Of a DNA stretch of 64,000 bases, positions 1 through 64,000 are shown piece after piece. A model generated the notes under the pieces. The model was not told the origin of the DNA, did no database searches, and saw only the letters and a program-made list of their open reading frames with translations. The DNA is taken from NCBI RefSeq assembly GCF_004799035.1, contig NZ_MWIO01000004.1:1-64000 (forward strand), written 5' to 3'. The position numbers were made by a program, and so were the translations under genes. The number at the start of each line of letters is the position of its first letter. Positions within the stretch are counted from its first letter, which is position 1. The DNA comes from Rhodanobacter lindaniclasticus. Its GTDB lineage: Bacteria; Pseudomonadota; Gammaproteobacteria; Xanthomonadales; Rhodanobacteraceae.

Positions 1-250
1 CTGGGGCGCGCGGTCGCGCGCCCCAGGCCGAGGTGACGAAACACAGCTGCTGCGCCTGCTCGCGGATCGCCGCGACCACGGCCGGATGCTGGTGGCCGAG
101 GTTGCTGCATTCGGCCAGGCTGCTCATGTCCAGGATGCGCCGGCCGTCCTCCAGTTCGAGGTACGCGCCACTGCCGCCGACCACGGTCGGTGCCCGCCAT
201 GCCGACTGCACGCACCAGCTGTGCAGCACACTGTCGCGTTCGCTCGCCAC
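1..250 (-). CDS. Class III (PLP) aminotransferase, N-terminal part, cut by window edge
   Basis: The minus strand reads open to the left edge, so only about the first 83 residues are present. The visible protein has an N-terminal substrate/cofactor fold typical of class III aminotransferases: a GSGAYLELEDGRRILDMSS stretch, then GHQHPAVVAAIREQA, as in the omega-amino-acid / beta-alanine pyruvate group. I chose the GTG at 250 because GAGGGG lies 6 nt upstream and a likely operator then falls outside the gene. An ATG at 310 with AGAAGG upstream is the alternative and adds 20 residues. It is divergent from an IclR regulator. The PLP lysine lies outside the window, so substrate cannot be assigned. 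Confidence 0.75.
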   Translation of the reverse strand, partial: MASERDSVLHSWCVQSAWRAPTVVGGSGAYLELEDGRRILDMSSLAECSNLGHQHPAVVAAIREQAQQLCFVTSAWGARPRAP

Positions 251-270
251 ACCGATCCCCTCGATCCGGT

Positions 271-289
271 TTGTGCGGTAATCGCACAA
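271..289. promoter_or_regulatory. Putative IclR/PcaR-type operator
   Basis: Perfect inverted repeat with 7-bp arms TTGTGCG / CGCACAA around GTAAT. The inner 15 bases GTGCGGTAATCGCAC match, from memory, 13 of 15 positions of the Pseudomonas putida PcaR site GTTCGATAATCGCAC. A second, weaker repeat (TTCG-N5-CGAA, 293-305) follows. The site lies between the divergent aminotransferase and regulator genes, where autoregulation and control of both directions would be expected. Binding by the adjacent regulator is inferred. Confidence 0.5.
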
Positions 290-354
290 CAATTCGTATT
301 GCGAACCCATTGGAAACCTTCTACGCTCGGCCTGTCAATGGAGGCCGCCAACGC

Positions 355-1173
355 ATGGCATCGACAGCATTCGAGGACAGCGCGGACTACGTGCAATCGC
401 TGGCGCGCGGGCTCCAGGTGCTGCGCGCATTCGATCGCGAGCTGCCCAGCGCGAGTCTGTCCGAGGTCGCCGAACGCACGGACCTGTCGCGTGCGGTGGT
501 GCGCCGCAGCCTGCTGACCCTGCAGCACCTGGGCTACGTGGGCAGCCGCGGCCGCAGTTTCTTCCTGACCCCGCGCGTGCTGGAGCTGGGCTACAGCTAC
601 CTCACCTCGCTGGACCTGACCGAGCTGGCGCAGCAGAGCATGGAGCTGCTGTCGCAGCGGGTCGGCGAGTCGTGTTCGATGGCCGTGCTCGACGGCAGCG
701 ACATCGTCTACGTGCTGCGCGTGCCGGTGCGCCGGGTGATGAGCCTGGCGCTGGGCGTGGGCGCGCGGCTGCCGGCGTTCGCCGCCTCGCTGGGGCGGGT
801 GATGCTGGCCGACCTGGCCGAGGCCGAGCTGGCCGCCTGGCTGCGCGGCCAGAAGTTCCGTGCCTACACGCCGCAGACGATCCGCAGCGCCAGCGCGCTG
901 AAGGCGGAACTGCGCCGTGTGCGCGAGCAAGGCTATGCGCTGGTCTCGCGCGAGCTGGAGCCGGGCTTGTGCTCGATCGCGGTGCCGATCCACGCCGGCG
1001 ACGGCCGCGTGGTCGCCGCGTTGAACGTCGGCATGCCATACAGCGAGGAAGCCCCCGCGCGCGCGGTGCAGCAGATCCTGCCGGCCCTGCACGAGGCGCA
1101 GCGCGCCATCGAGCAGGCGATCCGGCGCGGCGGCTGGCTGCCGCACCTGGCAATGAGGCACGCCTATGAATGA
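355..1173 (+). CDS. IclR-family transcriptional regulator, PcaR/PcaU/PobR-like
   Basis: 272-residue regulator. Residues about 12-75 form the winged helix-turn-helix (SLSEVAERTDLSRAVVRRSL recognition region, then LGYVGSRGRSFFLTPRVLELG). The rest is the IclR effector domain with SCSMAVLDGSDIVYV and GLCSIAVPI. These motifs match the aromatic-acid (beta-ketoadipate) regulator group of the family. The start at ATG 355 has GGAGG 10 nt upstream; earlier in-frame codons read into the divergent gene. Its stop overlaps the thiolase start by 8 nt, so the two are translationally coupled. It probably senses a catabolic intermediate and controls this cluster and the divergent aminotransferase. Confidence 0.88.
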   Translation: MASTAFEDSADYVQSLARGLQVLRAFDRELPSASLSEVAERTDLSRAVVRRSLLTLQHLGYVGSRGRSFFLTPRVLELGYSYLTSLDLTELAQQSMELLSQRVGESCSMAVLDGSDIVYVLRVPVRRVMSLALGVGARLPAFAASLGRVMLADLAEAELAAWLRGQKFRAYTPQTIRSASALKAELRRVREQGYALVSRELEPGLCSIAVPIHAGDGRVVAALNVGMPYSEEAPARAVQQILPALHEAQRAIEQAIRRGGWLPHLAMRHAYE

Positions 1174-2368
1174 CGCCTGGCTGGTCGACGCCACGCGCAC
1201 CCCGTTCGGTCGCCTCGGCGGCGCGCTGGCCGGCGTGCGCGCCGACGATCTCGCCGCGCTGCCGATCGCGGCCTTGATGGCGCGCCACCCGGCGCTGGAC
1301 TGGGCGGCGCTGGACGAGGTGATCCTGGGCTGCGCGAACCAGTCCGGCGAGGACAACCGCAACGTCGCGCGGATGGCGGCGCTGCTGGCTGGCTTGCCGC
1401 CGGACGTGCCGGCCGTCACCGTCAACCGGCTGTGCGCGTCCGGCCTCGAAGCCATCGGCCAAGCCGCGCGCGCGATCGCCTGTGGCGAGGCCGAGCTGGT
1501 CGTCGCCGGCGGCGTCGAGAGCATGAGCCGCGCGCCGTACGTGCTGGCCAAGGCCGGCGCGGCGTTCGCGCGCGACCAGCAGCTGGAGGACACCACGCTG
1601 GGCTGGCGCCTGGTCAACCCGCGCATGCAGGCCGGCTACGGCATCGACTCGATGACGCAGACTGCCGAGAACCTCGCCCGCGAGCACGGCATCGACCGCG
1701 ACAGCCAGGACGCCTATGCGCTGCGCAGCCAGCAGCGCACCGCGCACGCGCAGGGGCAGGGCTGGCTGGCGGAGGAAATCACCGCCGTGGATGCGCCGCG
1801 TGGGCGGGAGTCGATCCTCGTGCAGATCGACGAACACCCGCGCGCCGAGACCACCGCGGCGAAGCTGGCCGCGCTCAAGCCGCTGCTCGGCGCCGGCAGC
1901 AGCATCACCGCCGGCAACGCGTCGGGCCTCAACGACGGCGCCGCCGCCGTGCTGCTGGCCTCCGAGGCGGCACTGGCGCGATACGGCCTGCAGCCGCTGG
2001 CGCGCATCGTCGGCATGGCCGCGGCCGGCGTCGCGCCGCGGGTGATGGGCATCGGCCCGGTGCCGGCGATCCGCAAGCTGCTCGCGCGCACCGGCCTGGA
2101 CCTGGCCGACTTCGACCGCATCGAGATCAACGAGGCGTTCGCCGCGCAGGTGCTCGCCTGCACGCGCACGCTCGGCCTGCCCGACGATGCCGATCACGTC
2201 AACGCCAACGGCGGCGCGATCGCGCTCGGCCACCCGCTCGGCGCCAGCGGCGCGCGGCTGGCGCTGAGCGCGGCATTCGCGCTGCGCCGCCATCAGCAAC
2301 GCCGCGCGCTGGTCAGCCTGTGCATCGGCGTCGGCCAGGGGCTGGCGCTGGCCCTGGAGCGACCATGA
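1166..2368 (+). CDS. pcaF: Thiolase, 3-oxoadipyl-CoA thiolase-like (PcaF)
   Basis: 400-residue thiolase, the usual family length. It shows the nucleophilic cysteine in [10 protein letters not shown] (about residue 91), the [12 protein letters not shown] signature, the HPLGASGAR histidine block near residue 353 and the CIGVGQG cysteine block near 385. The [17 protein letters not shown] and [13 protein letters not shown] segments are characteristic of beta-ketoadipyl-CoA thiolases, which split 3-oxoadipyl-CoA into succinyl-CoA and acetyl-CoA. The upstream PcaR-like regulator supports this. No other pca genes are in the window, so a related acyl-CoA substrate is possible. It overlaps the next gene by 4 nt (ATGA). 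Confidence 0.85.
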
Positions 2369-3762
2369 TGCGACTCCGTTTCCTGCACGCCCTCATCGCC
2401 ACGGCGGCGCTGCTGCCGCTGGCCGGCCATGCCGCCGATACCGCGCCGCCGGCCGACCGCGCGCTGGGCCGCGCGCTGCTCGGCGAGCTGATCGCCGTCG
2501 ACACCACCTCCGAACACGGCAGCACCACGGTCGCGGCAGAAAAGCTCGCCAAGCGCTTCCTCGACGCCGGCTTCGCGCCGGCGGACGTGCAGGTGGTCGG
2601 CGACGATCCGCGCCGGCGCAACCTGGTGGTGCGCCTGCGCGGCCACGGCGAGCGCAAACCGATCCTGCTGCTGGCGCACCTGGACGTGGTCGAGGCGCGG
2701 CGCGAGGACTGGCACGTCGATCCGTTCGCGCTGACCGAGCGCGACGGCTACTTCTACGGTCGCGGCAGCATGGACATCAAGGGCGGCGGCGCCGGCCTGG
2801 TCGAGACACTGCTGCGCCTGCACCGTGAGCGTTTCGTGCCGAAGGGCGACTACATCCTCGCGCTGACCGCCGGCGAGGAAGACGGCGTCGCCAACGGCGT
2901 GCAGTGGCTGCTGGCGCACCGGCCCGAACTGATCCGCTCGGCTTATTCGATCAACGTCGACGGCGGCGGCCCGGAACTGCGCGGCGGCCGCGTGGCGGTG
3001 CTGTCGGTGGAGACCGCCGAGAAGGTGTTCCTGAGCTACACGCTGACCGTGCGCAACCCCGGCGGGCACAGCTCGCTGCCGACGCCCGACAACGCGATCT
3101 ATCGCTTGGCGCAGGCGCTGGCGCGGCTGGCGCCGCTGCAGTTCCCGCTGCGCAGCAACGCGGCCACCCGCGGCTATTACGCGACGCTGGCGAAGGATTA
3201 TTCGGGCGCGCTCGCCGCCGACATGCGTGCGGTCGCCCGCGCGCCGTCCGATCCCGCGGCGCTGGCGCGGCTGGCGGCGTCCTCCGTCTACAACAACGCG
3301 CAATTGCGCACCACCTGCGTGCCGACGCTGCTCGCAGGCGGCCAGGCCGAGAACGCGCTGCCGCAGCTCGCGCGCGCCACGATCAACTGCCGTCTGCTGC
3401 CGGACGAGGACCCTGACCGGGTGGATGCGGCGCTGCGCCAGGCCGTGGCCGATCCCGGCATCGAGATCGCCCGCGTCGCGCCGCCGCAGCCCAGCCCGCC
3501 CAGCCCGGTGGACGCGGCGCTGTTCGCGCGGATCGGCGAGGTGGCGCAAGCGCTGTGGGGGCCGATTCCGGTGACGCCCTACATGTCCGCCGGTGCCTCG
3601 GACAGCGTGTTCCTGCGCGCCGCCGGGATGCCGTCCTACGTCTTCAACGGCATCGCCTACGACGTCGACGACGACCGTTCGCACGGCCAGGACGAACGCA
3701 TCCTGGTCGATGCCTACTACCGCTCACTGGAATTTGACTATAGCTTGTTAAAAAAACTTTAA
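2365..3762 (+). CDS. Secreted M20-family metallopeptidase
   Basis: 465 residues starting with a signal peptide (two Met, RLRFLHALIATAALLPLAGHA). It has the M20 di-zinc centre: His about 105 in LLLAHLDVVEA, the bridging Asp about 137 in GRGSMDIKGG, and the catalytic/ligand pair Glu171-Glu172 in TAGEEDG. A lid/dimerisation domain starts at the RNPGGHSSLP segment, and the last His ligand is in DDDRSHGQDER. It likely hydrolyses a peptide or N-acyl amino acid in the periplasm. It overlaps the thiolase by ATGA, so it belongs to the same operon. The product could feed the aminotransferase and thiolase, but the substrate is unknown. Confidence 0.85.
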   Translation: MMRLRFLHALIATAALLPLAGHAADTAPPADRALGRALLGELIAVDTTSEHGSTTVAAEKLAKRFLDAGFAPADVQVVGDDPRRRNLVVRLRGHGERKPILLLAHLDVVEARREDWHVDPFALTERDGYFYGRGSMDIKGGGAGLVETLLRLHRERFVPKGDYILALTAGEEDGVANGVQWLLAHRPELIRSAYSINVDGGGPELRGGRVAVLSVETAEKVFLSYTLTVRNPGGHSSLPTPDNAIYRLAQALARLAPLQFPLRSNAATRGYYATLAKDYSGALAADMRAVARAPSDPAALARLAASSVYNNAQLRTTCVPTLLAGGQAENALPQLARATINCRLLPDEDPDRVDAALRQAVADPGIEIARVAPPQPSPPSPVDAALFARIGEVAQALWGPIPVTPYMSAGASDSVFLRAAGMPSYVFNGIAYDVDDDRSHGQDERILVDAYYRSLEFDYSLLKKL

Positions 3763-3862
3763 GAGGCCACTGTCTCCTCATGCAACGCACCGCCTTCCCC
3801 TGCTTGTACCGCCTGTCCGTCGACGCGGACCGGACCGCCGTGCCGCCGCGGCAGCACCGGCC

Positions 3863-5902
3863 ATGACGGACACACTCGCCACCGGCACGCTGGAGCAGGC
3901 GCTGGCCCACGCCGAGCGTCTGCTGCAGCGCGACCCGGCGCTGGCCGGCGAACAGGCCGCGGAGATCCTCAAGGCTGCCGCCGGCCACCCCGCCGCGCTG
4001 CGCCTGCTGGCGGCGGCGCGGATGGGGCAGGGCGACACCCAAGGCGCGCTGGAGATCCTCGAACCGCTGGCGCGGGCCCAGCCGAACTGGGCGCTCGCCC
4101 AGCTCGACCTTGGCCTGGCGCTGGGCCACGACGGCCGCGGCCAGCAGGCGATCGCCGCGTTGCGTCGCGCGGTGGCGCTGAAGCCCGACCTGCCGCAGGC
4201 CTGGCGCGCGCTCGGCGACCATCTCATGGCCGCCGGCGAGCAGGAGGCCGCGGACGCCGCCTACGCCAGCCACGTGCGCCATTCCACCAGCGACCCGCGC
4301 CTGCTGGCCGCCGCCACCGCGCTGGTCGAGAACCGCATCCCGGTGGCCGAGGCACTGCTGCGCGAGCATCTGAAGCAGGCGCCGACCGACGTCGCCGCGA
4401 TCCGCATGTTCGCCGAGGTCGCCGCCCGGCTGGGCCGCAACGAGGATGCGCTGCACCTGCTGGAGCGCTGCCTGGAGCTGGCGCCCGGTTTCGATGCCGC
4501 GCGCCAGAACTACGCCCAGGTCCTGCATCGCAGCAACCGGCCGGAGCAGGCGCTGGCGCAGATCGAGCGCCTGCTGGCGACGGCGCCGGGCCACCCCGGC
4601 TACCGCAACCTCAAGGCGGTAGTGTTGTGCCGGGTCGGCGACTACGAGCCGGCGATCGCCCTCTACGCCGAGCTGCTGGAGCAGTACCCGGACAACCCGA
4701 AGGTGTGGATGAGCTACGGCCATGCGCTGAAGACCGCCGGGCACACGCAGCGCGCCATCGACGCCTACCGCCGCAGCCTGGCACGGGAGCCGTCCTTCGG
4801 CGAAGTCTGGTGGAGCCTGGCCAACCTCAAGACCTTCCGCTTCGACGCCGACGATCTCGCCGCGATGCGCCGCCAGCTGGTGCGTACCGACCTGGCCGCG
4901 GACGACCGCCTGCACCTGGAGTTCGCCGTCGGCAAGGCGCTGGAGGACGCCGGCGAGTACGAAGCCTCGTTCCGGCACTACGCGCAGGGCAACGCGATCC
5001 GCCGCGCCCAGCTGCACTACAGCGCCGACGAGACCAGCGCGCGCGTGCGGCACATCCGCCAGCGTTACACCCGCGGGTTCTTCGCCGCGCGCGCCGGTTG
5101 CGGCAGCCCGGCGCGCGATCCGATCTTCGTGGTCGGCCTGCCGCGCTCCGGTTCCACCCTGATCGAGCAGATCCTGGCCAGTCACAGCCAGGTCGAAGGC
5201 ACCATGGAGCTGCCCGAGGTCACCTCGATCACGCGCATGCTGCGCGAGCGCGCCGGCGCCGACGGCGAGATGCCCTACCACGACGCGCTGGCGGCGCTGG
5301 ACGCCGGCGCGCTGCGCGAGCTGGGCGAGCGCTACCTCGACAATACCCGCATCCAGCGCAAGACCGCCGCGCCGTTGTTCGTCGACAAGATGCCGAACAA
5401 CTTCATGCACGTCGGGCTGATCCACCTGATGCTGCCGAACGCCACCATCATCGATGCGCGGCGGCACCCGCTGGCCTGCTGCTTCTCGGGCTTCAAGCAG
5501 CACTTCGCGCGCGGGCAGGGCTTCAGCTACAGCCTCGAGGACCTGGCGCGCTACTACCGCGACTATGTCGCGCTGATGGCGCATTTCGACGCGGTGCTGC
5601 CCGGGCGCATCCACCGCGTCTTCTACGAACGCATGGTCGAGGACACCGAGGGGGAGATTCGGCGCCTGCTCGACCATTGCGGCCTGCCGTTCGAGGAATC
5701 GTGCCTGCGATTCTTCCGGAACGAGCGACCCGTCCGCACCGCGAGTTCGGAACAGGTGCGCCGGCCGATCTACCGCGAAGGGGTGGATCACTGGCAGAAC
5801 TACGCGCCATGGCTGGCGCCTTTGGAATCGACACTGGGGCAGGTATTGCAGCGCTACCCCGAGGTGCCGGGATTCGAATCCGATGTGGCAGTTTCCGATT
5901 GA
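3863..5902 (+). CDS. TPR-repeat sulfotransferase
   Basis: 679 residues. The first about 400 are tandem tetratricopeptide repeats (for example AQLDLGLALGHDGRGQQAIAA, NPKVWMSYGHALKTAGHTQRAI). A C-terminal sulfotransferase domain follows, with the 5'-phosphosulfate loop GLPRSGSTLIEQ near residue 425 and the 3'-phosphate motif region IIDARRHPLACCFSGFKQ near 530. It should transfer sulfate from PAPS to a peptide or other acceptor held by the TPR superhelix. There is no signal peptide, so it is cytoplasmic. It lies 29 nt upstream of a TonB-dependent receptor, a pairing that suggests a shared ligand or a modified receptor. The acceptor is unknown. Confidence 0.88.
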   Translation: MTDTLATGTLEQALAHAERLLQRDPALAGEQAAEILKAAAGHPAALRLLAAARMGQGDTQGALEILEPLARAQPNWALAQLDLGLALGHDGRGQQAIAALRRAVALKPDLPQAWRALGDHLMAAGEQEAADAAYASHVRHSTSDPRLLAAATALVENRIPVAEALLREHLKQAPTDVAAIRMFAEVAARLGRNEDALHLLERCLELAPGFDAARQNYAQVLHRSNRPEQALAQIERLLATAPGHPGYRNLKAVVLCRVGDYEPAIALYAELLEQYPDNPKVWMSYGHALKTAGHTQRAIDAYRRSLAREPSFGEVWWSLANLKTFRFDADDLAAMRRQLVRTDLAADDRLHLEFAVGKALEDAGEYEASFRHYAQGNAIRRAQLHYSADETSARVRHIRQRYTRGFFAARAGCGSPARDPIFVVGLPRSGSTLIEQILASHSQVEGTMELPEVTSITRMLRERAGADGEMPYHDALAALDAGALRELGERYLDNTRIQRKTAAPLFVDKMPNNFMHVGLIHLMLPNATIIDARRHPLACCFSGFKQHFARGQGFSYSLEDLARYYRDYVALMAHFDAVLPGRIHRVFYERMVEDTEGEIRRLLDHCGLPFEESCLRFFRNERPVRTASSEQVRRPIYREGVDHWQNYAPWLAPLESTLGQVLQRYPEVPGFESDVAVSD

Positions 5903-5931
5903 TCGTCATCAACACTTAGAGAGGGGAGCCA

Positions 5932-8421
5932 ATGCACAGGATCAGGGGTAGACAACCAGCAACAACACGGCGGACGAGCTTGAACCGCCTGCCGCTCGCC
6001 GCGGCGATCTGCTTCGCCATGAGCTCGGTGGCGTTCGCGCAGGACGCCGGCCAGGCCCAGACGCCGACCGGAACGCCGGCGGCGGAGCAGAAGGTCGCCA
6101 CGCTCAGCACGGTGACCGTGACCGCGCAGAAACGGACCGAGAACCTGCAGAAGGTGCCGATCAGCATCCAGGTGCTGGGCTCGGAGAGAATCGAGCAGCT
6201 GCACATCGCCAACTTCGACGACTACGTGAAGTACCTGCCCAGCGTGTCCTACCAGAGCGCCGGCCCGGGCTTCTCCGAGATCTACATGCGCGGCGTGGCC
6301 AGCGGCGGCGACGGCAACCATTCCGGTTCGAGGCCGAGCGTCGGCGTGTACCTCGACGAGCAGCCGGTCACCACCGTCACCGGCCCGCTCGACATCCACA
6401 TGTACGACATCGCCCGCGTCGAGGTGCTGGCCGGGCCGCAGGGCTCCCTGTACGGTGCCAGCGCGCAGTCCGGCGCGTTGCGCATCATCACCAACAAGCC
6501 CGACGCCAGCGGCTTCGCCGCCAGCTACAGCGCCGGCATCGACTCGGTCGCGCATGGCGGCATCGGGCACGTGGTCGAGGGCATGGTCAACATCCCGATC
6601 GCGAAAAGCGCGGCGGTCCGTCTGGTCGGCTGGCACGAGCGCGACGCCGGCTACATCGACAACAAGGAAGGCACGCGCACTTACCCGGTATCCGGCATCA
6701 CCGTCAGCAATGCCAGGAACTGCACGGCGTCGAGCCTGCTGGTCTGCATGCCCGCGGCCAAGAAGGACTACAACGGCAACGACATCGACGGCGCGCGCGC
6801 GGCGCTGAAGGTCGACCTCAACGACGACTGGTCGATCAACGGCACCCTGATGGGACAGAACACGGTGGCCCACGGCAACATCGCCACCGACCCGGCGATC
6901 GGCGACCTCGCCCTGACCCACTTCTATCCGGAGCGCACTTCCGATCGCTGGTGGCAGGCGGCGCTGACGCTGCAGGGCAAGATCGGCAACTTCGACCTGA
7001 CCTATGCGTACGCGCACCTCAAGCGGAACCAGGTCGAGCACAACGACTACAGCGACTATTCGTTCTGGTACGACCAGCTGCCCTACGCGTACGGCACCTA
7101 CCTCTACGACAACGACGGCGCGCTGATCAATCCGTCGCAGTACATCATCGGCAAGGACCGCTACGCCATGGACAGCCACGAGCTGCGCCTGGCGTCGCCG
7201 AAGGAGGATCGCCTGCGCGTGGTCGGCGGCCTGTTCTGGGAACGCTCGGTGCACGACATCGAACAGCGCTACATGGTCGACGGCCTGGCCGATTTCCTGT
7301 CGATCACCGGCTGGCCGAGCACCCTCTGGCTGACCGAGCAGGTGCGCACCGACCGCGATGAGGCAGTGTTCGGCGAGCTGTCCTACGACTTCATCCCCGA
7401 CACGCTCACCGGCACCATCGGCGGGCGCTACTTCCGCGCCGACAACAGCCTGGGCGGCTTCTACGGGTTCAGCGCCGGCTACTTCCCCGGCTCCAGCTAC
7501 GGCGAGGCAGGCTGCGTCTCGCCCGAGCCGTTCCACGGCGCGCCGTGCCTGGACTTCGACAAGAACGTGAAGGAAACCGGCTCGCTCGGCAAGGTCAACC
7601 TGACCTGGAACATCTCGCCGACCAAGATGGTCTACCTCACCCGGTCCGAGGGCTACCGCCCCGGCGGCCTGAACCGTCGCGGCTCGCTGCCGCCGTACAA
7701 GTCGGATTACCTGACCAACTACGAGTTCGGCTGGAAGACCACCTGGCTCGCCAACCGGCTGTCGTTCAACGGCTCGGTGTTCCAGCAGGACTGGAAGGAC
7801 TTCCAGTTCAGCATCCTCGGCGCCAACGGCCTCACCGAAATCAAGAACGCCAACCAGGCGCGCATCCGGGGCCTGGAAACGGAGTTGAACTGGGCCGCCG
7901 CCTACAACCTGCAACTCAGCGCCGGGGCCGCCTTCTACGACGCCAAGCTGACCGCGACCTACTGCGGCTTCACCGACGCCAACGGCACGCCGGTCACCGA
8001 TTGTCCCGGTGCGGAGCTGGCGCCGAAGGGCACCCAGCTGCCGGTGACGCCCAGGTTCAAGGGCAACCTGGTGGCGCGCTACACCTTCGACGTCGGTGAA
8101 AACGAGGCCTACCTGCAGGGCGCGGTGGTGCATGTGGGCGAGCGCAAGTCCGACCTGCGTCTGCTCGAAAACAGCCTGACCGGCAATCTGGCGGCTTACA
8201 CCACCATGGATGTCTCCGCCGGCTTCCGCAAGGGCGGCTGGACGCTGGACATGTACATCAACAACCTGTTCGACAAGCGCGCGCAACTCTACAAGTACAC
8301 CGAGTGCGCCGAGGCGGTTTGCGCCGCCCACGGCGTGGTGGCGCAGTACCCGAACGGGCAGGTGTACACCGTCACCAACCCGCCGCGCACCATCGGCTTG
8401 CGCTTCACGCAGGAGTTCTAG
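5932..8421 (+). CDS. TonB-dependent outer-membrane receptor
   Basis: 829 residues with a signal peptide (cleavage about residue 36, after SVAFA). A TonB-box-like stretch LSTVTVTAQKR follows, then a plug domain (VPISIQVLGSERIEQL, MRGV, RVEVLAGPQGSLYGASAQSGALRIITN). A 22-strand-type barrel ends in an aromatic residue (IGLRFTQEF). The plug is of the VTVTAQKR / GTLYG type common in sphingomonads and xanthomonads, which import diverse small organic ligands as well as iron chelates. A strong ribosome site (GAGAGGGGAG) precedes the ATG. Transcription probably ends at the 15-bp hairpin just downstream. Ligand unknown; the upstream sulfotransferase is the only clue. Confidence 0.9.
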   Translation: MHRIRGRQPATTRRTSLNRLPLAAAICFAMSSVAFAQDAGQAQTPTGTPAAEQKVATLSTVTVTAQKRTENLQKVPISIQVLGSERIEQLHIANFDDYVKYLPSVSYQSAGPGFSEIYMRGVASGGDGNHSGSRPSVGVYLDEQPVTTVTGPLDIHMYDIARVEVLAGPQGSLYGASAQSGALRIITNKPDASGFAASYSAGIDSVAHGGIGHVVEGMVNIPIAKSAAVRLVGWHERDAGYIDNKEGTRTYPVSGITVSNARNCTASSLLVCMPAAKKDYNGNDIDGARAALKVDLNDDWSINGTLMGQNTVAHGNIATDPAIGDLALTHFYPERTSDRWWQAALTLQGKIGNFDLTYAYAHLKRNQVEHNDYSDYSFWYDQLPYAYGTYLYDNDGALINPSQYIIGKDRYAMDSHELRLASPKEDRLRVVGGLFWERSVHDIEQRYMVDGLADFLSITGWPSTLWLTEQVRTDRDEAVFGELSYDFIPDTLTGTIGGRYFRADNSLGGFYGFSAGYFPGSSYGEAGCVSPEPFHGAPCLDFDKNVKETGSLGKVNLTWNISPTKMVYLTRSEGYRPGGLNRRGSLPPYKSDYLTNYEFGWKTTWLANRLSFNGSVFQQDWKDFQFSILGANGLTEIKNANQARIRGLETELNWAAAYNLQLSAGAAFYDAKLTATYCGFTDANGTPVTDCPGAELAPKGTQLPVTPRFKGNLVARYTFDVGENEAYLQGAVVHVGERKSDLRLLENSLTGNLAAYTTMDVSAGFRKGGWTLDMYINNLFDKRAQLYKYTECAEAVCAAHGVVAQYPNGQVYTVTNPPRTIGLRFTQEF

Positions 8422-8456
8422 GCCGGCAAGCCGCCCGCCCGCACGGCAAGGATGCC

Positions 8457-8492
8457 CGCGAAAGGCCCCGGTGCGAACCGGGGCCTTTCGCG
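8457..8492 (+). terminator. Hairpin terminator after the receptor gene
   Basis: Perfect 15-bp stem (8457-8471 with 8478-8492) and a 6-nt loop TGCGAA, 35 nt after the receptor stop. There is no uridine tract, so it may be a factor-assisted terminator or a 3' stabiliser. It separates the receptor from the sigma-54 promoter region. Confidence 0.6.
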
Positions 8493-8502
8493 TTCCAGGG
8501 CG

Positions 8503-8560
8503 GTGTCCGCGGCGGACCGGCGCGTGTTCGTCCGGTTGTCCGTACGGTGTCCGCGGACAC
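8503..8560. promoter_or_regulatory. Candidate upstream activator sites for the NtrC-type regulator
   Basis: The palindrome GTGTCCGCGGACAC (8547-8560) is perfect. A related copy around 8503-8517 has arms GTCCG / CGGAC around CGG, and a third partial copy TTGTCCGTACGG lies at 8536-8547. These lie about 65-140 bp upstream of the sigma-54 core, the usual distance for enhancer sites. The cognate activator is probably the NtrC-type gene at 26373. Confidence 0.5.
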
Positions 8561-8625
8561 TTCGGCGGCGCCGTCGGAACCGATCAAACCGTTGCAGGAC
8601 AAGCGTTTGCGGCGCCGTGGCCGAG

Positions 8626-8641
8626 TGGCACGTGGATTGCA
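8626..8641 (+). promoter_or_regulatory. Sigma-54 promoter driving the efflux array
   Basis: TGGCACGTGGATTGCA matches the -24/-12 consensus TGGCACR-N4-TTGCW at every defined position, with GG and GC in the correct register. A start near 8652 would leave about 35 nt of leader before the ATG at 8687, with AGGA at 8674-8677. The nearby bases resemble the 5' end of a tRNA (GGCCGAGTGG) but no tRNA fold follows. Confidence 0.85.
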
Positions 8642-8686
8642 ATGACTGCCGTGCAACCGCGCTGTACGCGGTCAGGAACGGCATCG

Positions 8687-9958
8687 ATGATTCGCGACAC
8701 TTCCGCACAGGACAAACTGGTAGAGGTCAAACCCAACCGCAAACGGCAGCTGATCTTCGGCGCCGTCGGCGTGCTCGTGCTCGGCCTGCTGGTGTGGCTG
8801 GCGCCCGGCATCGGGCGGCTGTTTTCCGCCTCCGGCTCGGTGAGCGCCTCGCGGCTGTCGTTCGCCACGGTCGAGCGCGGTCCGTTCGTGCGCGACATCG
8901 CGGCCGAGGGCAAGGTGGTGGCCGCGGTCAGCCCCACCCTGTACGCCACCTCGGGTGGCGCGGTGACGCTGAAGGTGCACGCCGGCGACACGGTGAAGAA
9001 GGGCCAGGTGCTGGCCACCATCGACAGTCCCGAGCTGACCAACAAGCTGGCCCAGGAACAGAGCAACGCCGACGCGATGCAGGTCGACTACATGCGCGCG
9101 CAGGTCGATGCACGCAAGCAGCGTTCCGCGCTGCAGAAGGCCTACGACAACGCCAAGATCGACCTGCAGACCGCCCAGCGCGACCTCGCCCGTTACCAGA
9201 AGGCGTTTGCCCGCGGCGCCGTGCCCAGCATGGACGTCGACCGCGCCAAGGACACCCTGGACAAGGCCAGCATCTCCCTGGAGCACGCCCACAGCGACCT
9301 GGGCATGGACAACGCCAGCCTCAATTTCGACATCCAGTCGAAGAAGCTGGCGCATGACCGCCAGCTGCTGCTGGTGGCCGACCTCAAGCGCCAGGTCGAC
9401 GACCTCAACGTGAAGTCGCCGGTGGACGGCCAGGTCGGTCAGTTGTTCATCGCCGAAAAGGCCACCGTCGCCAAGGATGCGCAGCTGCTCAGCGTGGTCG
9501 ACCTGTCCGCGCTGCAGGTGGAGATGCAGGTGCCGGAGAGTTTCGCCCGCGACCTCGGCATCGGCATGACCGGCGAGATCAGCGGCAACGGCCACACCTG
9601 GAAGGGCATCGTCAGCGCGATCTCGCCCGAGGTGGTCAACGGCCAGGTCGCCGCGCGGCTGCGCTTCGACGGCACCACGCCGAAACAGCTGCGCCAGAAC
9701 CAGCGCCTGTCGGTGCGCGTGCTGCTGGACAAGCGCGACAACGTGCTCACCGTGCAGCGCGGCTCGTTCGTCGACGAATCCGGCGGCAGCTACGCCTACC
9801 TGGTGCACGACGGCATCGCCACCAAGACCCCGATCCGCGTCGGCGCCTCCAGCATCGACAAGGTGGAGATCCTCGAAGGCCTGAAGGAAGGCGACAAGAT
9901 CGTGATCTCCGGCACCGACAGCTTCAAGGGCGCGGCCACGGTCGCGATCAGCAACTGA
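8687..9958 (+). CDS. Periplasmic adaptor (membrane-fusion protein), MacA/HlyD-like
   Basis: 423 residues: a short cytoplasmic N-terminus, one membrane anchor (about residues 21-42), a lipoyl half (GGAVTLKVHAGDTVKKGQVLATIDSPEL), a long alpha-helical hairpin (about 125-240, coiled coil), a second lipoyl half (VKSPVDGQVGQLFIAEKATVAKDAQLLSVVD shape), then beta-barrel and membrane-proximal domains. It should couple the inner-membrane ABC permeases to an outer-membrane channel not encoded here. It is the first gene behind the sigma-54 promoter and the only adaptor for ten downstream permeases. Confidence 0.9.
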   Translation: MIRDTSAQDKLVEVKPNRKRQLIFGAVGVLVLGLLVWLAPGIGRLFSASGSVSASRLSFATVERGPFVRDIAAEGKVVAAVSPTLYATSGGAVTLKVHAGDTVKKGQVLATIDSPELTNKLAQEQSNADAMQVDYMRAQVDARKQRSALQKAYDNAKIDLQTAQRDLARYQKAFARGAVPSMDVDRAKDTLDKASISLEHAHSDLGMDNASLNFDIQSKKLAHDRQLLLVADLKRQVDDLNVKSPVDGQVGQLFIAEKATVAKDAQLLSVVDLSALQVEMQVPESFARDLGIGMTGEISGNGHTWKGIVSAISPEVVNGQVAARLRFDGTTPKQLRQNQRLSVRVLLDKRDNVLTVQRGSFVDESGGSYAYLVHDGIATKTPIRVGASSIDKVEILEGLKEGDKIVISGTDSFKGAATVAISN

Positions 9959-9970
9959 CGCAGATTCACT

Positions 9971-10072
9971 CCCTCCCCTGCCTGCAGGGGAGGGCCGGGG
10001 TGGGGTAGCTCTTCGTCACGCAAGATCAAGGCGTCACCCCCTCCCAGCCTCCCCCTGCGAAGCAGGGGGAGG
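9971..10072. repeat. Two C/G-rich palindromes between adaptor and ATPase genes
   Basis: Two perfect 11-bp hairpins: 9971-9981 with 9984-9994 (CCCTCCCCTGC arms) and 10048-10058 with 10062-10072 (CCTCCCCCTGC arms). They look like the CCCTCCCC/GGGGAGGG interspersed repeats of xanthomonads; related sequence recurs near 30480-30520 and 45338-45365. They could attenuate or stabilise the transcript between the first two genes of the array. Confidence 0.7.
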
Positions 10073-10108
10073 GGCAAAACACCATCACCACCACCAAAGG
10101 ACGCAACC

Positions 10109-10822
10109 ATGCTGAAGATGACCCACCTGTCCAAGGTCTACCGCACCGAAGTGGTGGAGACCTACGCACTGCGCGATTTCAACATCGACGTGAAGGAGGG
10201 CGAGTTCGTGGCCGTGACCGGACCGTCCGGTTCGGGCAAGACCACCTTCCTGACCATCGCCGGCTTGCTGGAGACGTTCACCGGCGGCGAGTACCACCTC
10301 GACGGCGTGGAGGTCAGCAACCTCAACGACAACGCGCGCTCGAAGATCCGCAACGAGAAGATCGGCTTCATCTTCCAGGCGTTCAACCTGATCCCGGATC
10401 TCAACGTGTTCGACAACATCGAGGTGCCGCTGCGCTACCGCGGCATGAAGGCCGCCGAGCGCAAGCAGCGCATCATGGACTCGCTGGAACGCGTCGGCCT
10501 GGCCTCGCGCGCCAAGCATTACCCGGCCGAACTCTCCGGCGGCCAGCAGCAGCGCGTGGCGATCGCCCGCGCGCTGGCCGGTTCGCCGCGCCTGCTGCTG
10601 GCGGACGAACCGACCGGCAACCTGGACACCCAGATGGCCCGCGGCGTGATGGAGCTGCTTGAGGAGATCCACCGCGACGGCGCCACCATCGTGATGGTCA
10701 CGCATGACCCCGAGCTGGCCGCCCGCGCCCAGCGCAACGTGCACATCATCGACGGCCAGGTGGTCGATCTGGCCGAGGAGCCGCGCTTCCACGCCCATGC
10801 GGCTGCAGGGAATCGGGAATAG
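10109..10822 (+). CDS. ABC transporter ATP-binding protein, MacB/LolD type
   Basis: 237-residue nucleotide-binding domain. It has Walker [10 protein letters not shown] (about residues 37-45), Q-loop [12 protein letters not shown], signature [15 protein letters not shown], Walker [13 protein letters not shown] and switch histidine in MVTHD. The DEPTGNLD and FNLIP sequences place it with MacB/LolD/FtsE ATPases, which partner with FtsX-like permeases. It is the only ATPase in the cluster, so it presumably powers all five permease pairs. AAAGGA lies about 10 nt before the ATG. Confidence 0.93.
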
Positions 10823-10885
10823 GGAATCGGAGAGAGCGATCGCGCATGCGTCGGCTTTGACGAAGCCCCAATCCCGGATATCGAG

Positions 10886-12196
10886 ATGTTCACCTACTAC
10901 CTCCAACTCGGACTGCGCAGCCTGCGCCGCAACCCCGCCCTCACTGCGCTGATGGTGATGGCGATCGGTTTCGGCGTGGCGGCGTCGATGATCACGTACT
11001 CCGTGTTCCGTGCCGTGTCGGGCAATCCGATACCAGGCAAGTCGGCGCAGCTGTTCACGCCGCAGGTGGACGGCTGGGGGCCGCAGCAGAACCTGAAGGG
11101 CGAGCCGGCCGAGGCGCTGGGTTACATCGACGCGATGGCGCTGATGCGTGCACACGAGGCCAAGCGCCAGACGTTCCTGTACCCGGTGCAACTGTCGGTG
11201 ATGCTGGGCGGCAGTCGCGACCTTCCATTGAACGCCAACGGCTACGCCGTGACCGCCGACTTCTTCAGCATGTTCGAGGTGCCGTTCCGCTACGGCGGCG
11301 GCTGGAGTGCGCAGGACGACGACGCACGCGCTAGTGCCGTCGTCATCAGCGGCAAGCTCAATGCCAAGCTGTTCGGCGGCGCCGACAGCGTGGGGCGCAC
11401 GTTCAATCTTGGCGGGCATGACTACCACGTGGTGGGCGTCACCAGCCAATGGAACCCGCGGCCACGCTTCTACGACCTGTTCAGCACCAACGGCTTTGCC
11501 GACGAGCCGGACATCTACATGGTGTTCAGTCGTGCGCTGGACCTGCAGATGCGCTCGGGCGGGCGCAACAGTTGCCGCGGCTCGCTCAGCTACACGACCT
11601 GGCAGGGTTATCTGCAGAGCAACTGCGTGTGGATCACGCCGTGGGTGGAACTGGACAGCCCCGCCGAGGTCGCCAGCTACCGCCGCTTCCTCACCAACTA
11701 CGCCGCCGACCAGCAGCACGCGGGCCGCTTCGGCTGGGCAGCCAACGTGCGTCTGCGCGACGTGATGCAGTGGCTCGACTACGAGCACGTGGTGCCGCCG
11801 GAAAGCCGCATCTCGCTGGTGGTGGCGCTGGGCTTTTTCCTGATCTGCCTGGTCAACACCATCGGCCTGCTGCTGGCGAAGTTCATGCGCCGCTCCGGCG
11901 AGATCGGCGTGCGCCGCGCGCTGGGCGCGACGCGGCGCGAGATCTATACCCAATACCTGATCGAGGCCGCCACGATAGGCCTGGCCGGTGGCGTGCTGGG
12001 TCTGCTGCTCACGGCGGTGGGCGTGTCCGGCGTGGGCATCCTGTTCCGGCCGGAGATCGCGAAGCTGGCCCGGCTCGATGTCTCGCTGGTGGGGCTGACC
12101 CTCGTCGTCGCCATCATCGCCACCGTGCTGGCGGCGTTCTACCCGGCGTGGCGCGCGGCACACGTGCAACCCGCCTGGCAACTGAAGTCGAGCTGA
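10886..12196 (+). CDS. FtsX/MacB-type permease, pair 1, type A
   Basis: 436 residues. TM1 is near residues 18-40 and is followed by a large periplasmic domain (about 45-300). Three C-terminal helices follow ([22 protein letters not shown] and two more), ending PAWQLKSS. The cytoplasmic coupling loop reads [23 protein letters not shown]. The periplasmic domain has a Cys pair 17 residues apart (NSC and SNCVW). The GFGVAASM motif in TM1 groups it with the pair-2 A protein. It is 10 nt upstream of its B partner. Substrate unknown. Confidence 0.9.
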
Positions 12197-12206
12197 GGAG
12201 AGTGCC

Positions 12207-13448
12207 ATGAATTTTCAGGTCAGGCCCATCCTCACCGCGCTGCGCCGGCACAAGGCGGGCACCATGCTGATCGCGCTGCAGATCGCGTTGACGCTGGCCA
12301 TCGTGTGCAACGCGCTGTTCATCATCCACCAGCGACTGGGCAACCTGTCCGCGAGCAGCGGCGTGGACGAGGCCAACGTGTTCGTCATCGCCAACATGTG
12401 GGCCGACATGGGCCAGTCGACCTCGCAGATCGATGCGCAGGTGCGCGCCGACCTGATCGCGCTGCGGCAATTGCCGGCCGTGGGCGATGCCACGCCCGCC
12501 AGCGGCTATCCGCTGCGGGGCGGCGGCTGGGACAACTTCGTCACCATGACGCCCGACCAGGTCAAGCCGACCACGGATAGCGCGGTGTACACCGGCGACG
12601 AGCATTTCATCGATACGCTGGGCCTGAATCTCGTCGCGGGACGCAATTTCCGCGCCGATGAGGTGATGGTGATGGGCACCCAGGAAGCTGTCACTCCGCC
12701 GACGGTGATCGTGAGCAAGGCGCTCGCCGACCGTCTGTTCCCCGACGGCAACGCGCTGGGCAAGAGCTTCTATGCGATGGGCACCACGCCGAGCACGATC
12801 GTCGGCATCGTCGACCCGCTGCACCGGCAGGGCGTGGATCAATGGAGCAACGGCTATGCCGGCCAGTCGCTGATCTGGCCGATGCGGGCGGATGATTCGC
12901 GCGGCGTGTACTACATCGTGCGCGCCAGGCCCGGCCAGCTTGCCGACGCCATGCGCGAGGTGCCCAAGGCGCTGTACGCACAAAGCCGCATGCGCATCAT
13001 CGATCCCAAGGACGGCATCCAGGACTACGCCACCATCCGTCACAAGGTCTACGACAGCGACCGCGGCATGGCGATCCTGATGGGCATCATCAGCGTGGTG
13101 CTGCTGGCGATCACCGCGGCCGGCATCGTGGGCCTGACCAGCTTCTGGGTCGGCCAGCGCCGCAAGCAGATCGGCGTGCGCCGCGCACTGGGTGCACGGC
13201 AGCGCGACATCCTCGCGTATTTCCTCACCGAGAACTTCCTGATCAGCGCGTCCGGCGCGGTGCTGGGCATCGTGCTGGGCTTCGCCTTCAACCTGTGGAC
13301 GGTGACCCACTTCGCGATGGACCGGATGTCGCTGGTCTACGTGGGTCTGGGCGTGCTGATGCTGGTGCTGCTTGGCCAGGCCGCCACGCTGGCGCCGGCG
13401 CTGCGCGCCTCGCGCGTGTCGCCGGTGGAGGCCACGCGGAGCGTGTGA
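12207..13448 (+). CDS. FtsX/MacB-type permease, pair 1, type B
   Basis: 413 residues. Type B proteins start with (M)xxRPILxALRRHK and have one N-terminal helix containing AIVCNA. A periplasmic domain shorter than in type A follows, then the FtsX domain with [22 protein letters not shown]. Here the C-terminus is SRVSPVEATRSV. GGAGAG lies 8 nt before the ATG. No periplasmic cysteines. It likely forms a heterodimer with the preceding A protein; the A-B alternation across the array suggests this, but it is not shown. Confidence 0.9.
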   Translation: MNFQVRPILTALRRHKAGTMLIALQIALTLAIVCNALFIIHQRLGNLSASSGVDEANVFVIANMWADMGQSTSQIDAQVRADLIALRQLPAVGDATPASGYPLRGGGWDNFVTMTPDQVKPTTDSAVYTGDEHFIDTLGLNLVAGRNFRADEVMVMGTQEAVTPPTVIVSKALADRLFPDGNALGKSFYAMGTTPSTIVGIVDPLHRQGVDQWSNGYAGQSLIWPMRADDSRGVYYIVRARPGQLADAMREVPKALYAQSRMRIIDPKDGIQDYATIRHKVYDSDRGMAILMGIISVVLLAITAAGIVGLTSFWVGQRRKQIGVRRALGARQRDILAYFLTENFLISASGAVLGIVLGFAFNLWTVTHFAMDRMSLVYVGLGVLMLVLLGQAATLAPALRASRVSPVEATRSV

Positions 13449-13459
13449 ACGACGAATTC

Positions 13460-13525
13460 CTGCAGGGCGCACGAGGTGCTCCTGCAACAACGAAGGCTTC
13501 GCGCACGAAGGTGCGCCCCTGCATG
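13460..13525. repeat. REP-like inverted repeat between permease pairs 1 and 2
   Basis: GCAGGGCGCAC near 13463 pairs with GTGCGCCCCTGC near 13512-13523 with one bulged base. The right half (CGCACGAAGGTGCGCCCCTGC) has the form of a REP unit. It fills most of the 95-bp gap before the next A permease. Confidence 0.5.
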
Positions 13526-13543
13526 TGACAACGGAGAGACGAG

Positions 13544-14860
13544 ATGTTCGCCTACTACCTTGAACTGGCCCTGCGCAGCCTGAAACGCAGCCCCGGACTC
13601 ACCGCACTGATGGTGCTGGCGATCGGCTTCGGCGTGGCCGCGTCGATGACCTCGTGGTCGGTGTTCCGCGCGGTGTCTGGCGACCCGATTCCATGGAAAT
13701 CGTCCAAGCTGTTCGTGCCGCAGATCGACATGTGGGGGCCGAACGGCCGCAGTCCCGACGGCGAGCCGCCGAATGCCATGGACTACACCGACGCTGTCGC
13801 CCTGATGCGCGACCACCGCGCCAAGCGGCAGTCGGCGATGTACCAGATCTCGCCCTCGATCGTGCCGACCGATGCCAGCAAGCATCCGCTCAATGTCAGC
13901 GGGCATGCCGTGTACGGCGAGTTCTTTCCGATGCTGGACGTGCCGTTCCAGTACGGTCGCGGCTGGAGCAGCAGCGACGACGCCAACCGTGCCCAGGTCG
14001 TGGTGATCAGCAGCAAGCTCAACCAGAAGCTGTTCGGCGGCGTCGACAGCGTGGGTCGCATCGTCAATGTCGAAGGCCGGGACTATCGCGTGGTCGGCGT
14101 GCTCGACCATTGGAACCCGCAGCCGCGCTTCTACGACGTGGTCAACAGCGGCGGCTTCTCCACCACCGATGCCGACGTGTTCCTGCCGTTCCAGACCGCA
14201 ATCCAGGCCGACATCACCAACGACGGCAACACCAACTGCAATGCGGTGCCCGACGAGCCGGGCTTCGTCGGCCTGCAGCACTCGCCCTGCGCGTGGATCG
14301 CGTTCATGGCCGAACTTGACGATGCCGCGGCGGTGACGGCGTATCGCGCCTATCTCGACGGCTATGCCAAGGACCAGCAGTCTGCCGGGCGCTTCCGCTG
14401 GGCGCCGAACAACCGCCTGCGCGACGTGCCGGCATGGCTGGAAAACCAGCACGTGGTGCCCAGCGATACCAAGGTGTCCTTGCTGGTGGCGCTGGGCCTG
14501 CTGCTGGTGTGCCTGGTCAATACGGTGGGCCTGCTGCTGGCCAAGTTCCTGCGCCGCAGCAGCGAGATCGGCGTGCGCCGCGCGCTGGGTGCGCCGCGTG
14601 CGGCGATCTACACGCAGTTCCTGGTCGAGGCGGGCATTGTCGGCGCGGCCGGCGGCGTGCTCGGCCTGCTGTTGACCGGCGCCGGCGTGGCCAGCGTGGG
14701 CTGGGTGTTGCCGCGTGACATCGCCTCGCTGGCGCGGATCGACGTGTCGCTGCTGGTGCTGACCCTGCTGGTGGCGGTGGTCGCCACCATGCTGGCCGGC
14801 CTGTATCCCACCTACCGAGCCTCGCGCGTGCAACCCGCGTGGCAGCTGAAGAGCAATTGA
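13544..14860 (+). CDS. FtsX/MacB-type permease, pair 2, type A
   Basis: 438 residues, closely similar to the pair-1 A protein over its whole length ([56 protein letters not shown]). Same topology: TM1, periplasmic domain, three C-terminal helices. The Cys pair is again 17 residues apart (TNC and SPCAW). CGGAGAGACGAG precedes the ATG. It is 10 nt from its B partner, repeating the spacing of pair 1 and supporting duplication of an A-B module. Confidence 0.9.
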   Translation: MFAYYLELALRSLKRSPGLTALMVLAIGFGVAASMTSWSVFRAVSGDPIPWKSSKLFVPQIDMWGPNGRSPDGEPPNAMDYTDAVALMRDHRAKRQSAMYQISPSIVPTDASKHPLNVSGHAVYGEFFPMLDVPFQYGRGWSSSDDANRAQVVVISSKLNQKLFGGVDSVGRIVNVEGRDYRVVGVLDHWNPQPRFYDVVNSGGFSTTDADVFLPFQTAIQADITNDGNTNCNAVPDEPGFVGLQHSPCAWIAFMAELDDAAAVTAYRAYLDGYAKDQQSAGRFRWAPNNRLRDVPAWLENQHVVPSDTKVSLLVALGLLLVCLVNTVGLLLAKFLRRSSEIGVRRALGAPRAAIYTQFLVEAGIVGAAGGVLGLLLTGAGVASVGWVLPRDIASLARIDVSLLVLTLLVAVVATMLAGLYPTYRASRVQPAWQLKSN

Positions 14861-14870
14861 GGATCACGCC

Positions 14871-16127
14871 ATGAAACTGCATCCCATCCTCGCCGCACTG
14901 CGCAAGCACAAGGCCGGTACCGTGCTCATCTCCCTGCAGATCGCGCTGACCCTGGCGATCGTGTGCAATGCGATCTTCATCATCGGCCAGCGCATCGAAC
15001 GGGTGAACCGGCCCACCGGGCTCAACGAGAGCAACCTGCTCCTGGTCACCCAGCAATGGGTGGGCGCGCCGAACGCCGACACCGCCGACGGCGTGGAGAA
15101 ACTCGACGCGATGCAGCGCGAGGATCTGGCCGCATTGCGCAACCTGCCCGGCGTCGTGTCGGTGACGCCGACCAATTCGCTGCCCTTGCTCAACTCCTCC
15201 TGGACCGGCTCGGTGTCGCACAAGCCGGGCGCCCAGCTCGGCGGCAAGGACAACACCCGCACGGCGTACTACTTCATCGGCGACCAGGCAATGGACACGT
15301 TTGGCCTGAAGCTGGTGGCCGGCCGCGCCTTCACTGCCGGCGACGTGCAGCACCAGGGCTTTCGCGACCAGCCGCCGCGGCCGATCGCGATCATCACCAA
15401 GGCCTTGGCGCAAAAGCTGTTCCCCGACGGCAGTGCGGTCGGCAAGGTGATGTACAGCGACGGCAGCAATGCACCGACCACCATCATCGGCGTGGTCGAG
15501 CGGATGCAGACGCCGGCCACCGGCAGCTGGGGCAACGACTTCGCGTGGTACTCGACGCTGATCCCGACCCGGCTGGACGCCAACTTCGCCCGCTACGCCG
15601 TGCGCACCCGGCCCGGCCAGCTCGACAGCGTGATGCGCGCCGTGACCCCGTTGCTGTACAAGGTCAACCCGCTGCGCGTGCTCGACGACGACAGCGTCAA
15701 GTCCTTCGGCGAGATCCGCGCCAAGGCGTACCGCGCCGACGTGGGCATGGCGATCCTGATGGGCGTGATCTGTCTGGTGCTGATCGCGGTCACCGCCGCC
15801 GGCATCGTCGGCCTGACCAGCTTCTGGGTCGGCCAGCGCCATCGGCAGATCGGTGTGCGTCGTGCCCTGGGCGCGCGCAAGATCGACATCCTGCACTACT
15901 TCCAGGTCGAGAACCTGCTGATCGCCGGCATCGGCGTACTGCTTGGCATCGCGCTCGCGATCGGCCTGAACCTGTGGCTGATGACGCGCTACGAGATGAC
16001 CCGGTTGCCGGTGCTGTACGTGCTGGTGGGGGTGCTGGCCATGCTGGTGATCGGCCAGGCTGCCGTGTTCGTGCCCGCGCGGCGCGCGTCCAACGTGCCT
16101 CCGGTGTCGGCCACCCGGGCTGCGTGA
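14871..16127 (+). CDS. FtsX/MacB-type permease, pair 2, type B
   Basis: 418 residues. MKLHPILAALRKHKAG start, AIVCNA in TM1, then a periplasmic domain without cysteines. The FtsX domain has [33 protein letters not shown]. The AAGIVGLTSFWVGQR wording is shared with pair 1 and differs from ALGI(V/A)GLA(S/N)FWV(A/Q)QR in pairs 3-5. GAGGAT precedes the ATG. Role as in pair 1: half of an ABC export permease. Confidence 0.9.
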   Translation: MKLHPILAALRKHKAGTVLISLQIALTLAIVCNAIFIIGQRIERVNRPTGLNESNLLLVTQQWVGAPNADTADGVEKLDAMQREDLAALRNLPGVVSVTPTNSLPLLNSSWTGSVSHKPGAQLGGKDNTRTAYYFIGDQAMDTFGLKLVAGRAFTAGDVQHQGFRDQPPRPIAIITKALAQKLFPDGSAVGKVMYSDGSNAPTTIIGVVERMQTPATGSWGNDFAWYSTLIPTRLDANFARYAVRTRPGQLDSVMRAVTPLLYKVNPLRVLDDDSVKSFGEIRAKAYRADVGMAILMGVICLVLIAVTAAGIVGLTSFWVGQRHRQIGVRRALGARKIDILHYFQVENLLIAGIGVLLGIALAIGLNLWLMTRYEMTRLPVLYVLVGVLAMLVIGQAAVFVPARRASNVPPVSATRAA

Positions 16128-16245
16128 TTTTTGCGGGCCGGGATTCGGCGGACGGGAAGGGGCAATCGCAAGCGCACGGGCTCGCGCCGCTGTCGCTCTT
16201 GCGCATCCCTTCCCGGTTCCGGACCCGGTCTCCTTGGGAGATATC

Positions 16246-17553
16246 ATGTTTGCCTACTATCTCGAACTGGCGCTGCGCAGTCTCAAGCGCAACAGGGCGC
16301 TCACCGCGCTGATGGTGCTGGCGATCGCGCTGGGCATCGGCGCGTCGATGACCACGCTCACGGTGCTGCACGTGCTGTCGGGCGATCCGCTGCCGGGAAG
16401 CAGCGGCACGCTGTACTACCCGCAGATCGACCCGCGCGACAACAGTGGCCAGCTGCCCGGCGCCGAGCCGCCGGAGCAGGTCACCCTGATCGACGGCCTC
16501 AACCTGTTGCACGCCGGACGCGCCGACCGCCAGGCACTGATGACCGGCGGCTCCGTGCCGATCCAGCCCGACTCCGTGGTCGTGGACCCGTTCTACGTGG
16601 AATCGCGTTACACCACCGCCGATTTTTTCCCGATGTTCGGCACGCGGTTTAGCTACGGCCGCGGCTGGAACGCCGCCGACGACGAGGCGAAGGCGCGCGA
16701 GGTGGTGATCAACGGCGAGCTCAACCAGCGCCTGTTCGGTGGCGCCGACAGCGTGGGCCGCAATCTGCGCATCGCCGACGCCAGCTTCCGCATCGTCGGC
16801 GTGCTCGACGACTGGGCACCCAACCCCCACTTCTACGATCTCAACACCGGCTCCTACGGCCGCGCCGAGCAGGTATTCGTACCGTTGCAGACGGCACTGG
16901 ACCTGAAGATGGAGCACAACGGCTCCAACGACTGCTGGGGCAGGGGAGCCGGTGGCGTGGGCCGGATCTATCCCTCGGAAAGCTGCGTGTGGCTGCAGTT
17001 CTGGGCGCAACTGGACAGCCCGGCCAAGGCGGCGGACTACAAGCAGTTCCTGGTGCACTACTCGCAGGAGCAGAAGGCGCTGGGACGCTTCGCGAAGGCG
17101 CCGAACGTGCGCCTGCGCAACATGATGCAGTGGCTGGCCCATGAGCGCGTGGTGCCCGACGACGTGCGCCTGCAGACCGGCCTCGCCTTCGGCTTCCTGC
17201 TGGTCTGCCTGGTCAACACGGTGGGACTGATGCTGGCCAAGTTCATGCGCCGCGCCGGCGACCTCGGCGTGCGCCGCGCGCTGGGCGCCTCCAAGCGCGC
17301 GCTGTTCGGCCAGTTGCTGATCGAATCCGGGGTGGTGGGCGTGGTGGGCGGCGCCGGCGGCCTGCTGCTGGCGGGGTTGGGCCTGTGGGTGGTGCGGCAG
17401 CGTCCGTCCAGCTACGCCGCGCTGGCCCACCTGGACGCGACGATGCTGCTGACCACGTTCGTGCTGGCACTGGGCTCGACCCTGCTGGCGGGCATGCTGC
17501 CGGCATGGCGCGCCTGCCAGGTGCCGCCGGCCCTGCAACTGAAGAGTAATTAG
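16246..17553 (+). CDS. FtsX/MacB-type permease, pair 3, type A
   Basis: 435 residues from the ATG at 16246. An in-frame TTG at 16234 exists, but the ribosome site GGGAG lies between, and all other A proteins begin MFxYYL. TM1 carries the GIGASMTTLTVLHVLSGDPLPG form shared with pairs 4 and 5. The Cys pair is 17 apart (NDCW and ESCVW). The C-terminus is VPPALQLKSN. The upstream 118-bp gap contains a weak GGGAAGGG / CCCTTCCC inverted repeat. Confidence 0.9.
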   Translation: MFAYYLELALRSLKRNRALTALMVLAIALGIGASMTTLTVLHVLSGDPLPGSSGTLYYPQIDPRDNSGQLPGAEPPEQVTLIDGLNLLHAGRADRQALMTGGSVPIQPDSVVVDPFYVESRYTTADFFPMFGTRFSYGRGWNAADDEAKAREVVINGELNQRLFGGADSVGRNLRIADASFRIVGVLDDWAPNPHFYDLNTGSYGRAEQVFVPLQTALDLKMEHNGSNDCWGRGAGGVGRIYPSESCVWLQFWAQLDSPAKAADYKQFLVHYSQEQKALGRFAKAPNVRLRNMMQWLAHERVVPDDVRLQTGLAFGFLLVCLVNTVGLMLAKFMRRAGDLGVRRALGASKRALFGQLLIESGVVGVVGGAGGLLLAGLGLWVVRQRPSSYAALAHLDATMLLTTFVLALGSTLLAGMLPAWRACQVPPALQLKSN

Positions 17554-17575
17554 TGCGCTTTCCCTGCGCGTGGAA

Positions 17576-17593
17576 GCGGCCATCCATGGCCGC
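17576..17593. repeat. Short palindrome in the pair 3 A-B gap
   Basis: GCGGCCAT-CC-ATGGCCGC, 8-bp arms. A sister copy with arms CCGGCCA / TGGCCGG sits in the equivalent gap of pair 4 (20332-20349). In both cases it follows a GTGCGC...CTGCGC stretch, so the same element type occupies the same relative position twice. Confidence 0.6.
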
Positions 17594-17639
17594 ACTACTC
17601 AAGAAAAGCCGCTCCGATCTGGAGCATGAGGCAAGATTC

Positions 17640-18869
17640 ATGGAACTGCGACCGATCCTCTCCACGCTGCGGCGGCACAAGACCACCGCCTGGCTGCTGA
17701 TCCTGGAGATCGCGCTGACCTGCGCGATCGTGTGCAACGCGGTGTTCATGATCAACCATCGCCTGCAGCACATGGAGATGCCCACCGGCATCGACGAACA
17801 TGCGCTGGTGCAGATCCAGCTGGCCGAGGTGACGCCATCGCCGGACATCTACGCGCGGGCAAGGGAGGATCTTGCCGTGATCCGGCAAGTGCCCGGCGTG
17901 CTGGACGTGGCGCTGGTCAACCAGTTGCCGCTGGGCGGCTCCTCGTCCAATGCCAGCATCAAGCTGGACCCGGAGCAGCGCCAGCCGACCCTCAGCGCCG
18001 GCACCTATTTCGGCGGGAACCTGGCGCAGACGATGGGTCTGCGCCTGCTGGCGGGGCGCCACCTGCAGCCCGACGAGGTGCTCGACGCCGACGTGGTGCT
18101 CAAGGCGCTGGCCACCGGCGACACCAAGGTCATCGCACCGGTCACGGTCATCACGCAGGCCATGGCGCAACGGCTGTGGCCGGGCGCCGACGCGCTCGGC
18201 AAGACGATCTACGTCGGCCCGGTCGGCGTGCGCGTGGTCGGCGTGGTCGCCGACCTGGCGCGCGCCAACGCCTACGATGACGCGACCGCGCACTACTCGA
18301 TGATCCTGCCGATGTTCATGGGCGCCGGCAAGGACCAGAGCTACCTGATCCGCACGCGCCCGCAGGATCGCCAGGCCGTGCTGAAAGCCGCCGTGGCGGC
18401 GCTGAAGAAAGCCGACCCGCGGCGGGTGGTGACCGAGCAGCGCACCTACGACGAAGTGCGCGACAAGTTCTTCGAGAACGACCGCTCGATGGCCGGCATC
18501 CTGGTGGGCGCGATCGCCGCGCTGCTGATCGTCACCGCGCTGGGCATCGTCGGCCTGGCCAGTTTCTGGGTGGCGCAACGCCGGCGCACCATCGGCGTGC
18601 GCCGCGCGCTGGGCGCAACGCGCCGCAACATCCTCAACTATTTCCAGACCGAGAACCTGCTGCTGGCCACGATCGGCATCGTGCTCGGCATGGTGCTCGC
18701 CTACGCCATCAACCTGTTCCTGATGCTGCACTACGAGCTGCCGCGATTGCCGGCGATCTATTTCCCGGTGGGCGCGATCGCGCTGTGGCTGATCGGCCAG
18801 CTCGCCGTGCTCGGTCCGGCGCTGCGCGCCGCGGCGGTGCCGCCTGTCGTGGCAACGAGGTCGGTGTGA
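17640..18869 (+). CDS. FtsX/MacB-type permease, pair 3, type B
   Basis: 409 residues starting at MELRPILSTLRRHK, the conserved type-B start. A longer in-frame reading from 17553 would add 29 residues not seen in other B proteins. AIVCNA lies in TM1; FtsX domain [33 protein letters not shown], then helices ending AAAVPPVVATRSV. The last part is nearly identical in sequence to pair 4 B. No periplasmic cysteines. It pairs with the A gene 86 nt upstream. Confidence 0.9.
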   Translation: MELRPILSTLRRHKTTAWLLILEIALTCAIVCNAVFMINHRLQHMEMPTGIDEHALVQIQLAEVTPSPDIYARAREDLAVIRQVPGVLDVALVNQLPLGGSSSNASIKLDPEQRQPTLSAGTYFGGNLAQTMGLRLLAGRHLQPDEVLDADVVLKALATGDTKVIAPVTVITQAMAQRLWPGADALGKTIYVGPVGVRVVGVVADLARANAYDDATAHYSMILPMFMGAGKDQSYLIRTRPQDRQAVLKAAVAALKKADPRRVVTEQRTYDEVRDKFFENDRSMAGILVGAIAALLIVTALGIVGLASFWVAQRRRTIGVRRALGATRRNILNYFQTENLLLATIGIVLGMVLAYAINLFLMLHYELPRLPAIYFPVGAIALWLIGQLAVLGPALRAAAVPPVVATRSV

Positions 18870-18870
18870 C

Positions 18871-18955
18871 GCAGGAGCCCGCTCGCGGGCGATGCCCTTG
18901 ATTTGATCTGCGTCGCGCATTTGAGCAGGAGCATCGCCCGCGAGCGGGCTCCTGC
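18871..18955. repeat. REP doublet (perfect 25-bp inverted repeat)
   Basis: The 25 bases 18871-18895 are exactly complementary to 18931-18955, with a 35-nt spacer. Each arm reads like the GCAGGAGCCCGCTCGCGGGCGA type of REP unit of pseudomonads and xanthomonads, so this is a head-to-head pair (BIME-like). It occupies most of the gap between permease pairs 3 and 4 and will form a long hairpin in the mRNA. Confidence 0.85.
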
Positions 18956-18986
18956 GAAAGAACGAGTCAACAGGAGTAATTCGGAC

Positions 18987-20309
18987 GTGTTCACCTATTA
19001 CCTCGATCTCGCCCTGCGCAGCCTCAAGCGCAACAAGGTGCTCACCGCGCTGATGGTCATCGCCATCGCGGTGGGCATCGGCGCCAGCATGACCACGCTG
19101 ACGGTGATGCATCTGCTCTCCGGCGACCCGGTGCCCACGCGCAGCGGCACGCTGTTCTATCCGCAGGTGGACGGCAACCCGACGCCCGGCGATTTCAAGC
19201 AGCCGCTGGACGTGATGGATTACCAGTCGGCAGTGGACCTGTGGGGCGCGCATCGGGCCGATGCCCAGACGCTGGTGGTGGACAGCCCGGTGCGGCTGAG
19301 CGCGCCGGGGGTCAACCTGCCGACCTTGATGCCGAGCATGCTGTCCACCACCAGCGACTTCTTCCCGATGTTCGACGTGCCGTTCCGCTACGGCAGCGGC
19401 TGGAGCGCGGATGACGATGCCCGGCACGCGCGGGTGGCGGTGATCTCCGACGATCTCAACCACAAGCTGTTCGGCGGCCGCGACAGTGTCGGCCAGGTGC
19501 TGCGCCTGCGCGACACGGACGTGCGCATCGTCGGCGTGCTGCGTCCATGGCGCCCGTCGCCGGTGTTCTACACCGTGGCCGGCGGCCGCTTTGCCAATGG
19601 CGACACCGCGGACTTCTACGGCAAGACGCAGGACGTGTTCACGCCGTTCTTCACCGGTCTCGAACTCAACGACGGCAACTTCCAGCAGTTCACCTGCTGG
19701 CACATGCCCGAGCGGCCGGGCCATCTGCAGAACTCGCCGTGTGCGTGGGTGCGCCTGTGGGTGCAGCTTGGCGACGCCGGCAAGGTCGCCGCGTACAAGC
19801 AGTTCCTGGATGGCTACGCGGCGCAGCAGGCCGCGCTGGGACGCATCGTGCGGCCGCAGAACACGCGCCTGCGCAGCCTGATGCAATGGCTGGACTACAA
19901 CGGCGTGGTGCCCGGCGACGTGCGGCTGCAGACCTGGCTGGCGTTTGCGTTTCTCGCCATCTGCCTGTTCAACATGATCGGCCTGCTGCTGGCGAAGTTC
20001 CTGCGCCGCAGCGGCGAGATCGGCGTGCGCCGCGCGCTCGGCGCCAGCCGCGGCGCGGTGTTCGCGCAATGCCTGGTGGAGGCCGGGCTGGTCGGCTTGA
20101 TCGGCGGCATCGGTGGCCTGGGCCTGACCCTGCTCGGCCTGTGGCTGGTTCGCCGGCAGCCGGTGGCGTACGCCGATCTGGCGCACCTGGACGTGTCGAT
20201 GTTCGTCGCCACCTTCGTCACCGCGATCGCCGCCAGCCTGCTGGCCGGGGTCCTGCCGGCGTTCCGCGCCAGCCGGGTGGCGCCGGGCCTTCAGCTAAAG
20301 ACTTTGTAG
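18987..20309 (+). CDS. FtsX/MacB-type permease, pair 4, type A
   Basis: 440 residues from a GTG start at 18987. CAGGAG lies 10 nt upstream, and the protein then begins (M)FTYYLDLALRSL as in the other A proteins. An earlier in-frame ATG at 18903 would read through the REP element. TM1 GIGASMTTLTVMHLLSGDPVP; coupling loop [23 protein letters not shown]. The Cys pair is 15 residues apart (FTCW and SPCAW) instead of 17. C-terminus VAPGLQLKTL. Confidence 0.88.
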   Translation: MFTYYLDLALRSLKRNKVLTALMVIAIAVGIGASMTTLTVMHLLSGDPVPTRSGTLFYPQVDGNPTPGDFKQPLDVMDYQSAVDLWGAHRADAQTLVVDSPVRLSAPGVNLPTLMPSMLSTTSDFFPMFDVPFRYGSGWSADDDARHARVAVISDDLNHKLFGGRDSVGQVLRLRDTDVRIVGVLRPWRPSPVFYTVAGGRFANGDTADFYGKTQDVFTPFFTGLELNDGNFQQFTCWHMPERPGHLQNSPCAWVRLWVQLGDAGKVAAYKQFLDGYAAQQAALGRIVRPQNTRLRSLMQWLDYNGVVPGDVRLQTWLAFAFLAICLFNMIGLLLAKFLRRSGEIGVRRALGASRGAVFAQCLVEAGLVGLIGGIGGLGLTLLGLWLVRRQPVAYADLAHLDVSMFVATFVTAIAASLLAGVLPAFRASRVAPGLQLKTL

Positions 20310-20331
20310 TGCGCTGTTCCTGCGCAGGAGC

Positions 20332-20349
20332 CCGGCCATCCCTGGCCGG
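20332..20349. repeat. Short palindrome in the pair 4 A-B gap
   Basis: CCGGCCA-TCCC-TGGCCGG, preceded by GTGCGCTGTTCCTGCGC. Sister of the element at 17576-17593. Confidence 0.55.
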
Positions 20350-20395
20350 ACATCTCAGACAGGCACCGTTTTCACCAGGCATCAGGTAACGAGAC

Positions 20396-21610
20396 ATGCA
20401 GATTCGACCCATCCTTGCCGCGTTGCGCCGCCATCGCATGGCCACCGTGCTGATCGCGCTGGAGATCGCGCTGGCCTGCGCGGTGCTGTGCAACGCCTGT
20501 TTCCTGATCGCCGGCCGGATCGACGCGATCCAGGTCGACAGCGGCGTCGACGAGGCCTCGCTGGCGACGGTGCAACTGGCCGGCTACGAGAACGCGCACG
20601 CGGTCGACCTCAACGCCCGCGTGCTGGCCGGGCTGGGCAGCATTGCGGGCGTGCAGTCGGTGAGCCTGCTCAACTCCATCCCGTTCGGCGCGCGCCGCGG
20701 CACCGCGGGCATCACCACGGACATGGCCGGCAAGCACTTCGGCGGCGTGGTCGAGTTCTACGTCGGTGGCCCGGGCAGCCTTTCGGCGTTGGGCACGCGG
20801 CTGGTTGCCGGGCGCAATCCGCAGCCCGACGATTTCCGTCCGTTCACCGCCTTGATGCCGGACGACGCCTCGGTGCAGGTGACGCGGGCACTGGCCGAGC
20901 ACCTGTGGCCGGGCGCCGATCCGCTGGGCAAGGAGTTCTGGCTGGACAAGTCGCACTTTCGCGTGGTCGGCGTGATCGACCACCTGGTGCGACCCGACCC
21001 GGGCGGCTGGCCGGGCGACAGCCGCGACTGGTCGGTGTTCGTGCCGGCGCAGTCGAGTGTCTATCTCTCCGGCAGCTACCTGCTGCGCGCCGCGCCGACG
21101 GACCTGCCGCGGGTGTTGCGCGATGCCCGCGCCGCGATCGCGAAGATCGCCCCGGATGCGGTGCTCGACCAGGACGGCACGCAGACCCTCGGCGACCTGC
21201 GCACCCGCAGTTTCCAGAAGGACCGCGCGATGATCGGCATGCTGGTGGGCGTGATCGTGGCGCTGCTGCTGGTCACCGCCCTGGGCATCGTCGGCCTGGC
21301 CAGTTTCTGGGTGGCGCAGCGGCGGCGGCAGATCGGCATCCGCCGCGCCATCGGCGCCACCCGCCGCGACATCCTGCACTACTTCCAGACCGAGAACTTC
21401 CTGATCGTCAGCTTCGGCATCGTGCTCGGCATGGTGCTGGCCTATGCGCTGAACCTGCTGCTGATGACCCACTACGAATTGCCGCGCCTGCCGCTGGTGT
21501 ACCTGCCGATCGGTGCCGCCGCACTGTGGCTGCTCGGCCAGCTCGCCGTGCTCGGTCCCGCGTTGCGCGCCGCCGCGGTGCCGCCGGTGGTGGCGACCAG
21601 GTCGGTGTGA
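20396..21610 (+). CDS. FtsX/MacB-type permease, pair 4, type B
   Basis: 404 residues: MQIRPILAALRRHRM start, TM1 with CAVLCNA (a variant of AIVCNA), and a periplasmic domain shorter than in other B proteins. The FtsX domain is ALGIVGLASFWVAQRRRQIGIRRAIGATRRDIL, ending AAAVPPVVATRSV. It is most like pair 3 B. No periplasmic cysteines. Confidence 0.9.
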   Translation: MQIRPILAALRRHRMATVLIALEIALACAVLCNACFLIAGRIDAIQVDSGVDEASLATVQLAGYENAHAVDLNARVLAGLGSIAGVQSVSLLNSIPFGARRGTAGITTDMAGKHFGGVVEFYVGGPGSLSALGTRLVAGRNPQPDDFRPFTALMPDDASVQVTRALAEHLWPGADPLGKEFWLDKSHFRVVGVIDHLVRPDPGGWPGDSRDWSVFVPAQSSVYLSGSYLLRAAPTDLPRVLRDARAAIAKIAPDAVLDQDGTQTLGDLRTRSFQKDRAMIGMLVGVIVALLLVTALGIVGLASFWVAQRRRQIGIRRAIGATRRDILHYFQTENFLIVSFGIVLGMVLAYALNLLLMTHYELPRLPLVYLPIGAAALWLLGQLAVLGPALRAAAVPPVVATRSV

Positions 21611-21669
21611 CGAACAAGGGTGCACCCCAGCAGGTGATTTTGGTGCTTGAAGGGAAGGGGGGGAGCAAC

Positions 21670-22980
21670 ATGGTTGGCTACTACATCCACATGGCGGCGC
21701 GCAGCCTGCGGCGAAACCCGGTCCTCACCGGCTTGATGGTGCTGGCGATCGGGCTGGGCATCGGCGCCAGCATGACGATGGTCACCGTGCTGCACGTGAT
21801 GACGGACGACCCGCTGCCGGGGCGCAGCGCGCAGCTCTACACGCCGCACATCGATCCGCTGCCACTTGACTACAAGCAGGACGGCGGCGGTCCCGACGCC
21901 AGCGACAACCTCACCTGGCCCGATGCGATGGCGCTGCTCACGGCGCGACGCGCGACGCGACAGGCGGCGATGGCAGGCGGCAATCTGTTGTTGCGTCCCG
22001 ACCGGGCAGGAGTACGGCCGTTCTATGTGGCCGGCAGATATACCAGCGCGGACTTCTTCACGATGTTCGGCGTGCCGTTCGTGCACGGCGGCGGCTGGAG
22101 CGCCGCTGACGACGCGGCCGGCGCGCAGGTGGTGGTGTTGACCGAGACGGTGGCGCGCAAGCTGTTCGGCACCGCCGATGCGGTGGGGCGCACGGTGCGG
22201 TTGGGCGAGCACGATTACCGGCTGGTCGGGGTCACCACCGACTGGGCACCGAAGCCGTTGTTCTACGCCGACAACGTCGGCAACCAGTACAGCGATGCGG
22301 ATCAGTTCTTCCTGCCCTTCTCTGTTGCGGTGAACCAGGATCTCCAGGTCAGCGGCAACCAGTCCGGCTGGGGCAAGGATGAGAGCGCGTCCAAGCGCAG
22401 CGACACGACGACCTGGCTGCAATTCTGGGTGCAACTGGACACGCCGGCGCAGGTAGCGGCGTACCGTCAGTATCTGGTCGACTACTCGGCGCAACAGAAG
22501 GGGCTGGGTCGTTTCCAGCGCCCGCCCGCCAACGCGAAGTTGTACAGCCTGATGGGCTGGCTTGCGCATGAAAACCTGGTGCCCACGGACGTGCGCCTGC
22601 AATTGTGGCTTGCGCTGGGTTTCCTGTTCGTCTGCATGGTCAACATCGTGGCGTTGCTGCTGGCCAAGTTCCTGCGCCGCAGCGGCGAGATCAGCGTCAG
22701 GCGTGCGCTGGGCGCGCGCCGGCGCGACATCTTCGTCCAGTTCGGCGTCGAGTCGGCATTGATCGGAGTGGCCGGCGGTGCGCTGGGCCTGGCCGTGGCC
22801 CAGCTGGGCCTGTGGAGCATCCGCCAGCGGCCCGACGACTACGCCAGGCTGGCGCAGATGGATGCATCGATGCTGCTGGGCACCCTGATGCTGGCCGTGC
22901 TCGCCAGCATGCTGGCCGGCTTGCTGCCGGCCTGGCGCGCCTGCCGGGTGCCGCCGGCGCTGCAGCTCAAGGCCATGTAG
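21670..22980 (+). CDS. FtsX/MacB-type permease, pair 5, type A
   Basis: 436 residues. ATG at 21670 is preceded by GGGGGGAG. It begins MVGYYIHMAARSLRRNP; TM1 GIGASMTMVTVLHVMTDDPLPG. The coupling loop is RRSGEISVRRALGARRRDIF (ISVRR instead of IGVRR). It lacks the periplasmic Cys pair of the other four A proteins: the CxW position reads TTW and the upstream Cys is Gly. Otherwise the topology is unchanged and it ends VPPALQLKAM. It is 62 nt from its B partner. Confidence 0.9.
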   Translation: MVGYYIHMAARSLRRNPVLTGLMVLAIGLGIGASMTMVTVLHVMTDDPLPGRSAQLYTPHIDPLPLDYKQDGGGPDASDNLTWPDAMALLTARRATRQAAMAGGNLLLRPDRAGVRPFYVAGRYTSADFFTMFGVPFVHGGGWSAADDAAGAQVVVLTETVARKLFGTADAVGRTVRLGEHDYRLVGVTTDWAPKPLFYADNVGNQYSDADQFFLPFSVAVNQDLQVSGNQSGWGKDESASKRSDTTTWLQFWVQLDTPAQVAAYRQYLVDYSAQQKGLGRFQRPPANAKLYSLMGWLAHENLVPTDVRLQLWLALGFLFVCMVNIVALLLAKFLRRSGEISVRRALGARRRDIFVQFGVESALIGVAGGALGLAVAQLGLWSIRQRPDDYARLAQMDASMLLGTLMLAVLASMLAGLLPAWRACRVPPALQLKAM

Positions 22981-23042
22981 CGCGCCTTGCGTCCGTTGGA
23001 ACCGGCGTGGCCGGCTTCCTTCACGAAAGACAGGTAACCATC

Positions 23043-24281
23043 ATGCAACTGCGACCGATTCTTTCCACCCTGCGCCATCACAAGCTCACATCCATCCTGC
23101 TGACCCTGCAGGTCGCCTTCACTTGTGCGATCGTCTGCAACGTGGTGTTCATGGTGGCCAAGCGCGTGGAGCGTGCCAGCGTGGCCACCGGCATCGTCGA
23201 GAACGAGTTGTCGGTGATCCACAGCAGCGGCATCGAGAAGAACGAGAACAAGCAGGCGCGCAACCAGGCCGATCTTGCCGCCTTGCGCGCGATTCCCGGC
23301 GTGACATCGGTGGCGGCGGTGAGTTATTCGCTGCCGTTGAACCACAACAGTTCCTCACGCGGCGTCTGTCCCGACCAGGCATCACTGCAACGCGCGATGC
23401 AGCAGCGTTCCGCCGATGGCACGAGCTGCATGACGCCAAGCATTTACGATGGTACGCCGGGGCTGATCGATACCCTTGGCCTGCATCTCGTCGCCGGACG
23501 CCGGTTCCAGCCGGACGACTACGTCGTGGGCATGGGGCATACGCCGGCGGTAGCCATCATCAGCAGCGCGCTGGCCCGGCGCCTCTACCCGAACCAGTCG
23601 GCGCTGGGCAAGGACATGTACCTGGGCCATTCTGTCATCCGCGTGGTGGGTATCGTGGAGACTTTGCTGCGCCCGAGTCTGCGCGATCCGGGCACGGAGG
23701 GCGACAGCATGCTCTGGCCGCAACTGCCCGACCTTTCCGGCGTCACCTACCTGTTGCGCAGCGCGCCGGGCGATCGCCGGCGCGTGCTCGAGGCTGCCGA
23801 GGCCGCTCTGCTCAAGGTCAGCGCCAGCCGTCTCATCGATCCCAGGCGGGTGCAGACCTATACGCAGATCCGCCATGACTATTTCCAGCGCGACACCACC
23901 ATGATCGGCCTGCTGGTGGCTTCCGCCTCGGGCCTGCTGTTCGTCACGGCACTCGGCATCGCCGGACTGGCCAATTTCTGGGTGCAGCAGCGCTGGCGCA
24001 GCATCGGCATCCGGCGCGCGGTCGGCGCCACGCGCGGCGACATCCTGCGCTACTTCCAGGGCGAAAACTTCCTGATCGTCGGCGCCGGCATCGTGCTCGG
24101 CGGCGTGCTGGCGGTGCTGCTCAACCTGCTGCTCATGGCGCACTACGAGCTGCCTCGCCTGCCGCTGTGGTACTTGCCCATCGGCGCGGCGGTACTGTGG
24201 GTGCTCGGCCAGCTGTCGGTGCTGTCGCCGGCGCGGCGTGCAGCGCGCGTACCGCCGGTGGCGGCGATGCGTTCGGCATGA
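23043..24281 (+). CDS. FtsX/MacB-type permease, pair 5, type B
   Basis: 412 residues: MQLRPILSTLRHHKL start, AIVCNVVFM in TM1. The FtsX domain is ALGIAGLANFWVQQRWRSIGIRRAVGATRGDIL, ending ARVPPVAAMRSA. Unlike the other four B proteins it has two periplasmic cysteines 20 residues apart (GVCPD and TSCMT), inside a segment that looks like an insertion. Since its A partner lost its Cys pair, the redox feature appears to have moved within pair 5. It ends the permease array. Confidence 0.9.
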   Translation: MQLRPILSTLRHHKLTSILLTLQVAFTCAIVCNVVFMVAKRVERASVATGIVENELSVIHSSGIEKNENKQARNQADLAALRAIPGVTSVAAVSYSLPLNHNSSSRGVCPDQASLQRAMQQRSADGTSCMTPSIYDGTPGLIDTLGLHLVAGRRFQPDDYVVGMGHTPAVAIISSALARRLYPNQSALGKDMYLGHSVIRVVGIVETLLRPSLRDPGTEGDSMLWPQLPDLSGVTYLLRSAPGDRRRVLEAAEAALLKVSASRLIDPRRVQTYTQIRHDYFQRDTTMIGLLVASASGLLFVTALGIAGLANFWVQQRWRSIGIRRAVGATRGDILRYFQGENFLIVGAGIVLGGVLAVLLNLLLMAHYELPRLPLWYLPIGAAVLWVLGQLSVLSPARRAARVPPVAAMRSA

Positions 24282-24368
24282 CCATGCTATCTGGCACGGG
24301 TTGTCGGCATCGCGCGGCGCCACAATCCTGCCGGCCCCCCCCCATTTTCCTGCAGAGGATACCGTCCA

Positions 24369-26195
24369 ATGAAAACCTTGCCCTTGCTGATCTGCGCGGC
24401 CCTGCTGGGTCCGGTCACTATCCCGGCCAGCGTGCTGGCCACCCCGACCGCGCAAGGCGCTGTCAAGGCGGACGTGGCCACTCGCGTGCGGGCGCTCAAC
24501 TCGCTGCTGGCCGGGCAGTGGCAGTACACGCTGAAGAACAGCCCCGAGTTCGCCACCATCCTGGGCGACTTGCGCTACAACGACCACTGGAGCGATGTCT
24601 CGCTGGCGCATGTGCGCGCGGACCATCAGGCGACGGCCGATTTCCTCAAGCGCTTCGAGGCGATCGACACCAGCGGCTTCCCCGACAGCGACAAGTTGAA
24701 CCAGCAGTTGATGGTGCGCCAGCTGAAGGATTCGCTGCGCTCCTACGACCTCAAGCTCTACGAGATGCCGCTGGACCAGATGAGCGGCGTGCATATCGCG
24801 CTGGCCGGCTTCGTCAGCTCGATCCCGTTCAACAGCACCAAGGAATACGACGACTATCTGGCGCGCCTGAGGTTGGTACCCAAGCTGTTCGACGAGGTCA
24901 CCGTGTTGGCGCGCAAGGGCATGGCGGACAAGATGATGCCGCCGAAGTATCTGCTGGAAAAAGTGGTCAAGCAGATCGCCAGCATCGAGCAGCCGGCCGG
25001 CATGGACAGCGTGTTTGCCGAGCCGCTGAAGCATTTCCCCAAGTCGGTGCCGGAAGCCGACCAGAAGCGCCTGCATGACGCCATCCTCGCCGCGATCGAC
25101 CACGACGTGCGCCCGGCCTACGCGAAGCTTGGCAAGTTCGTGGCGGACGACTACGCACCGCACGGACGCAGCCAGCCCGGCGTGTGGGACCTGCCCAACG
25201 GCGAAGCGATCTATCGCTTCCAGGTCGAGCAGATGACCACCACCCACGAGACTCCGCAGCAGATCCACGAGATCGGCCTGGCCGAGGTCAAGCGCATCGA
25301 GGGCGAGATGACCGAGATCGCCCACGCGCAGGGCTTCAAGGACCTGGCCAGTTTCCGCGCCTCGCTGAAGACCAACCCGAAGACGCATGCCACCTCGCGC
25401 GAGGACATCCTCAATCGCTATCGCGGCTACATCGCCGGCATGGAACCGGAGCTGCCCAAACTGTTCGGGCGCCTGCCCAAGACCGAGGTGGTGGTCAAGC
25501 CGGTGGAGAAGTTCCGCGAGAAGGAGGCCGCGGCGGCCGAATACCATCAGGGCACGCCGGACGGCTCGCGGCCCGGGCAGATCTTCGTCAACACCGGCGA
25601 TTTCGCCAACCGCAGCGTGCTGACCATCGAGTCAACCGCCTACCACGAGGGTATCCCGGGCCATCACCTGCAGATCTCGATCGCGCAGAGCCTGCCCAAG
25701 CTGCCGCCGTTCCGCCAGCAGGCCGGCTACACCGCCTACATCGAGGGCTGGGCGCTGTATTCCGAGCAGTTGGGCAAGGAGGTGGGCTTCTACAAGGACC
25801 CGCTGTCCGACTACGGCCGCCTGTCCGACGAGCTGCTGCGCGCCGACCGCCTGGTGCTGGACACCGGCGTGCACTACAAGCACTGGACCCGCCAGCAGAT
25901 GGTCGACTTCTTCCACGCCCATTCCAGCGAGGATGAGCCGGACGTGCAGGCCGAGACCGACCGCTACATCACCTGGCCCGGCCAGGCGCTGGCCTACAAG
26001 ACTGGCGAGCTGAAGATCCTGGCGTTGCGCGCGCGGGCCAAGCAGGCGTTGGGCGACCAGTTCGACATCCGAGCCTTCCACGACGAGATCCTCGGCGGCG
26101 GCGCGCTGCCGCTGGACGTGCTGGAGGACCGCGTCAATGACTGGATCGCCGCGGTGAAGGCCGGCAAGGCGCCAGCGCATCCGATGGCGATCTAG
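24369..26195 (+). CDS. Secreted DUF885-family metallopeptidase-like protein
   Basis: 608 residues with a signal peptide (LPLLICAALLGPVTIPASVLA). The DUF885 hallmark HEGIPGHHLQ (about residues 429-438) resembles a gluzincin zinc site, and a downstream YIEGWALYSEQL Glu and a RYITWPGQALAYKTG segment are conserved in the family. It probably acts as a periplasmic carboxypeptidase-like hydrolase; family members are poorly characterised. It starts 87 nt after the last permease, on the same strand, and lies before the two-component genes, so it may be part of the same regulon. AGAGGAT precedes the ATG. Confidence 0.88.
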   Translation: MKTLPLLICAALLGPVTIPASVLATPTAQGAVKADVATRVRALNSLLAGQWQYTLKNSPEFATILGDLRYNDHWSDVSLAHVRADHQATADFLKRFEAIDTSGFPDSDKLNQQLMVRQLKDSLRSYDLKLYEMPLDQMSGVHIALAGFVSSIPFNSTKEYDDYLARLRLVPKLFDEVTVLARKGMADKMMPPKYLLEKVVKQIASIEQPAGMDSVFAEPLKHFPKSVPEADQKRLHDAILAAIDHDVRPAYAKLGKFVADDYAPHGRSQPGVWDLPNGEAIYRFQVEQMTTTHETPQQIHEIGLAEVKRIEGEMTEIAHAQGFKDLASFRASLKTNPKTHATSREDILNRYRGYIAGMEPELPKLFGRLPKTEVVVKPVEKFREKEAAAAEYHQGTPDGSRPGQIFVNTGDFANRSVLTIESTAYHEGIPGHHLQISIAQSLPKLPPFRQQAGYTAYIEGWALYSEQLGKEVGFYKDPLSDYGRLSDELLRADRLVLDTGVHYKHWTRQQMVDFFHAHSSEDEPDVQAETDRYITWPGQALAYKTGELKILALRARAKQALGDQFDIRAFHDEILGGGALPLDVLEDRVNDWIAAVKAGKAPAHPMAI

Positions 26196-26210
26196 AGGTT
26201 GGTCCCTTGT

Positions 26211-26270
26211 AGGGCGGGCACCGCCCGCCATCGTCGCGCCGCGGGACGGCCGGCGGGCGGTGCCCGCCCT
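26211..26270. repeat. REP-like inverted repeat, GGGCGGGCACCGCCCGCC type
   Basis: Perfect 19-bp arms (26211-26229 with 26252-26270) and a 22-nt spacer. The same 19-bp arms occur at 50086-50104 and 50150-50168. It separates the peptidase gene from the response-regulator gene and could act as a terminator or mRNA stabiliser. Confidence 0.85.
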
Positions 26271-26372
26271 GCGCGCGACGTGCCGTTCTTGCCATCGGGG
26301 CTTGCATAGCCCGATGGTCATGGCAACCTTGTGGGCACGAGCGGCATCCATGCCCGCATGTGCAGAAAACGT

Positions 26373-27716
<1,344 letters not shown>

Positions 27717-27784
27717 CCGGGGCGGCCTTGCCGCCACGCAGGCGGCGGACAAAGATGCGCGATCGGAAAGACGGGAGATACGCG

Positions 27785-28120
27785 ATGAAATTCCGAGATC
27801 TGTTGATCCCCTGCGCGATGCTGCTGGCCGGCACCGTGGCGGCGCAGTCGGCCGCGCCGCAGAGTGTGTCGCGCGACGATCGCTGGGATGCCGCACCGCC
27901 GGCGACCAGCTCGACGAGCTACCGCAGCGCACCGACGCTGCCCGGCAACGACGCCCGTGGCGTGTTCCGGTTCAAGCAGGCGAAGCATCAAGGTCCCGCC
28001 TATGCGCCGCCGCCGCAGGCCAACGACAAGGCTGCCGTGATGGGCAAGCCGCGACCGTGGCAGAACGGCCGGCCGCCAGTCGATTGCGCGGCGCAGCCGA
28101 GGGATCCGGCATGCCGCTGA
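27785..28120 (+). CDS. Small secreted protein of unknown function
   Basis: 111 residues with a signal peptide (FRDLLIPCAMLLAGTVAAQS) and a mature part of about 90 residues rich in Pro, Ala, Ser and Arg. It contains GVFRFKQAKHQGPAYAPPPQ and ends with two cysteines (VDCAAQPRDPACR). GGGAG lies 8 nt before the ATG. It sits between the response regulator and the kinase on the same strand, 68 nt after the former. I do not recognise a family. Position suggests a periplasmic accessory or signal protein for the kinase, which is only inference. Confidence 0.7.
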   Translation: MKFRDLLIPCAMLLAGTVAAQSAAPQSVSRDDRWDAAPPATSSTSYRSAPTLPGNDARGVFRFKQAKHQGPAYAPPPQANDKAAVMGKPRPWQNGRPPVDCAAQPRDPACR

Positions 28121-28196
28121 TACGGCGGACGGCTGATCTCCGGGTGGCGGCAGCCAGTACGGCCGCCATCGCGTGCATCGGCCGGAGCGGTGCCCC

Positions 28197-29636
28197 ATGT
28201 GGCAACACCTGAGTTCGCTGCGCGCCCGGCTGAGCCTGCTGCTGGTCGCCGCCGGCATGGTCGGCGGCCTGATCCTGGCCGGCGTTACCCACTGGCCGTT
28301 GCCGCAGCTGCTGGCATGGCTGCATGGCGGCATGGGCCAGGACGCGGCGGCGCCGACCCCGGTCACCGCCACCGCCACCACGGCGGCGTCTGTGCCGATG
28401 TCGCCGCAGGACCTCTATGTCGTGCTGGCGGTGGGACTGGTGCTGCTGGTGCTGGCCGCGATCTGGCTGGCCGGGCGCGCGCTGGACCCGGTGAGCCGTC
28501 TGCTGCGGGCGCTGGAAGGCGCGGTGGCCAGTTATCGCGACGGTGATTTCAGCTTCTCCATCGCGGCCAACCGCCGCGACGAACTGGGCAAGCTGATCCG
28601 CATGCACAACGAGCTCGGTCACACCTTGCGCGAGCAGCGCCAGCACCTGGCGCAACGCGAGCTGCTGCTGGACACGGTGGTGCAGAACACGCCGGTGGCG
28701 CTGGTGCTCACCGACGCCTCCGGCCGCGTGGCCTACGCCAACATCGCCTCGCGGCATCTGTTCAACGAGGGGCGCAGCCTGGCCGGGCTGGATTTCGCCG
28801 AGCTGCTGGCCGAGGCTCCGCAGGTTCTGCGGCAGGCGGTGGAGAGCGGCGAGGACGCGTTGCTCACGGTCGACATGGACGGCAGCGACGAAACCTTCCA
28901 CCTGTCGCAGCGCGCGTTCCGGCTGCAGGGGCGGCCGCATCGACTGCATTCATTCCGGCGCATGACGCGGGAACTCTCGCGCCAGGAGGTGGCCACCTGG
29001 AAGCGCGTGATCCGGGTCATCAGCCACGAGCTCAACAATTCGCTGGCGCCGATTTCCTCGCTGGCCCATTCGGGCGCGGAGCTGGCCCGGCGCGGCGACG
29101 TCGATCGCCTGCCCGGCGTGTTCGCCACCATCGGCGAGCGGGCCCGCCACCTGCACGGCTTCATCGCCGGCTATGCCAGCTTCGCCAAGCTGCCGGCACC
29201 GCGACCGGTCGCGGTGGAGTGGGCGGGTTTCCTGGAGGGCCTGTCGCTGCATTGCCGCTATCGCCTGGCCTCCGCCGCACCGGAGCGGGCCGGCTGGTTC
29301 GACGCCGCGCAGATCGAGCAGGTGCTGATCAACCTGATCAAGAACGCCCATGAGGCCGGCGGCCCGGACGACGAGGTCACGCTGTCGATCCATGACGGCG
29401 GCAACGAGACGCGAGTGGAGGTATCCGACCGCGGCCCGGGCATGAGCGAGACGGTGCTGGCACAGGCGTTGTTGCCGTTCTATTCGACCAAGCGCGCCGG
29501 CACCGGCCTGGGCCTGGCGCTGGCGCGCGAGATCATCGAGGCGCACGGCGGCCGGGTGCTGCTGGCCAACCGCGAGGGTGGCGGCCTGCGGGTGACCTTG
29601 CTGTTGCCGACCGCCAAGGCGCCGCCGCGCGGCTGA
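28197..29636 (+). CDS. NtrB/NtrY-like sensor histidine kinase
   Basis: 479 residues. TM1 about 14-35, a short periplasmic loop (about 45 residues, Ala/Thr-rich), TM2 about 78-100, HAMP-like linker, PAS domain (about 155-250, TPVALVLTDASGRVAYAN), phosphoacceptor His about 277 in VISHELNNSLAPISS, then HATPase boxes NLIKNAHEA, DRGPGMSE and GTGLGLALAREI. The HELNNSLAPI wording is typical of kinases paired with NtrC-type regulators. ATG 28197 has GGAG 10 nt upstream; a GTG at 28173 is possible. Its stop directly abuts the convergent phoU stop. Confidence 0.92.
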   Translation: MWQHLSSLRARLSLLLVAAGMVGGLILAGVTHWPLPQLLAWLHGGMGQDAAAPTPVTATATTAASVPMSPQDLYVVLAVGLVLLVLAAIWLAGRALDPVSRLLRALEGAVASYRDGDFSFSIAANRRDELGKLIRMHNELGHTLREQRQHLAQRELLLDTVVQNTPVALVLTDASGRVAYANIASRHLFNEGRSLAGLDFAELLAEAPQVLRQAVESGEDALLTVDMDGSDETFHLSQRAFRLQGRPHRLHSFRRMTRELSRQEVATWKRVIRVISHELNNSLAPISSLAHSGAELARRGDVDRLPGVFATIGERARHLHGFIAGYASFAKLPAPRPVAVEWAGFLEGLSLHCRYRLASAAPERAGWFDAAQIEQVLINLIKNAHEAGGPDDEVTLSIHDGGNETRVEVSDRGPGMSETVLAQALLPFYSTKRAGTGLGLALAREIIEAHGGRVLLANREGGGLRVTLLLPTAKAPPRG

Positions 29637-30383
29637 TCACGGGCGCGCGGGCTTGTCTCCCGATCCGGCCAGGCCGGAGAAATCCGCGCTGGAGGTCTGG
29701 TCGAGTTTCCTGCGCTGCGATTGCAGCGGTTCGCCGGTGACCTGGAACCACACGTTCTCGGCGATGTTGGTGGCGTGGTCGCCGATGCGCTCGATGTTCT
29801 TGGCCATGAACAACAGGTGCGTGCACGGGGTGATGTTGCGCGGGTCTTCCATCATGTAGGTCAGCAGCTGGCGGAAATAGCCGGTATAGGCCTCGTCCAG
29901 CACGGTGTCGTTCTTCCACACTGCGTGCGCGCGCTCGGCATCGCGCTCCTGGTAGGCCGCGAGCACCTCGCGCACGCCGGTGGCCGCCAGTCGCGCCAGG
30001 TGTTCCAGGCCCCTGGCCGGCTGCACTGGCGCCACCATCGACAAGGGGATCGAACGTTTGGCCACGTTGGCCGCGTAATCGCCGATGCGCTCGATGTCGG
30101 CCGCCGTGCGCAGGGCCGCGAACACGTTGCGCAAGTCGCCGGCCATCGGCGCGCGCAGCGCCAGCAGGCGGACCACGTCGTGGCTGATGTCGTGCTCCAT
30201 CTGGTCGATCGTGTCGTCGTTGTCGACCACGCGCTGCGCGGCGCGCTCGTCGCGCCGCTCGACCACGTCGATCGCCGCCTCCAGCTGCTTCACGGACAAC
30301 TCGCCCATGCGCACGATCTCGGCGGTGAGCCGGCTCAGTTCGGTGTCGTAACTCTTGATGATGTGGTCTGTGCCAGTGTTCAT
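29637..30383 (-). CDS. phoU: Phosphate transport/signalling regulator PhoU
   Basis: 248 residues, two PhoU three-helix repeats with the metal-binding signatures AADIERIGDYAANVAKR (about 96-112) and KNIERIGDHATNIAEN (about 195-210). PhoU connects Pst transport status to PhoR and restrains the Pho response when phosphate is plentiful. It lies downstream of pstB in the same direction, with a repeat-filled gap of 143 bp. The slightly extended C-terminus is Ser/Gly/Pro-rich. Confidence 0.95.
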   Translation of the reverse strand: MNTGTDHIIKSYDTELSRLTAEIVRMGELSVKQLEAAIDVVERRDERAAQRVVDNDDTIDQMEHDISHDVVRLLALRAPMAGDLRNVFAALRTAADIERIGDYAANVAKRSIPLSMVAPVQPARGLEHLARLAATGVREVLAAYQERDAERAHAVWKNDTVLDEAYTGYFRQLLTYMMEDPRNITPCTHLLFMAKNIERIGDHATNIAENVWFQVTGEPLQSQRRKLDQTSSADFSGLAGSGDKPARP

Positions 30384-30401
30384 GATGTGCCTCTGCTTGT
30401 T

Positions 30402-30522
30402 CCTTCTCCCTTTGAGAGAAGGTGCCCCGAAGGGACGGATGAGGGTTCGGGGCGGAGCGAAGCATCGCGCTTCGCCCGGACCCTCACCCCAACCCCCCTC
30501 CCATGGGGAGAGGGGCTTTCAG
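30402..30522. repeat. Interspersed repeats between pstB and phoU
   Basis: CCTTCTC...GAGAAGG (30402-30422) followed by a C-rich stretch ending CCCATGGGGAGAGGGG (about 30501-30517). This wording is common in xanthomonad intergenic DNA. No gene or T-run terminator is seen. Confidence 0.5.
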
Positions 30523-30526
30523 TCGA

Positions 30527-31313
<787 letters not shown>

Positions 31314-31321
<8 letters not shown>

Positions 31322-32180
31322 GGGACACCTTGGTGCGGGAAAGGATCAGGCGCGAGGCCAGGCTCAGCAGCAGCACGAACATGGTGATCACGAACGCGCC
31401 GGCCCACGCCAGCGCGTGCATCGATTCGCCCGGGTCGTTGGCGTACTGGTAGATGATCTGCGGCAGGCTGGACATCTTCTCCATCGGGTTGATGGCCATG
31501 TAGTTGTTGCCGAAGGCGGTGAACAGCAGCGGTGCGGTCTCGCCGCTGATGCGCGCCAGCGCCAGCAGCACGCCGGTGATGATGCCCGAGCGCGCGGCGC
31601 GGATCAGGATCTGCACGGTCAGCTTCCACTGCGGCACGCCCAGCGACAGCGCGGCCTCGCGCAAGGTGGATGGCACCAGCCGCAACATCTCGTCAGTGGT
31701 GCGCACGATCACCGGCAGCGCGATCAGCGCCAGCGCCACGCCGCCGGCGAAGCCGGAGAAGGTGGTGTTGCCGTGGGTCAGCGCCGTGCTGGGCAGCACG
31801 ATGATGGTGTAGACGAACAAGCCCATCACGATCGACGGCGCGGACAGCAGGATGTCGTTGAGGAAGCGGATCGACTCCCCCAGCTTCGTGCGGTTGGCGT
31901 ACTCGGCCAGCCAGGTGCCGGCCAGCACGCCGATCGGCGTGGCGATGCCGATGCCGATGAAGTTGATCACCAGGCTGCCGACCATCGAGTTCAGCAGGCC
32001 GCCGTCCTCGCCATAGGCGGTGATTTTGGTGAACAGTTTCAGGTCCAGCGCGCTGATGCCCTGGCGCAGCGTTTCCCACAGGATCCAGGCGAGGAAGGCC
32101 AGCCCCACCAGGGTGGCCAGCATGCTCATCGTCATCGCCAGCGCATTGGTGATCCGCCGGCGCAGGTAGAGCGCGTTCAT
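31314..32180 (-). CDS. pstA: Phosphate ABC transporter permease PstA
   Basis: 288 residues, six predicted membrane helices, with the BPD-type EAA loop ([38 protein letters not shown] region) and the [14 protein letters not shown] segment typical of PstA. The start at ATG 32180 follows GGAGGGACG, and its A is shared with the TGA of pstC (TGATG). It forms the membrane channel with PstC. Confidence 0.96.
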
Positions 32181-33187
32181 CAACGTCCCTCCTTGCTCGC
32201 CAGGCGGCGCAGCATCAGGCGCGCGATCAGCAGCACGATGAAGGTGACCACGAACAACAGGAAGGCCAGCGCCATCAGTGCGGACTTCTGCAGGCCGGCG
32301 GCCTCGCTGAACTGGTTGGCGATGGTCGAGGCGATCGAGGTGCCGGGATCGAGCAGCGAGGCCGACAACTGCATCGCGTTGCCCAGCACGAAGGTCACCG
32401 CCATGGTCTCGCCCAGCGCGCGGCCGAGGCCGAGGAAGATGCCGCCGATCACCGCCGAGCGGGTGTACGGCAGCACGATGTCCCACGACACTTCCCAGGT
32501 GCTGGAACCCAGCGCATAGGCCGATTCCTTCAGCCGCGTCGGCACGGTCTGGAACACCTCGCGCATCACCGAGGAAATGAACGGGATGATCATGATCGCC
32601 AGCACGATGCCGGCGACCAGGATGCTGGCGCCGAACGGATAGCTGCTGCCGAACAGCTTGCCCACGAACGGCACGTGCTCGGCCACCCACGACAGCTGGC
32701 CGTCGTCGGGCTGGTTGCCGAGGTTGTTGGTCAGCCACGGCTTGACGTGTTCGGCGAAGAACGGGGCGAAGATGAAAAGCCCCCACATGCCGTAGATGAT
32801 CGAGGGGATGCCGGCCAGCAGTTCGATCGCCGAGGCCACCGGCGTGCGCAGCCAGGTCGGCGCCACTTCGGAGAGATAGACGGCGATGCCGAAACTCACC
32901 GGCACCGCGATCAGCAGGGCGATGAACGAGGTGGCCAGGGTGCCGTAGACCGGCACCAGGGCGCCGTAGACCTCGTTGCCCGGGTCCCATTCGGAGCTGA
33001 CCAGGAAATGCCAGCCGAACGTGGCGAACGCGTCGCGCCCGCCCCACAAGGTGGCCGCGGCGGCGCCGAGCAGGGACGCCAGCACCAGCAGCGCGCAAGC
33101 CTTCAACAGCCAGCGGAACAGCCGCTCGTGACGGGCGTCGCGGCGGCTGCGCTGTTCCAGGATGTCGGTGGTGATGGCAGTCGTCAT
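32180..33187 (-). CDS. pstC: Phosphate ABC transporter permease PstC
   Basis: 335 residues from ATG 33187 (MTTAITTDILEQRSRRD). A TTG at 33220 would add 11 residues. Six helices, PstC signatures AIELLAGIPSIIYGMWGLF and LGRALGETMAVTFVLGN. Translationally coupled to pstA. The upstream gap contains a repeat element. Confidence 0.95.
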   Translation of the reverse strand: MTTAITTDILEQRSRRDARHERLFRWLLKACALLVLASLLGAAAATLWGGRDAFATFGWHFLVSSEWDPGNEVYGALVPVYGTLATSFIALLIAVPVSFGIAVYLSEVAPTWLRTPVASAIELLAGIPSIIYGMWGLFIFAPFFAEHVKPWLTNNLGNQPDDGQLSWVAEHVPFVGKLFGSSYPFGASILVAGIVLAIMIIPFISSVMREVFQTVPTRLKESAYALGSSTWEVSWDIVLPYTRSAVIGGIFLGLGRALGETMAVTFVLGNAMQLSASLLDPGTSIASTIANQFSEAAGLQKSALMALAFLLFVVTFIVLLIARLMLRRLASKEGR

Positions 33188-33221
33188 GCGGGACTCGGTG
33201 ACCGGCTGGTGATTGAACAAA

Positions 33222-33310
33222 CCCCGTTCCCCCTGAGCGTAGCGCAGCGGAGTCGAAGGGCAGTCCCCTTCGACTCCGACCCTGCGGCCACGCGTTCAGG
33301 ACGAACGGGG
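33222..33310. repeat. Interspersed inverted repeat between pstS and pstC
   Basis: Outer arms CCCCGTTC / GAACGGGG near the ends. An inner perfect 13-bp pair CGGAGTCGAAGGG (33248-33260) / CCCTTCGACTCCG (33266-33278) is preceded by CCCTGAGCGTAGCGCAG. This wording is widespread in xanthomonad intergenic DNA. A hairpin here could lower expression of pstCAB relative to pstS, as seen in many binding-protein operons. Confidence 0.7.
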
Positions 33311-33331
33311 CGGGGGGCTGCGATCAAGCCA

Positions 33332-34366
33332 TCAATGCTTGAACTCGGCCGCCCAGTAGGCCTCGATCTGGCTGACCAGCGACGCCGGCAGCGGCACGTA
33401 GTCGAGTGCGCTGGCGGCTTGCTGGCCATGCTCCAGCGCGTACTTGAAGAAGTCGAAGGCGACCTTGCTGTTGCCGGCGTTCTTCGGCGTCTTGTACATG
33501 ATCATCCAGGTGGTGGCGGTGATCGGCCACGCCTGCTCGCCCGGCGCGTTGGTCATGATCAGGTTGAAGTCCTTCGCGCTGGCCCAGTCGGCTGTCGCGG
33601 CGGCGGCGGCGAAGCTGGCGGCGGTCGGCGAGACGATGTTGCCGGCGGCGTTCTTCAGGTCGACCCAGCTGATCTTGTTCTTCACCGCATAGGCGTATTC
33701 GACGTAGCCGATCGAGCCCTTGATCTGGCGCACGTACTGCGACACGCCTTCATTGCCCTTTCCGCCCACGCCGGTCGGCCATTCCACGGCGGTGCCGAAC
33801 TTGACCTTGCTGGCCCACTCCGGGCTGACCTTGGACAGGTAGTTGGTGAAGTTGAACGAGGTGCCCGAACCGTCCGAGCGATGCACCACGGTGATCTTGC
33901 CGGCCGGCAGGGCGAGGCCCGCGTTCAGCGCGGCGATCTTCGGATCGTTCCAGTTCCTGATCTTGCCCAGGAAGATGTCGGCCAGGGTGGCGCCGTCCAG
34001 CTTGATCTGGCCGGCCTGCACGCCGGCGATGTTGACCACCGGCACGATGCCGCCGACCACGATCGGGAACTGGCCCAGACCGTACTTCTTCAGGTCTTCC
34101 GCCTTCATCGGCGCGTCGGAGGCGCCGAAGTCGATGGTGCCTTCCTTGATCTGCGCGATGCCGGCGCCGGAGCCGATCGACTGGTAGTTGAGGCGGTTGC
34201 CGGTCTTCTCGGCATACGCGGCCGACCACTTGGACATGACCGGGTAGACGAAGCTGGAACCGGCACCGGTGATGTCGGTGGCGTGGGCGGCCACGCCGAA
34301 CGTCGAGGCCACGGCGAACGTGGCGACGGCGGCGAGCCGGACTGGCAGTTTGCGGAGGGTCAACAT
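33332..34366 (-). CDS. pstS: Periplasmic phosphate-binding protein PstS
   Basis: 344 residues with a signal peptide (MLTLRKLPVRLAAVATFAVA, cleavage near AHA-TD). Phosphate-binding signatures: TGAGSSFVYPV, SIGSGAGIAQIKEGTIDFGASDAP and HRSDGSGTSFNFTNYL. AAAGGAG precedes ATG 34366. It delivers phosphate to PstCA. A PhoB-type promoter lies 60-105 nt upstream. Confidence 0.97.
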   Translation of the reverse strand: MLTLRKLPVRLAAVATFAVASTFGVAAHATDITGAGSSFVYPVMSKWSAAYAEKTGNRLNYQSIGSGAGIAQIKEGTIDFGASDAPMKAEDLKKYGLGQFPIVVGGIVPVVNIAGVQAGQIKLDGATLADIFLGKIRNWNDPKIAALNAGLALPAGKITVVHRSDGSGTSFNFTNYLSKVSPEWASKVKFGTAVEWPTGVGGKGNEGVSQYVRQIKGSIGYVEYAYAVKNKISWVDLKNAAGNIVSPTAASFAAAAATADWASAKDFNLIMTNAPGEQAWPITATTWMIMYKTPKNAGNSKVAFDFFKYALEHGQQAASALDYVPLPASLVSQIEAYWAAEFKH

Positions 34367-34426
34367 GGAAGCTCCTTTCGAGTGAGGTCGGATGCGACCC
34401 CGCCATTTCAGGCTTTTCGTGTTGCC

Positions 34427-34472
34427 ATTGAATGAAATGAATGTTGCAGCAAGATGACAGTCCCTGTGACAG
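34427..34472 (-). promoter_or_regulatory. Pho box and -10 for pstS
   Basis: On the minus strand, PhoB half-sites CTGTCAC (34466-34472), CTGTCAT (34454-34460) and CTGCAAC (34443-34449) have 12- and 11-bp periods. TTCAAT (34427-34432) follows exactly 10 nt later as a -10, the geometry of PhoB-activated promoters. It indicates phosphate-starvation control of pstSCAB-phoU. Confidence 0.7.
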
Positions 34473-34506
34473 TGCCTGCGGGCCGCACGCGGCGGGTGTC
34501 TCGAAT

Positions 34507-34524
34507 CTGTCATGTCAGTGGCAT
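34507..34524 (+). promoter_or_regulatory. Possible Pho box for the porin gene
   Basis: CTGTCAT (34507-34513) and GTGGCAT (34518-34524), 11-bp period, on the strand of the porin gene about 105 nt before its ATG. A weaker third unit CCGTAAA (34529-34535) keeps the period. No convincing -10 was found. Confidence 0.4.
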
Positions 34525-34627
34525 CCAGCCGTAAAAGTCCGTCTGCAAACTTTTAACCAATCGCCGGCCAGGCCCCTCCGGGTCGAGCGGCGACCCAGCG
34601 ATATCCCACCCACTTGCGGAGAAAGAC

Positions 34628-35881
34628 ATGCGTTCCAAACTGATTGCGGTGGCGATTGCCGCCGGCCTCGGGGTTGCCAGCTTCACGGCCGCGGCCGCGC
34701 CGCAGAACCGGACGTCGGCGACCACCAACGCCGAAGTCGAACTGCTGAAGGCCCAGCTCGCCGCACTGCAGGCCAAGGTGGACGAACTGGAACAGCGCAC
34801 CGATGCGCAGTCCGACATCAACGTCAGCACCGGTCAGGCGGTGGAAAAGGCGACGGCGGTGACTACCGCCAGCGACAAGAAACTCGCCTCGCTGGAGAAG
34901 CTGGTCAACAACACCAAGTTGTCCGGCCGCATGTACTTCGACTTCACCAACATCGACCAGAAGGACAGCGACAGCGGCAAGACCGACAAGTCCGGCATCG
35001 GCCTGGACGTCAAGCGCTTCTACCTCGGCGTCGACCACAAGTTCAACGACATCTGGTCGATGAACCTGACCACCGATTTCAACTATTCCAGCAGCGACGG
35101 CCAGACCAGCCTGTTCGTCAAGAAGGCCTACGTGCAGGGCAAGTTCGACGACGCGGCGGTGCTGCGCATCGGTTCCACCGACATGCCGTGGATTCCGTTC
35201 GCCGAGCAGTACTACGGTTTCCGCTACGTCGAGAACACCATCACCGATCGCCTGAAGTACGGCAACTCGGCGGACTGGGGCCTGCACCTGGGCGGCGAGC
35301 TGGGCGCCGGCAAGTCGTTCAACTATGCGGTGTCGGTGGTCAACGGCAACGGCTACAAGAATCCGGGCCGCAGCAAGGGCGTGGATTTCGAGGGCCGCGT
35401 GGGCTTCGTGCCGTTCGAGAACATGGTGGTGGCGGTCGGCGGCTACCGCGGTCATCGCGGCCAGGAGACCGAGAACGTCAACGCCGTGAACACGGCCGAG
35501 CGCGGCGACATCATGGTCGCCTATGCCAGCGATGCGTTCCGCCTCGGCGCCGAGTACTTCACGGCGAAGAACTGGAACAACGTGCTCACCACGGCTACCG
35601 ACAAGGCCGACGGCTACTCGCTGTGGGGCAGCGTGGCGGTGGCCGACGACGTGAGCCTGTTCGCCCGCTACGACAACGCCAAGCTCAGCAAGACGCTGGA
35701 TGGCGCCAACAAGAACGTCTACTACAACGCCGGCGTCGAGTACCAGGTGACCAAGGGCTTCAGGCTGGCCGGCGTGTGGAAGCACGAGAAGGCCGACAAG
35801 ACGGTCGGCACCCCGGTGCCGCCGCACGTGCGCAACGTGAAGACCAACGAGATCGGCGTGTTCGGCGAAGTGCGCTTCTGA
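34628..35881 (+). CDS. Phosphate-selective porin, OprO/OprP family
   Basis: 417 residues: signal peptide (cleavage near AAA-AP), a periplasmic coiled-coil stretch (AEVELLKAQLAALQAKVDEL, about 35-60), then a 16-strand-type barrel from about residue 95 (LSGRMYFDF...), ending GVFGEVRF with a terminal Phe. The OprO/P features include IGLDVKRFYLGVDHKFN and DMPWIPFAEQYYGFRYVENT. It would let phosphate or polyphosphate cross the outer membrane. Divergent from pstS with a probable Pho box; it ends at an intrinsic terminator. Confidence 0.92.
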   Translation: MRSKLIAVAIAAGLGVASFTAAAAPQNRTSATTNAEVELLKAQLAALQAKVDELEQRTDAQSDINVSTGQAVEKATAVTTASDKKLASLEKLVNNTKLSGRMYFDFTNIDQKDSDSGKTDKSGIGLDVKRFYLGVDHKFNDIWSMNLTTDFNYSSSDGQTSLFVKKAYVQGKFDDAAVLRIGSTDMPWIPFAEQYYGFRYVENTITDRLKYGNSADWGLHLGGELGAGKSFNYAVSVVNGNGYKNPGRSKGVDFEGRVGFVPFENMVVAVGGYRGHRGQETENVNAVNTAERGDIMVAYASDAFRLGAEYFTAKNWNNVLTTATDKADGYSLWGSVAVADDVSLFARYDNAKLSKTLDGANKNVYYNAGVEYQVTKGFRLAGVWKHEKADKTVGTPVPPHVRNVKTNEIGVFGEVRF

Positions 35882-35952
35882 ACCCCGTGCCGCCGCGGCA
35901 GTGCGGCGGGGCAAACGGCTATCGTGAAGGAGTTCCACCCAGGGATGGAGAG

Positions 35953-35984
35953 CGGCGGGCGAGGATGCCCGCCGTTTCTTTTTT
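35953..35984 (+). terminator. Intrinsic terminator after the porin gene
   Basis: 8-bp stem CGGCGGGC / GCCCGCCG with loop GAGGAT, followed by TTTCTTTTTT. Confidence 0.85.
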
Positions 35985-36034
35985 GCGCGGATGGGGACGA
36001 TGACGCTGTGCGTGCGCGTCCACCGGGGCGTGAG

Positions 36035-38143
36035 TCAGGCCTTGTACTGCTCCAGCAGCCAGTCCTGCGCCGAATGTGCCGGCGCGTCACCCGGCGTGGC
36101 GCGGCGATAGCGGCCATCGGCGTCCAGCAGCCAGGCCTGCACGTTGTCGTCCAGGTAGTTCTGCAAGGTTTCGCGGAAGACGCGCGCCGCCAGGCGCGGG
36201 TCGCGTATCGGGAAGCACGCCTCCACCCGGCGCAGCAGGTTGCGCTCCATCCAGTCGGCCGAGGAGCCGTAAATCTCGGCGTGGCCGTCGTTGGCGAACC
36301 AGTACACGCGGCTGTGCTCGAGAAAGCGGCCGAGTACAGAACGCACGCGGATGCGCTCGGAAACCCCGGGCAGGCCGGGCCGCAGGATGCACGCGCCGCG
36401 CACGATCAGGTCGATCTCGACGCCCGCGCAGGAGGCGCGGTAGAGCGCCGCGACCATGGAGGGTTCGTTCAGCGCGTTCATGCGCGCGATGATCCGCGCC
36501 GGCTTGCCGGCGCGTGCGTGCGTGATCTCGCGCTCGACCAGGCCGAGCAGGCCGCGGTGCAGGCTGAAGGGTGACTGCAGCACGTGCTCCAGCTCGACTG
36601 CCGGCCCGAGGCTGCACAGCTGCTGGAAGATCCGGCCCACGTCGGCGCAGATGCCGGGGTCGCGGGTCATCAGGCCGATGTCGGTATACAGCCGGCTGGT
36701 GGCCAGGTGGTAGTTGCCGGTGGACAGGTGCGCGTAGCGGCACAGCACGCCCCGTTCGCGGCGCACGATCAGCAGCATCTTGGCGTGGGTCTTGTAGCCG
36801 ACGACGCCATACACGACCTGCACGCCGGCCTCCTGCAGGCGGTCGGCCAGGCGGATGTTCGCCTCCTCGTCGAAGCGGGCGCGCAGCTCGATGACCGCCG
36901 TCACTTCCTTGCCGGAGCGGGCCGCCTCGGCCAGGTAGCCGACCAGCGGCGAGTCCTCGCCGACCCGGTACAGCGTCTGCCGGATCGCCAGTACGTCGGC
37001 GTCCGTGCTGGCCTGGCGCAGCAGTTCGAGCACGGGCGTGAACGATTCGAACGGGTGGTGCAGCAGCAGGTCGCCCTGGCTGATGGTGTCGAACATGCCG
37101 GCGTCAGCCGTGAAGGCGCGCGGCACGGCCGGCACGAACGGCGGATATTTCAGGTCCGGACGATCGACCATGTCATAGACCGCCGACGCGCGATGCAGGT
37201 TGACCGGTCCGCTGCACAGGTACACGTCGGCATCGGTCAGGCCGAAGTTCACCAGCAGCATCTGCCGCACCTCGGGCGTGCAGCCCTCGCCAAGTTCGAG
37301 CCGCACCGCGTCGGCGTAGGCACGCTCGCGCAGTTCCATGCTCAGCACGCGCGCGAGGTTCTCGGTATCGCCTTCCTCCAGCTCCAGTTCAGAATCGCGC
37401 GTCACGCGGAACTGGCAGGCGCCGCGGATCGTCATGCCAGGAAACATGACGTCGGCGAAGCGCTCCAGCAAGGTGGAGAGGAACACGAACTGATGTGGCG
37501 CGTCGGCGACCTCCGGCGGCAGGCGGATCACGCGCGGCAGCGAGCGCGGCGCGCGCACGACCGCGACATGGCCCTCGCGACCGAAGGCGTCCTCGCCGTC
37601 GAGCACCACCGCCACGTTGAGGCTCTTGTTGAGTATCCGTGGGAACGGGTGGGCCGAATTCAGGCCCAGCGGCGAGAGCACCGGCAGGATCTCGCGCTCG
37701 AAGTGCGTGCGCGCCCAGCGCGTCTGTGCGGGCGACCAAGGCGCACCGTCGATGAACACGATGCCCTCGCGCGCCAGTGCCGGGCGCAGCTCGTCGTGCC
37801 AGGTTTCGTACTGGGCGTGCATCAGCCGGGTGGCGTTTTCGCGCACCCGCGCGAGCACCCCGGCCAGCGGCATGCCGTCCGGGCCCGGGCGCGCGTCGCC
37901 GTAGGCGATCCAGTGCCTGAGGCTGGCCACGCGCACCTCGAAGAACTCGTCGAGGTTGCGCACCGAGATGCACAGGAAGTGCAGCCGCTCCAGCAGCGGT
38001 ACCGTGGCGTTGCGTGCCTGGGCCAGCACCCTGGCATTGAATTCGAGCGCCGAAAGTTCGTGGTTGAGGTACAGGTTCGCTGCGCGGAAATCGACGCTGG
38101 CCGGCTCCGGCTCGATGTGCTGTGGCGCGCTTGCGATGGTCAT
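36035..38143 (-). CDS. ppk1: Polyphosphate kinase 1
   Basis: 702 residues from ATG 38143; an upstream in-frame start would overlap the PAP2 gene. It has the N-terminal helical domain (LYLNHELSALEFNARVL, SVRNLDEFFEVRVASLRH), the head domain, and two phospholipase-D-like domains. The active-site histidines are in YKTHAKMLLIVRR (phospho-His) and EHSRVYWFANDG. It makes polyphosphate from ATP. There is no clear ribosome site; the gene is 25 nt after the PAP2 stop and probably translationally dependent on it. Location in a Pho gene island fits phosphate storage. Confidence 0.96.
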   Translation of the reverse strand: MTIASAPQHIEPEPASVDFRAANLYLNHELSALEFNARVLAQARNATVPLLERLHFLCISVRNLDEFFEVRVASLRHWIAYGDARPGPDGMPLAGVLARVRENATRLMHAQYETWHDELRPALAREGIVFIDGAPWSPAQTRWARTHFEREILPVLSPLGLNSAHPFPRILNKSLNVAVVLDGEDAFGREGHVAVVRAPRSLPRVIRLPPEVADAPHQFVFLSTLLERFADVMFPGMTIRGACQFRVTRDSELELEEGDTENLARVLSMELRERAYADAVRLELGEGCTPEVRQMLLVNFGLTDADVYLCSGPVNLHRASAVYDMVDRPDLKYPPFVPAVPRAFTADAGMFDTISQGDLLLHHPFESFTPVLELLRQASTDADVLAIRQTLYRVGEDSPLVGYLAEAARSGKEVTAVIELRARFDEEANIRLADRLQEAGVQVVYGVVGYKTHAKMLLIVRRERGVLCRYAHLSTGNYHLATSRLYTDIGLMTRDPGICADVGRIFQQLCSLGPAVELEHVLQSPFSLHRGLLGLVEREITHARAGKPARIIARMNALNEPSMVAALYRASCAGVEIDLIVRGACILRPGLPGVSERIRVRSVLGRFLEHSRVYWFANDGHAEIYGSSADWMERNLLRRVEACFPIRDPRLAARVFRETLQNYLDDNVQAWLLDADGRYRRATPGDAPAHSAQDWLLEQYKA

Positions 38144-38168
38144 GGGCGGGGCGGCGGGTGAGGGCGGT

Positions 38169-38744
38169 TCAACCCGCCAGGGCGCCGACCAGCGCGGCGT
38201 CGAGCCCGCGCGAGGCGAGGCCGAGCAGCGCGCCGAGTGCGGCACCGGCGAGCACGTCGCTGGGGTAGTGCAGGCCCAGCACCACGCGCGACATCGCCAC
38301 CAGCACGGCGAACAGTGTCAGCGGCAGCGCCAGCACGGGAAACCAGCCGACGGCGACGATGCCGAAGCTCACCGCGTGCAGCGTATGTCCCGACGGGAAG
38401 CTGAACTCGTCCAGCGGCGGTGCACGCGCGATCACTTCACGATGCACGCGGAACGGCCGCGGGCGACGCGTGCGGCGTTTCAGCGTGCGGTACAGCAGCC
38501 ACGCCACGATGCCGGTGCCGGCCATCTGCAGCGCGGCGTGCCGGCCGCGCTCACCGCCGCCGACGGCCAGCGCGGCGATCAGGCCGTACCAGAGCCAGCC
38601 GTCGCCGAGGCGGCTGACCACGCCGAAGGTCTGTTGCACTGCGCGGCGCGCGCCCCAGCGGCTGGCGGCGCGGCACAGCAGCGCGTCCAGCGACGGGGTT
38701 GCCGGTTCAGGCGACGGCGCGGAGACGGTCATCGGGGTAGCCAT
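38169..38744 (-). CDS. PAP2-family membrane phosphatase
   Basis: 191 residues, several membrane helices, and the three acid-phosphatase motifs: KRRTRRPRPF, PSGHTLHA and SRVVLGLHYPSDVLAG. It likely dephosphorylates a lipid phosphate (phosphatidate, undecaprenyl pyrophosphate or similar) at the outer face of the inner membrane. Its first 38 nt overlap the end of the glycosyltransferase gene, so the two are tightly coupled. Confidence 0.9.
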   Translation of the reverse strand: MATPMTVSAPSPEPATPSLDALLCRAASRWGARRAVQQTFGVVSRLGDGWLWYGLIAALAVGGGERGRHAALQMAGTGIVAWLLYRTLKRRTRRPRPFRVHREVIARAPPLDEFSFPSGHTLHAVSFGIVAVGWFPVLALPLTLFAVLVAMSRVVLGLHYPSDVLAGAALGALLGLASRGLDAALVGALAG

Positions 38745-39852
38745 GCAGCAGGGAAACCAGCAAGGTCTCGAACTCCGCGATCACCATGTCCGGCGGGCAC
38801 CGCAGCGCCGCGCGCCGCGCATTGGCAGCGAGTCGGCGCCGGGTCGCCGGGTCCGCGCCGAGCTGATAGGCCGCGGTGATGAAACCGCGCGCGTCCGCGG
38901 GCGGCACCACGCGCCCGGAAAGGCCGTCGACGACGTGCTCCTGCGCGGCCGCGTGGTCGAACGCGACCAGCGCCAGCCCCGAGGCCATCGCTTCCAGCAC
39001 CACGTTGCCGAAGGTCTCCGACAGGCTCGGGAACAGGAACACATCCGCGCTGGCGTAGTGCGCAGCCAGTTCCGTGCCGTGCCTGGTGCCGACGAACAAG
39101 GCCTCCGGGCAGGTGCTGGCGAGTGCCGCGCGCTGCGGACCGTCACCGACCATCACCAGGCGCGCGGCGGGCGTGCGTGCCTGCAGCGCGCGGAACGCCT
39201 GCACGGCGAGGCCCAGATTCTTCTCCGCGGCGATCCGCCCGACGCACAGCAGCACCGTCGTCTCGTCATCCACGCCCCAGCTGCGGCGCAAGGCCGGATC
39301 GCGGCGGTCCGGCGAGAACAGCCGGATGTCGACGCCGCGGCGCAGCTTGCGTACGTGGTCGACGCCGGCGTCGGTCAGCTCGGCGTGCAGCGCGTTGGTC
39401 GGCACCAGGGTCATCTGCGCGCGGCGGTGGAACCCGAGCAGGTGGTTGCGTACCAGCGGCGCCAGCAGCCCGACGCCATAGTGGGCAGCGTAGTCGTGGA
39501 AGCGCGTGTGGAAACCGCTCACCACCGGGATCTGCAACGCGTTGGCCGCGCGCAGCGCCGAGGCGCCCAGCGGACCTTCCGTGGCGACGTACACCGCGTC
39601 GGGCCGCTTCGCCTGCCAGCGCCGACGCAGCGCACTGCCTGCGGGCAGGCCGAACTGCATGCCCGGGTAGCGCGGCAACGCTACGCCGCGTGCGCCTATC
39701 AGCTCGACCTTGCCGTCGCGGCCGTCGCCACCGGGGCGTACCACGTCGACGCCGAGCCCGCGTGCGGCCAGCCCGGCGGCAAGCGTGCGCACGGTGAGGG
39801 CGACACCGTTGACCTGGGGCGGCCAGGTTTCCGTGACGAAGCTGACGCGCAT
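38707..39852 (-). CDS. Glycosyltransferase, GT4 family (MgtA-like)
   Basis: 381 residues from ATG 39852. N-terminal GT-B domain starts VSFVTETWPPQVNGVALTVRTL; donor-binding domain has VGRIAAEKNLGLAVQAF, the GDGPQR segment and the EX7E motif in PSLSETFGNVVLEAMASGLA. The start and TETxPPxVNGVA motif match alpha-mannosyl/glucosyl transferases that glycosylate diacylglycerol or related lipids. Together with the PAP2 phosphatase downstream this suggests glycolipid synthesis that replaces phospholipid during phosphate starvation; that role is inferred. Confidence 0.9.
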   Translation of the reverse strand: MRVSFVTETWPPQVNGVALTVRTLAAGLAARGLGVDVVRPGGDGRDGKVELIGARGVALPRYPGMQFGLPAGSALRRRWQAKRPDAVYVATEGPLGASALRAANALQIPVVSGFHTRFHDYAAHYGVGLLAPLVRNHLLGFHRRAQMTLVPTNALHAELTDAGVDHVRKLRRGVDIRLFSPDRRDPALRRSWGVDDETTVLLCVGRIAAEKNLGLAVQAFRALQARTPAARLVMVGDGPQRAALASTCPEALFVGTRHGTELAAHYASADVFLFPSLSETFGNVVLEAMASGLALVAFDHAAAQEHVVDGLSGRVVPPADARGFITAAYQLGADPATRRRLAANARRAALRCPPDMVIAEFETLLVSLLHGYPDDRLRAVA

Positions 39853-40048
39853 CGCTGCTCTCCGATCGGAACTGGCAACGATCGTGGTGCCGCCCTGTTG
39901 CAAGCGGGCGACGGCTGCATGACGCTTGTGTGCCTGGTGTCTTGCGCGCGTCGCCGGAAGGCATCGCGCACGGCATTCGTCGACGGTTTTCGGGAGTGCA
40001 CCGCGCGGTGCGCTCCGTCGCACGACAAGAAAATCAAACCAGCCCCGC

Positions 40049-40082
40049 GTGTCATCGGCTTGTCACGCGGCGTCGCGATAAT
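40049..40082 (+). promoter_or_regulatory. PhoB-type promoter facing away from the glycosyltransferase
   Basis: Half-sites GTGTCAT (40049-40055) and TTGTCAC (40060-40066) have an 11-bp period. Exactly 10 nt later stands GATAAT (40077-40082), a 5 of 6 match to TATAAT. The geometry is the same as at pstS. Transcription would start near 40089 on the plus strand, where no protein gene lies. Confidence 0.6.
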
Positions 40083-40088
40083 GCCTGC

Positions 40089-40187
40089 GCCTGCCAGGCA
40101 CTCCCCTCCATGGCAGGCATCTTCGAGATGCCGCTCCCCCTCCTGAATCGGCTCCCGGCGTGGATTTTCTCCACGCCGTTTTTTTTT
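40089..40187 (+). ncRNA. Candidate phosphate-responsive small RNA
   Basis: About 99 nt from the predicted start to the end of an intrinsic terminator, in a gap between two minus-strand genes. Two mutually exclusive hairpins are possible: CCTGCCA (40090-40096) with TGGCAGG (40111-40117), or GGCATCT (40116-40122) with AGATGCC (40126-40132). C-rich single-stranded stretches CTCCCCTCC and GCTCCCCCTCCTG resemble anti-Shine-Dalgarno seed regions of trans-acting sRNAs. A 21-codon frame (40081-40146) exists but begins before the predicted start. The RNA itself is not demonstrated. Confidence 0.55.
40156..40187 (+). terminator. Strong intrinsic terminator of the candidate sRNA
   Basis: Perfect 9-bp stem CGGCGTGGA / TCCACGCCG with loop TTTTC, then nine T. 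The T-run is on the plus strand only, so it does not serve the minus-strand phoR gene next to it. Confidence 0.9.
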
Positions 40188-40215
40188 GCGCCAACAGGGT
40201 TCGCGCAGACGCGGC

Positions 40216-41496
40216 TCAGTTGGCCGGGGTCTCGGCGCGGAAGATGCCGCCGTGATCCGGCGGCAACACGCGTGAGGCTTCCATCACGCAGGAGAAGGTC
40301 GAGCCGCGGCCGGGCTCGCTCTCGATCACCAGGCGCCCCTGGTGCAGGTTGAGCACGTGCTTGACGATGGACAGGCCCAGGCCGGTGCCGCCGGACTCGC
40401 GCGAGCGGCTGGACGAGACGCGGTAGAAGCGCTCGGTGAGTCGCGCCAGGTGTTCGGCGGAGATGCCCAGCCCGCTGTCGCGCACGGAGAAGATCGCGCC
40501 GCCGTCGGCGGTCTGCCGCCAGCCGATCACGATCTCGCCGCCGCTGGGCGTGTAGCGCACGGCGTTGCTCACCAGGTTGGAGAACGCGCTGTGCAGGTGG
40601 TGGATCGAGCCGCGCAGGCGCACTCCGGTGGTCGCCTCGACGCTGATGCGGTGCCGGCCCTGGCTGAGCGCCACCGCCTCGCGGCGCAGCGTCTCCAGCA
40701 GCGGAATCATGGCCACTTCCTCGTCCGGCAGGGCCTCGCGCGTTTCCAGCCGCGACAGGGTCAGCAGATCCTCGACGATCTGCTGCATCCGCTGCGACTG
40801 CATGCGCATCTCGCCGAGCACCGGCGCCAGCTCGGGCACGTCGGCCGGGTCGAGCAATTCCAGGTAGCCGTGGATCACCGTCAACGGCGTGCGCAATTCG
40901 TGCGAGACGTTGGCCACGAAATCGCGGCGCACCTGCTCCAGCCGGCTCAGCGTGCTGATGTCGCGCGCCAGCAGCACTTTCAACCGCTGGCCGAAGGGGA
41001 TGATCGTCGCGGCCAGGCGCAGCGACGCGTCGGCTGGTGCGGGCAGGTCGGTGGCCGGCTGCGCGGCATTCGTGCGCAGCCACGCGCCCAGTTCACTGCC
41101 GTCGAGCCATTGCGCGAGCGATTGTCCGACGTGTTCGCGCCGCACGCCGAGCAGGCGGGTGGCGGCCGCGTTGAACCAGCGCACGCGCCCCTGGTCGTCG
41201 AACAGCACCACCGCATCGGCCAGTGCGCCTACCGCGTCACGCACGTCGTGCAACTGCGCGCGCAGGCGCGACTGACGCAGGGCGCGTGCGGCGCGGAGCT
41301 GGCCGGGCGCATCGGGTCGCGTCCGACGCGCCCGGCGTGCGCGCAGCCACCATCCCAGCGCGACGGCTTCGCCGCCCAGGGCGATGCCGAGCGCCCACCA
41401 CGGCGACGTCCACAGCGCGGCGACGATCGCGCCGGCCATCGAGCCGATCACGATGACGAGGAAGCCGGTGTCGAAGCGGGTGCGGATGCTGCGCAT
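40216..41496 (-). CDS. phoR: Phosphate regulon sensor kinase PhoR
   Basis: 426 residues: two closely spaced N-terminal helices (about 10-50), PAS domain (about 88-185, DAVVLFDDQGRVRWFNAAATRLLG), phospho-His in FVANVSHELRTPLTVIHGYLE, and ATPase boxes NLVSNAVRYT, VRDSGLGIS and GTGLGLSIVKHVL. There is no large periplasmic sensor domain, as in PhoR. It starts 17 nt after the phoB stop. With PhoB it should activate the Pho boxes at pstS and at the candidate sRNA. Confidence 0.95.
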   Translation of the reverse strand: MRSIRTRFDTGFLVIVIGSMAGAIVAALWTSPWWALGIALGGEAVALGWWLRARRARRTRPDAPGQLRAARALRQSRLRAQLHDVRDAVGALADAVVLFDDQGRVRWFNAAATRLLGVRREHVGQSLAQWLDGSELGAWLRTNAAQPATDLPAPADASLRLAATIIPFGQRLKVLLARDISTLSRLEQVRRDFVANVSHELRTPLTVIHGYLELLDPADVPELAPVLGEMRMQSQRMQQIVEDLLTLSRLETREALPDEEVAMIPLLETLRREAVALSQGRHRISVEATTGVRLRGSIHHLHSAFSNLVSNAVRYTPSGGEIVIGWRQTADGGAIFSVRDSGLGISAEHLARLTERFYRVSSSRSRESGGTGLGLSIVKHVLNLHQGRLVIESEPGRGSTFSCVMEASRVLPPDHGGIFRAETPAN

Positions 41497-41513
41497 GCGC
41501 CGGCCGGAATCGC

Positions 41514-42218
41514 TCAGGGCCGCACGGGCGCGGGTTGCGCGGAGAAGCGGTAACCGGTGCCGCGCACCGTCTGGATCAGGGCATCCAGGCCCCAGGTCTC
41601 CAGCGTCTTGCGCAGGCGCCGGATGTGCACGTCGACGGTGCGCTCCTCGACGTAGACGCTGCCGCCCCAGACGTGGTCGAGCAGTTGCGCGCGGGAATAC
41701 ACGCGCTCGCTGTGGCTCATGAAGAAGTGCAGCAGGCGGTATTCGGTGGGGCCCAGGTGTACCGGCTCGTCGCCGGCGAACACCCGGTGCGCCTGGCCGT
41801 CCAGACGCAGCCCGCCCAGTTCGATCATGCCGGCGCCGTCCTCGCCCTGGCTGCGGCGCAGCACCGCCTTGATCCGCGCCACCAGTTCGCGGGTGGAAAA
41901 CGGCTTGACCACGTAGTCGTCCACGCCGGCGTCGAGGCCGGCCACGCGATCGGTTTCCTCGCCGCGGGCGGTCAGCATGATGATCGGCAGGTCGCGGGTC
42001 AGCTCCTCGCGGCGCAGGCGTCGGGCCAGGTCCATGCCGCTGATGCCCGGCAGCATCCAGTCGAGCAGGATCAGGTCGGGCACCGCCTCGGCGATCGCCA
42101 GTTGCGCTTCACCGGCGTCGGCGGCGCAGACGGGAAGCATGTCGGCGCGGCGCAGCGCGAACGCCACCATGTCGCGGATCGGTGCCTCGTCTTCGATGAT
42201 CAGGATGCGTTTTTGCAT
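41514..42218 (-). CDS. phoB: Phosphate regulon response regulator PhoB
   Basis: 234 residues from ATG 42218 ([18 protein letters not shown]). Receiver domain with phosphoacceptor Asp in [11 protein letters not shown] in MLTARG, K in VVKPFS. OmpR/PhoB winged helix with [30 protein letters not shown] and [12 protein letters not shown]. First gene of phoBR. A single CTGTCAT on its own strand at 42272-42278 could be part of an autoregulatory Pho box, but the second half is poor. Confidence 0.96.
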
Positions 42219-42389
42219 GCTTGTGCCCAGTGGCAGCCGGCGCCATGGAACCATGGCCATGTTACGCGACGATGACAGCGCCCGGCTGCCGGCGGCGCCG
42301 CGATGATCATTCCATGACGCCATGGTCGGGCCCGCTCGACGGGCCGGCGCTCGCCTATACTGACATCTTCATGGAAAGGGGAGAGTTTC

Positions 42390-43343
42390 ATGGGTATCGC
42401 ACAACTGCTGGCGCTGGTCATCCTGGTCGTGGTCGTCATCGGCATCGTCAAGCTGGTGCGCATCGTGCCGCAGGGTTACGAATGGACGGTGGAGACGTTC
42501 GGCAAGTACACCGGCACGCTGAGCCCCGGGCTGCATTTCCTGATCCCGATCTACCAGGCGATCGGGCACAAGATGAACATGATGGAGCAGGTGCTGGACG
42601 TGCCCTCGCAGGATGTCATCACCAAGGACAACGCGGTGGTGCGCGTGGACGGCGTGGTGTTCTACCAGGTGCTGGATGCGGCCAAGGCGGCCTATGAAGT
42701 GGCCAACCTGGAGCAGGCCTCGCTGGCGCTGGTGATGACCAACATCCGCACCGTGCTCGGCTCGATGGACCTGGACGAAAGCCTGAGCAAGCGCGACGAG
42801 ATCAACGCCCGCCTGCTGCGCGTGGTGGATGAAGCCACCCACCCGTGGGGCGTCAAGGTCAACCGCATCGAGATCAAGGACATCTCGCCGCCGCGCGACC
42901 TGATCGACGCGATGGCGCGGCAGATGAAAGCCGAGCGCGAGAAGCGCGCCAACATCCTCGACGCCGAGGGCTTCCGCCAGGCGGCGATCCTCAAGGCCGA
43001 GGGCGAGAAGCAGTCGGCGATCCTGTCCGCCGAGGGCGAGAAGGAGGCCGCCTTCCGCGCCGCCGAAGCGCGCGAGCGCACCGCCGAGGCCGAAGCCAAG
43101 GCCACCACGATGGTCTCCGACGCGATCGCCGGCGGCAACATCAATGCGCTCAACTACTTCGTCGCCAACAACTACATCGGTGCGCTGAAGGAGATGGCCA
43201 ATTCACCCAACCAGAAGATGCTGCTGCTGCCGATCGAGGCCACCGGCGTGATCGGCGCGATGGCCGGCATCGCCGAACTGGCCAAGGAATCCCTGACCCA
43301 GCAGCAGCGTCCGGCGGCTGCGCCGGTGCCGCCGCTGCGCTGA
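42390..43343 (+). CDS. SPFH/Band 7 (stomatin/QmcA-like) membrane protein
   Basis: 317 residues: an N-terminal membrane helix ([18 protein letters not shown]), SPFH domain ([30 protein letters not shown]... [18 protein letters not shown]), and a long charged coiled coil (about 175-235, [19 protein letters not shown]...). It forms oligomeric membrane microdomain scaffolds with NfeD-type partners. TATACT at 42356-42361 may be its -10, and AAGGGGAG precedes the ATG. The gene is divergent from phoB. Confidence 0.93.
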
Positions 43344-43529
43344 GAGGTTGACTATTCAACCTCTCAGGCCGGCCACGGCGAGGGCATGGATGCCCGAGTT
43401 GAGGCAACGCAGGAGCAGTTGCCCGATGGCCGGACATGAAACAGTCACGCAAGTGACTGTTTCATGTGAGCGAGTCCGGGCGTGTACCGGACTCGCGATA
43501 GAAGAAAACCACAGGATGTGGTTTTCTTC
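43342..43529. repeat. Row of perfect hairpins between SPFH and NfeD genes
   Basis: Successive inverted repeats: 43342-43351/43356-43365 (10 bp, covers the SPFH stop codon); outer 43369-43375/43427-43433 enclosing GGGCAT/ATGCCC (43382-43395) and GGCAAC/GTTGCC (43403-43423); 43434-43448/43453-43467 (15 bp, GCAA loop); 43470-43479/43487-43496 (10 bp); 43501-43513/43517-43529 (13 bp, GGA loop). Nearly the whole 211-bp gap is base-paired. No T-runs follow the stems, so these are not ordinary terminators. Not a CRISPR: the arms are all different. Confidence 0.85.
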
Positions 43530-43554
43530 ACAAACTCTGACGGAGTCGTCGACC

Positions 43555-44001
43555 ATGTGGCAACTAGCCGTGCATTACCTGTGGTGGATATTGGCGCTGC
43601 TGCTGATTGCCGGCGAGCTGCTGCTGCCGGGCTATTTCCTGTTGTGGATCGGCCTCGCCGCGGCGGCGATGGGCGTGCTGCTGTGGGCCGTACCGACGTT
43701 GGGCATGCTGGCGCAGGCAATCATCTTCGGCCTGCTCGCGTTCGCCTTCTGCGTGGCCTACGCGCGCTGGTTGCGGCCGAAGCTGGAGCGTCGTACGCCG
43801 GGCAGCGAGCGGCTCAATCGCCGCGCCGAGCAGATGATCGGTCAGCGCTATGAGCTGGTCGAGGCGATCGTCAACGGCCGCGGCAAGGCCCGCGTAGGCG
43901 ACGGCCAGTGGCTGGTCAACGGGCCGGACCTGCCGCTGGGTGCGACCGTGGAAGTGGTCGCCGTCGATGGTTCCACCCTGCAGGTGCGCGCGGTGGCATG
44001 A
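43555..44001 (+). CDS. NfeD-family membrane protein
   Basis: 148 residues: three N-terminal hydrophobic helices (LWWILALLLIAGELLLPGYFLLWIGLAAAAMG..., about 5-80), then an OB-fold domain (MIGQRYELVEAIVNGRGKARVGDGQWLVNGPDLPLGATVEVVAVDGSTLQVRAV region). NfeD proteins are partners of SPFH proteins. GGAG lies 9 nt before ATG 43555. It overlaps the next gene by ATGA. The short form (no ClpP-like protease domain) is usual next to SPFH genes. Confidence 0.9.
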   Translation: MWQLAVHYLWWILALLLIAGELLLPGYFLLWIGLAAAAMGVLLWAVPTLGMLAQAIIFGLLAFAFCVAYARWLRPKLERRTPGSERLNRRAEQMIGQRYELVEAIVNGRGKARVGDGQWLVNGPDLPLGATVEVVAVDGSTLQVRAVA

Positions 44002-45278
44002 GCGCCGGCGCCACCATCAGCCAGCAGCAATTCGCCACCACCGCGCTGAACACGCGGATGGCGTTCGTGCTGGAGCTGGCGCGGCGCCTGCACCAGTACG
44101 GCACCACCGCGCCGCGGCTGGAGATGGCCGTGGCCGGCGTGGCGCAGCGGCTGGGCTTGTCCGCCGACGTATGGTCCAGCCCCACCGCGGTCATCATTTC
44201 CTTCGCCGACCTCGCCCAGGGCGAGGAGAGCGTGGCGACGACCACCCAGGTGGTGCGGCTGCCACCGGGCGAGGTGAACCTGGAGCGGCTGTGCCAGGCC
44301 GACGACATCGCCGACCGCGCGATCGCCGGCGAGCTGGGTCTGCGCGAGGGCTTTCGCCTGCTGCGCGAGCTCGGGCGGCCGGACAGCCGGCGCGAGAAGA
44401 TCGGGCTGATCGCCAGCCATGGTCTGTCCGCGGCCTGCATCGCCGCGTTGTTCCTGCACAGCTCGTGGGTGGATCTGGTGGTTGCAGCGCTGATCGGCAC
44501 GATCATCGGTTGCATCACCCTGGCCGCCGCCGCGCGGCCGCAGCTGGCGGTGGCCAGCGATGCGATCAGCGCGCTGGTGGCGACCACGGTGGCGATCCTG
44601 GCCAGCGCCTTCATCGTACCGCTGGCGATCAAGTCGGTGGTGCTGTCCAGTCTCATCATCCTGATCCCGGGCATGTCGCTGACCACCGCCGTGCGCGAGA
44701 TCTCAAGCCAGCACCTGGTTTCCGGCATGGCGCGCATGGGCGGCGCGATGGCGACCCTGCTCAAGCTCACCTTCGGCGTCATCGCCGCCACCGAGTTGTG
44801 CAGCGCACTCGGCATCACGGCGCGCGATTTCGCCTTGCCGCCACTGCCGGCGTGGACCGATTACCCGGTGCTGCTGATCGCCGCGATCGCCTTCGCGATC
44901 CTGTTTCGCGCCGCCCGGCGCGACTGGCCGGCGGTGATCGCGGCGGTGGTGGTGGGCTACCTCGCCACGCGCTGGGGCGGCGAGATCTCCACCTCGCTGC
45001 CGGGCGCGCCGGTGGGCGTGTTTCTGGGCGGGTTGCTGCTGGGCGCACTGGCCAACATCTACGCGCGTTATGCGCACCGACCTGGCGCCGTGATCCGCGA
45101 GCCGGGCATCCTGCTGCTGGTGCCGGGCAGCGTGGGCTTCCGCAGCATGTCGCTCCTGCTCGAGCGCGACACTTCGCTCGGCCTGGACGCCGGCCTGCTG
45201 CTGGTCACCTTGCTGGTCTCGCTGGTCGCCGGGCTGATGTTCGGCGACCTGCTGATTTCTCCCCGCCGCTCCCTGTAA
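43998..45278 (+). CDS. Threonine/serine exporter family protein (ThrE-like)
   Basis: 426 residues. An N-terminal soluble domain (ALNTRMAFVLELARRLHQYGTTAPRLE..., SPTAVIISFADL) is followed by about ten membrane helices in two halves: ThrE-type first half (GLIASHGLSAACIAALFL..., IILIPGMSLTTAVREISSQHLVSG) and second half (PGAVIREPGILLLVPGSVGFRSMS). Family members export threonine and serine. Translationally coupled to nfeD (ATGA), an unusual partner. Substrate not certain. Confidence 0.88.
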   Translation: MSAGATISQQQFATTALNTRMAFVLELARRLHQYGTTAPRLEMAVAGVAQRLGLSADVWSSPTAVIISFADLAQGEESVATTTQVVRLPPGEVNLERLCQADDIADRAIAGELGLREGFRLLRELGRPDSRREKIGLIASHGLSAACIAALFLHSSWVDLVVAALIGTIIGCITLAAAARPQLAVASDAISALVATTVAILASAFIVPLAIKSVVLSSLIILIPGMSLTTAVREISSQHLVSGMARMGGAMATLLKLTFGVIAATELCSALGITARDFALPPLPAWTDYPVLLIAAIAFAILFRAARRDWPAVIAAVVVGYLATRWGGEISTSLPGAPVGVFLGGLLLGALANIYARYAHRPGAVIREPGILLLVPGSVGFRSMSLLLERDTSLGLDAGLLLVTLLVSLVAGLMFGDLLISPRRSL

Positions 45279-45337
45279 GACGAGGGTGACCGAAGTCGCC
45301 GGACTGGTTCGAGCAAGACCAAGAGCGCCCCTCCTGA

Positions 45338-45365
45338 CCTCCTCTGCGTTGCAGGGGGAGGGCTC
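45338..45365. repeat. Imperfect C/G-rich palindrome
   Basis: CCTCCTCTGC-GTT-GCAGGGGGAGG, one base imperfect, similar to the palindromes at 9971-10072. It lies in the convergent gap between the ThrE-like and H-NS genes. Confidence 0.4.
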
Positions 45366-45409
45366 ATTGGGTGCCTCGCACGGCGAATGGACGTCGCATG
45401 GTTCAAGCC

Positions 45410-45437
45410 AAAAAAACGCCGGCGCGAGGCCGGCGTT
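45410..45437 (-). terminator. Intrinsic terminator of the H-NS gene
   Basis: On the minus strand AACGCCGGC / GCCGGCGTT with loop CTCGC, followed by a run of T (the last stem bases plus five more). Confidence 0.9.
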
Positions 45438-45461
45438 GTTTCCATGGCGTGGCGACGGCGA

Positions 45462-45782
45462 TCAGATCACCAGGTCCTTTTCCTTCTTGCCCGCCTTCAG
45501 CGCGTCGTTGAACCAGTGCGGACGCTTGCCGCGGCCGGACCAGGTCTGTGCCGGGTTGGCCGGGTTGCGGTACTTCGGGGCGACCTTGGCGCCGGCGCGC
45601 TTGCTCTTGCGGGCGCCGCCGAAAATGTCTTCGAACGAATAACCTTCGGCCTTGATCAGCGCGTGGATCTTCTCGCGCAGTTTGACGACCTTTTCCTTGC
45701 GCAGTTCGTCCTGGCGCAGTTGTGCCTTGCTGATCAGATCGTTGAGCTGGTTGTGGTTGAGGTTCTTGATGTCGACGGCCAT
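45462..45782 (-). CDS. H-NS family nucleoid-associated protein
   Basis: 106 residues: an N-terminal oligomerisation coiled coil (LNHNQLNDLISKAQLRQDEL...) and the C-terminal DNA-binding motif KYRNPANPAQTWSGRGKRPHW. It silences AT-rich and acquired DNA and shapes the nucleoid. It has its own terminator. The 228-bp upstream region (45783-46010) is markedly more AT-rich than the rest of the window, especially 45955-46000, as expected for an autoregulated H-NS promoter. Confidence 0.93.
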   Translation of the reverse strand: MAVDIKNLNHNQLNDLISKAQLRQDELRKEKVVKLREKIHALIKAEGYSFEDIFGGARKSKRAGAKVAPKYRNPANPAQTWSGRGKRPHWFNDALKAGKKEKDLVI

Positions 45783-46010
45783 GGGTGGACTCCGGGTCAG
45801 GGGGTGAATCAGGCCCCATTATCGGGGCAATGCGGGCATGTCGAATGCCGGCTTGCGGAGATTCTCCATGATCGGGCAAACGTTTGTAAAGCGCGCGATT
45901 CGGCGCAACGCGCTCCAGTTCATATTCGAGGCGATTATGAAGCGGACCCGCGGGGCGAATGTATCGATATTCTATTTTCCATGTGATTAATAGGCTGGAA
46001 CCCGAGGAAA

Positions 46011-47717
46011 TCAGGCCATTTCCAGCAGCTCGATCAGCTCGTCGCGGCTCAGCGTGCGGCTTTCGCTGTCCTCGCGGCCACGGTATTCCAGCGTGCCGGC
46101 GGCCAGCCCGCGTTCGCTAACCACCACGCGATGGGGAATGCCGATCAACTCCATGTCGGCAAACATGTTTCCTGGGCGCAGGCCGCGGTCGTCCAGCACG
46201 GTTTCGATGCCACGCTGGAGCAGGGCCTGGTACAGCTCCTCCGCCGCCTCGTTGACCGCGGCCGATGCGTTCTTCGGGTTGATCACGCACACCGCCACGC
46301 GCCACGGCGCCATCGCCTCCGGCCAGATGATGCCGGCCTCGTCATGACGCTGCTCGATGGCGGCGGCGACGATGCGGGTGACGCCGATGCCGTAGCAGCC
46401 CATGCTCATCACCTGCGCCTTGCCGCCTTCGTCGATCACCGTGGCACCCAGCGCCTCGGCATATTTGGGGCCCAGCTGAAACACGTGCCCCACCTCGATG
46501 CCGCGGGCGAGGTGCAGCGTGCCGTGGCCGTCGGGAGAGGGGTCGCCCTCGACCACGTTGCGCAGGTCGGCGATGCGGCTGATGCGTGCGTCGCGCTCCC
46601 AGTTGGCGCCGGTGCAGTGCACGCCGTCGACGTTGCCGCCGCAGACGAAATCGGCCAGCACGGCGGCGTCACGGTCGACGATCACCGGGATGGAATCGGG
46701 CAGGTCGATCGGGCCGATGAAGCCCGGACGCGCGCCGCATGCGGCGCGGATTTCCTCTTCGCCGGCCAGCACCATCTCGCCCGGCAGCTCGGCCAGCTTG
46801 CCGGCCTTGACCTCGTTGAGCTCGTGGTCGCCGCGCAGGCAAAGCGCGACCAGCCCGTCGACGCCGCGCACCAGCAAGGTCTTCACGCATTGCCGCGGTT
46901 GCACCTTGAGGAAGGCGGCGACATCGGCGATGGTTTTCTGGGTCGGCGTGTCCACGCGCTGCAGGCTGGCGGCCGGCGCGGGGCGTCCGGCAGACGGGGC
47001 GAGTGCCTCGGCCTTTTCGATATTGGCGGCGTAATCGGAGCCATCGGAAAACGCGATCGCGTCCTCGCCGGAATCAGCCAATACCTGGAATTCATGGCTG
47101 GCATTGCCGCCGATGGCGCCGGTATCGGCCTGCACCGCGCGGAAGCTCAGGCCGAGGCGGGTGAAAATGCGCACATAGGCCTGGTACATCGCGGCGTAGG
47201 TTTCAGCCAGCGACTCCTGGCCGAGGTGGAACGAATAAGCATCCTTCATCAGGAATTCGCGCGCGCGCATCACGCCGAAACGCGGGCGGATCTCGTCGCG
47301 GAACTTGGTCTGGATCTGGTAGAAATTGACCGGCAGCTGCTTGTAGCTTTTCAGCTCGTTGCGCGCGTAATCGGTAATCACTTCCTCGGCGGTGGGCGCG
47401 TAACAGAATTCCTGCTCCTTGCGGTCGCGGATCTTCAGCAACTGGGGGCCGAATTTGGCCCAGCGGCCGCTTTCCTCCCACAGCTCCCGCGGCTGGATGG
47501 TCGGCATCAGCAGCTCGATCGCGCCGGCACGATCCATTTCCTCGCGCACGATGCGTTCGACCTTGCGCATCACGCGCAGGCCCAGCGGGCTCCAGGTGTA
47601 CAGGCCGGAGGCCAGCCGGCGGATCATGCCGGCGCGCAGCATCAGGCGATGGCTGGCGATCTCGGCGTCGGCAGGGACTTCCTTGACGGTGGCCAGGTGG
47701 AATTGGCTGAGGCGCAT
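46011..47717 (-). CDS. proS: Prolyl-tRNA synthetase
   Basis: 568 residues from ATG 47717 ([15 protein letters not shown]). Class II motifs: [22 protein letters not shown], motif 2 [26 protein letters not shown], motif 3 [17 protein letters not shown]. Between motifs 2 and 3 lies the bacterial editing (INS) domain (about 220-390), then the anticodon-binding domain ([13 protein letters not shown]...). Full length, bacterial type. Confidence 0.97.
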
Positions 47718-47786
47718 GCGGGCGATTCCGGCGTGTAAAGCGCCCATTGTAGCGGCGCCACCGCCGCCGGAGTGCGGCCGGCGGGC

Positions 47787-48215
47787 TTACTTGCCCTGGC
47801 AGTACTGGTCGTACTGGGCCTGGGCGGTGGCGATCTGCTGCTGGCGCTGGCTCGCGTCCAGTGCGCTCGGCTTGCCGTCCTTCTCCATCACCACCGGGCC
47901 GCCGCCCTGCAGGGTCGCCAGGTTGGACTGCAGCGAGGCGCACAGCGATTTGCGGTTCTCCGGTGTGTCGGCCATGGTCTTCGGCGCGGCGGTGGGTTCG
48001 TTGCTGCCGCCGGCATCTTCCGGGCTGGCGTGTTCGGCGGGCGCGGCCAACGGTTCCACCGTGCCGGTGGTGGTGACCTTGCTGTACTTGGTCCCTTGCG
48101 CCGGCGGCGCCTCGGAGTAGTGCACGGTGCCGCTGGCGTCGGTCCACTTGTAGACCTGCGCGGCACACAGCGGGGCAAACAGCAGCAGTGCCACGACAAT
48201 CAGCGAACGGTGCAT
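47787..48215 (-). CDS. DUF4124 domain periplasmic protein
   Basis: 142 residues from ATG 48215: signal peptide (HRSLIVVALLLFAPLCAAQ), then the DUF4124 core VYKWTDASGTVHYSEAPPAQG, a low-complexity Ala/Glu/Pro region and a Gln-rich C-terminal helix (DASQRQQQIATAQAQYDQYCQGK) with two Cys in the mature region. Family function is unknown. It is upstream of proS on the same strand, 69 nt apart, and divergent from pssA. Confidence 0.85.
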   Translation of the reverse strand: MHRSLIVVALLLFAPLCAAQVYKWTDASGTVHYSEAPPAQGTKYSKVTTTGTVEPLAAPAEHASPEDAGGSNEPTAAPKTMADTPENRKSLCASLQSNLATLQGGGPVVMEKDGKPSALDASQRQQQIATAQAQYDQYCQGK

Positions 48216-48324
48216 GGGTGTCTCCGGAGCGGGAAAAATCGGTCGTTCCTTGTTATCACTCCGGCGCTCCGGACTCAAGCAGGCAATGGTTTACACTGCG
48301 CCTACTCCGTCACGATCCTGCTTC

Positions 48325-49107
48325 ATGAGTCCGTCCATGCCCGTTCAACCGCCCCGGCACCGCGGCATTTACCTGTTGCCGAACCTGTTCACCACGGCGG
48401 CGATGTTCGCCGGGTTCTACGCGATCATTTCCGGCATCGGCGGCCATTACACCGAGGCGGCCATCGCGGTGTTCCTGGCGGCGGTGCTCGACGGCATGGA
48501 CGGGCGCGTGGCGCGCATGACCGGCACGCAGACCGAGTTCGGCGTGCAGTACGACTCGCTCTCGGACCTGGTCAGCTTCGGCCTCGCGCCGGCGCTGGTG
48601 ATGTACACATGGTCGCTGTCGACGCTGCGCGACATGGGGCCGCTGTGGGGCAAGCTGGGCTGGGCCTGCGCGTTCATCTATGCCGCCTGCGCGGCGCTGC
48701 GGCTGGCCCGCTTCAACACCCAGGCGGGCGTGGCCGACAAGCGCTATTTCCAGGGCCTGGCCAGTCCGGCCGCGGCGGCGGTGAACATGTCGTTCGTGTG
48801 GACCATGGAGAAGGCCGGCTGGAGCGGCGCCGAGCTGGCTTTCGCGAGCGCGGCGATCGTGGTGGTGACCGGCCTGCTGATGGTCAGCCGCTTCCGCTAT
48901 TTCAGTTTCAAGTCGCTGCCGATGGGCGAGCGCGGCAACGTGCCGTTCGCCTGGATGGTGGTGGCGGTACTGCTGCTTGCCTTGCTGTACCTGGCGCCGG
49001 CGCGGGTGCTGCTGGCGGGGTTCACCGTGTACCTGTTGTCCGGGCCGGTGTGGACCATCGCGGCGCGGATCACCCACCGGCGCCGTGCGCGGCGACCTGC
49101 CAGATGA
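48325..49107 (+). CDS. pssA: CDP-diacylglycerol--serine O-phosphatidyltransferase
   Basis: 260 residues. CDP-alcohol phosphatidyltransferase signature DGMDGRVARMTGTQTEFGVQYDSLSDLVSFG (DG-x2-AR-x8-G-x3-D-x3-D, about residues 56-80) and several membrane helices. It makes phosphatidylserine, the precursor of phosphatidylethanolamine. I chose ATG 48325 (MSPSMPVQPPRHRG); ATG 48337 is possible, and no strong ribosome site decides. Overlaps the next gene by ATGA. Confidence 0.92.
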   Translation: MSPSMPVQPPRHRGIYLLPNLFTTAAMFAGFYAIISGIGGHYTEAAIAVFLAAVLDGMDGRVARMTGTQTEFGVQYDSLSDLVSFGLAPALVMYTWSLSTLRDMGPLWGKLGWACAFIYAACAALRLARFNTQAGVADKRYFQGLASPAAAAVNMSFVWTMEKAGWSGAELAFASAAIVVVTGLLMVSRFRYFSFKSLPMGERGNVPFAWMVVAVLLLALLYLAPARVLLAGFTVYLLSGPVWTIAARITHRRRARRPAR

Positions 49108-49571
49108 ACGCGCCCATGCCTGCCGCCCATCGCGCCCGCGTCCTGCATGCGCTGGGGCTGACGCCGTGGGTTCGTCGCGTGGCGGCAGCTGTGCCGGACA
49201 CGGCCGAGCCGGAGATGGATGGCGCCGGCGTGGCCTGCGTGGTGATCCTGCCGGCGTCGTGCCATGCCCGCGAACTTGACCTGCTGGGCCGCGCGCTGCA
49301 TGCCGGCGGCGCGGTGCTGGCGCGTGCGGCACGGATCAACGTGCGGGACGGCCAACTGGCGGAGCCGGTGCCCGCAGCGCGCGCCTATCTGGTGTTCGGC
49401 GACGCACAAGCGCATGCGCTCGGTCGTGCCTTGCCGGCGGCCGTGATGAGCCAGGCGCTGATCGTGCTGGCCGACGAGCCGAAGCTGGTGCTGGCCGATG
49501 CGGCGGCCAAGCGCCGGCTGTGGAACGCGCTGCGCAGCGTGCGCCGCGTCCTGGCCAGCGCGGGAGCCTGA
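49104..49571 (+). CDS. holD: Probable DNA polymerase III psi subunit (HolD-like)
   Basis: 155 residues. The start RARVLHALGLTPWVRR resembles the E. coli HolD start (LxxLGxTxWxLR), the clamp-loader chi-binding region. A middle valine-rich core (GVACVVILPASCHARELDLLGRALHAGG) and a C-terminal AxxRLWNALRSVRRVL helix also resemble HolD. The strongest support is position: it lies directly before rimI, as holD does in E. coli. HolD diverges quickly, so similarity by eye is weak. It would join the clamp loader to SSB through chi. Confidence 0.6.
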   Translation: MNAPMPAAHRARVLHALGLTPWVRRVAAAVPDTAEPEMDGAGVACVVILPASCHARELDLLGRALHAGGAVLARAARINVRDGQLAEPVPAARAYLVFGDAQAHALGRALPAAVMSQALIVLADEPKLVLADAAAKRRLWNALRSVRRVLASAGA

Positions 49572-49574
49572 ACG

Positions 49575-50057
49575 ATGGCCGCCGTGCCGAAAGCGGCGAT
49601 CCAGGTGCGCGGCATGTACCTGGACGATCTGGCGGCGGTCAGCGCGCTGGAGAACGCCTCGTACGAATTCCCGTGGTCGCCCGGCATCTTCAGCGATTGC
49701 GTGCGGGCAGGGCATTCGTGCTGGGTGCTGTGCGTGGATGGCAGCGTGGCCGGCTACGGCATTCTCTCGACCGGCGCCGGCGAGGCGCACTTGCTCAATT
49801 TGTGCATCGGTCCGGAGCATCGCGGCCGCGGTCTCGGTCGACATCTGCTGATGCGCCTGCTCGACGTGGCGCGCTGGAACCGGGCCGAACGACTCTTCCT
49901 CGAAGTGCGCCCGTCCAACCCGGGCGCGAAAGCCTTGTACGAGTCGGTGGGCTTCCGCGAGATCGGAAGGCGCCCGCGCTATTACCCGGCACGCGACGGA
50001 CGCGAGGACGCGATCGTGATGGCGCTCGATATGGCCGCAGGCCATATCGAGCAATAA
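49575..50057 (+). CDS. rimI: Ribosomal protein S18 alanine N-acetyltransferase
   Basis: 160-residue GNAT protein: LLNLCIGPEHRGRGLGRHLLMRLLDVA acetyl-CoA loop (R/QxxGxG), FLEVRPSNPGAKALYESVGFREIGRRPRYY, typical RimI wording, and the start region MYLDDLAAVSALENASYEFPWS. It acetylates the N-terminus of S18. Starts 3 nt after holD-like. The last eleven codons lie in a perfect 13-bp hairpin. Confidence 0.93.
   Translation: MAAVPKAAIQVRGMYLDDLAAVSALENASYEFPWSPGIFSDCVRAGHSCWVLCVDGSVAGYGILSTGAGEAHLLNLCIGPEHRGRGLGRHLLMRLLDVARWNRAERLFLEVRPSNPGAKALYESVGFREIGRRPRYYPARDGREDAIVMALDMAAGHIEQ
50024..50052. repeat. Perfect hairpin inside the 3' end of rimI
   Basis: GCTCGATATGGCC (50024-50036), loop GCA, GGCCATATCGAGC (50040-50052). 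It encodes the C-terminal residues ALDMAAGHIEQ. No T-run. It could be a 3' mRNA stabiliser or the trace of a small palindrome insertion that extended the protein. Confidence 0.8.
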
Positions 50058-50083
50058 GCAGGAACCCGAATGCCCGAGGCGGC

Positions 50084-50170
50084 GTAGGGCGGGCACCGCC
50101 CGCCGCCCTTCCCCACACTCCGCAGCGCGTCGCTTTCCGTCGGAAAGCCGGCGGGCGGTGCCCGCCCTAC
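50084..50170. repeat. REP-like inverted repeat covering the valS stop
   Basis: Perfect 21-bp arms 50084-50104 / 50150-50170 (GTAGGGCGGGCACCGCCCGCC form), second copy of the element at 26211-26270. The minus-strand TAG stop of valS (50167-50169) lies inside the right arm. Confidence 0.85.
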
Positions 50171-52995
50171 AGCTTGCCGGCCTGTTCGCGCAGTGCGGCC
50201 AGGGTGGTGTTCCAGTCCGTGATGCGCTGGCGCTCCTGCGCGACGACTTCGGCGGGCGCGTTGGCGACGAAATTCGCGTTGCCGAGCTTGCTTTCGCATT
50301 TCCTGATCTCGCCCTCGATGCGGCCGATTTCCCTGGCCAGGCGGGACTTCTCGGCACCCAGGTCGATCAGCCCGGCGAGCGGGATCAGCACGCGCAGGCC
50401 GCCGACCACGGCCGCCGCCGCCGCGGGTTCCCCGGCGCCGGCTTCGATCCACTGCGCTGCCTCGGTGCGGGCCAGGAAGGCGATCTGCGACGCGAACTTG
50501 GCGGCGCGGGTGCAGTCATGGGCGTCGCCGTCGGCCAGCAGCAGCGGAATCGTCTTGCCGGGCGGGATGTTCATTTCCGAGCGGATCCTGCGGATGCCCG
50601 AGAGCACGGCCTTGAACCACTCGATCTCGGCGGTGGCTGCCTCGTCGGCCGCGAAGCCGGCGGCCCGCGGGTAGGGGCGCGCAAACACGCTGGTTTCGGC
50701 AAGGCCCAGCCGTGGTGCGACCTCCTGGTAAATCTCCTCGGTGATGAAGGGAATCACCGGATGCAGCGCGCGCAGCACCGCCTCGAGCACCACCAGCAGC
50801 GTGCGGCGTGTCGAAGTCGCTGCGTCCGCATCATCGCCGTTGAGCGCCGGCTTCGACAATTCCAGGAACCAGTCGCAATACTCGTTCCACACGAACTCGT
50901 ACAACGCCTGCGCCAGATGGTCGAAGCGGTAGCTGACGAAGTGCTGCTCGACCTCGGCAAGCGTCTGCTTGAGGCGAGTCAGGATCCACCGCTCGGCTTC
51001 GGTCGCCGGCTTCTTCGAGGCCCCGATATCGAATCCCGAATCCTCGACGTTCATCAACACGAACCGCGCCGCATTCCACAATTTGTTGCAGAACGCCTTG
51101 TAGCCCTCGGCGCGCTTGATGTCGAAGTTGATCGTGCGGCTGTAGCTGGCCAGCGCGGCGAAGGTGAAACGCAGTGCGTCGGTACCGATCGCCGGGATGC
51201 CGTCGGGGTAGTCCTTGCGGATGCGCTTCTCGACCTTGGCGCGCACCTGCGGGATCAGCAGCGAGCGGGTGGATTTGGCCACCAGCGGTTCCAGTGCGAT
51301 GCCGTCGATCAGGTCCAGCGGGTCCAGCGTGTTGCCCTTGGACTTGGACATCTTCTGGCCTTCCGCATCGCGCACGATGGCGTTGATGTAGACCTCGCGG
51401 AAAGGTATCTGGCCGGTGAAGTACTTCGTGGTCATCACCATCCGCGCGACCCAGAAGAAGATGATGTCGAAGCCGGTGACCAGCACCGCGCTGGGCAGGA
51501 AGATCTTGTCCTGCGCCCAGTTCGCCACGACCTCGCCGCGCTCGTTCGTCACCGGGCCGTCGGCCGGCCAGCCCAGGGTGGAGAACGGCCACAGCGCGGA
51601 GGAAAACCAGGTGTCCAGCACGTCCTCGTCCTGGCGCAGCGCGCCGACCGGCATCGTCGTGGCATGCGCACGCGCGTCGGCCTCGTCCTCGCCCACGAAG
51701 ATGTTGCCGGCCTCGTCGTACCACGCCGGGATGCGATGGCCCCACCACAGCTGGCGGCTGATGCACCAGTCCTGGATGTTGTCCAGCCACTGCGTGTACG
51801 TCGTGCTCCAGTTCTCGGGCACGAATTTGATCTCGCCCGAGCGCACCGCATCGAGTGCCGGCTCGGTGATCGCCTTGCGGCCGCCTGGGCGTCCGTCGGG
51901 TTGCACGTCACTGGTGAGGTCGACGAACCACTGGTCGGTCAGCATCGGCTCGATCACCGCATCCGAACGCTGGCTCACCGGCACCTGCAGCTTGTGCGCC
52001 TTCGTTTCGACCAGCAGGCCGGCGGCTTCGAGGTCGGCCAGCACGGCCTTGCGCGCGTCGTAGCGATCGAGTCCGCGATACTTCTCCGGCGCGTTGTCGT
52101 TGACCTTGGCATCCAGCGTGAAGATGGTGATCGGCGTCAGCTTGTGGCGCTGGCCGATGGCATAGTCGTTGAAGTCGTGCGCGGGGGTGATTTTCACGCA
52201 GCCGGTGCCGAAATCCTTGTCGACGTAGTCGTCGGCGATCACCGGAATTTCGCGATCGGTCAGCGGCAGCTTCAGGGTCTTGCCGACCAGGTGCGCGTAA
52301 CGCTCGTCCTCCGGATGCACGGCCACGGCCACGTCGCCCAGCATGGTCTCCGGACGCGTGGTGGCGACGACCAGCGACGCGGTGCCATCGGCCGTCATGT
52401 AGCGGATCGACCACATGTGGCCGTCGCGCTCGACGTTGTTCACTTCCAGGTCGGAAACGGCTGTGCCCAGCACCGGGTCCCAGTTCACCAGTCGGTTGCC
52501 GCGGTAGATCAACCCCGCGCGGTACCAGTCGATGAACACCTTGCGCACCGCGGCCGACAGGCCCTCGTCCATGGTGAAGCGTTCGCGCGACCAGTCGGCG
52601 GCGGCGCCGATGCGACGCATCTGGTTGGTGATGGTGGAGCCGGATTCCTCCTTCCACTTCCATACCCGCTCGACGAACGCATCGCGGCCCAGGTCATGCC
52701 GGGTCTTGTCCTCGACCGCGAGCTGGTTCTCCACGATCTTCTGGGTCGCGATGCCGGCGTGATCCGTGCCGACCTGCCACAAGGTGTTCATGCCGCGCAT
52801 GCGCTGGTAGCGCACCAGCATGTCCATCACCGTCTGCTGGAACGCATGGCCCATGTGCAGCGTGCCGGTGACGTTCGGCGGCGGCAGCAGGATGCAGTAC
52901 GGCTCGCCCTGGCCGCTCGGCTTGAACGCGCCGCTGGCTTCCCAGCACTCGTACCACTTCGACTCGATCCGGGCCGGCTCGAAACTCTTTTCCAT
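50167..52995 (-). CDS. valS: Valyl-tRNA synthetase
   Basis: 942 residues from ATG 52995 ([16 protein letters not shown]). Class I signatures [15 protein letters not shown] (HIGH) and [12 protein letters not shown] (KMSKS), the CP1 editing domain ([22 protein letters not shown]), the anticodon domain, and a C-terminal coiled coil (about 880-942) ending GKL. Full length. The stop codon is supplied by a REP element. Confidence 0.97.
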
Positions 52996-53111
52996 CGGGA
53001 AACGCTCGCTGGCGCGCCGGTGCGCGCGTGGGTGTCGGGTAAAGAGGTGATTGTACGGTGCGGGCCGGGGCCCGCCAAAGGTGGCTGTGCCGGGTTGCGC
53101 CGCGCGGGAGT

Positions 53112-53130
53112 CGGCGGGCATTGCCCGCCG
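53112..53130. repeat. Short palindrome between yggT and valS
   Basis: CGGCGGGCA-T-TGCCCGCCG, 9-bp arms, just after the yggT stop on its strand. It may help end the proC-yggT transcript, but has no T-run. Confidence 0.5.
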
Positions 53131-53147
53131 TCCGGGACAGGGCGGTC

Positions 53148-53723
53148 TCAGCCGCCCACGGCCAGCCTGGCGCCAAGATCCAGCAGCGGAGCGGCGATCA
53201 GCATGCGGGCGAGGAACAGCACGATGATCACCGCCATCGGCGCGAAGTCGATCTGGCCGAACACCAGCTTGCCGTCGAGCGGCCGCAGCAGCGGGGCGAC
53301 GATCTTCTCCACCAGTCGCAGCATCGGCTGGCGGCGATCGACGGAGAACATGCTCAGCAGCGACCAGCCGAAGATCAGCACGATGTAGAACAGCAGCACG
53401 AAATCGAACAGCTCGGCCAGTGACAGCACCAGCAGGCCGGCAAGGTTGGGCATCACCCCGACCAGGGCGAACAGCAGCAGGCGCTTGAGCAGCATCGCCA
53501 GCCACGCCAGCAGCAGGGCGGCAAGGTTGATCCGGCGCCAGTTCGGCACCACGCGACGGATCGGCGCCAGCACCGGGTTGGTGGTGCGGTAGATGAACTG
53601 GCTGAGTGGATTGTTGAAGTCGGCGCGGCAGGCTTCGGCCGTCACCCGCAGCAGGAACAGGATCACCACGGCGTCGAACGCCAGGCCGATCAGCATCGAG
53701 AGTGCGTTGAACAGGTAGCTCAC
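53148..53723 (-). CDS. yggT: YggT family membrane protein
   Basis: 191 residues with two YggT units: [36 protein letters not shown] near the N-terminus and [24 protein letters not shown] in the second half, each flanked by hydrophobic helices. The family is linked to osmotic or division-related envelope functions, not precisely known. Overlaps proC by ATGA, a very common pairing. Confidence 0.92.
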
Positions 53724-54544
53724 GGCTGTGCGTCCAGTTCGGCGGCGAGTTCGACGCCGCGGCGGGTGGCGGCGGCGACCGCCCTGGCCACGATGCGTGA
53801 CAGCCCGTCGGCGCTGAAGCTTTCCAGGGCGGCCTGGGTGGTGCCGTGCGGCGAAGTGACCCGCTGACGCAGCACGGCCGGATCCTCGCCGCTTTCGGTC
53901 AGCATGCGGCCGGCGCCGAAACAGGTCTGCGCGGCCAGTGCGCGCGCGGTCTCGCGCGGCAGGCCCTGGGTCACGGCGGCTTCCTCCAGCGCTTCCACCA
54001 GGGCGAAGAAATAAGCCGGCGCCGAACCGGAAATCGCGGTGACGGTATCCATCAGGGTTTCGTCATCGATCCAGCGGGTGAGCCCGGCGGCGTCGAGGAT
54101 GTGCTGCGCCTGCGCCTTCTGCGCGGGGCTGACCCGGCCGTTGGCGCACAGGCCCGTCGCGCCGGCACCGATCAGCGCCGGCGTGTTCGGCATGCAGCGC
54201 ACGATCGGCAGGCCGGTGCCGAACCAGCGTTCGAGCTGGTCCAGCCGCACGCCGGCGGCGATCGAGATCAGCAAGGGGCGCTGGCGCTGCAGGAGGTCCT
54301 GCAGCTCACCGTGGATGGACGGCATCACCTGCGGTTTGACGGCCAGCACGATCACCTCTGCCTCGGCTGCCGCCAGCCGGTTCTCGGCGTAGCAGGCGAT
54401 GCCGAAATCGCGGCCCAGCTCCTGGCGCCCCTCGGCGCGGGGCTCGGCGACGCTGATCGTGGCGGGGGCGACGCCCGTCTTCAGCAGGCCGCCGATCAGG
54501 CTGCGCGCCATGTTGCCGCCGCCGATGAAGGCTAATCGTGTCAT
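53720..54544 (-). CDS. proC: Pyrroline-5-carboxylate reductase
   Basis: 274 residues. N-terminal Rossmann motif [40 protein letters not shown], and C-terminal [35 protein letters not shown] with [13 protein letters not shown]. Last step of proline synthesis. The usual PLP protein YggS is not beside it here. Confidence 0.96.
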
Positions 54545-54897
54545 GCGGGACTCCTTGATCGTTGCAGCCGCCTACCTTACCGGAAGCCGGTTCATCGGCG
54601 CGCGAACGGCGCGCCCGTGCCGTCGCGACGAGGCGGGCGGCGGGGCAACCTCGCGTTTTTCGACGGGATGCGCAAATCCCCGTTGCGGTTTGGGCATGAT
54701 AGGCGGGAAAGGCTGGCCGCACAGCCGCTTGCGCGAGTAGTATCGACGCGGCTACAGGGGGATTCGGGTTGCCGGTCCGCGCGGTTTCGAAGGGCAGCGG
54801 TTGCGCGCCCGGTCGCCGGCTGGCAACGACGGTCCGGGCCCCTCTGCGGTATCCGCATTCATGCCATCCAGACGACCGGTTGAGGGGAAACGACTTC
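54545..54897. other. Intergenic region between divergent proC and pilT
   Basis: 353 bp without a convincing gene. It contains GGCGCGC / GCGCGCC (about 54597-54615) and a GTTGCCGG...GGCAAC pair further right, and must hold the promoters of both flanking genes. I could not place a -35/-10 with confidence; TAGTAT near 54737 is a candidate -10 for pilT without a good -35. Confidence 0.5.
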
Positions 54898-55935
54898 ATG
54901 GACATTGCCGAACTGCTTGCCTTCTCGGTAAAGAACAAGGCCTCGGATTTGCACCTGTCCGCCGGGTTGCCGCCGATGATCCGCGTCGACGGCGACGTCC
55001 GTCGCATCAACATCCCCGCGCTCGAGCACAAGCAGGTGCACTCGCTGGTCTACGACATCATGTCGGACAAGCAGCGGCGCGACTACGAGGAGTTCTTCGA
55101 GACCGACTTCTCGTTCGAGATCCCCGGCCTGGCCCGTTTCCGCGTCAACGCATTCACCCAGAACCGCGGCGCCGGCGCGGTGTTCCGCACGATTCCGTCC
55201 GAGGTGCTGACGCTGGAGGACCTGGGCGCGCCGCGCGTGTTCAAGGAACTGATCGAGCAGCCGCAGGGCCTGATCCTGGTGACCGGTCCGACCGGTTCGG
55301 GCAAGTCGACTACGCTGGCGGCGATGGTCGACCACATCAACAAGAACGAATACGGCCACATGCTGACGATCGAGGACCCGATCGAGTTCGTGCACACCTC
55401 GCAGAAGTGCCTGGTCAACCAGCGCGAGGTGCACCGCGACACGCACGGCTTCAACGAGGCGCTGCGCTCGGCGCTGCGCGAGGATCCGGATTACATCCTG
55501 GTCGGCGAGTTGCGCGACCTGGAAACCATCCGGCTGGCGCTGACCGCGGCGGAAACCGGCCATCTGGTGTTCGCCACCGTGCACACCAGCTCGGCGGCCA
55601 AGACGATCGACCGCATCATCGACGTGTTCCCTGCCGGCGAGAAGCCGATGGTGCGCTCGATGCTGTCCGAGTCGCTGCGTGCGGTGATTTCGCAGTCGCT
55701 GCTGAAGAAGGTCGGTGGCGGCCGCATCGCGGCGCACGAGATCATGGTCGGCATCCCGGCGATCCGCAACCTGATCCGCGAGGACAAGGTGGCGCAGATG
55801 TATTCGTCGATCCAGACCGGCCAGCAGTTCGGCATGCAGACGCTGGACCAGTGCCTGCTGGACCTGGTCAAGCGCGGCGTCGTGACGCGCCAGCAGGCGC
55901 AGGGCTACGCCAAGAACAAGGACAGTTTCAAGTGA
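54898..55935 (+). CDS. pilT: Type IV pilus retraction ATPase PilT
   Basis: 345 residues, standard length. PAS-like N-domain (MDIAELLAFSVKNKASDLHLSAGLPPMIRVDGDVR), Walker A GPTGSGKSTTLAAM, Asp box (MLTIEDPIEF), Walker B YILVGELRD, His box (HLVFATVHTSSAAKTIDRIID), and AIRNLIREDK (the PilT AIRNLIRE motif) near residue 290. It retracts pili for twitching motility. GAGGGG precedes the ATG. Confidence 0.97.
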   Translation: MDIAELLAFSVKNKASDLHLSAGLPPMIRVDGDVRRINIPALEHKQVHSLVYDIMSDKQRRDYEEFFETDFSFEIPGLARFRVNAFTQNRGAGAVFRTIPSEVLTLEDLGAPRVFKELIEQPQGLILVTGPTGSGKSTTLAAMVDHINKNEYGHMLTIEDPIEFVHTSQKCLVNQREVHRDTHGFNEALRSALREDPDYILVGELRDLETIRLALTAAETGHLVFATVHTSSAAKTIDRIIDVFPAGEKPMVRSMLSESLRAVISQSLLKKVGGGRIAAHEIMVGIPAIRNLIREDKVAQMYSSIQTGQQFGMQTLDQCLLDLVKRGVVTRQQAQGYAKNKDSFK

Positions 55936-56089
55936 GACCGGGAATCGGCAGCCGGGAGTCGGGGATCGTCGATGAGCGGCAAGCCGTGCACGGCCGCTCG
56001 TCGGGCGCCCGCACCCCGGAACCCGATCCGCGGCGTGTGCCGGTTTTCCGATTCCCCATTCCCTGTTCCCGATCCCCGGGGTTAAAGCC
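55936..56089. repeat. GGGAATCGG-type repeats between pilT and pilU
   Basis: Inverted copies GGGAATCGG near 55941 and CCGATTCCCCATTCCC near 56048-56063 flank the gap. The same wording (GGGAATCGGGAATAGGGAATCGG) occurs at about 10809-10832 after the ABC ATPase gene. These are known-looking interspersed repeats of xanthomonad genomes. Confidence 0.5.
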
Positions 56090-57259
56090 ATGAGCGACTT
56101 CGATTTCACCTCGTTCCTGAAACTGATGGTGCACAAGAAGGCATCGGATCTTTTCATCACCGCCGGCGTCGCGCCGTCGATGAAGGTGCAGGGCCGCATC
56201 GTGCCGATCACGCAGAGCCCGCTCAGCGTGCAGCAGGCGCGCGACATGGTGCTCAACGTGATGACGCCGGGCCAGCGCGAGGAGTTCGAGAAGACCCACG
56301 AATGCCAGTTCGCGATTTCCGCGCAAGGCGTGGGCCGCTTCCGTGTCTCGTGTTTCTACCAGCGCAACTGCGTCGGCATGGTGCTGCGCCGGATCGAGTC
56401 GAAGATCCCCACCACCGAGGAGCTGAACCTGCCGCCGGTGATCAAGCAGCTGGCGATGACCAAGCGCGGCATCATCATCTTCGTCGGCGCCACCGGCTCG
56501 GGCAAATCGACCTCGCTGGCAGCCATGGTCGGCTACCGCAACCTCAATTCCACCGGCCACATCATCACGATCGAGGACCCGATCGAGTACGTGCACAAGC
56601 ATGAGGGCTGCATCATCACCCAGCGCGAGGTCGGCATCGACACCGACAGCTGGGACGCGGCGCTGAAAAACACCCTGCGCCAGGCGCCGGACGTGATCAT
56701 GATCGGCGAAATCCGCACCCGCGAGGGCATGGACCACGCCATCGCCTTCGCCGAAACCGGCCACCTGGTGCTGTGCACGCTGCATGCGAACAACGCCAAC
56801 CAGGCGATGGACCGCATCCTGCACTTCTTCCCGGAGGATCGCCGCCAGCAGTTGCTGATGGACCTGTCGCTGAACCTCAAGGGCATCGTGGCGCAGATGC
56901 TGATCCCCACGCCGGACGGCAAGGCACGCCGGGTCGCGGTGGAAGTGCTGCTGGGTACGCCGCTGGCGCAGGATTACATCCGCCAGGGCGAAATCCACAA
57001 GCTGAAGGAGCTGATGAAGGAATCGACCCTGCTGGGCATGAAGACCTTCGACCAGGCCCTGGTCGAGCTCTACCACGCCGGCGAGATCAGCTACGAGGAT
57101 GCCTTGCGCTACGCCGACAGCTCCAACGAGGTGCGTCTGCGCATCAAGTTGGCCCAGGGCGGTGATGCGCACACCTTGTCGCAGGGGCTGGACGGCGTCG
57201 AGCTGGAGGAGGACCCCAACGACAAGAGCTTTGGTGGCAGCAACCTGCTCAATCGCTGA
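56090..57259 (+). CDS. pilU: Type IV pilus retraction ATPase PilU
   Basis: 389 residues. Walker A GATGSGKSTSLAAM, Asp box HIITIEDPIEYVHKH, Walker B VIMIGEIRTREGMD, His box HLVLCTLHANNANQAMDRIL. The longer C-terminus and absence of the AIRNLIRE motif distinguish PilU from PilT. It supports PilT-dependent retraction. Ends in an acidic tail and an intrinsic terminator. Confidence 0.96.
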   Translation: MSDFDFTSFLKLMVHKKASDLFITAGVAPSMKVQGRIVPITQSPLSVQQARDMVLNVMTPGQREEFEKTHECQFAISAQGVGRFRVSCFYQRNCVGMVLRRIESKIPTTEELNLPPVIKQLAMTKRGIIIFVGATGSGKSTSLAAMVGYRNLNSTGHIITIEDPIEYVHKHEGCIITQREVGIDTDSWDAALKNTLRQAPDVIMIGEIRTREGMDHAIAFAETGHLVLCTLHANNANQAMDRILHFFPEDRRQQLLMDLSLNLKGIVAQMLIPTPDGKARRVAVEVLLGTPLAQDYIRQGEIHKLKELMKESTLLGMKTFDQALVELYHAGEISYEDALRYADSSNEVRLRIKLAQGGDAHTLSQGLDGVELEEDPNDKSFGGSNLLNR

Positions 57260-57282
57260 ACCGGGTCATCGCGGCACGAAAG

Positions 57283-57314
57283 AGAAAAGGAGCCTTGCGG
57301 CTCCTTTTCTTTTT
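57283..57314 (+). terminator. Intrinsic terminator after pilU
   Basis: 12-bp stem AGAAAAGGAGCC / GGCTCCTTTTCT with loop TTGC, followed by TTTTC. Confidence 0.92.
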
Positions 57315-57333
57315 CACGAGTGATTGCGGCCGA

Positions 57334-57717
57334 TCAATGGCTGTCATCGTGGCGGGCGGGGCCCACCGCAAGTCCGGAGGCGTCGACGCTCTTGACGCCC
57401 TTGATCTGTCGCGCGATGCGCACGGCATGGTTCTTCTCCATGGAGCTCTCGACGTTGCCGGTCAGCGTGACCACGCCATCGTTGGTCGTCACGTTGATGT
57501 CGGTGGCGGTCACGCCCTTGGTGGTACCGAGCTCGGTTTTCACCTTGGTGGTGATCCATGCGTCGGCGGCCTTGTCGGGCACCGTCTGGTTGTCCGATGC
57601 CTGCATCGCGGGCTCGTTGCTTTGCGACGCCACGGCCTGGCTGGGCGGCACGGCGACGAAGGCGAGGGTCAGGGCGGCGGCGGTCATGCTGCGGCGAATC
57701 AGGGAATGGTTTTGCAT
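57334..57717 (-). CDS. BON-domain periplasmic protein
   Basis: 127 residues from ATG 57717 (AGGAG 7 nt upstream). Signal peptide (LIRRSMTAAALTLAFVAVPPSQAVA) and one BON domain (DAWITTKVKTELGTTKGV...INVTTNDGVVTLTGNVESSMEKNHAVRIARQIKGVKSV). OsmY-like proteins of this kind bind membranes or help envelope stability under osmotic stress. Confidence 0.92.
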   Translation of the reverse strand: MQNHSLIRRSMTAAALTLAFVAVPPSQAVASQSNEPAMQASDNQTVPDKAADAWITTKVKTELGTTKGVTATDINVTTNDGVVTLTGNVESSMEKNHAVRIARQIKGVKSVDASGLAVGPARHDDSH

Positions 57718-57900
57718 GGCGATCTCCTGGGGGACGAGGGGCTGTCGGGGAGACAACGGGGAATCGCAGGATGGGATTCCGTGACGACATGACAGCAGCG
57801 CCGGAGTGAATGGCGTGTGGGAATGGGCCGTCCCGATTCAGGTGCCGCCAGGCTTTGCGAAGACGAGGTCACCAGCATGTTTGCCGCGCGTTGCGCGCAC

Positions 57901-57933
57901 AAAAAAACCGGGGCGCGCAACGCACCCCGGTTT
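57901..57933 (-). terminator. Intrinsic terminator of the large lipoprotein gene
   Basis: On the minus strand AAACCGGGGTGCG / CGCGCCCCGGTTT (one G-T wobble) with loop TTG, followed by a T-run. Confidence 0.88.
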
Positions 57934-57958
57934 GGCTGGAAAGCAGTCTGAGCGCCGT

Positions 57959-59743
57959 CTACTTCAGCGTGGTCTGGCTGGTGATCACCATGCCGCTGGT
58001 GTCGACGTGCATCTCCGCGCGAATGCTCTCCACGCGCTGCGCCTGCTGTTTCATCGCCTCGAACTGCGCCTTGGCGCGCGCCGCCGCTTCCGCGGCCTGG
58101 GCCGCACTGTCGTCGGCCTTGTTCGTCGATGCATTGCCGTTGGCGTCCATCGCGCTGGCCGCGGCGGTGAGTGCGTCGACCTTGTCCTGCATCAGTTGCA
58201 CCCAGGACAGGTACATCGCGCCGCTCAGGTTCATCCGCGCCATCTGGCCCGCGCTGCCACCGGCTTCCTTGAGGGTGTCGGCCAGCTTGGCGTCCTCGCC
58301 GGTACCCACGCCCAGCGCCAGTGCCTTGTCGCCCATCGCCACCCAGCCTGGCTGGCCGAGCATGCCGGCCATCTGCTGCGGCAGCGCCACCGGCTTGCCG
58401 TCATTGCTCACCTTCAACTGTGCCAGTGCAGGGACCATCATCTGGCCCATCGCCAGCAGACCGGTCGGATTGCTGGTGGCCAGCACCAGCCGGCCACTGA
58501 AGGTGGGCAGGCTGGAGGTGGGGTTGTCAGTAAGCGTATCCAGCGCCAGGCGCACGCCGAGCAGGTCGCCGAACGGCGGGATCGCGGCTTTCTGCGTGGC
58601 CGGACCGAGCTTGGCGAAGCCCTCGTTGAGGTCGCTCAGCGCCGGGCAGGTGAACGGCTTGGCAGCCACCGCTTCGGCCTGCGCCATCCAGAATGTGCGC
58701 AGGTCGGCGATCGGCAGGGCGAGGCTCACGTCGAACGGCGCCGTGCCGTCCTGGCCCAGCCCGGGCAGCTCGACCTTGAGACCGGAGAAGGCCTTGCTGA
58801 TGTCGTCGGCCAGCGCGATGTCGAGGCGGCCATCCTGGTGGTTGGCGTCGAGCCGGGTGTAGCCGAAGCTGACCGTCGGCACCCGCGCGGCGATGCGTGC
58901 CGCATCGGTGCTGCATTCCGGCGGGATCTGCAGCTGGTTCGCCACCGGCTCGCCGGTCTTGGCCGATTCGGCCACCGCACGGGCCTTGCGCATCGCATTG
59001 GCCAGTGCGTCCTTGCCGCCGAGCGCCAGCGGCAGCGCGCGGGTCAGGTCGAATTCGCCGACCACCCACTTCTTGTAGCCCTTGGCCTTGGCCAGGTCGG
59101 CCAGGCGGCCATCGTCCTGCAGGCTCTTCTGCGGGCGGTCCAGCCCCAGCGCCTCACGCAACATGGTCTTCGGTGCGTCGAGCGGCAGCAGTGCGGCCAC
59201 CGCCTGCTTGTCGACCGTGGCCAGGATCACCTCGGTACCCGATTCGGCGGAAACGTAGCGGCGGTAGCTCTGCTTACCCTCGCTGACCACCTCGAACTTC
59301 TTGCCGTAGGCGGTCTCCAGGCGACCAACGAAGGCATCGAAGGCGGCCGGGTCGGCGAGCTGGAAGCGCAGCACCGGGGCCAGGCCCAGGCCGTAGAAGG
59401 CGGAATAGCCCTTCATGTCCAGGCCGGCGGATTGGGCAAAGCCTTCCACCGTCTTGCCGTTGAATTCGGCACGCAGCGCGCGCAACAGGCGTGCGCCGTC
59501 GGGATCCTTTTCGGCGAGCCGGTCCGCTGCGGCATCCATCTGCGCCAGCTGGGACGGCAGTTGCGCGTCGGCCTGGGCCATCAGCACCTTGCGGGTGGCG
59601 TCGTCGAGCACGTCCAGATTGGCCACGACGTACGGCGTATCGGCCGGCACGAAGGCCAGCGGTGCATCCTTGTCCTTGTGCGAACAGGCAGCCAGCAGGA
59701 CGCTGGCCAGTCCCATCGCGAGATAGCGGGTTGTCGCGCGCAT
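57959..59743 (-). CDS. Large lipoprotein of unknown function
   Basis: 594 residues with a lipoprotein signal (LASVLLAAC, lipid Cys about 20; Ser at +2, suggesting outer-membrane sorting). The mature part begins LAFVPADTPYVVANLDVLDD. That opening resembles surface/envelope proteins with DUF3352-like repeats, but I cannot assign a family. The C-terminal part has an Ala-rich coiled coil (about 535-570) and ends with a beta-like TSGMVITSQTTLK. Two central Cys (PPEC, FTCP). It is monocistronic with its own terminator. Confidence 0.8.
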   Translation of the reverse strand: MRATTRYLAMGLASVLLAACSHKDKDAPLAFVPADTPYVVANLDVLDDATRKVLMAQADAQLPSQLAQMDAAADRLAEKDPDGARLLRALRAEFNGKTVEGFAQSAGLDMKGYSAFYGLGLAPVLRFQLADPAAFDAFVGRLETAYGKKFEVVSEGKQSYRRYVSAESGTEVILATVDKQAVAALLPLDAPKTMLREALGLDRPQKSLQDDGRLADLAKAKGYKKWVVGEFDLTRALPLALGGKDALANAMRKARAVAESAKTGEPVANQLQIPPECSTDAARIAARVPTVSFGYTRLDANHQDGRLDIALADDISKAFSGLKVELPGLGQDGTAPFDVSLALPIADLRTFWMAQAEAVAAKPFTCPALSDLNEGFAKLGPATQKAAIPPFGDLLGVRLALDTLTDNPTSSLPTFSGRLVLATSNPTGLLAMGQMMVPALAQLKVSNDGKPVALPQQMAGMLGQPGWVAMGDKALALGVGTGEDAKLADTLKEAGGSAGQMARMNLSGAMYLSWVQLMQDKVDALTAAASAMDANGNASTNKADDSAAQAAEAAARAKAQFEAMKQQAQRVESIRAEMHVDTSGMVITSQTTLK

Positions 59744-59784
59744 GTTGATCCCCGTGGTGAGCAGCAGCGACCATTATGCCCGCA

Positions 59785-59948
59785 AGGAGCGTGGGCGACA
59801 GAAATCTTCCGGGCTGCAAAAGCGGCTGCGCGGTCCGCATTTCCGCCGTTTCTTGACCCATGGAACCACCATGGGTCGGCGAACCGTCGAAAATCCGTCC
59901 TCGCGCAGCCACTTTTTCGCCTCGGAAGTTTCTGTCGCCCACGCTCCT
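59785..59948. repeat. 164-bp imperfect palindrome (MITE-like element)
   Basis: Terminal inverted repeats of 20 bp are perfect (59785-59804 / 59929-59948, starting AGGAGCGTGGGCGACAGAAA). The arms continue with many matches toward a central hairpin GACCCATGG-AACCA-CCATGGGTC (59855-59877). It lies in the 250-bp gap between the lipoprotein and pyrB genes. No coding sequence. Target-site duplication was not evident. Confidence 0.75.
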
Positions 59949-59993
59949 GGGTTGCGTCCGTGGCGGGCGCGGCGCCGGCGCTGCAGCGGGCAT

Positions 59994-60920
59994 TCAGCGC
60001 GCGAGCACCTCGTTCAGCACTGCCATGCGCACGAACACGCCGTTGCCGACCTGTTCCAGGATGCGCGACTGGGCGCCGTCCGCCACGTCCGAGGCGATCT
60101 CGATGCCGCGGTTGATCGGCCCCGGATGCATGACCAGGCAGCCCTTGGCGGCGCGCGCCAGCCGGCGCCGGTCCAGTCCGTAGTGGGCAAAATAGGCGGC
60201 TTCGTCGGGCAGCTCGATGCGGGCCATGCGTTCCTTCTGCAAACGCAGCATCACGACCGCGTCGGCCCCCTCGATGGCCTCGTCGAAGTCAGTGAAGCGC
60301 TGGCCCTCAGGTACTTCGTCGCCGGCCGGCATCAGCTCGGGCGGGGCGCACAGGCGGATCTCCTTCACGCCCAGCGTGGTGAACGCGTTGATGTCCGAGC
60401 GGGCCACCCGCGAATGACTGATGTCGCCGCAGATGACCACCCTGAGGTTCTCGAAGTCGGGTCGGTGCTGACGGATCGTCAGTGCGTCCAGCAGGCCCTG
60501 GGTGGGGTGTGCGTGGTTGCCGTCGCCGGCGTTGATCACCGACACGCCGCTCATCGCGTGGCGCACCAGTTCGTCCGGCGTACCGGATTCCTTGTGGCGC
60601 ACGATGATCGCATCCAGATGCATCGCCTCAAGCGTGTGCAGGGTGTCGAACAGTTCCTCGCCCTTGCTGGTGGAGGACAGCGCGATATTGAAGTTCACCA
60701 CGTCCGCGCCCAGGCGGCGGGCGGCCAGCTCGAACGAGGTGCGGGTGCGCGTGGAGGGTTCGAAGAACAGGTTGAGCACGGTGCGCCCGGCCAGTACGTC
60801 GAGCTTGCGGGTGCCGTGGGCGCAGGCATCGCGCAGGGTCTCGGCGCGGTCGAGCAGGCGCTCGATCGTCTCGCGCGGCAGGTTTTCCAGGGTGGTCAGG
60901 TGGCGCAGGCGAGGGCTCAT
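59994..60920 (-). CDS. pyrB: Aspartate carbamoyltransferase catalytic subunit
   Basis: 308 residues from ATG 60920 (MSPRLRHLTTLENL). Carbamoyl-phosphate site FFEPSTRTRTSFELAARRLGADV, aspartate-loop segment, HPTQGLLDALTI, HPGPINRGIEI. Second step of pyrimidine synthesis. No regulatory subunit gene (pyrI) is adjacent, as in class A/C enzymes of pseudomonads and xanthomonads. Confidence 0.96.
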   Translation of the reverse strand: MSPRLRHLTTLENLPRETIERLLDRAETLRDACAHGTRKLDVLAGRTVLNLFFEPSTRTRTSFELAARRLGADVVNFNIALSSTSKGEELFDTLHTLEAMHLDAIIVRHKESGTPDELVRHAMSGVSVINAGDGNHAHPTQGLLDALTIRQHRPDFENLRVVICGDISHSRVARSDINAFTTLGVKEIRLCAPPELMPAGDEVPEGQRFTDFDEAIEGADAVVMLRLQKERMARIELPDEAAYFAHYGLDRRRLARAAKGCLVMHPGPINRGIEIASDVADGAQSRILEQVGNGVFVRMAVLNEVLAR

Positions 60921-60952
60921 GGGATTTCGCAGAGGTGGGTGGGGCGTGCGCG

Positions 60953-61402
60953 TCAGCGCGTAGTGTCGTCGAGGGGAACGACCGCGGCGTCGGCCAGCCA
61001 GCGTTCGAGAATCACCGCCGCCGCTTCGGCGTCGATGCCGGCCGCGTCGCGTCGCCGCCGCAGGCCGGCTGCCCGCCCGGCGGCGAACCGTTGCGCGGCC
61101 TCGCGCGAGCTGTGGCGTTCGTCGACCAGCTGCACCGGCAGGCCGTAACGCTGGCCCAGCTGGCTGGCGAAGGCCCGCGCCCGCCGACTGGCCGGCTGTT
61201 CGGTGCCTTCGAGCGTCAGCGGCAGGCCGACCACCACGGTGTCGGGTTGCCATTCGCGCTGCAGGGCGTCGAGCCGATTCCAGTCCGGCTGACCGTCATG
61301 CATGGCCACCACGTCGAGTGCGCGGGCGGTGGCGGTGAGGCGGTTGCCGATGGCCACGCCGGTCAGGCGGCTGCCGACATCGAAACCGAGCACGCAGCTC
61401 AT
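60953..61402 (-). CDS. ruvX: Putative pre-16S rRNA nuclease / Holliday junction resolvase YqgF (RuvX)
   Basis: 149 residues, RNase H-like fold: FDVGSRLTGVAIGN with the first catalytic Asp, VVVGLPLTLEGTEQP, LVDERHSSREAAQR, and the final Asp in GIDAEAAAVILERWL. Processes the 5' end of 16S rRNA. Overlaps yqgE by 4 nt. Confidence 0.94.
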   Translation of the reverse strand: MSCVLGFDVGSRLTGVAIGNRLTATARALDVVAMHDGQPDWNRLDALQREWQPDTVVVGLPLTLEGTEQPASRRARAFASQLGQRYGLPVQLVDERHSSREAAQRFAAGRAAGLRRRRDAAGIDAEAAAVILERWLADAAVVPLDDTTR

Positions 61403-61968
61403 GCGTGGCCCGCGTAGCCGGACAGCTGGCGCGGATCCACCCCGACCAGGCCGGCGGCGGCGCTCCAGCGCTCTTCCAGCGGCGTGTCGAAGACGACCCG
61501 GCTGCTGGCCTCGGCGGTGAGCCAGGCGTTGGCCATCAGTTCCTGTTCGAGCTGGCCGGCATCCCAGCCGGCGTAGCCGAGCACCATGATCGCCTGGCGC
61601 GGGCCTTCGCCGGCGGCCATCGCCACCAGGATGTCGCGCGAGGTGGTCACCGACCAGTCGGCGTTGATGCGGTAACTCGATTCCCAGTCGCCGGGTTCGC
61701 GATGGAGCACGAAGCCGCGCTCCTGCTGCACCGGGCCGCCGATCAGCACCGGCGCGTCAGCCAGTTCCGCATCCGCGCACTCGAGCTTCATCTGGTTCAG
61801 CACGTCCCCGAAGCGGTATTCGGACAGCTGGTTCACCAGCAGGCCCACCGCGCCATCCTCGTCGTGCTGGCACAGCAACGCCACGCCACGCGAGAACGGC
61901 GGCTCGGCCAGGCCGGGCATGGCGATCAGGAAGTGGCCGGTGAGGGTTTGGGGTTGCATGGCAGCCAT
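61399..61968 (-). CDS. yqgE: YqgE/AlgH family protein
   Basis: 189 residues from ATG 61968 (MAAMQPQTLTGHFLIAMPGL); ATG 61959 is also possible. Family motifs FSRGVALLCQHDEDGAVGLLVNQLSE, LIGGPVQQERGFVLH, LGYAGWDAGQLEQELMANAWL. Function is poorly known; always near ruvX and often needed in the same operon. Confidence 0.94.
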   Translation of the reverse strand: MAAMQPQTLTGHFLIAMPGLAEPPFSRGVALLCQHDEDGAVGLLVNQLSEYRFGDVLNQMKLECADAELADAPVLIGGPVQQERGFVLHREPGDWESSYRINADWSVTTSRDILVAMAAGEGPRQAIMVLGYAGWDAGQLEQELMANAWLTAEASSRVVFDTPLEERWSAAAGLVGVDPRQLSGYAGHA

Positions 61969-62065
61969 GCGGCCATTGTAGTCGCAGCGCAATCCCGGCG
62001 CAGGGCGCAGAGTGCTGATCCGTTCGCCGAGGTCGCGCTGTCCGCGCCGGACGGTCAAGGTGCCG

Positions 62066-62935
62066 CTAGCGCGTCTGCAGCACGTTGTTGGGCTGGAACT
62101 GCCAGGTGCGGGTGATGTTCAGCTCGTCGATGTGGTCGCCGATCCGCGGCGCCGGCGGAAACGGCCCGGCCAGGCGCACGATGCGCTCGGCTGCGGCGTC
62201 GAGCACCGGCTGGCCCGAACTCTGGATCACGTCGATGCTCTTGATGCTGCCGTCGAGGTTGAGCACCACGGTGAGCAGCACGTTGCCGTGCAGGCCGCGG
62301 CGGCGCGCCTCCTCGGGATAGTTCAGGTTGCCGACGCGCTCGACCCGGTCCGACCAGCCACGCATGTAGGCAGCGTAGGCATACTCGCGGGTGCTCGCGG
62401 TGAGGTATTTCACCTTCGGACGCTTGGCGTAGTCCACCTTCTTGCGGCGCAGCTCGGCGGCGAGCTGGGCGATCGCCTGCTGGCGCTTCAGTTCGGCAGC
62501 GGTGGGCGTGGCGTGCTGCGGGTCGACCTCGGTCTGCGCGGTGTCGCTGCTGACGCTGAAATCGCTGCGTCCACTGGTGGTGACCATGCGCGTGGGAGTG
62601 GCTGGCCGCGGCAGTGGCGTGGACTCTTCCACCGGTTGCGCGGCCACGCCGGGATCGGGCCGGGGCAGCGCGCCGGAGAACAGCTGCGAAGGCCGCGCGG
62701 CACGATCGCTCTTGCCGCCGCCGCGGTTGTTGGCCTGGGCCAGGAAGTCCGCCTTGTCCGGCGCCTCCCGGTTGGCCACGTTGACCAGCGCCACGTCGAG
62801 CGTCGGCAGGCTCGGCTGCGGCTTGGCGAAATGAAAGGTGAGGCCCAGCAGCAGCACGCCGTGCAACAGCAGCGAGAACAGCATGGTGGCGCCGATCGGA
62901 TCAGGTCGGGCGTTGACGGTTGCGGTTGCACTCAC
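62066..62935 (-). CDS. tonB: TonB-like energy transducer
   Basis: 289 residues: N-terminal membrane anchor (ATMLFSLLLHGVLLLGLTFHF, with the SxxxH pattern), a long Pro/Ala/Thr/Gln-rich periplasmic spacer (about 45-190) and the C-terminal TonB fold (VGNLNYPEEARRRGLHGNVLLTVVLNLDGSIKSIDVIQSSG). It transmits proton motive force to receptors such as the one at 5932. No exbB/exbD is beside it. Overlaps gshB by ATGA. Confidence 0.9.
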   Translation of the reverse strand: MSATATVNARPDPIGATMLFSLLLHGVLLLGLTFHFAKPQPSLPTLDVALVNVANREAPDKADFLAQANNRGGGKSDRAARPSQLFSGALPRPDPGVAAQPVEESTPLPRPATPTRMVTTSGRSDFSVSSDTAQTEVDPQHATPTAAELKRQQAIAQLAAELRRKKVDYAKRPKVKYLTASTREYAYAAYMRGWSDRVERVGNLNYPEEARRRGLHGNVLLTVVLNLDGSIKSIDVIQSSGQPVLDAAAERIVRLAGPFPPAPRIGDHIDELNITRTWQFQPNNVLQTR

Positions 62936-63909
62936 GCAGGACGGTTTCCACTGGCGTGCCGCTCGATGACGTCGAACAGCTGACCTGCAATGTTAAGCCC
63001 GAACTGCGCGTCGAGTTCACGCACGCAGGTCGGGGAGGTGACGTTGATCTCGGTCAGGTAGTCGCCGATCACGTCCAGGCCGGTGAACAGCAGCCCGCGG
63101 CGACGCAGTTCGGGGGCCACCTGCGCCACGATCCAGCGGTCGCGTTCGGACAGCGGCACGCCCTCGCCGCGTCCCCCGGCGGCGAGGTTGCCACGGAAAT
63201 CGCTGCCCTGCGGAATGCGTGCGAGCGCGTATGGCACCGGTTCGCCATCCACGACGAGGATGCGCTTGTCGCCGGCACTGATCTCGGGCAGGTATTTCTG
63301 GGCGATCGCCAGTTGCCGGTGCGCGCCATGGTCATCGCCGCCGAGCAGGGTTTCCAGCATCGAGTTCAGGTTGCTGTCGCCGTCACGCACGCGGAAGATG
63401 CCGCGCCCGCCCATGCCGTCGAGCGGCTTGAGCACCACCTCGCCATGCTCGGCGGCGAACCGGCGCAGTTCGGCCGGGTCGCGCGCCACCAGGGTCGGCG
63501 CGATGCACTGCGGGAATGCGAGTGCGAACAGCTTCTCGTTGCAGTCACGCAGCGAGCGCGGATCGTTCACCACCAGCACGCCACCACGCTGGGCCGCTTC
63601 GAGCACCATGGTGTCGTAGACGAACTGCGCGTCGACCGGCGGATCCTTGCGCATCAGCACCACGTCCAGTTCGCGCAGGTCGTGCCAGCGGGGCTCGCCC
63701 AGCGTGAACCAGTTCCGCGGATCGTCCCGCACCTGAAGCGACGCGCTGCGCGCCCACGGCGCGCCTTCGCGCAGGGCGAGATCCCCCTGCTCGAAATAGT
63801 GCAGGTCATGGCCCCGCCGCGTGGCCTCCAGCAGCATCGCCAGGGTGGTGTCCTTGGCCACTTTGATGTCGCTGATGGGATCCATCAGGACGCCGACCGA
63901 GAGGGTCAT
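62932..63909 (-). CDS. gshB: Glutathione synthetase
   Basis: 325 residues, standard length. N-terminal domain VGVLMDPISDIKVAKDTTLAML; RKDPPVDAQFVYDT; ATP-grasp part VVLKPLDGMGGRGIFRV, RNLAAGGRGEGVPLSERD and LFTGLDVIGDYLTEINVTSPTC. Joins glutamylcysteine and glycine. It is the first gene of a short gshB-tonB operon; the 91 bp upstream reach the window edge. Confidence 0.96.
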   Translation of the reverse strand: MTLSVGVLMDPISDIKVAKDTTLAMLLEATRRGHDLHYFEQGDLALREGAPWARSASLQVRDDPRNWFTLGEPRWHDLRELDVVLMRKDPPVDAQFVYDTMVLEAAQRGGVLVVNDPRSLRDCNEKLFALAFPQCIAPTLVARDPAELRRFAAEHGEVVLKPLDGMGGRGIFRVRDGDSNLNSMLETLLGGDDHGAHRQLAIAQKYLPEISAGDKRILVVDGEPVPYALARIPQGSDFRGNLAAGGRGEGVPLSERDRWIVAQVAPELRRRGLLFTGLDVIGDYLTEINVTSPTCVRELDAQFGLNIAGQLFDVIERHASGNRPA

Positions 63910-64000
63910 CTTGGGTACTCCGCGAGTTGCCGGGTTTGTGCGCTGGCGCCAGCAGGGGCGCGACGGCCGCCGGCTATACTAGCCGCGTAATCCATCTCGT

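Follow-up and report, generated by a model that had tools for sequence, protein, structure and literature searches.

Type VII ABC systems include FtsEX and YbbAP-TesA (available text of PMC12646458), and a permease heterodimer with a separate ATPase is a known layout in this superfamily: LolCDE has a separate ATPase together with a heterodimer of two 4-TM permeases, and needs no adaptor (available text of PMC5985334). Sharing of one ATPase among several permease sets is known from ABC importers; MceG serves the YrbE-A/B permeases, for which the sharing is experimentally supported (available text of PMC9947336), and MsmK (available text of PMC4519317), as also MsiK, is one ATPase shared among importer permease sets. 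Searching the open-access literature, with subscription papers mostly outside, we found no report of ATPase sharing in MacB-fold systems, or of a permease array such as the one described here.

We analysed a 64-kb window, by which we mean the whole stretch of 64,000 nucleotides, on contig C44 of the 4.06 Mb draft genome of Rhodanobacter lindaniclasticus; the nearest named relatives by ATPase are also Rhodanobacter. The window carries on its + strand, in order, a TonB receptor, an adaptor, an ABC ATPase, five A-B permease pairs, a DUF885 protein, an NtrC-type regulator and a sensor kinase, and a sister operon lies on contig C28 of the same genome:

5932-8421, + strand, TonB receptor
8626..8641, + strand, sigma-54 (-24/-12) promoter TGGCACGTGGATTGCA, 11/11 consensus positions
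8687..9958, + strand, periplasmic adaptor of the HlyD/RND_mfp family, MacA-like, 423 aa (TIGR01730 141.3 bits, cut-off 94.9; matches to MacA in the PDB)
10109..10822, + strand, ABC ATPase of the LolD/MacB class, the single motor, 237 aa (PF00005)
10886..12196, + strand, permease A1 (N-half ADOP type)
12207..13448, + strand, permease B1 (C-half ADOP type)
13544..14860, + strand, permease A2
14871..16127, + strand, permease B2
16246..17553, + strand, permease A3
17640..18869, + strand, permease B3
18987..20309, + strand, permease A4, with a GTG start
20396..21610, + strand, permease B4
21670..22980, + strand, permease A5
23043..24281, + strand, permease B5
24369..26195, + strand, DUF885 protein, an optional passenger (PF05960 579.3 bits)
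26373..27716, + strand, NtrC-type sigma-54 response regulator (PF00072, PF00158, PF02954)
28197..29636, + strand, sensor histidine kinase (PF02518 80.8 bits, over the cut-off; HAMP PF00672 21.9 bits, under the cut-off of 25)
C28:38000-56000 (L021), sister operon: adaptor, ATPase, two fused ADOP permeases, sigma-54 regulator, kinase

The initial annotation had described an ATPase and an adaptor followed by ten permeases of two types, and this observation is confirmed: the coordinates, the gene order, the protein lengths (A 435-440 aa, B 404-418 aa) and the strict alternation of A with B all hold, the A-B gaps are 10, 10, 86, 86 and 62 nt as it gave them, and the A and B motifs that it listed are present in our alignments. 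Its end point of 24281 is right for the array itself, but the conserved unit extends on to the regulator and the kinase. Its interpretation as a whole, of an array grown by duplication whose heterodimers share one engine and mix their specificities, is partly supported. All ten permeases are open frames on the + strand, and the array is no chance product, because its paralogues share 45-58% identity (A) and 39-50% (B). Only some relatives have the DUF885 gene, placed after the last pair and before the regulator. We rejected the TonB receptor as a constant part, finding a profile match upstream on the same strand in just 3/80 named loci.

Identity of the permease pairs

FtsX (PF02687) and MacB_PCD (PF12704) domains score above the Pfam cut-offs in 10/10 permeases, each permease type has four hydrophobic regions, and the AlphaFold models of A1 and B1 (mean pLDDT 87.8 and 93.1) match MacB best, followed by the S. 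pneumoniae MacAB-like pump (5xu1), LolC/E, HrtB and YbbP; taken together, these are the marks of type VII permeases, with four TM helices, a large periplasmic domain inserted from TM1 to TM2, and FtsX as the C-terminal domain. The ATPase belongs with the LolD/MacB class by its PF00005 domain and by its best solved relatives, the 5xu1 ATPase, MJ0796, MacB and LolD. In the periplasmic domain of A, two nearly invariant cysteines (C230 and C247 of A1) could form a disulphide; the nearly invariant residues listed for B include no cysteine.

The ADOP permeases form a family named for the absence of an ATPase. Along the ADOP profile (TIGR03434, 803 positions) 5/5 A proteins match approximately positions 5-401 and 5/5 B proteins match 410-802, so that a pair corresponds to two ADOP halves, separately encoded: A is the N-half and B the C-half in 10/10 cases. 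Each half scores 151-191 bits against a cut-off of 622.3 for the full-length double permease, a score that a half can hardly reach. The window thus differs from ADOP proper in that the permease is split over two genes and an ATPase adjoins it. Judging from these profile and model matches, we take an A-B pair to be one split type VII ABC permease, presumably a LolC/LolE-like heterodimer. In the C28 sister operon the two ADOP permeases are fused and pass the cut-off (630.8 and 650.9 bits); its ATPase is 55% and its sigma-54 regulator 43.5% identical to those of the window, and a sigma-54-like site lies inside the 5′ part of its longest adaptor frame.

With MacAB-TolC the window system has in common the 4-TM permease fold, the large periplasmic domain, the MacA-like adaptor and the LolD-class ATPase, but here the ATPase is separate, the permease is presumed to be a heterodimer and there are five pairs per ATPase. 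MacB proper was rejected: the ATPase is a gene of its own rather than fused to the permease N-terminus, and the scores with the MacB equivalog fall far under 966. The separate ATPase and the two 4-TM permeases recall LolCDE, which in contrast works without the adaptor and the many pairs present here. This identity was also rejected, as the window proteins score far under the LolC/E and LolD equivalog cut-offs; a LolD and a LolCE that pass their own cut-offs are located on contig C56 of the host genome. DarD is the best NCBIfam match for the ATPase, and the adaptor matches include DarC. We nevertheless set aside the DarBCD darobactin exporter, with all scores under cut-off: DarD 256.3 against 375, DarC 85.5 against 450, and DarB 18-31 against 700 (in two B proteins only). 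The likeness to MceG, MsmK and MsiK is that several permease sets accompany one ATPase gene, here at one locus; those systems, however, are importers of other types, and sharing is experimentally backed for MceG whereas here we infer it from the genes.

Kinship with FtsEX and YbbAP-TesA in the type VII superfamily allows a reading in which this would be no solute exporter at all, and its pairs would act by envelope mechanotransmission to activate or feed different periplasmic partners, as the DUF885 protein linked in some loci might suggest. We consider this unlikely: DUF885 is not constant, while a MacA/RND-type adaptor stands at nearly all ATPase loci with room for one (the exceptions are L080 and L113), which points instead to a trans-envelope conduit.

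The ATPase and the number of pairs among relatives

An A protein was found in 139/147 genomes of the family (E <= 1e-40), in 1 to at least 11 copies, and the ATPase in 138/147 (E <= 1e-90), once in 137 of them and twice in G012; both occur in 138/147 genomes, neither in 8, and A alone in G069. In this last genome, a single contig, a long A-B array (L095) accompanies an ATPase frame that is interrupted (6623-7162, a 179-aa ORF); the gene may truly be lost, or the break may be an error of sequencing.

We read the order of genes in 40 stretches (38 genomes), in 80 named loci and in 19 further stretches; these are draft genomes, and the locus counts given here and for the promoter scan hold a few repeats, where the same genome appears both named and unnamed (for example L063/L107). 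A regulator follows the pairs in 65/124 loci, and the other 59 have no regulator match within the viewed stretch. Where the regulator is in view, 60/65 loci read exactly ATPase-(AB)n-regulator and the other 5 have an extra B or a B fragment; among the 59 partly viewed loci, five (L064, L066, L101, L102 and L145) show a doubled A or B match, from split frames or an extra B. No second ATPase was found between pairs on the same strand in the loci read, and the single ATPase per array proposed in the initial annotation is thereby borne out (single copy in 137/138 ATPase-bearing genomes). Pair number, whose variation it had thought worth surveying, ranges from 1 to 12 among relatives beside one ATPase; the longest annotated arrays hold 11 pairs (G041, G054) and 12 pairs (G022), each in a two-stretch view. 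Locus L113 reads as a mirror image around two identically scoring ATPase copies, without an adaptor match; it has the look of an artefact of assembly, and we used just one arm.

Three or more pairs are present in 4/4 Stenotrophomonas and 1/2 Luteimonas loci, and a single pair in 3/3 named Lysobacter, 4/4 named Roseateles and 2/2 named Massilia loci; the 11 Xanthomonas loci comprise seven with a single pair, three with three or more and one with extra B matches. Across the order the ATPase is found in 142/250 genomes (E <= 1e-85), twice in a few. A class-wide draw, with up to 4 candidates scored in each genome, gave an A protein in only 10/369 genomes (E <= 1e-60), of which 5 are outside the order with one copy each. 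A plasmid search placed the ATPase in three Pseudoalteromonas records, at two places each; one place, viewed with its annotation, has a single pair, and a second record carries no annotation at that point. Sharing is not the sole arrangement: both G012 and G014 possess another A-bearing locus, which comes with a more diverged ATPase of its own. One ATPase beside one to twelve pairs points to an exporter that can expand, its many membrane units running on a common engine.

The coupling helix, placed in the models by its position between TM2 and TM3, covers residues 337-345 of A1 and 319-327 of B1. Over 279 modules the best-conserved 18-residue window of A (0.89) and of B (0.88) falls in the coupling-helix stretch, and the periplasmic parts are least conserved (0.56 and 0.45). 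A conserved coupling helix with varied periplasmic domains fits a common motor with varied working ends, but is consistent with it rather than decisive, because permeases of this kind should have conserved coupling helices anyway.

Alternatively, only the first pair, or the first two, might use the window ATPase, with the later pairs depending on other LolD-class ATPases. The host genome has seven more ATPase frames, 40-55% identical to the window ATPase, and the C28 operon has a like layout and a sigma-54 regulator; its 55% identical ATPase could also serve some of the pairs, which speaks against sharing of a single motor. The initial annotation had named just such pairings, of other ATPases with individual permeases, as evidence against its model. 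Each of these seven next-best ATPases, however, has its own FtsX-domain permeases next to it, coupling helices resemble each other across the modules, and the window-type ATPase stays single even beside the 11- and 12-pair arrays; we therefore regard this alternative as distinctly improbable.

Inheritance of A and B as modules

From 295 complete A-B modules we retained 279 unique ones. Among 52 loci with three or more complete pairs, an A and its B partner have their nearest counterparts in one and the same module of the other locus in 9567/11169 comparisons (chance 26%), reciprocal-best A proteins have the matching B in 3072/3232 cases, and the distance matrices of A and B correlate (mirror-tree r 0.92, against 0.18 with B shuffled within genomes). 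A and B are inherited as modules; their trees agree, as expected from the modular duplication that the initial annotation had proposed. Its division of pairs 1-2 from pairs 3-5 is also real: in a midpoint-rooted tree of the 279 modules, window pairs 1 and 2 group together (support 0.999) apart from pairs 3, 4 and 5, among which the branching has weak support (0.47-0.73). The further idea of "two rounds" of duplication is too simple, because the subfamilies occur in other genera, the deeper ones including members of the Xanthomonadaceae, and the number of copies varies between 1 and 12. The pair 1 proteins have orthologues of 81-93% identity in the eight nearest loci, against 39-58% to their own neighbours, which makes the duplications old. 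For pair 5, close relatives are confined to a few loci (81/75% at best, then 71/68%).

A free mixing of any A with any B, giving up to 25 heterodimers, could draw on the invariant core that all A proteins have in common, and likewise all B proteins; this combinatorial scheme, part of the initial annotation, is disfavoured by the strong co-inheritance of A with B, for the one shared history per module is what fixed partners would leave, even if close linkage alone would also suffice to produce it. We hold free mixing to be very improbable, and choice among fixed pairs fits better.

Compared with chosen close orthologues, the ten permeases have dN/dS of 0.06-0.37 and the ATPase 0.05-0.18, which shows the permeases to be under purifying selection. 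We can hardly credit that the additional pairs serve as redundant dosage or are relics in decay, without separate function: modules do decay, for G116 has broken A frames and 5/65 full-view loci have a surplus B gene or a piece of one, but the window's ten permeases are open frames, only 39-58% identical, that have orthologues elsewhere among the loci and show dN/dS well under 1. The G116 frames belong to L064, where two array A genes read as split matches, one of them with an internal TAA. B3 (17640-18869) differs from module 3 of L098 (Rhodanobacter 67-28) by a dS of 0.045, the five other permeases compared giving 0.14-0.26; a recent exchange of this one gene is possible.

A motor with many partners might be held back more in its evolution. 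Relative to the distance between regulators, ATPase distance came to 0.55 where a locus has several pairs and 0.71 where it has one (19 and 45 loci). Such hub constraint is a hint only, because the locus pairs are non-independent, the adaptor ratio also fell (1.63 against 2.01), ATPase/adaptor stayed almost the same (0.34 against 0.36), and in the closest bin the multi-pair (0.63) and single-pair (0.61) ratios showed no difference.

Probable sigma-54 control, unlinked pairs and a proposed mechanism

The promoter at 8626 starts 61 nt before the first base of the adaptor gene, and is the only perfect TGGCAC-N5-TTGC in the 64-kb window; our scores count matches to 11 positions of what we take to be the sigma-54 -24/-12 consensus. 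With one mismatch allowed there are 6 matches in the window against 7.7 expected, and because of this the evidence for the promoter is its position and conservation, not its count. A site of at least 9/11 was found within 350 nt upstream of the adaptor in 113 of 116 loci scanned, out of 121 (shuffled mean 6.2), and 111 of these 113 sites stand 27-78 nt before the adaptor; those of L064 and L084 lie far from the usual place, and three loci score under 9 of 11. Besides the 8626 site, no zero-mismatch site that could act as an internal sigma-54 promoter was found in the window's array. A sigma-70 scan of the window returned 0 promoters against 1.6 expected, and a scan for terminator-like sites 11 against 6.5 expected, neither yielding sites of use. 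Together, the predicted promoter and the locus's own NtrC-type regulator and kinase indicate that expression would be signal-controlled. The terms permease, efflux, macrolide, ABC transport and FtsX are absent from the main text of Francke 2011 (PMC3162934).

Some pairs lie away from any motor. We looked at eight genomes (five of genus g24), at one 20-kb stretch in each, chosen among the A matches listed and not at random, with the short-contig L185 and L187 left out. Each stretch has one to three open-frame A-B pairs, lying either on a contig other than that of the ATPase locus or, in the single-contig genomes G024 and G083, at a distance: about 1.26 Mb in G024, and in G083 3.0 Mb as measured on the contig, which a circular chromosome would shorten to about 0.25 Mb. 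No ATPase- or adaptor-profile match (domain E <= 1e-6) was found in any of these stretches. Four of the five loci from g24 have a sigma-54-like site 79-100 nt before the first A, scoring 9, 9, 9 and 10 of 11, where shuffles gave means of 6.3-6.8 and maxima of 8-9, so that the scores of 9 equal the chance maximum; the fifth (L186) has its best score, 9, at 265 nt, and the three loci from other genera reach 4-6. These unlinked pairs either need a motor in trans or are idle.

We think it likely that the window encodes an expandable, sigma-54-controlled type VII exporter or extractor of the MacB/LolCDE class, in which one ATPase, and probably one adaptor, serve several specificity pairs of fixed partners. 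The genes present, the ADOP split, one ATPase beside many pairs, the joint inheritance of modules, purifying selection and the conservation of coupling helix and promoter are shown by our data; physical sharing of ATPase and adaptor, transport direction, channel and substrate are what we infer in this. A signal at the kinase would switch the operon on; a dimer of the single ATPase would then dock on the coupling helices of whichever A-B pair is present, and drive the periplasmic domains of that pair by mechanotransmission. These domains could pass a substrate, from the periplasm or the membrane, on to the adaptor conduit, the single adaptor probably joining each pair to an outer-membrane channel encoded elsewhere. 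As the periplasmic domains differ from pair to pair, each pair would be a specificity module on the common motor.

Considering the family more widely, we lean slightly towards a plug-in exporter, with a constant ATPase and adaptor as its motor and up to twelve swappable split-ADOP pairs, of which some are unlinked and act in trans, the modules being gained and lost under one sigma-54 switch. One-ATPase sharing has already been reported for importers (MceG and MsmK, in the available texts cited above), and the range of copy number from 1 to 12 is a natural series for testing how one motor serves many partners. If the plug-in exporter is true, it would show a way in which "orphan" ADOP permeases, which lack an ATPase, could get their power, and offer a route to their function; in many bacteria from the environment or associated with plants, a set of envelope transporters would be under the control of one small ATPase.
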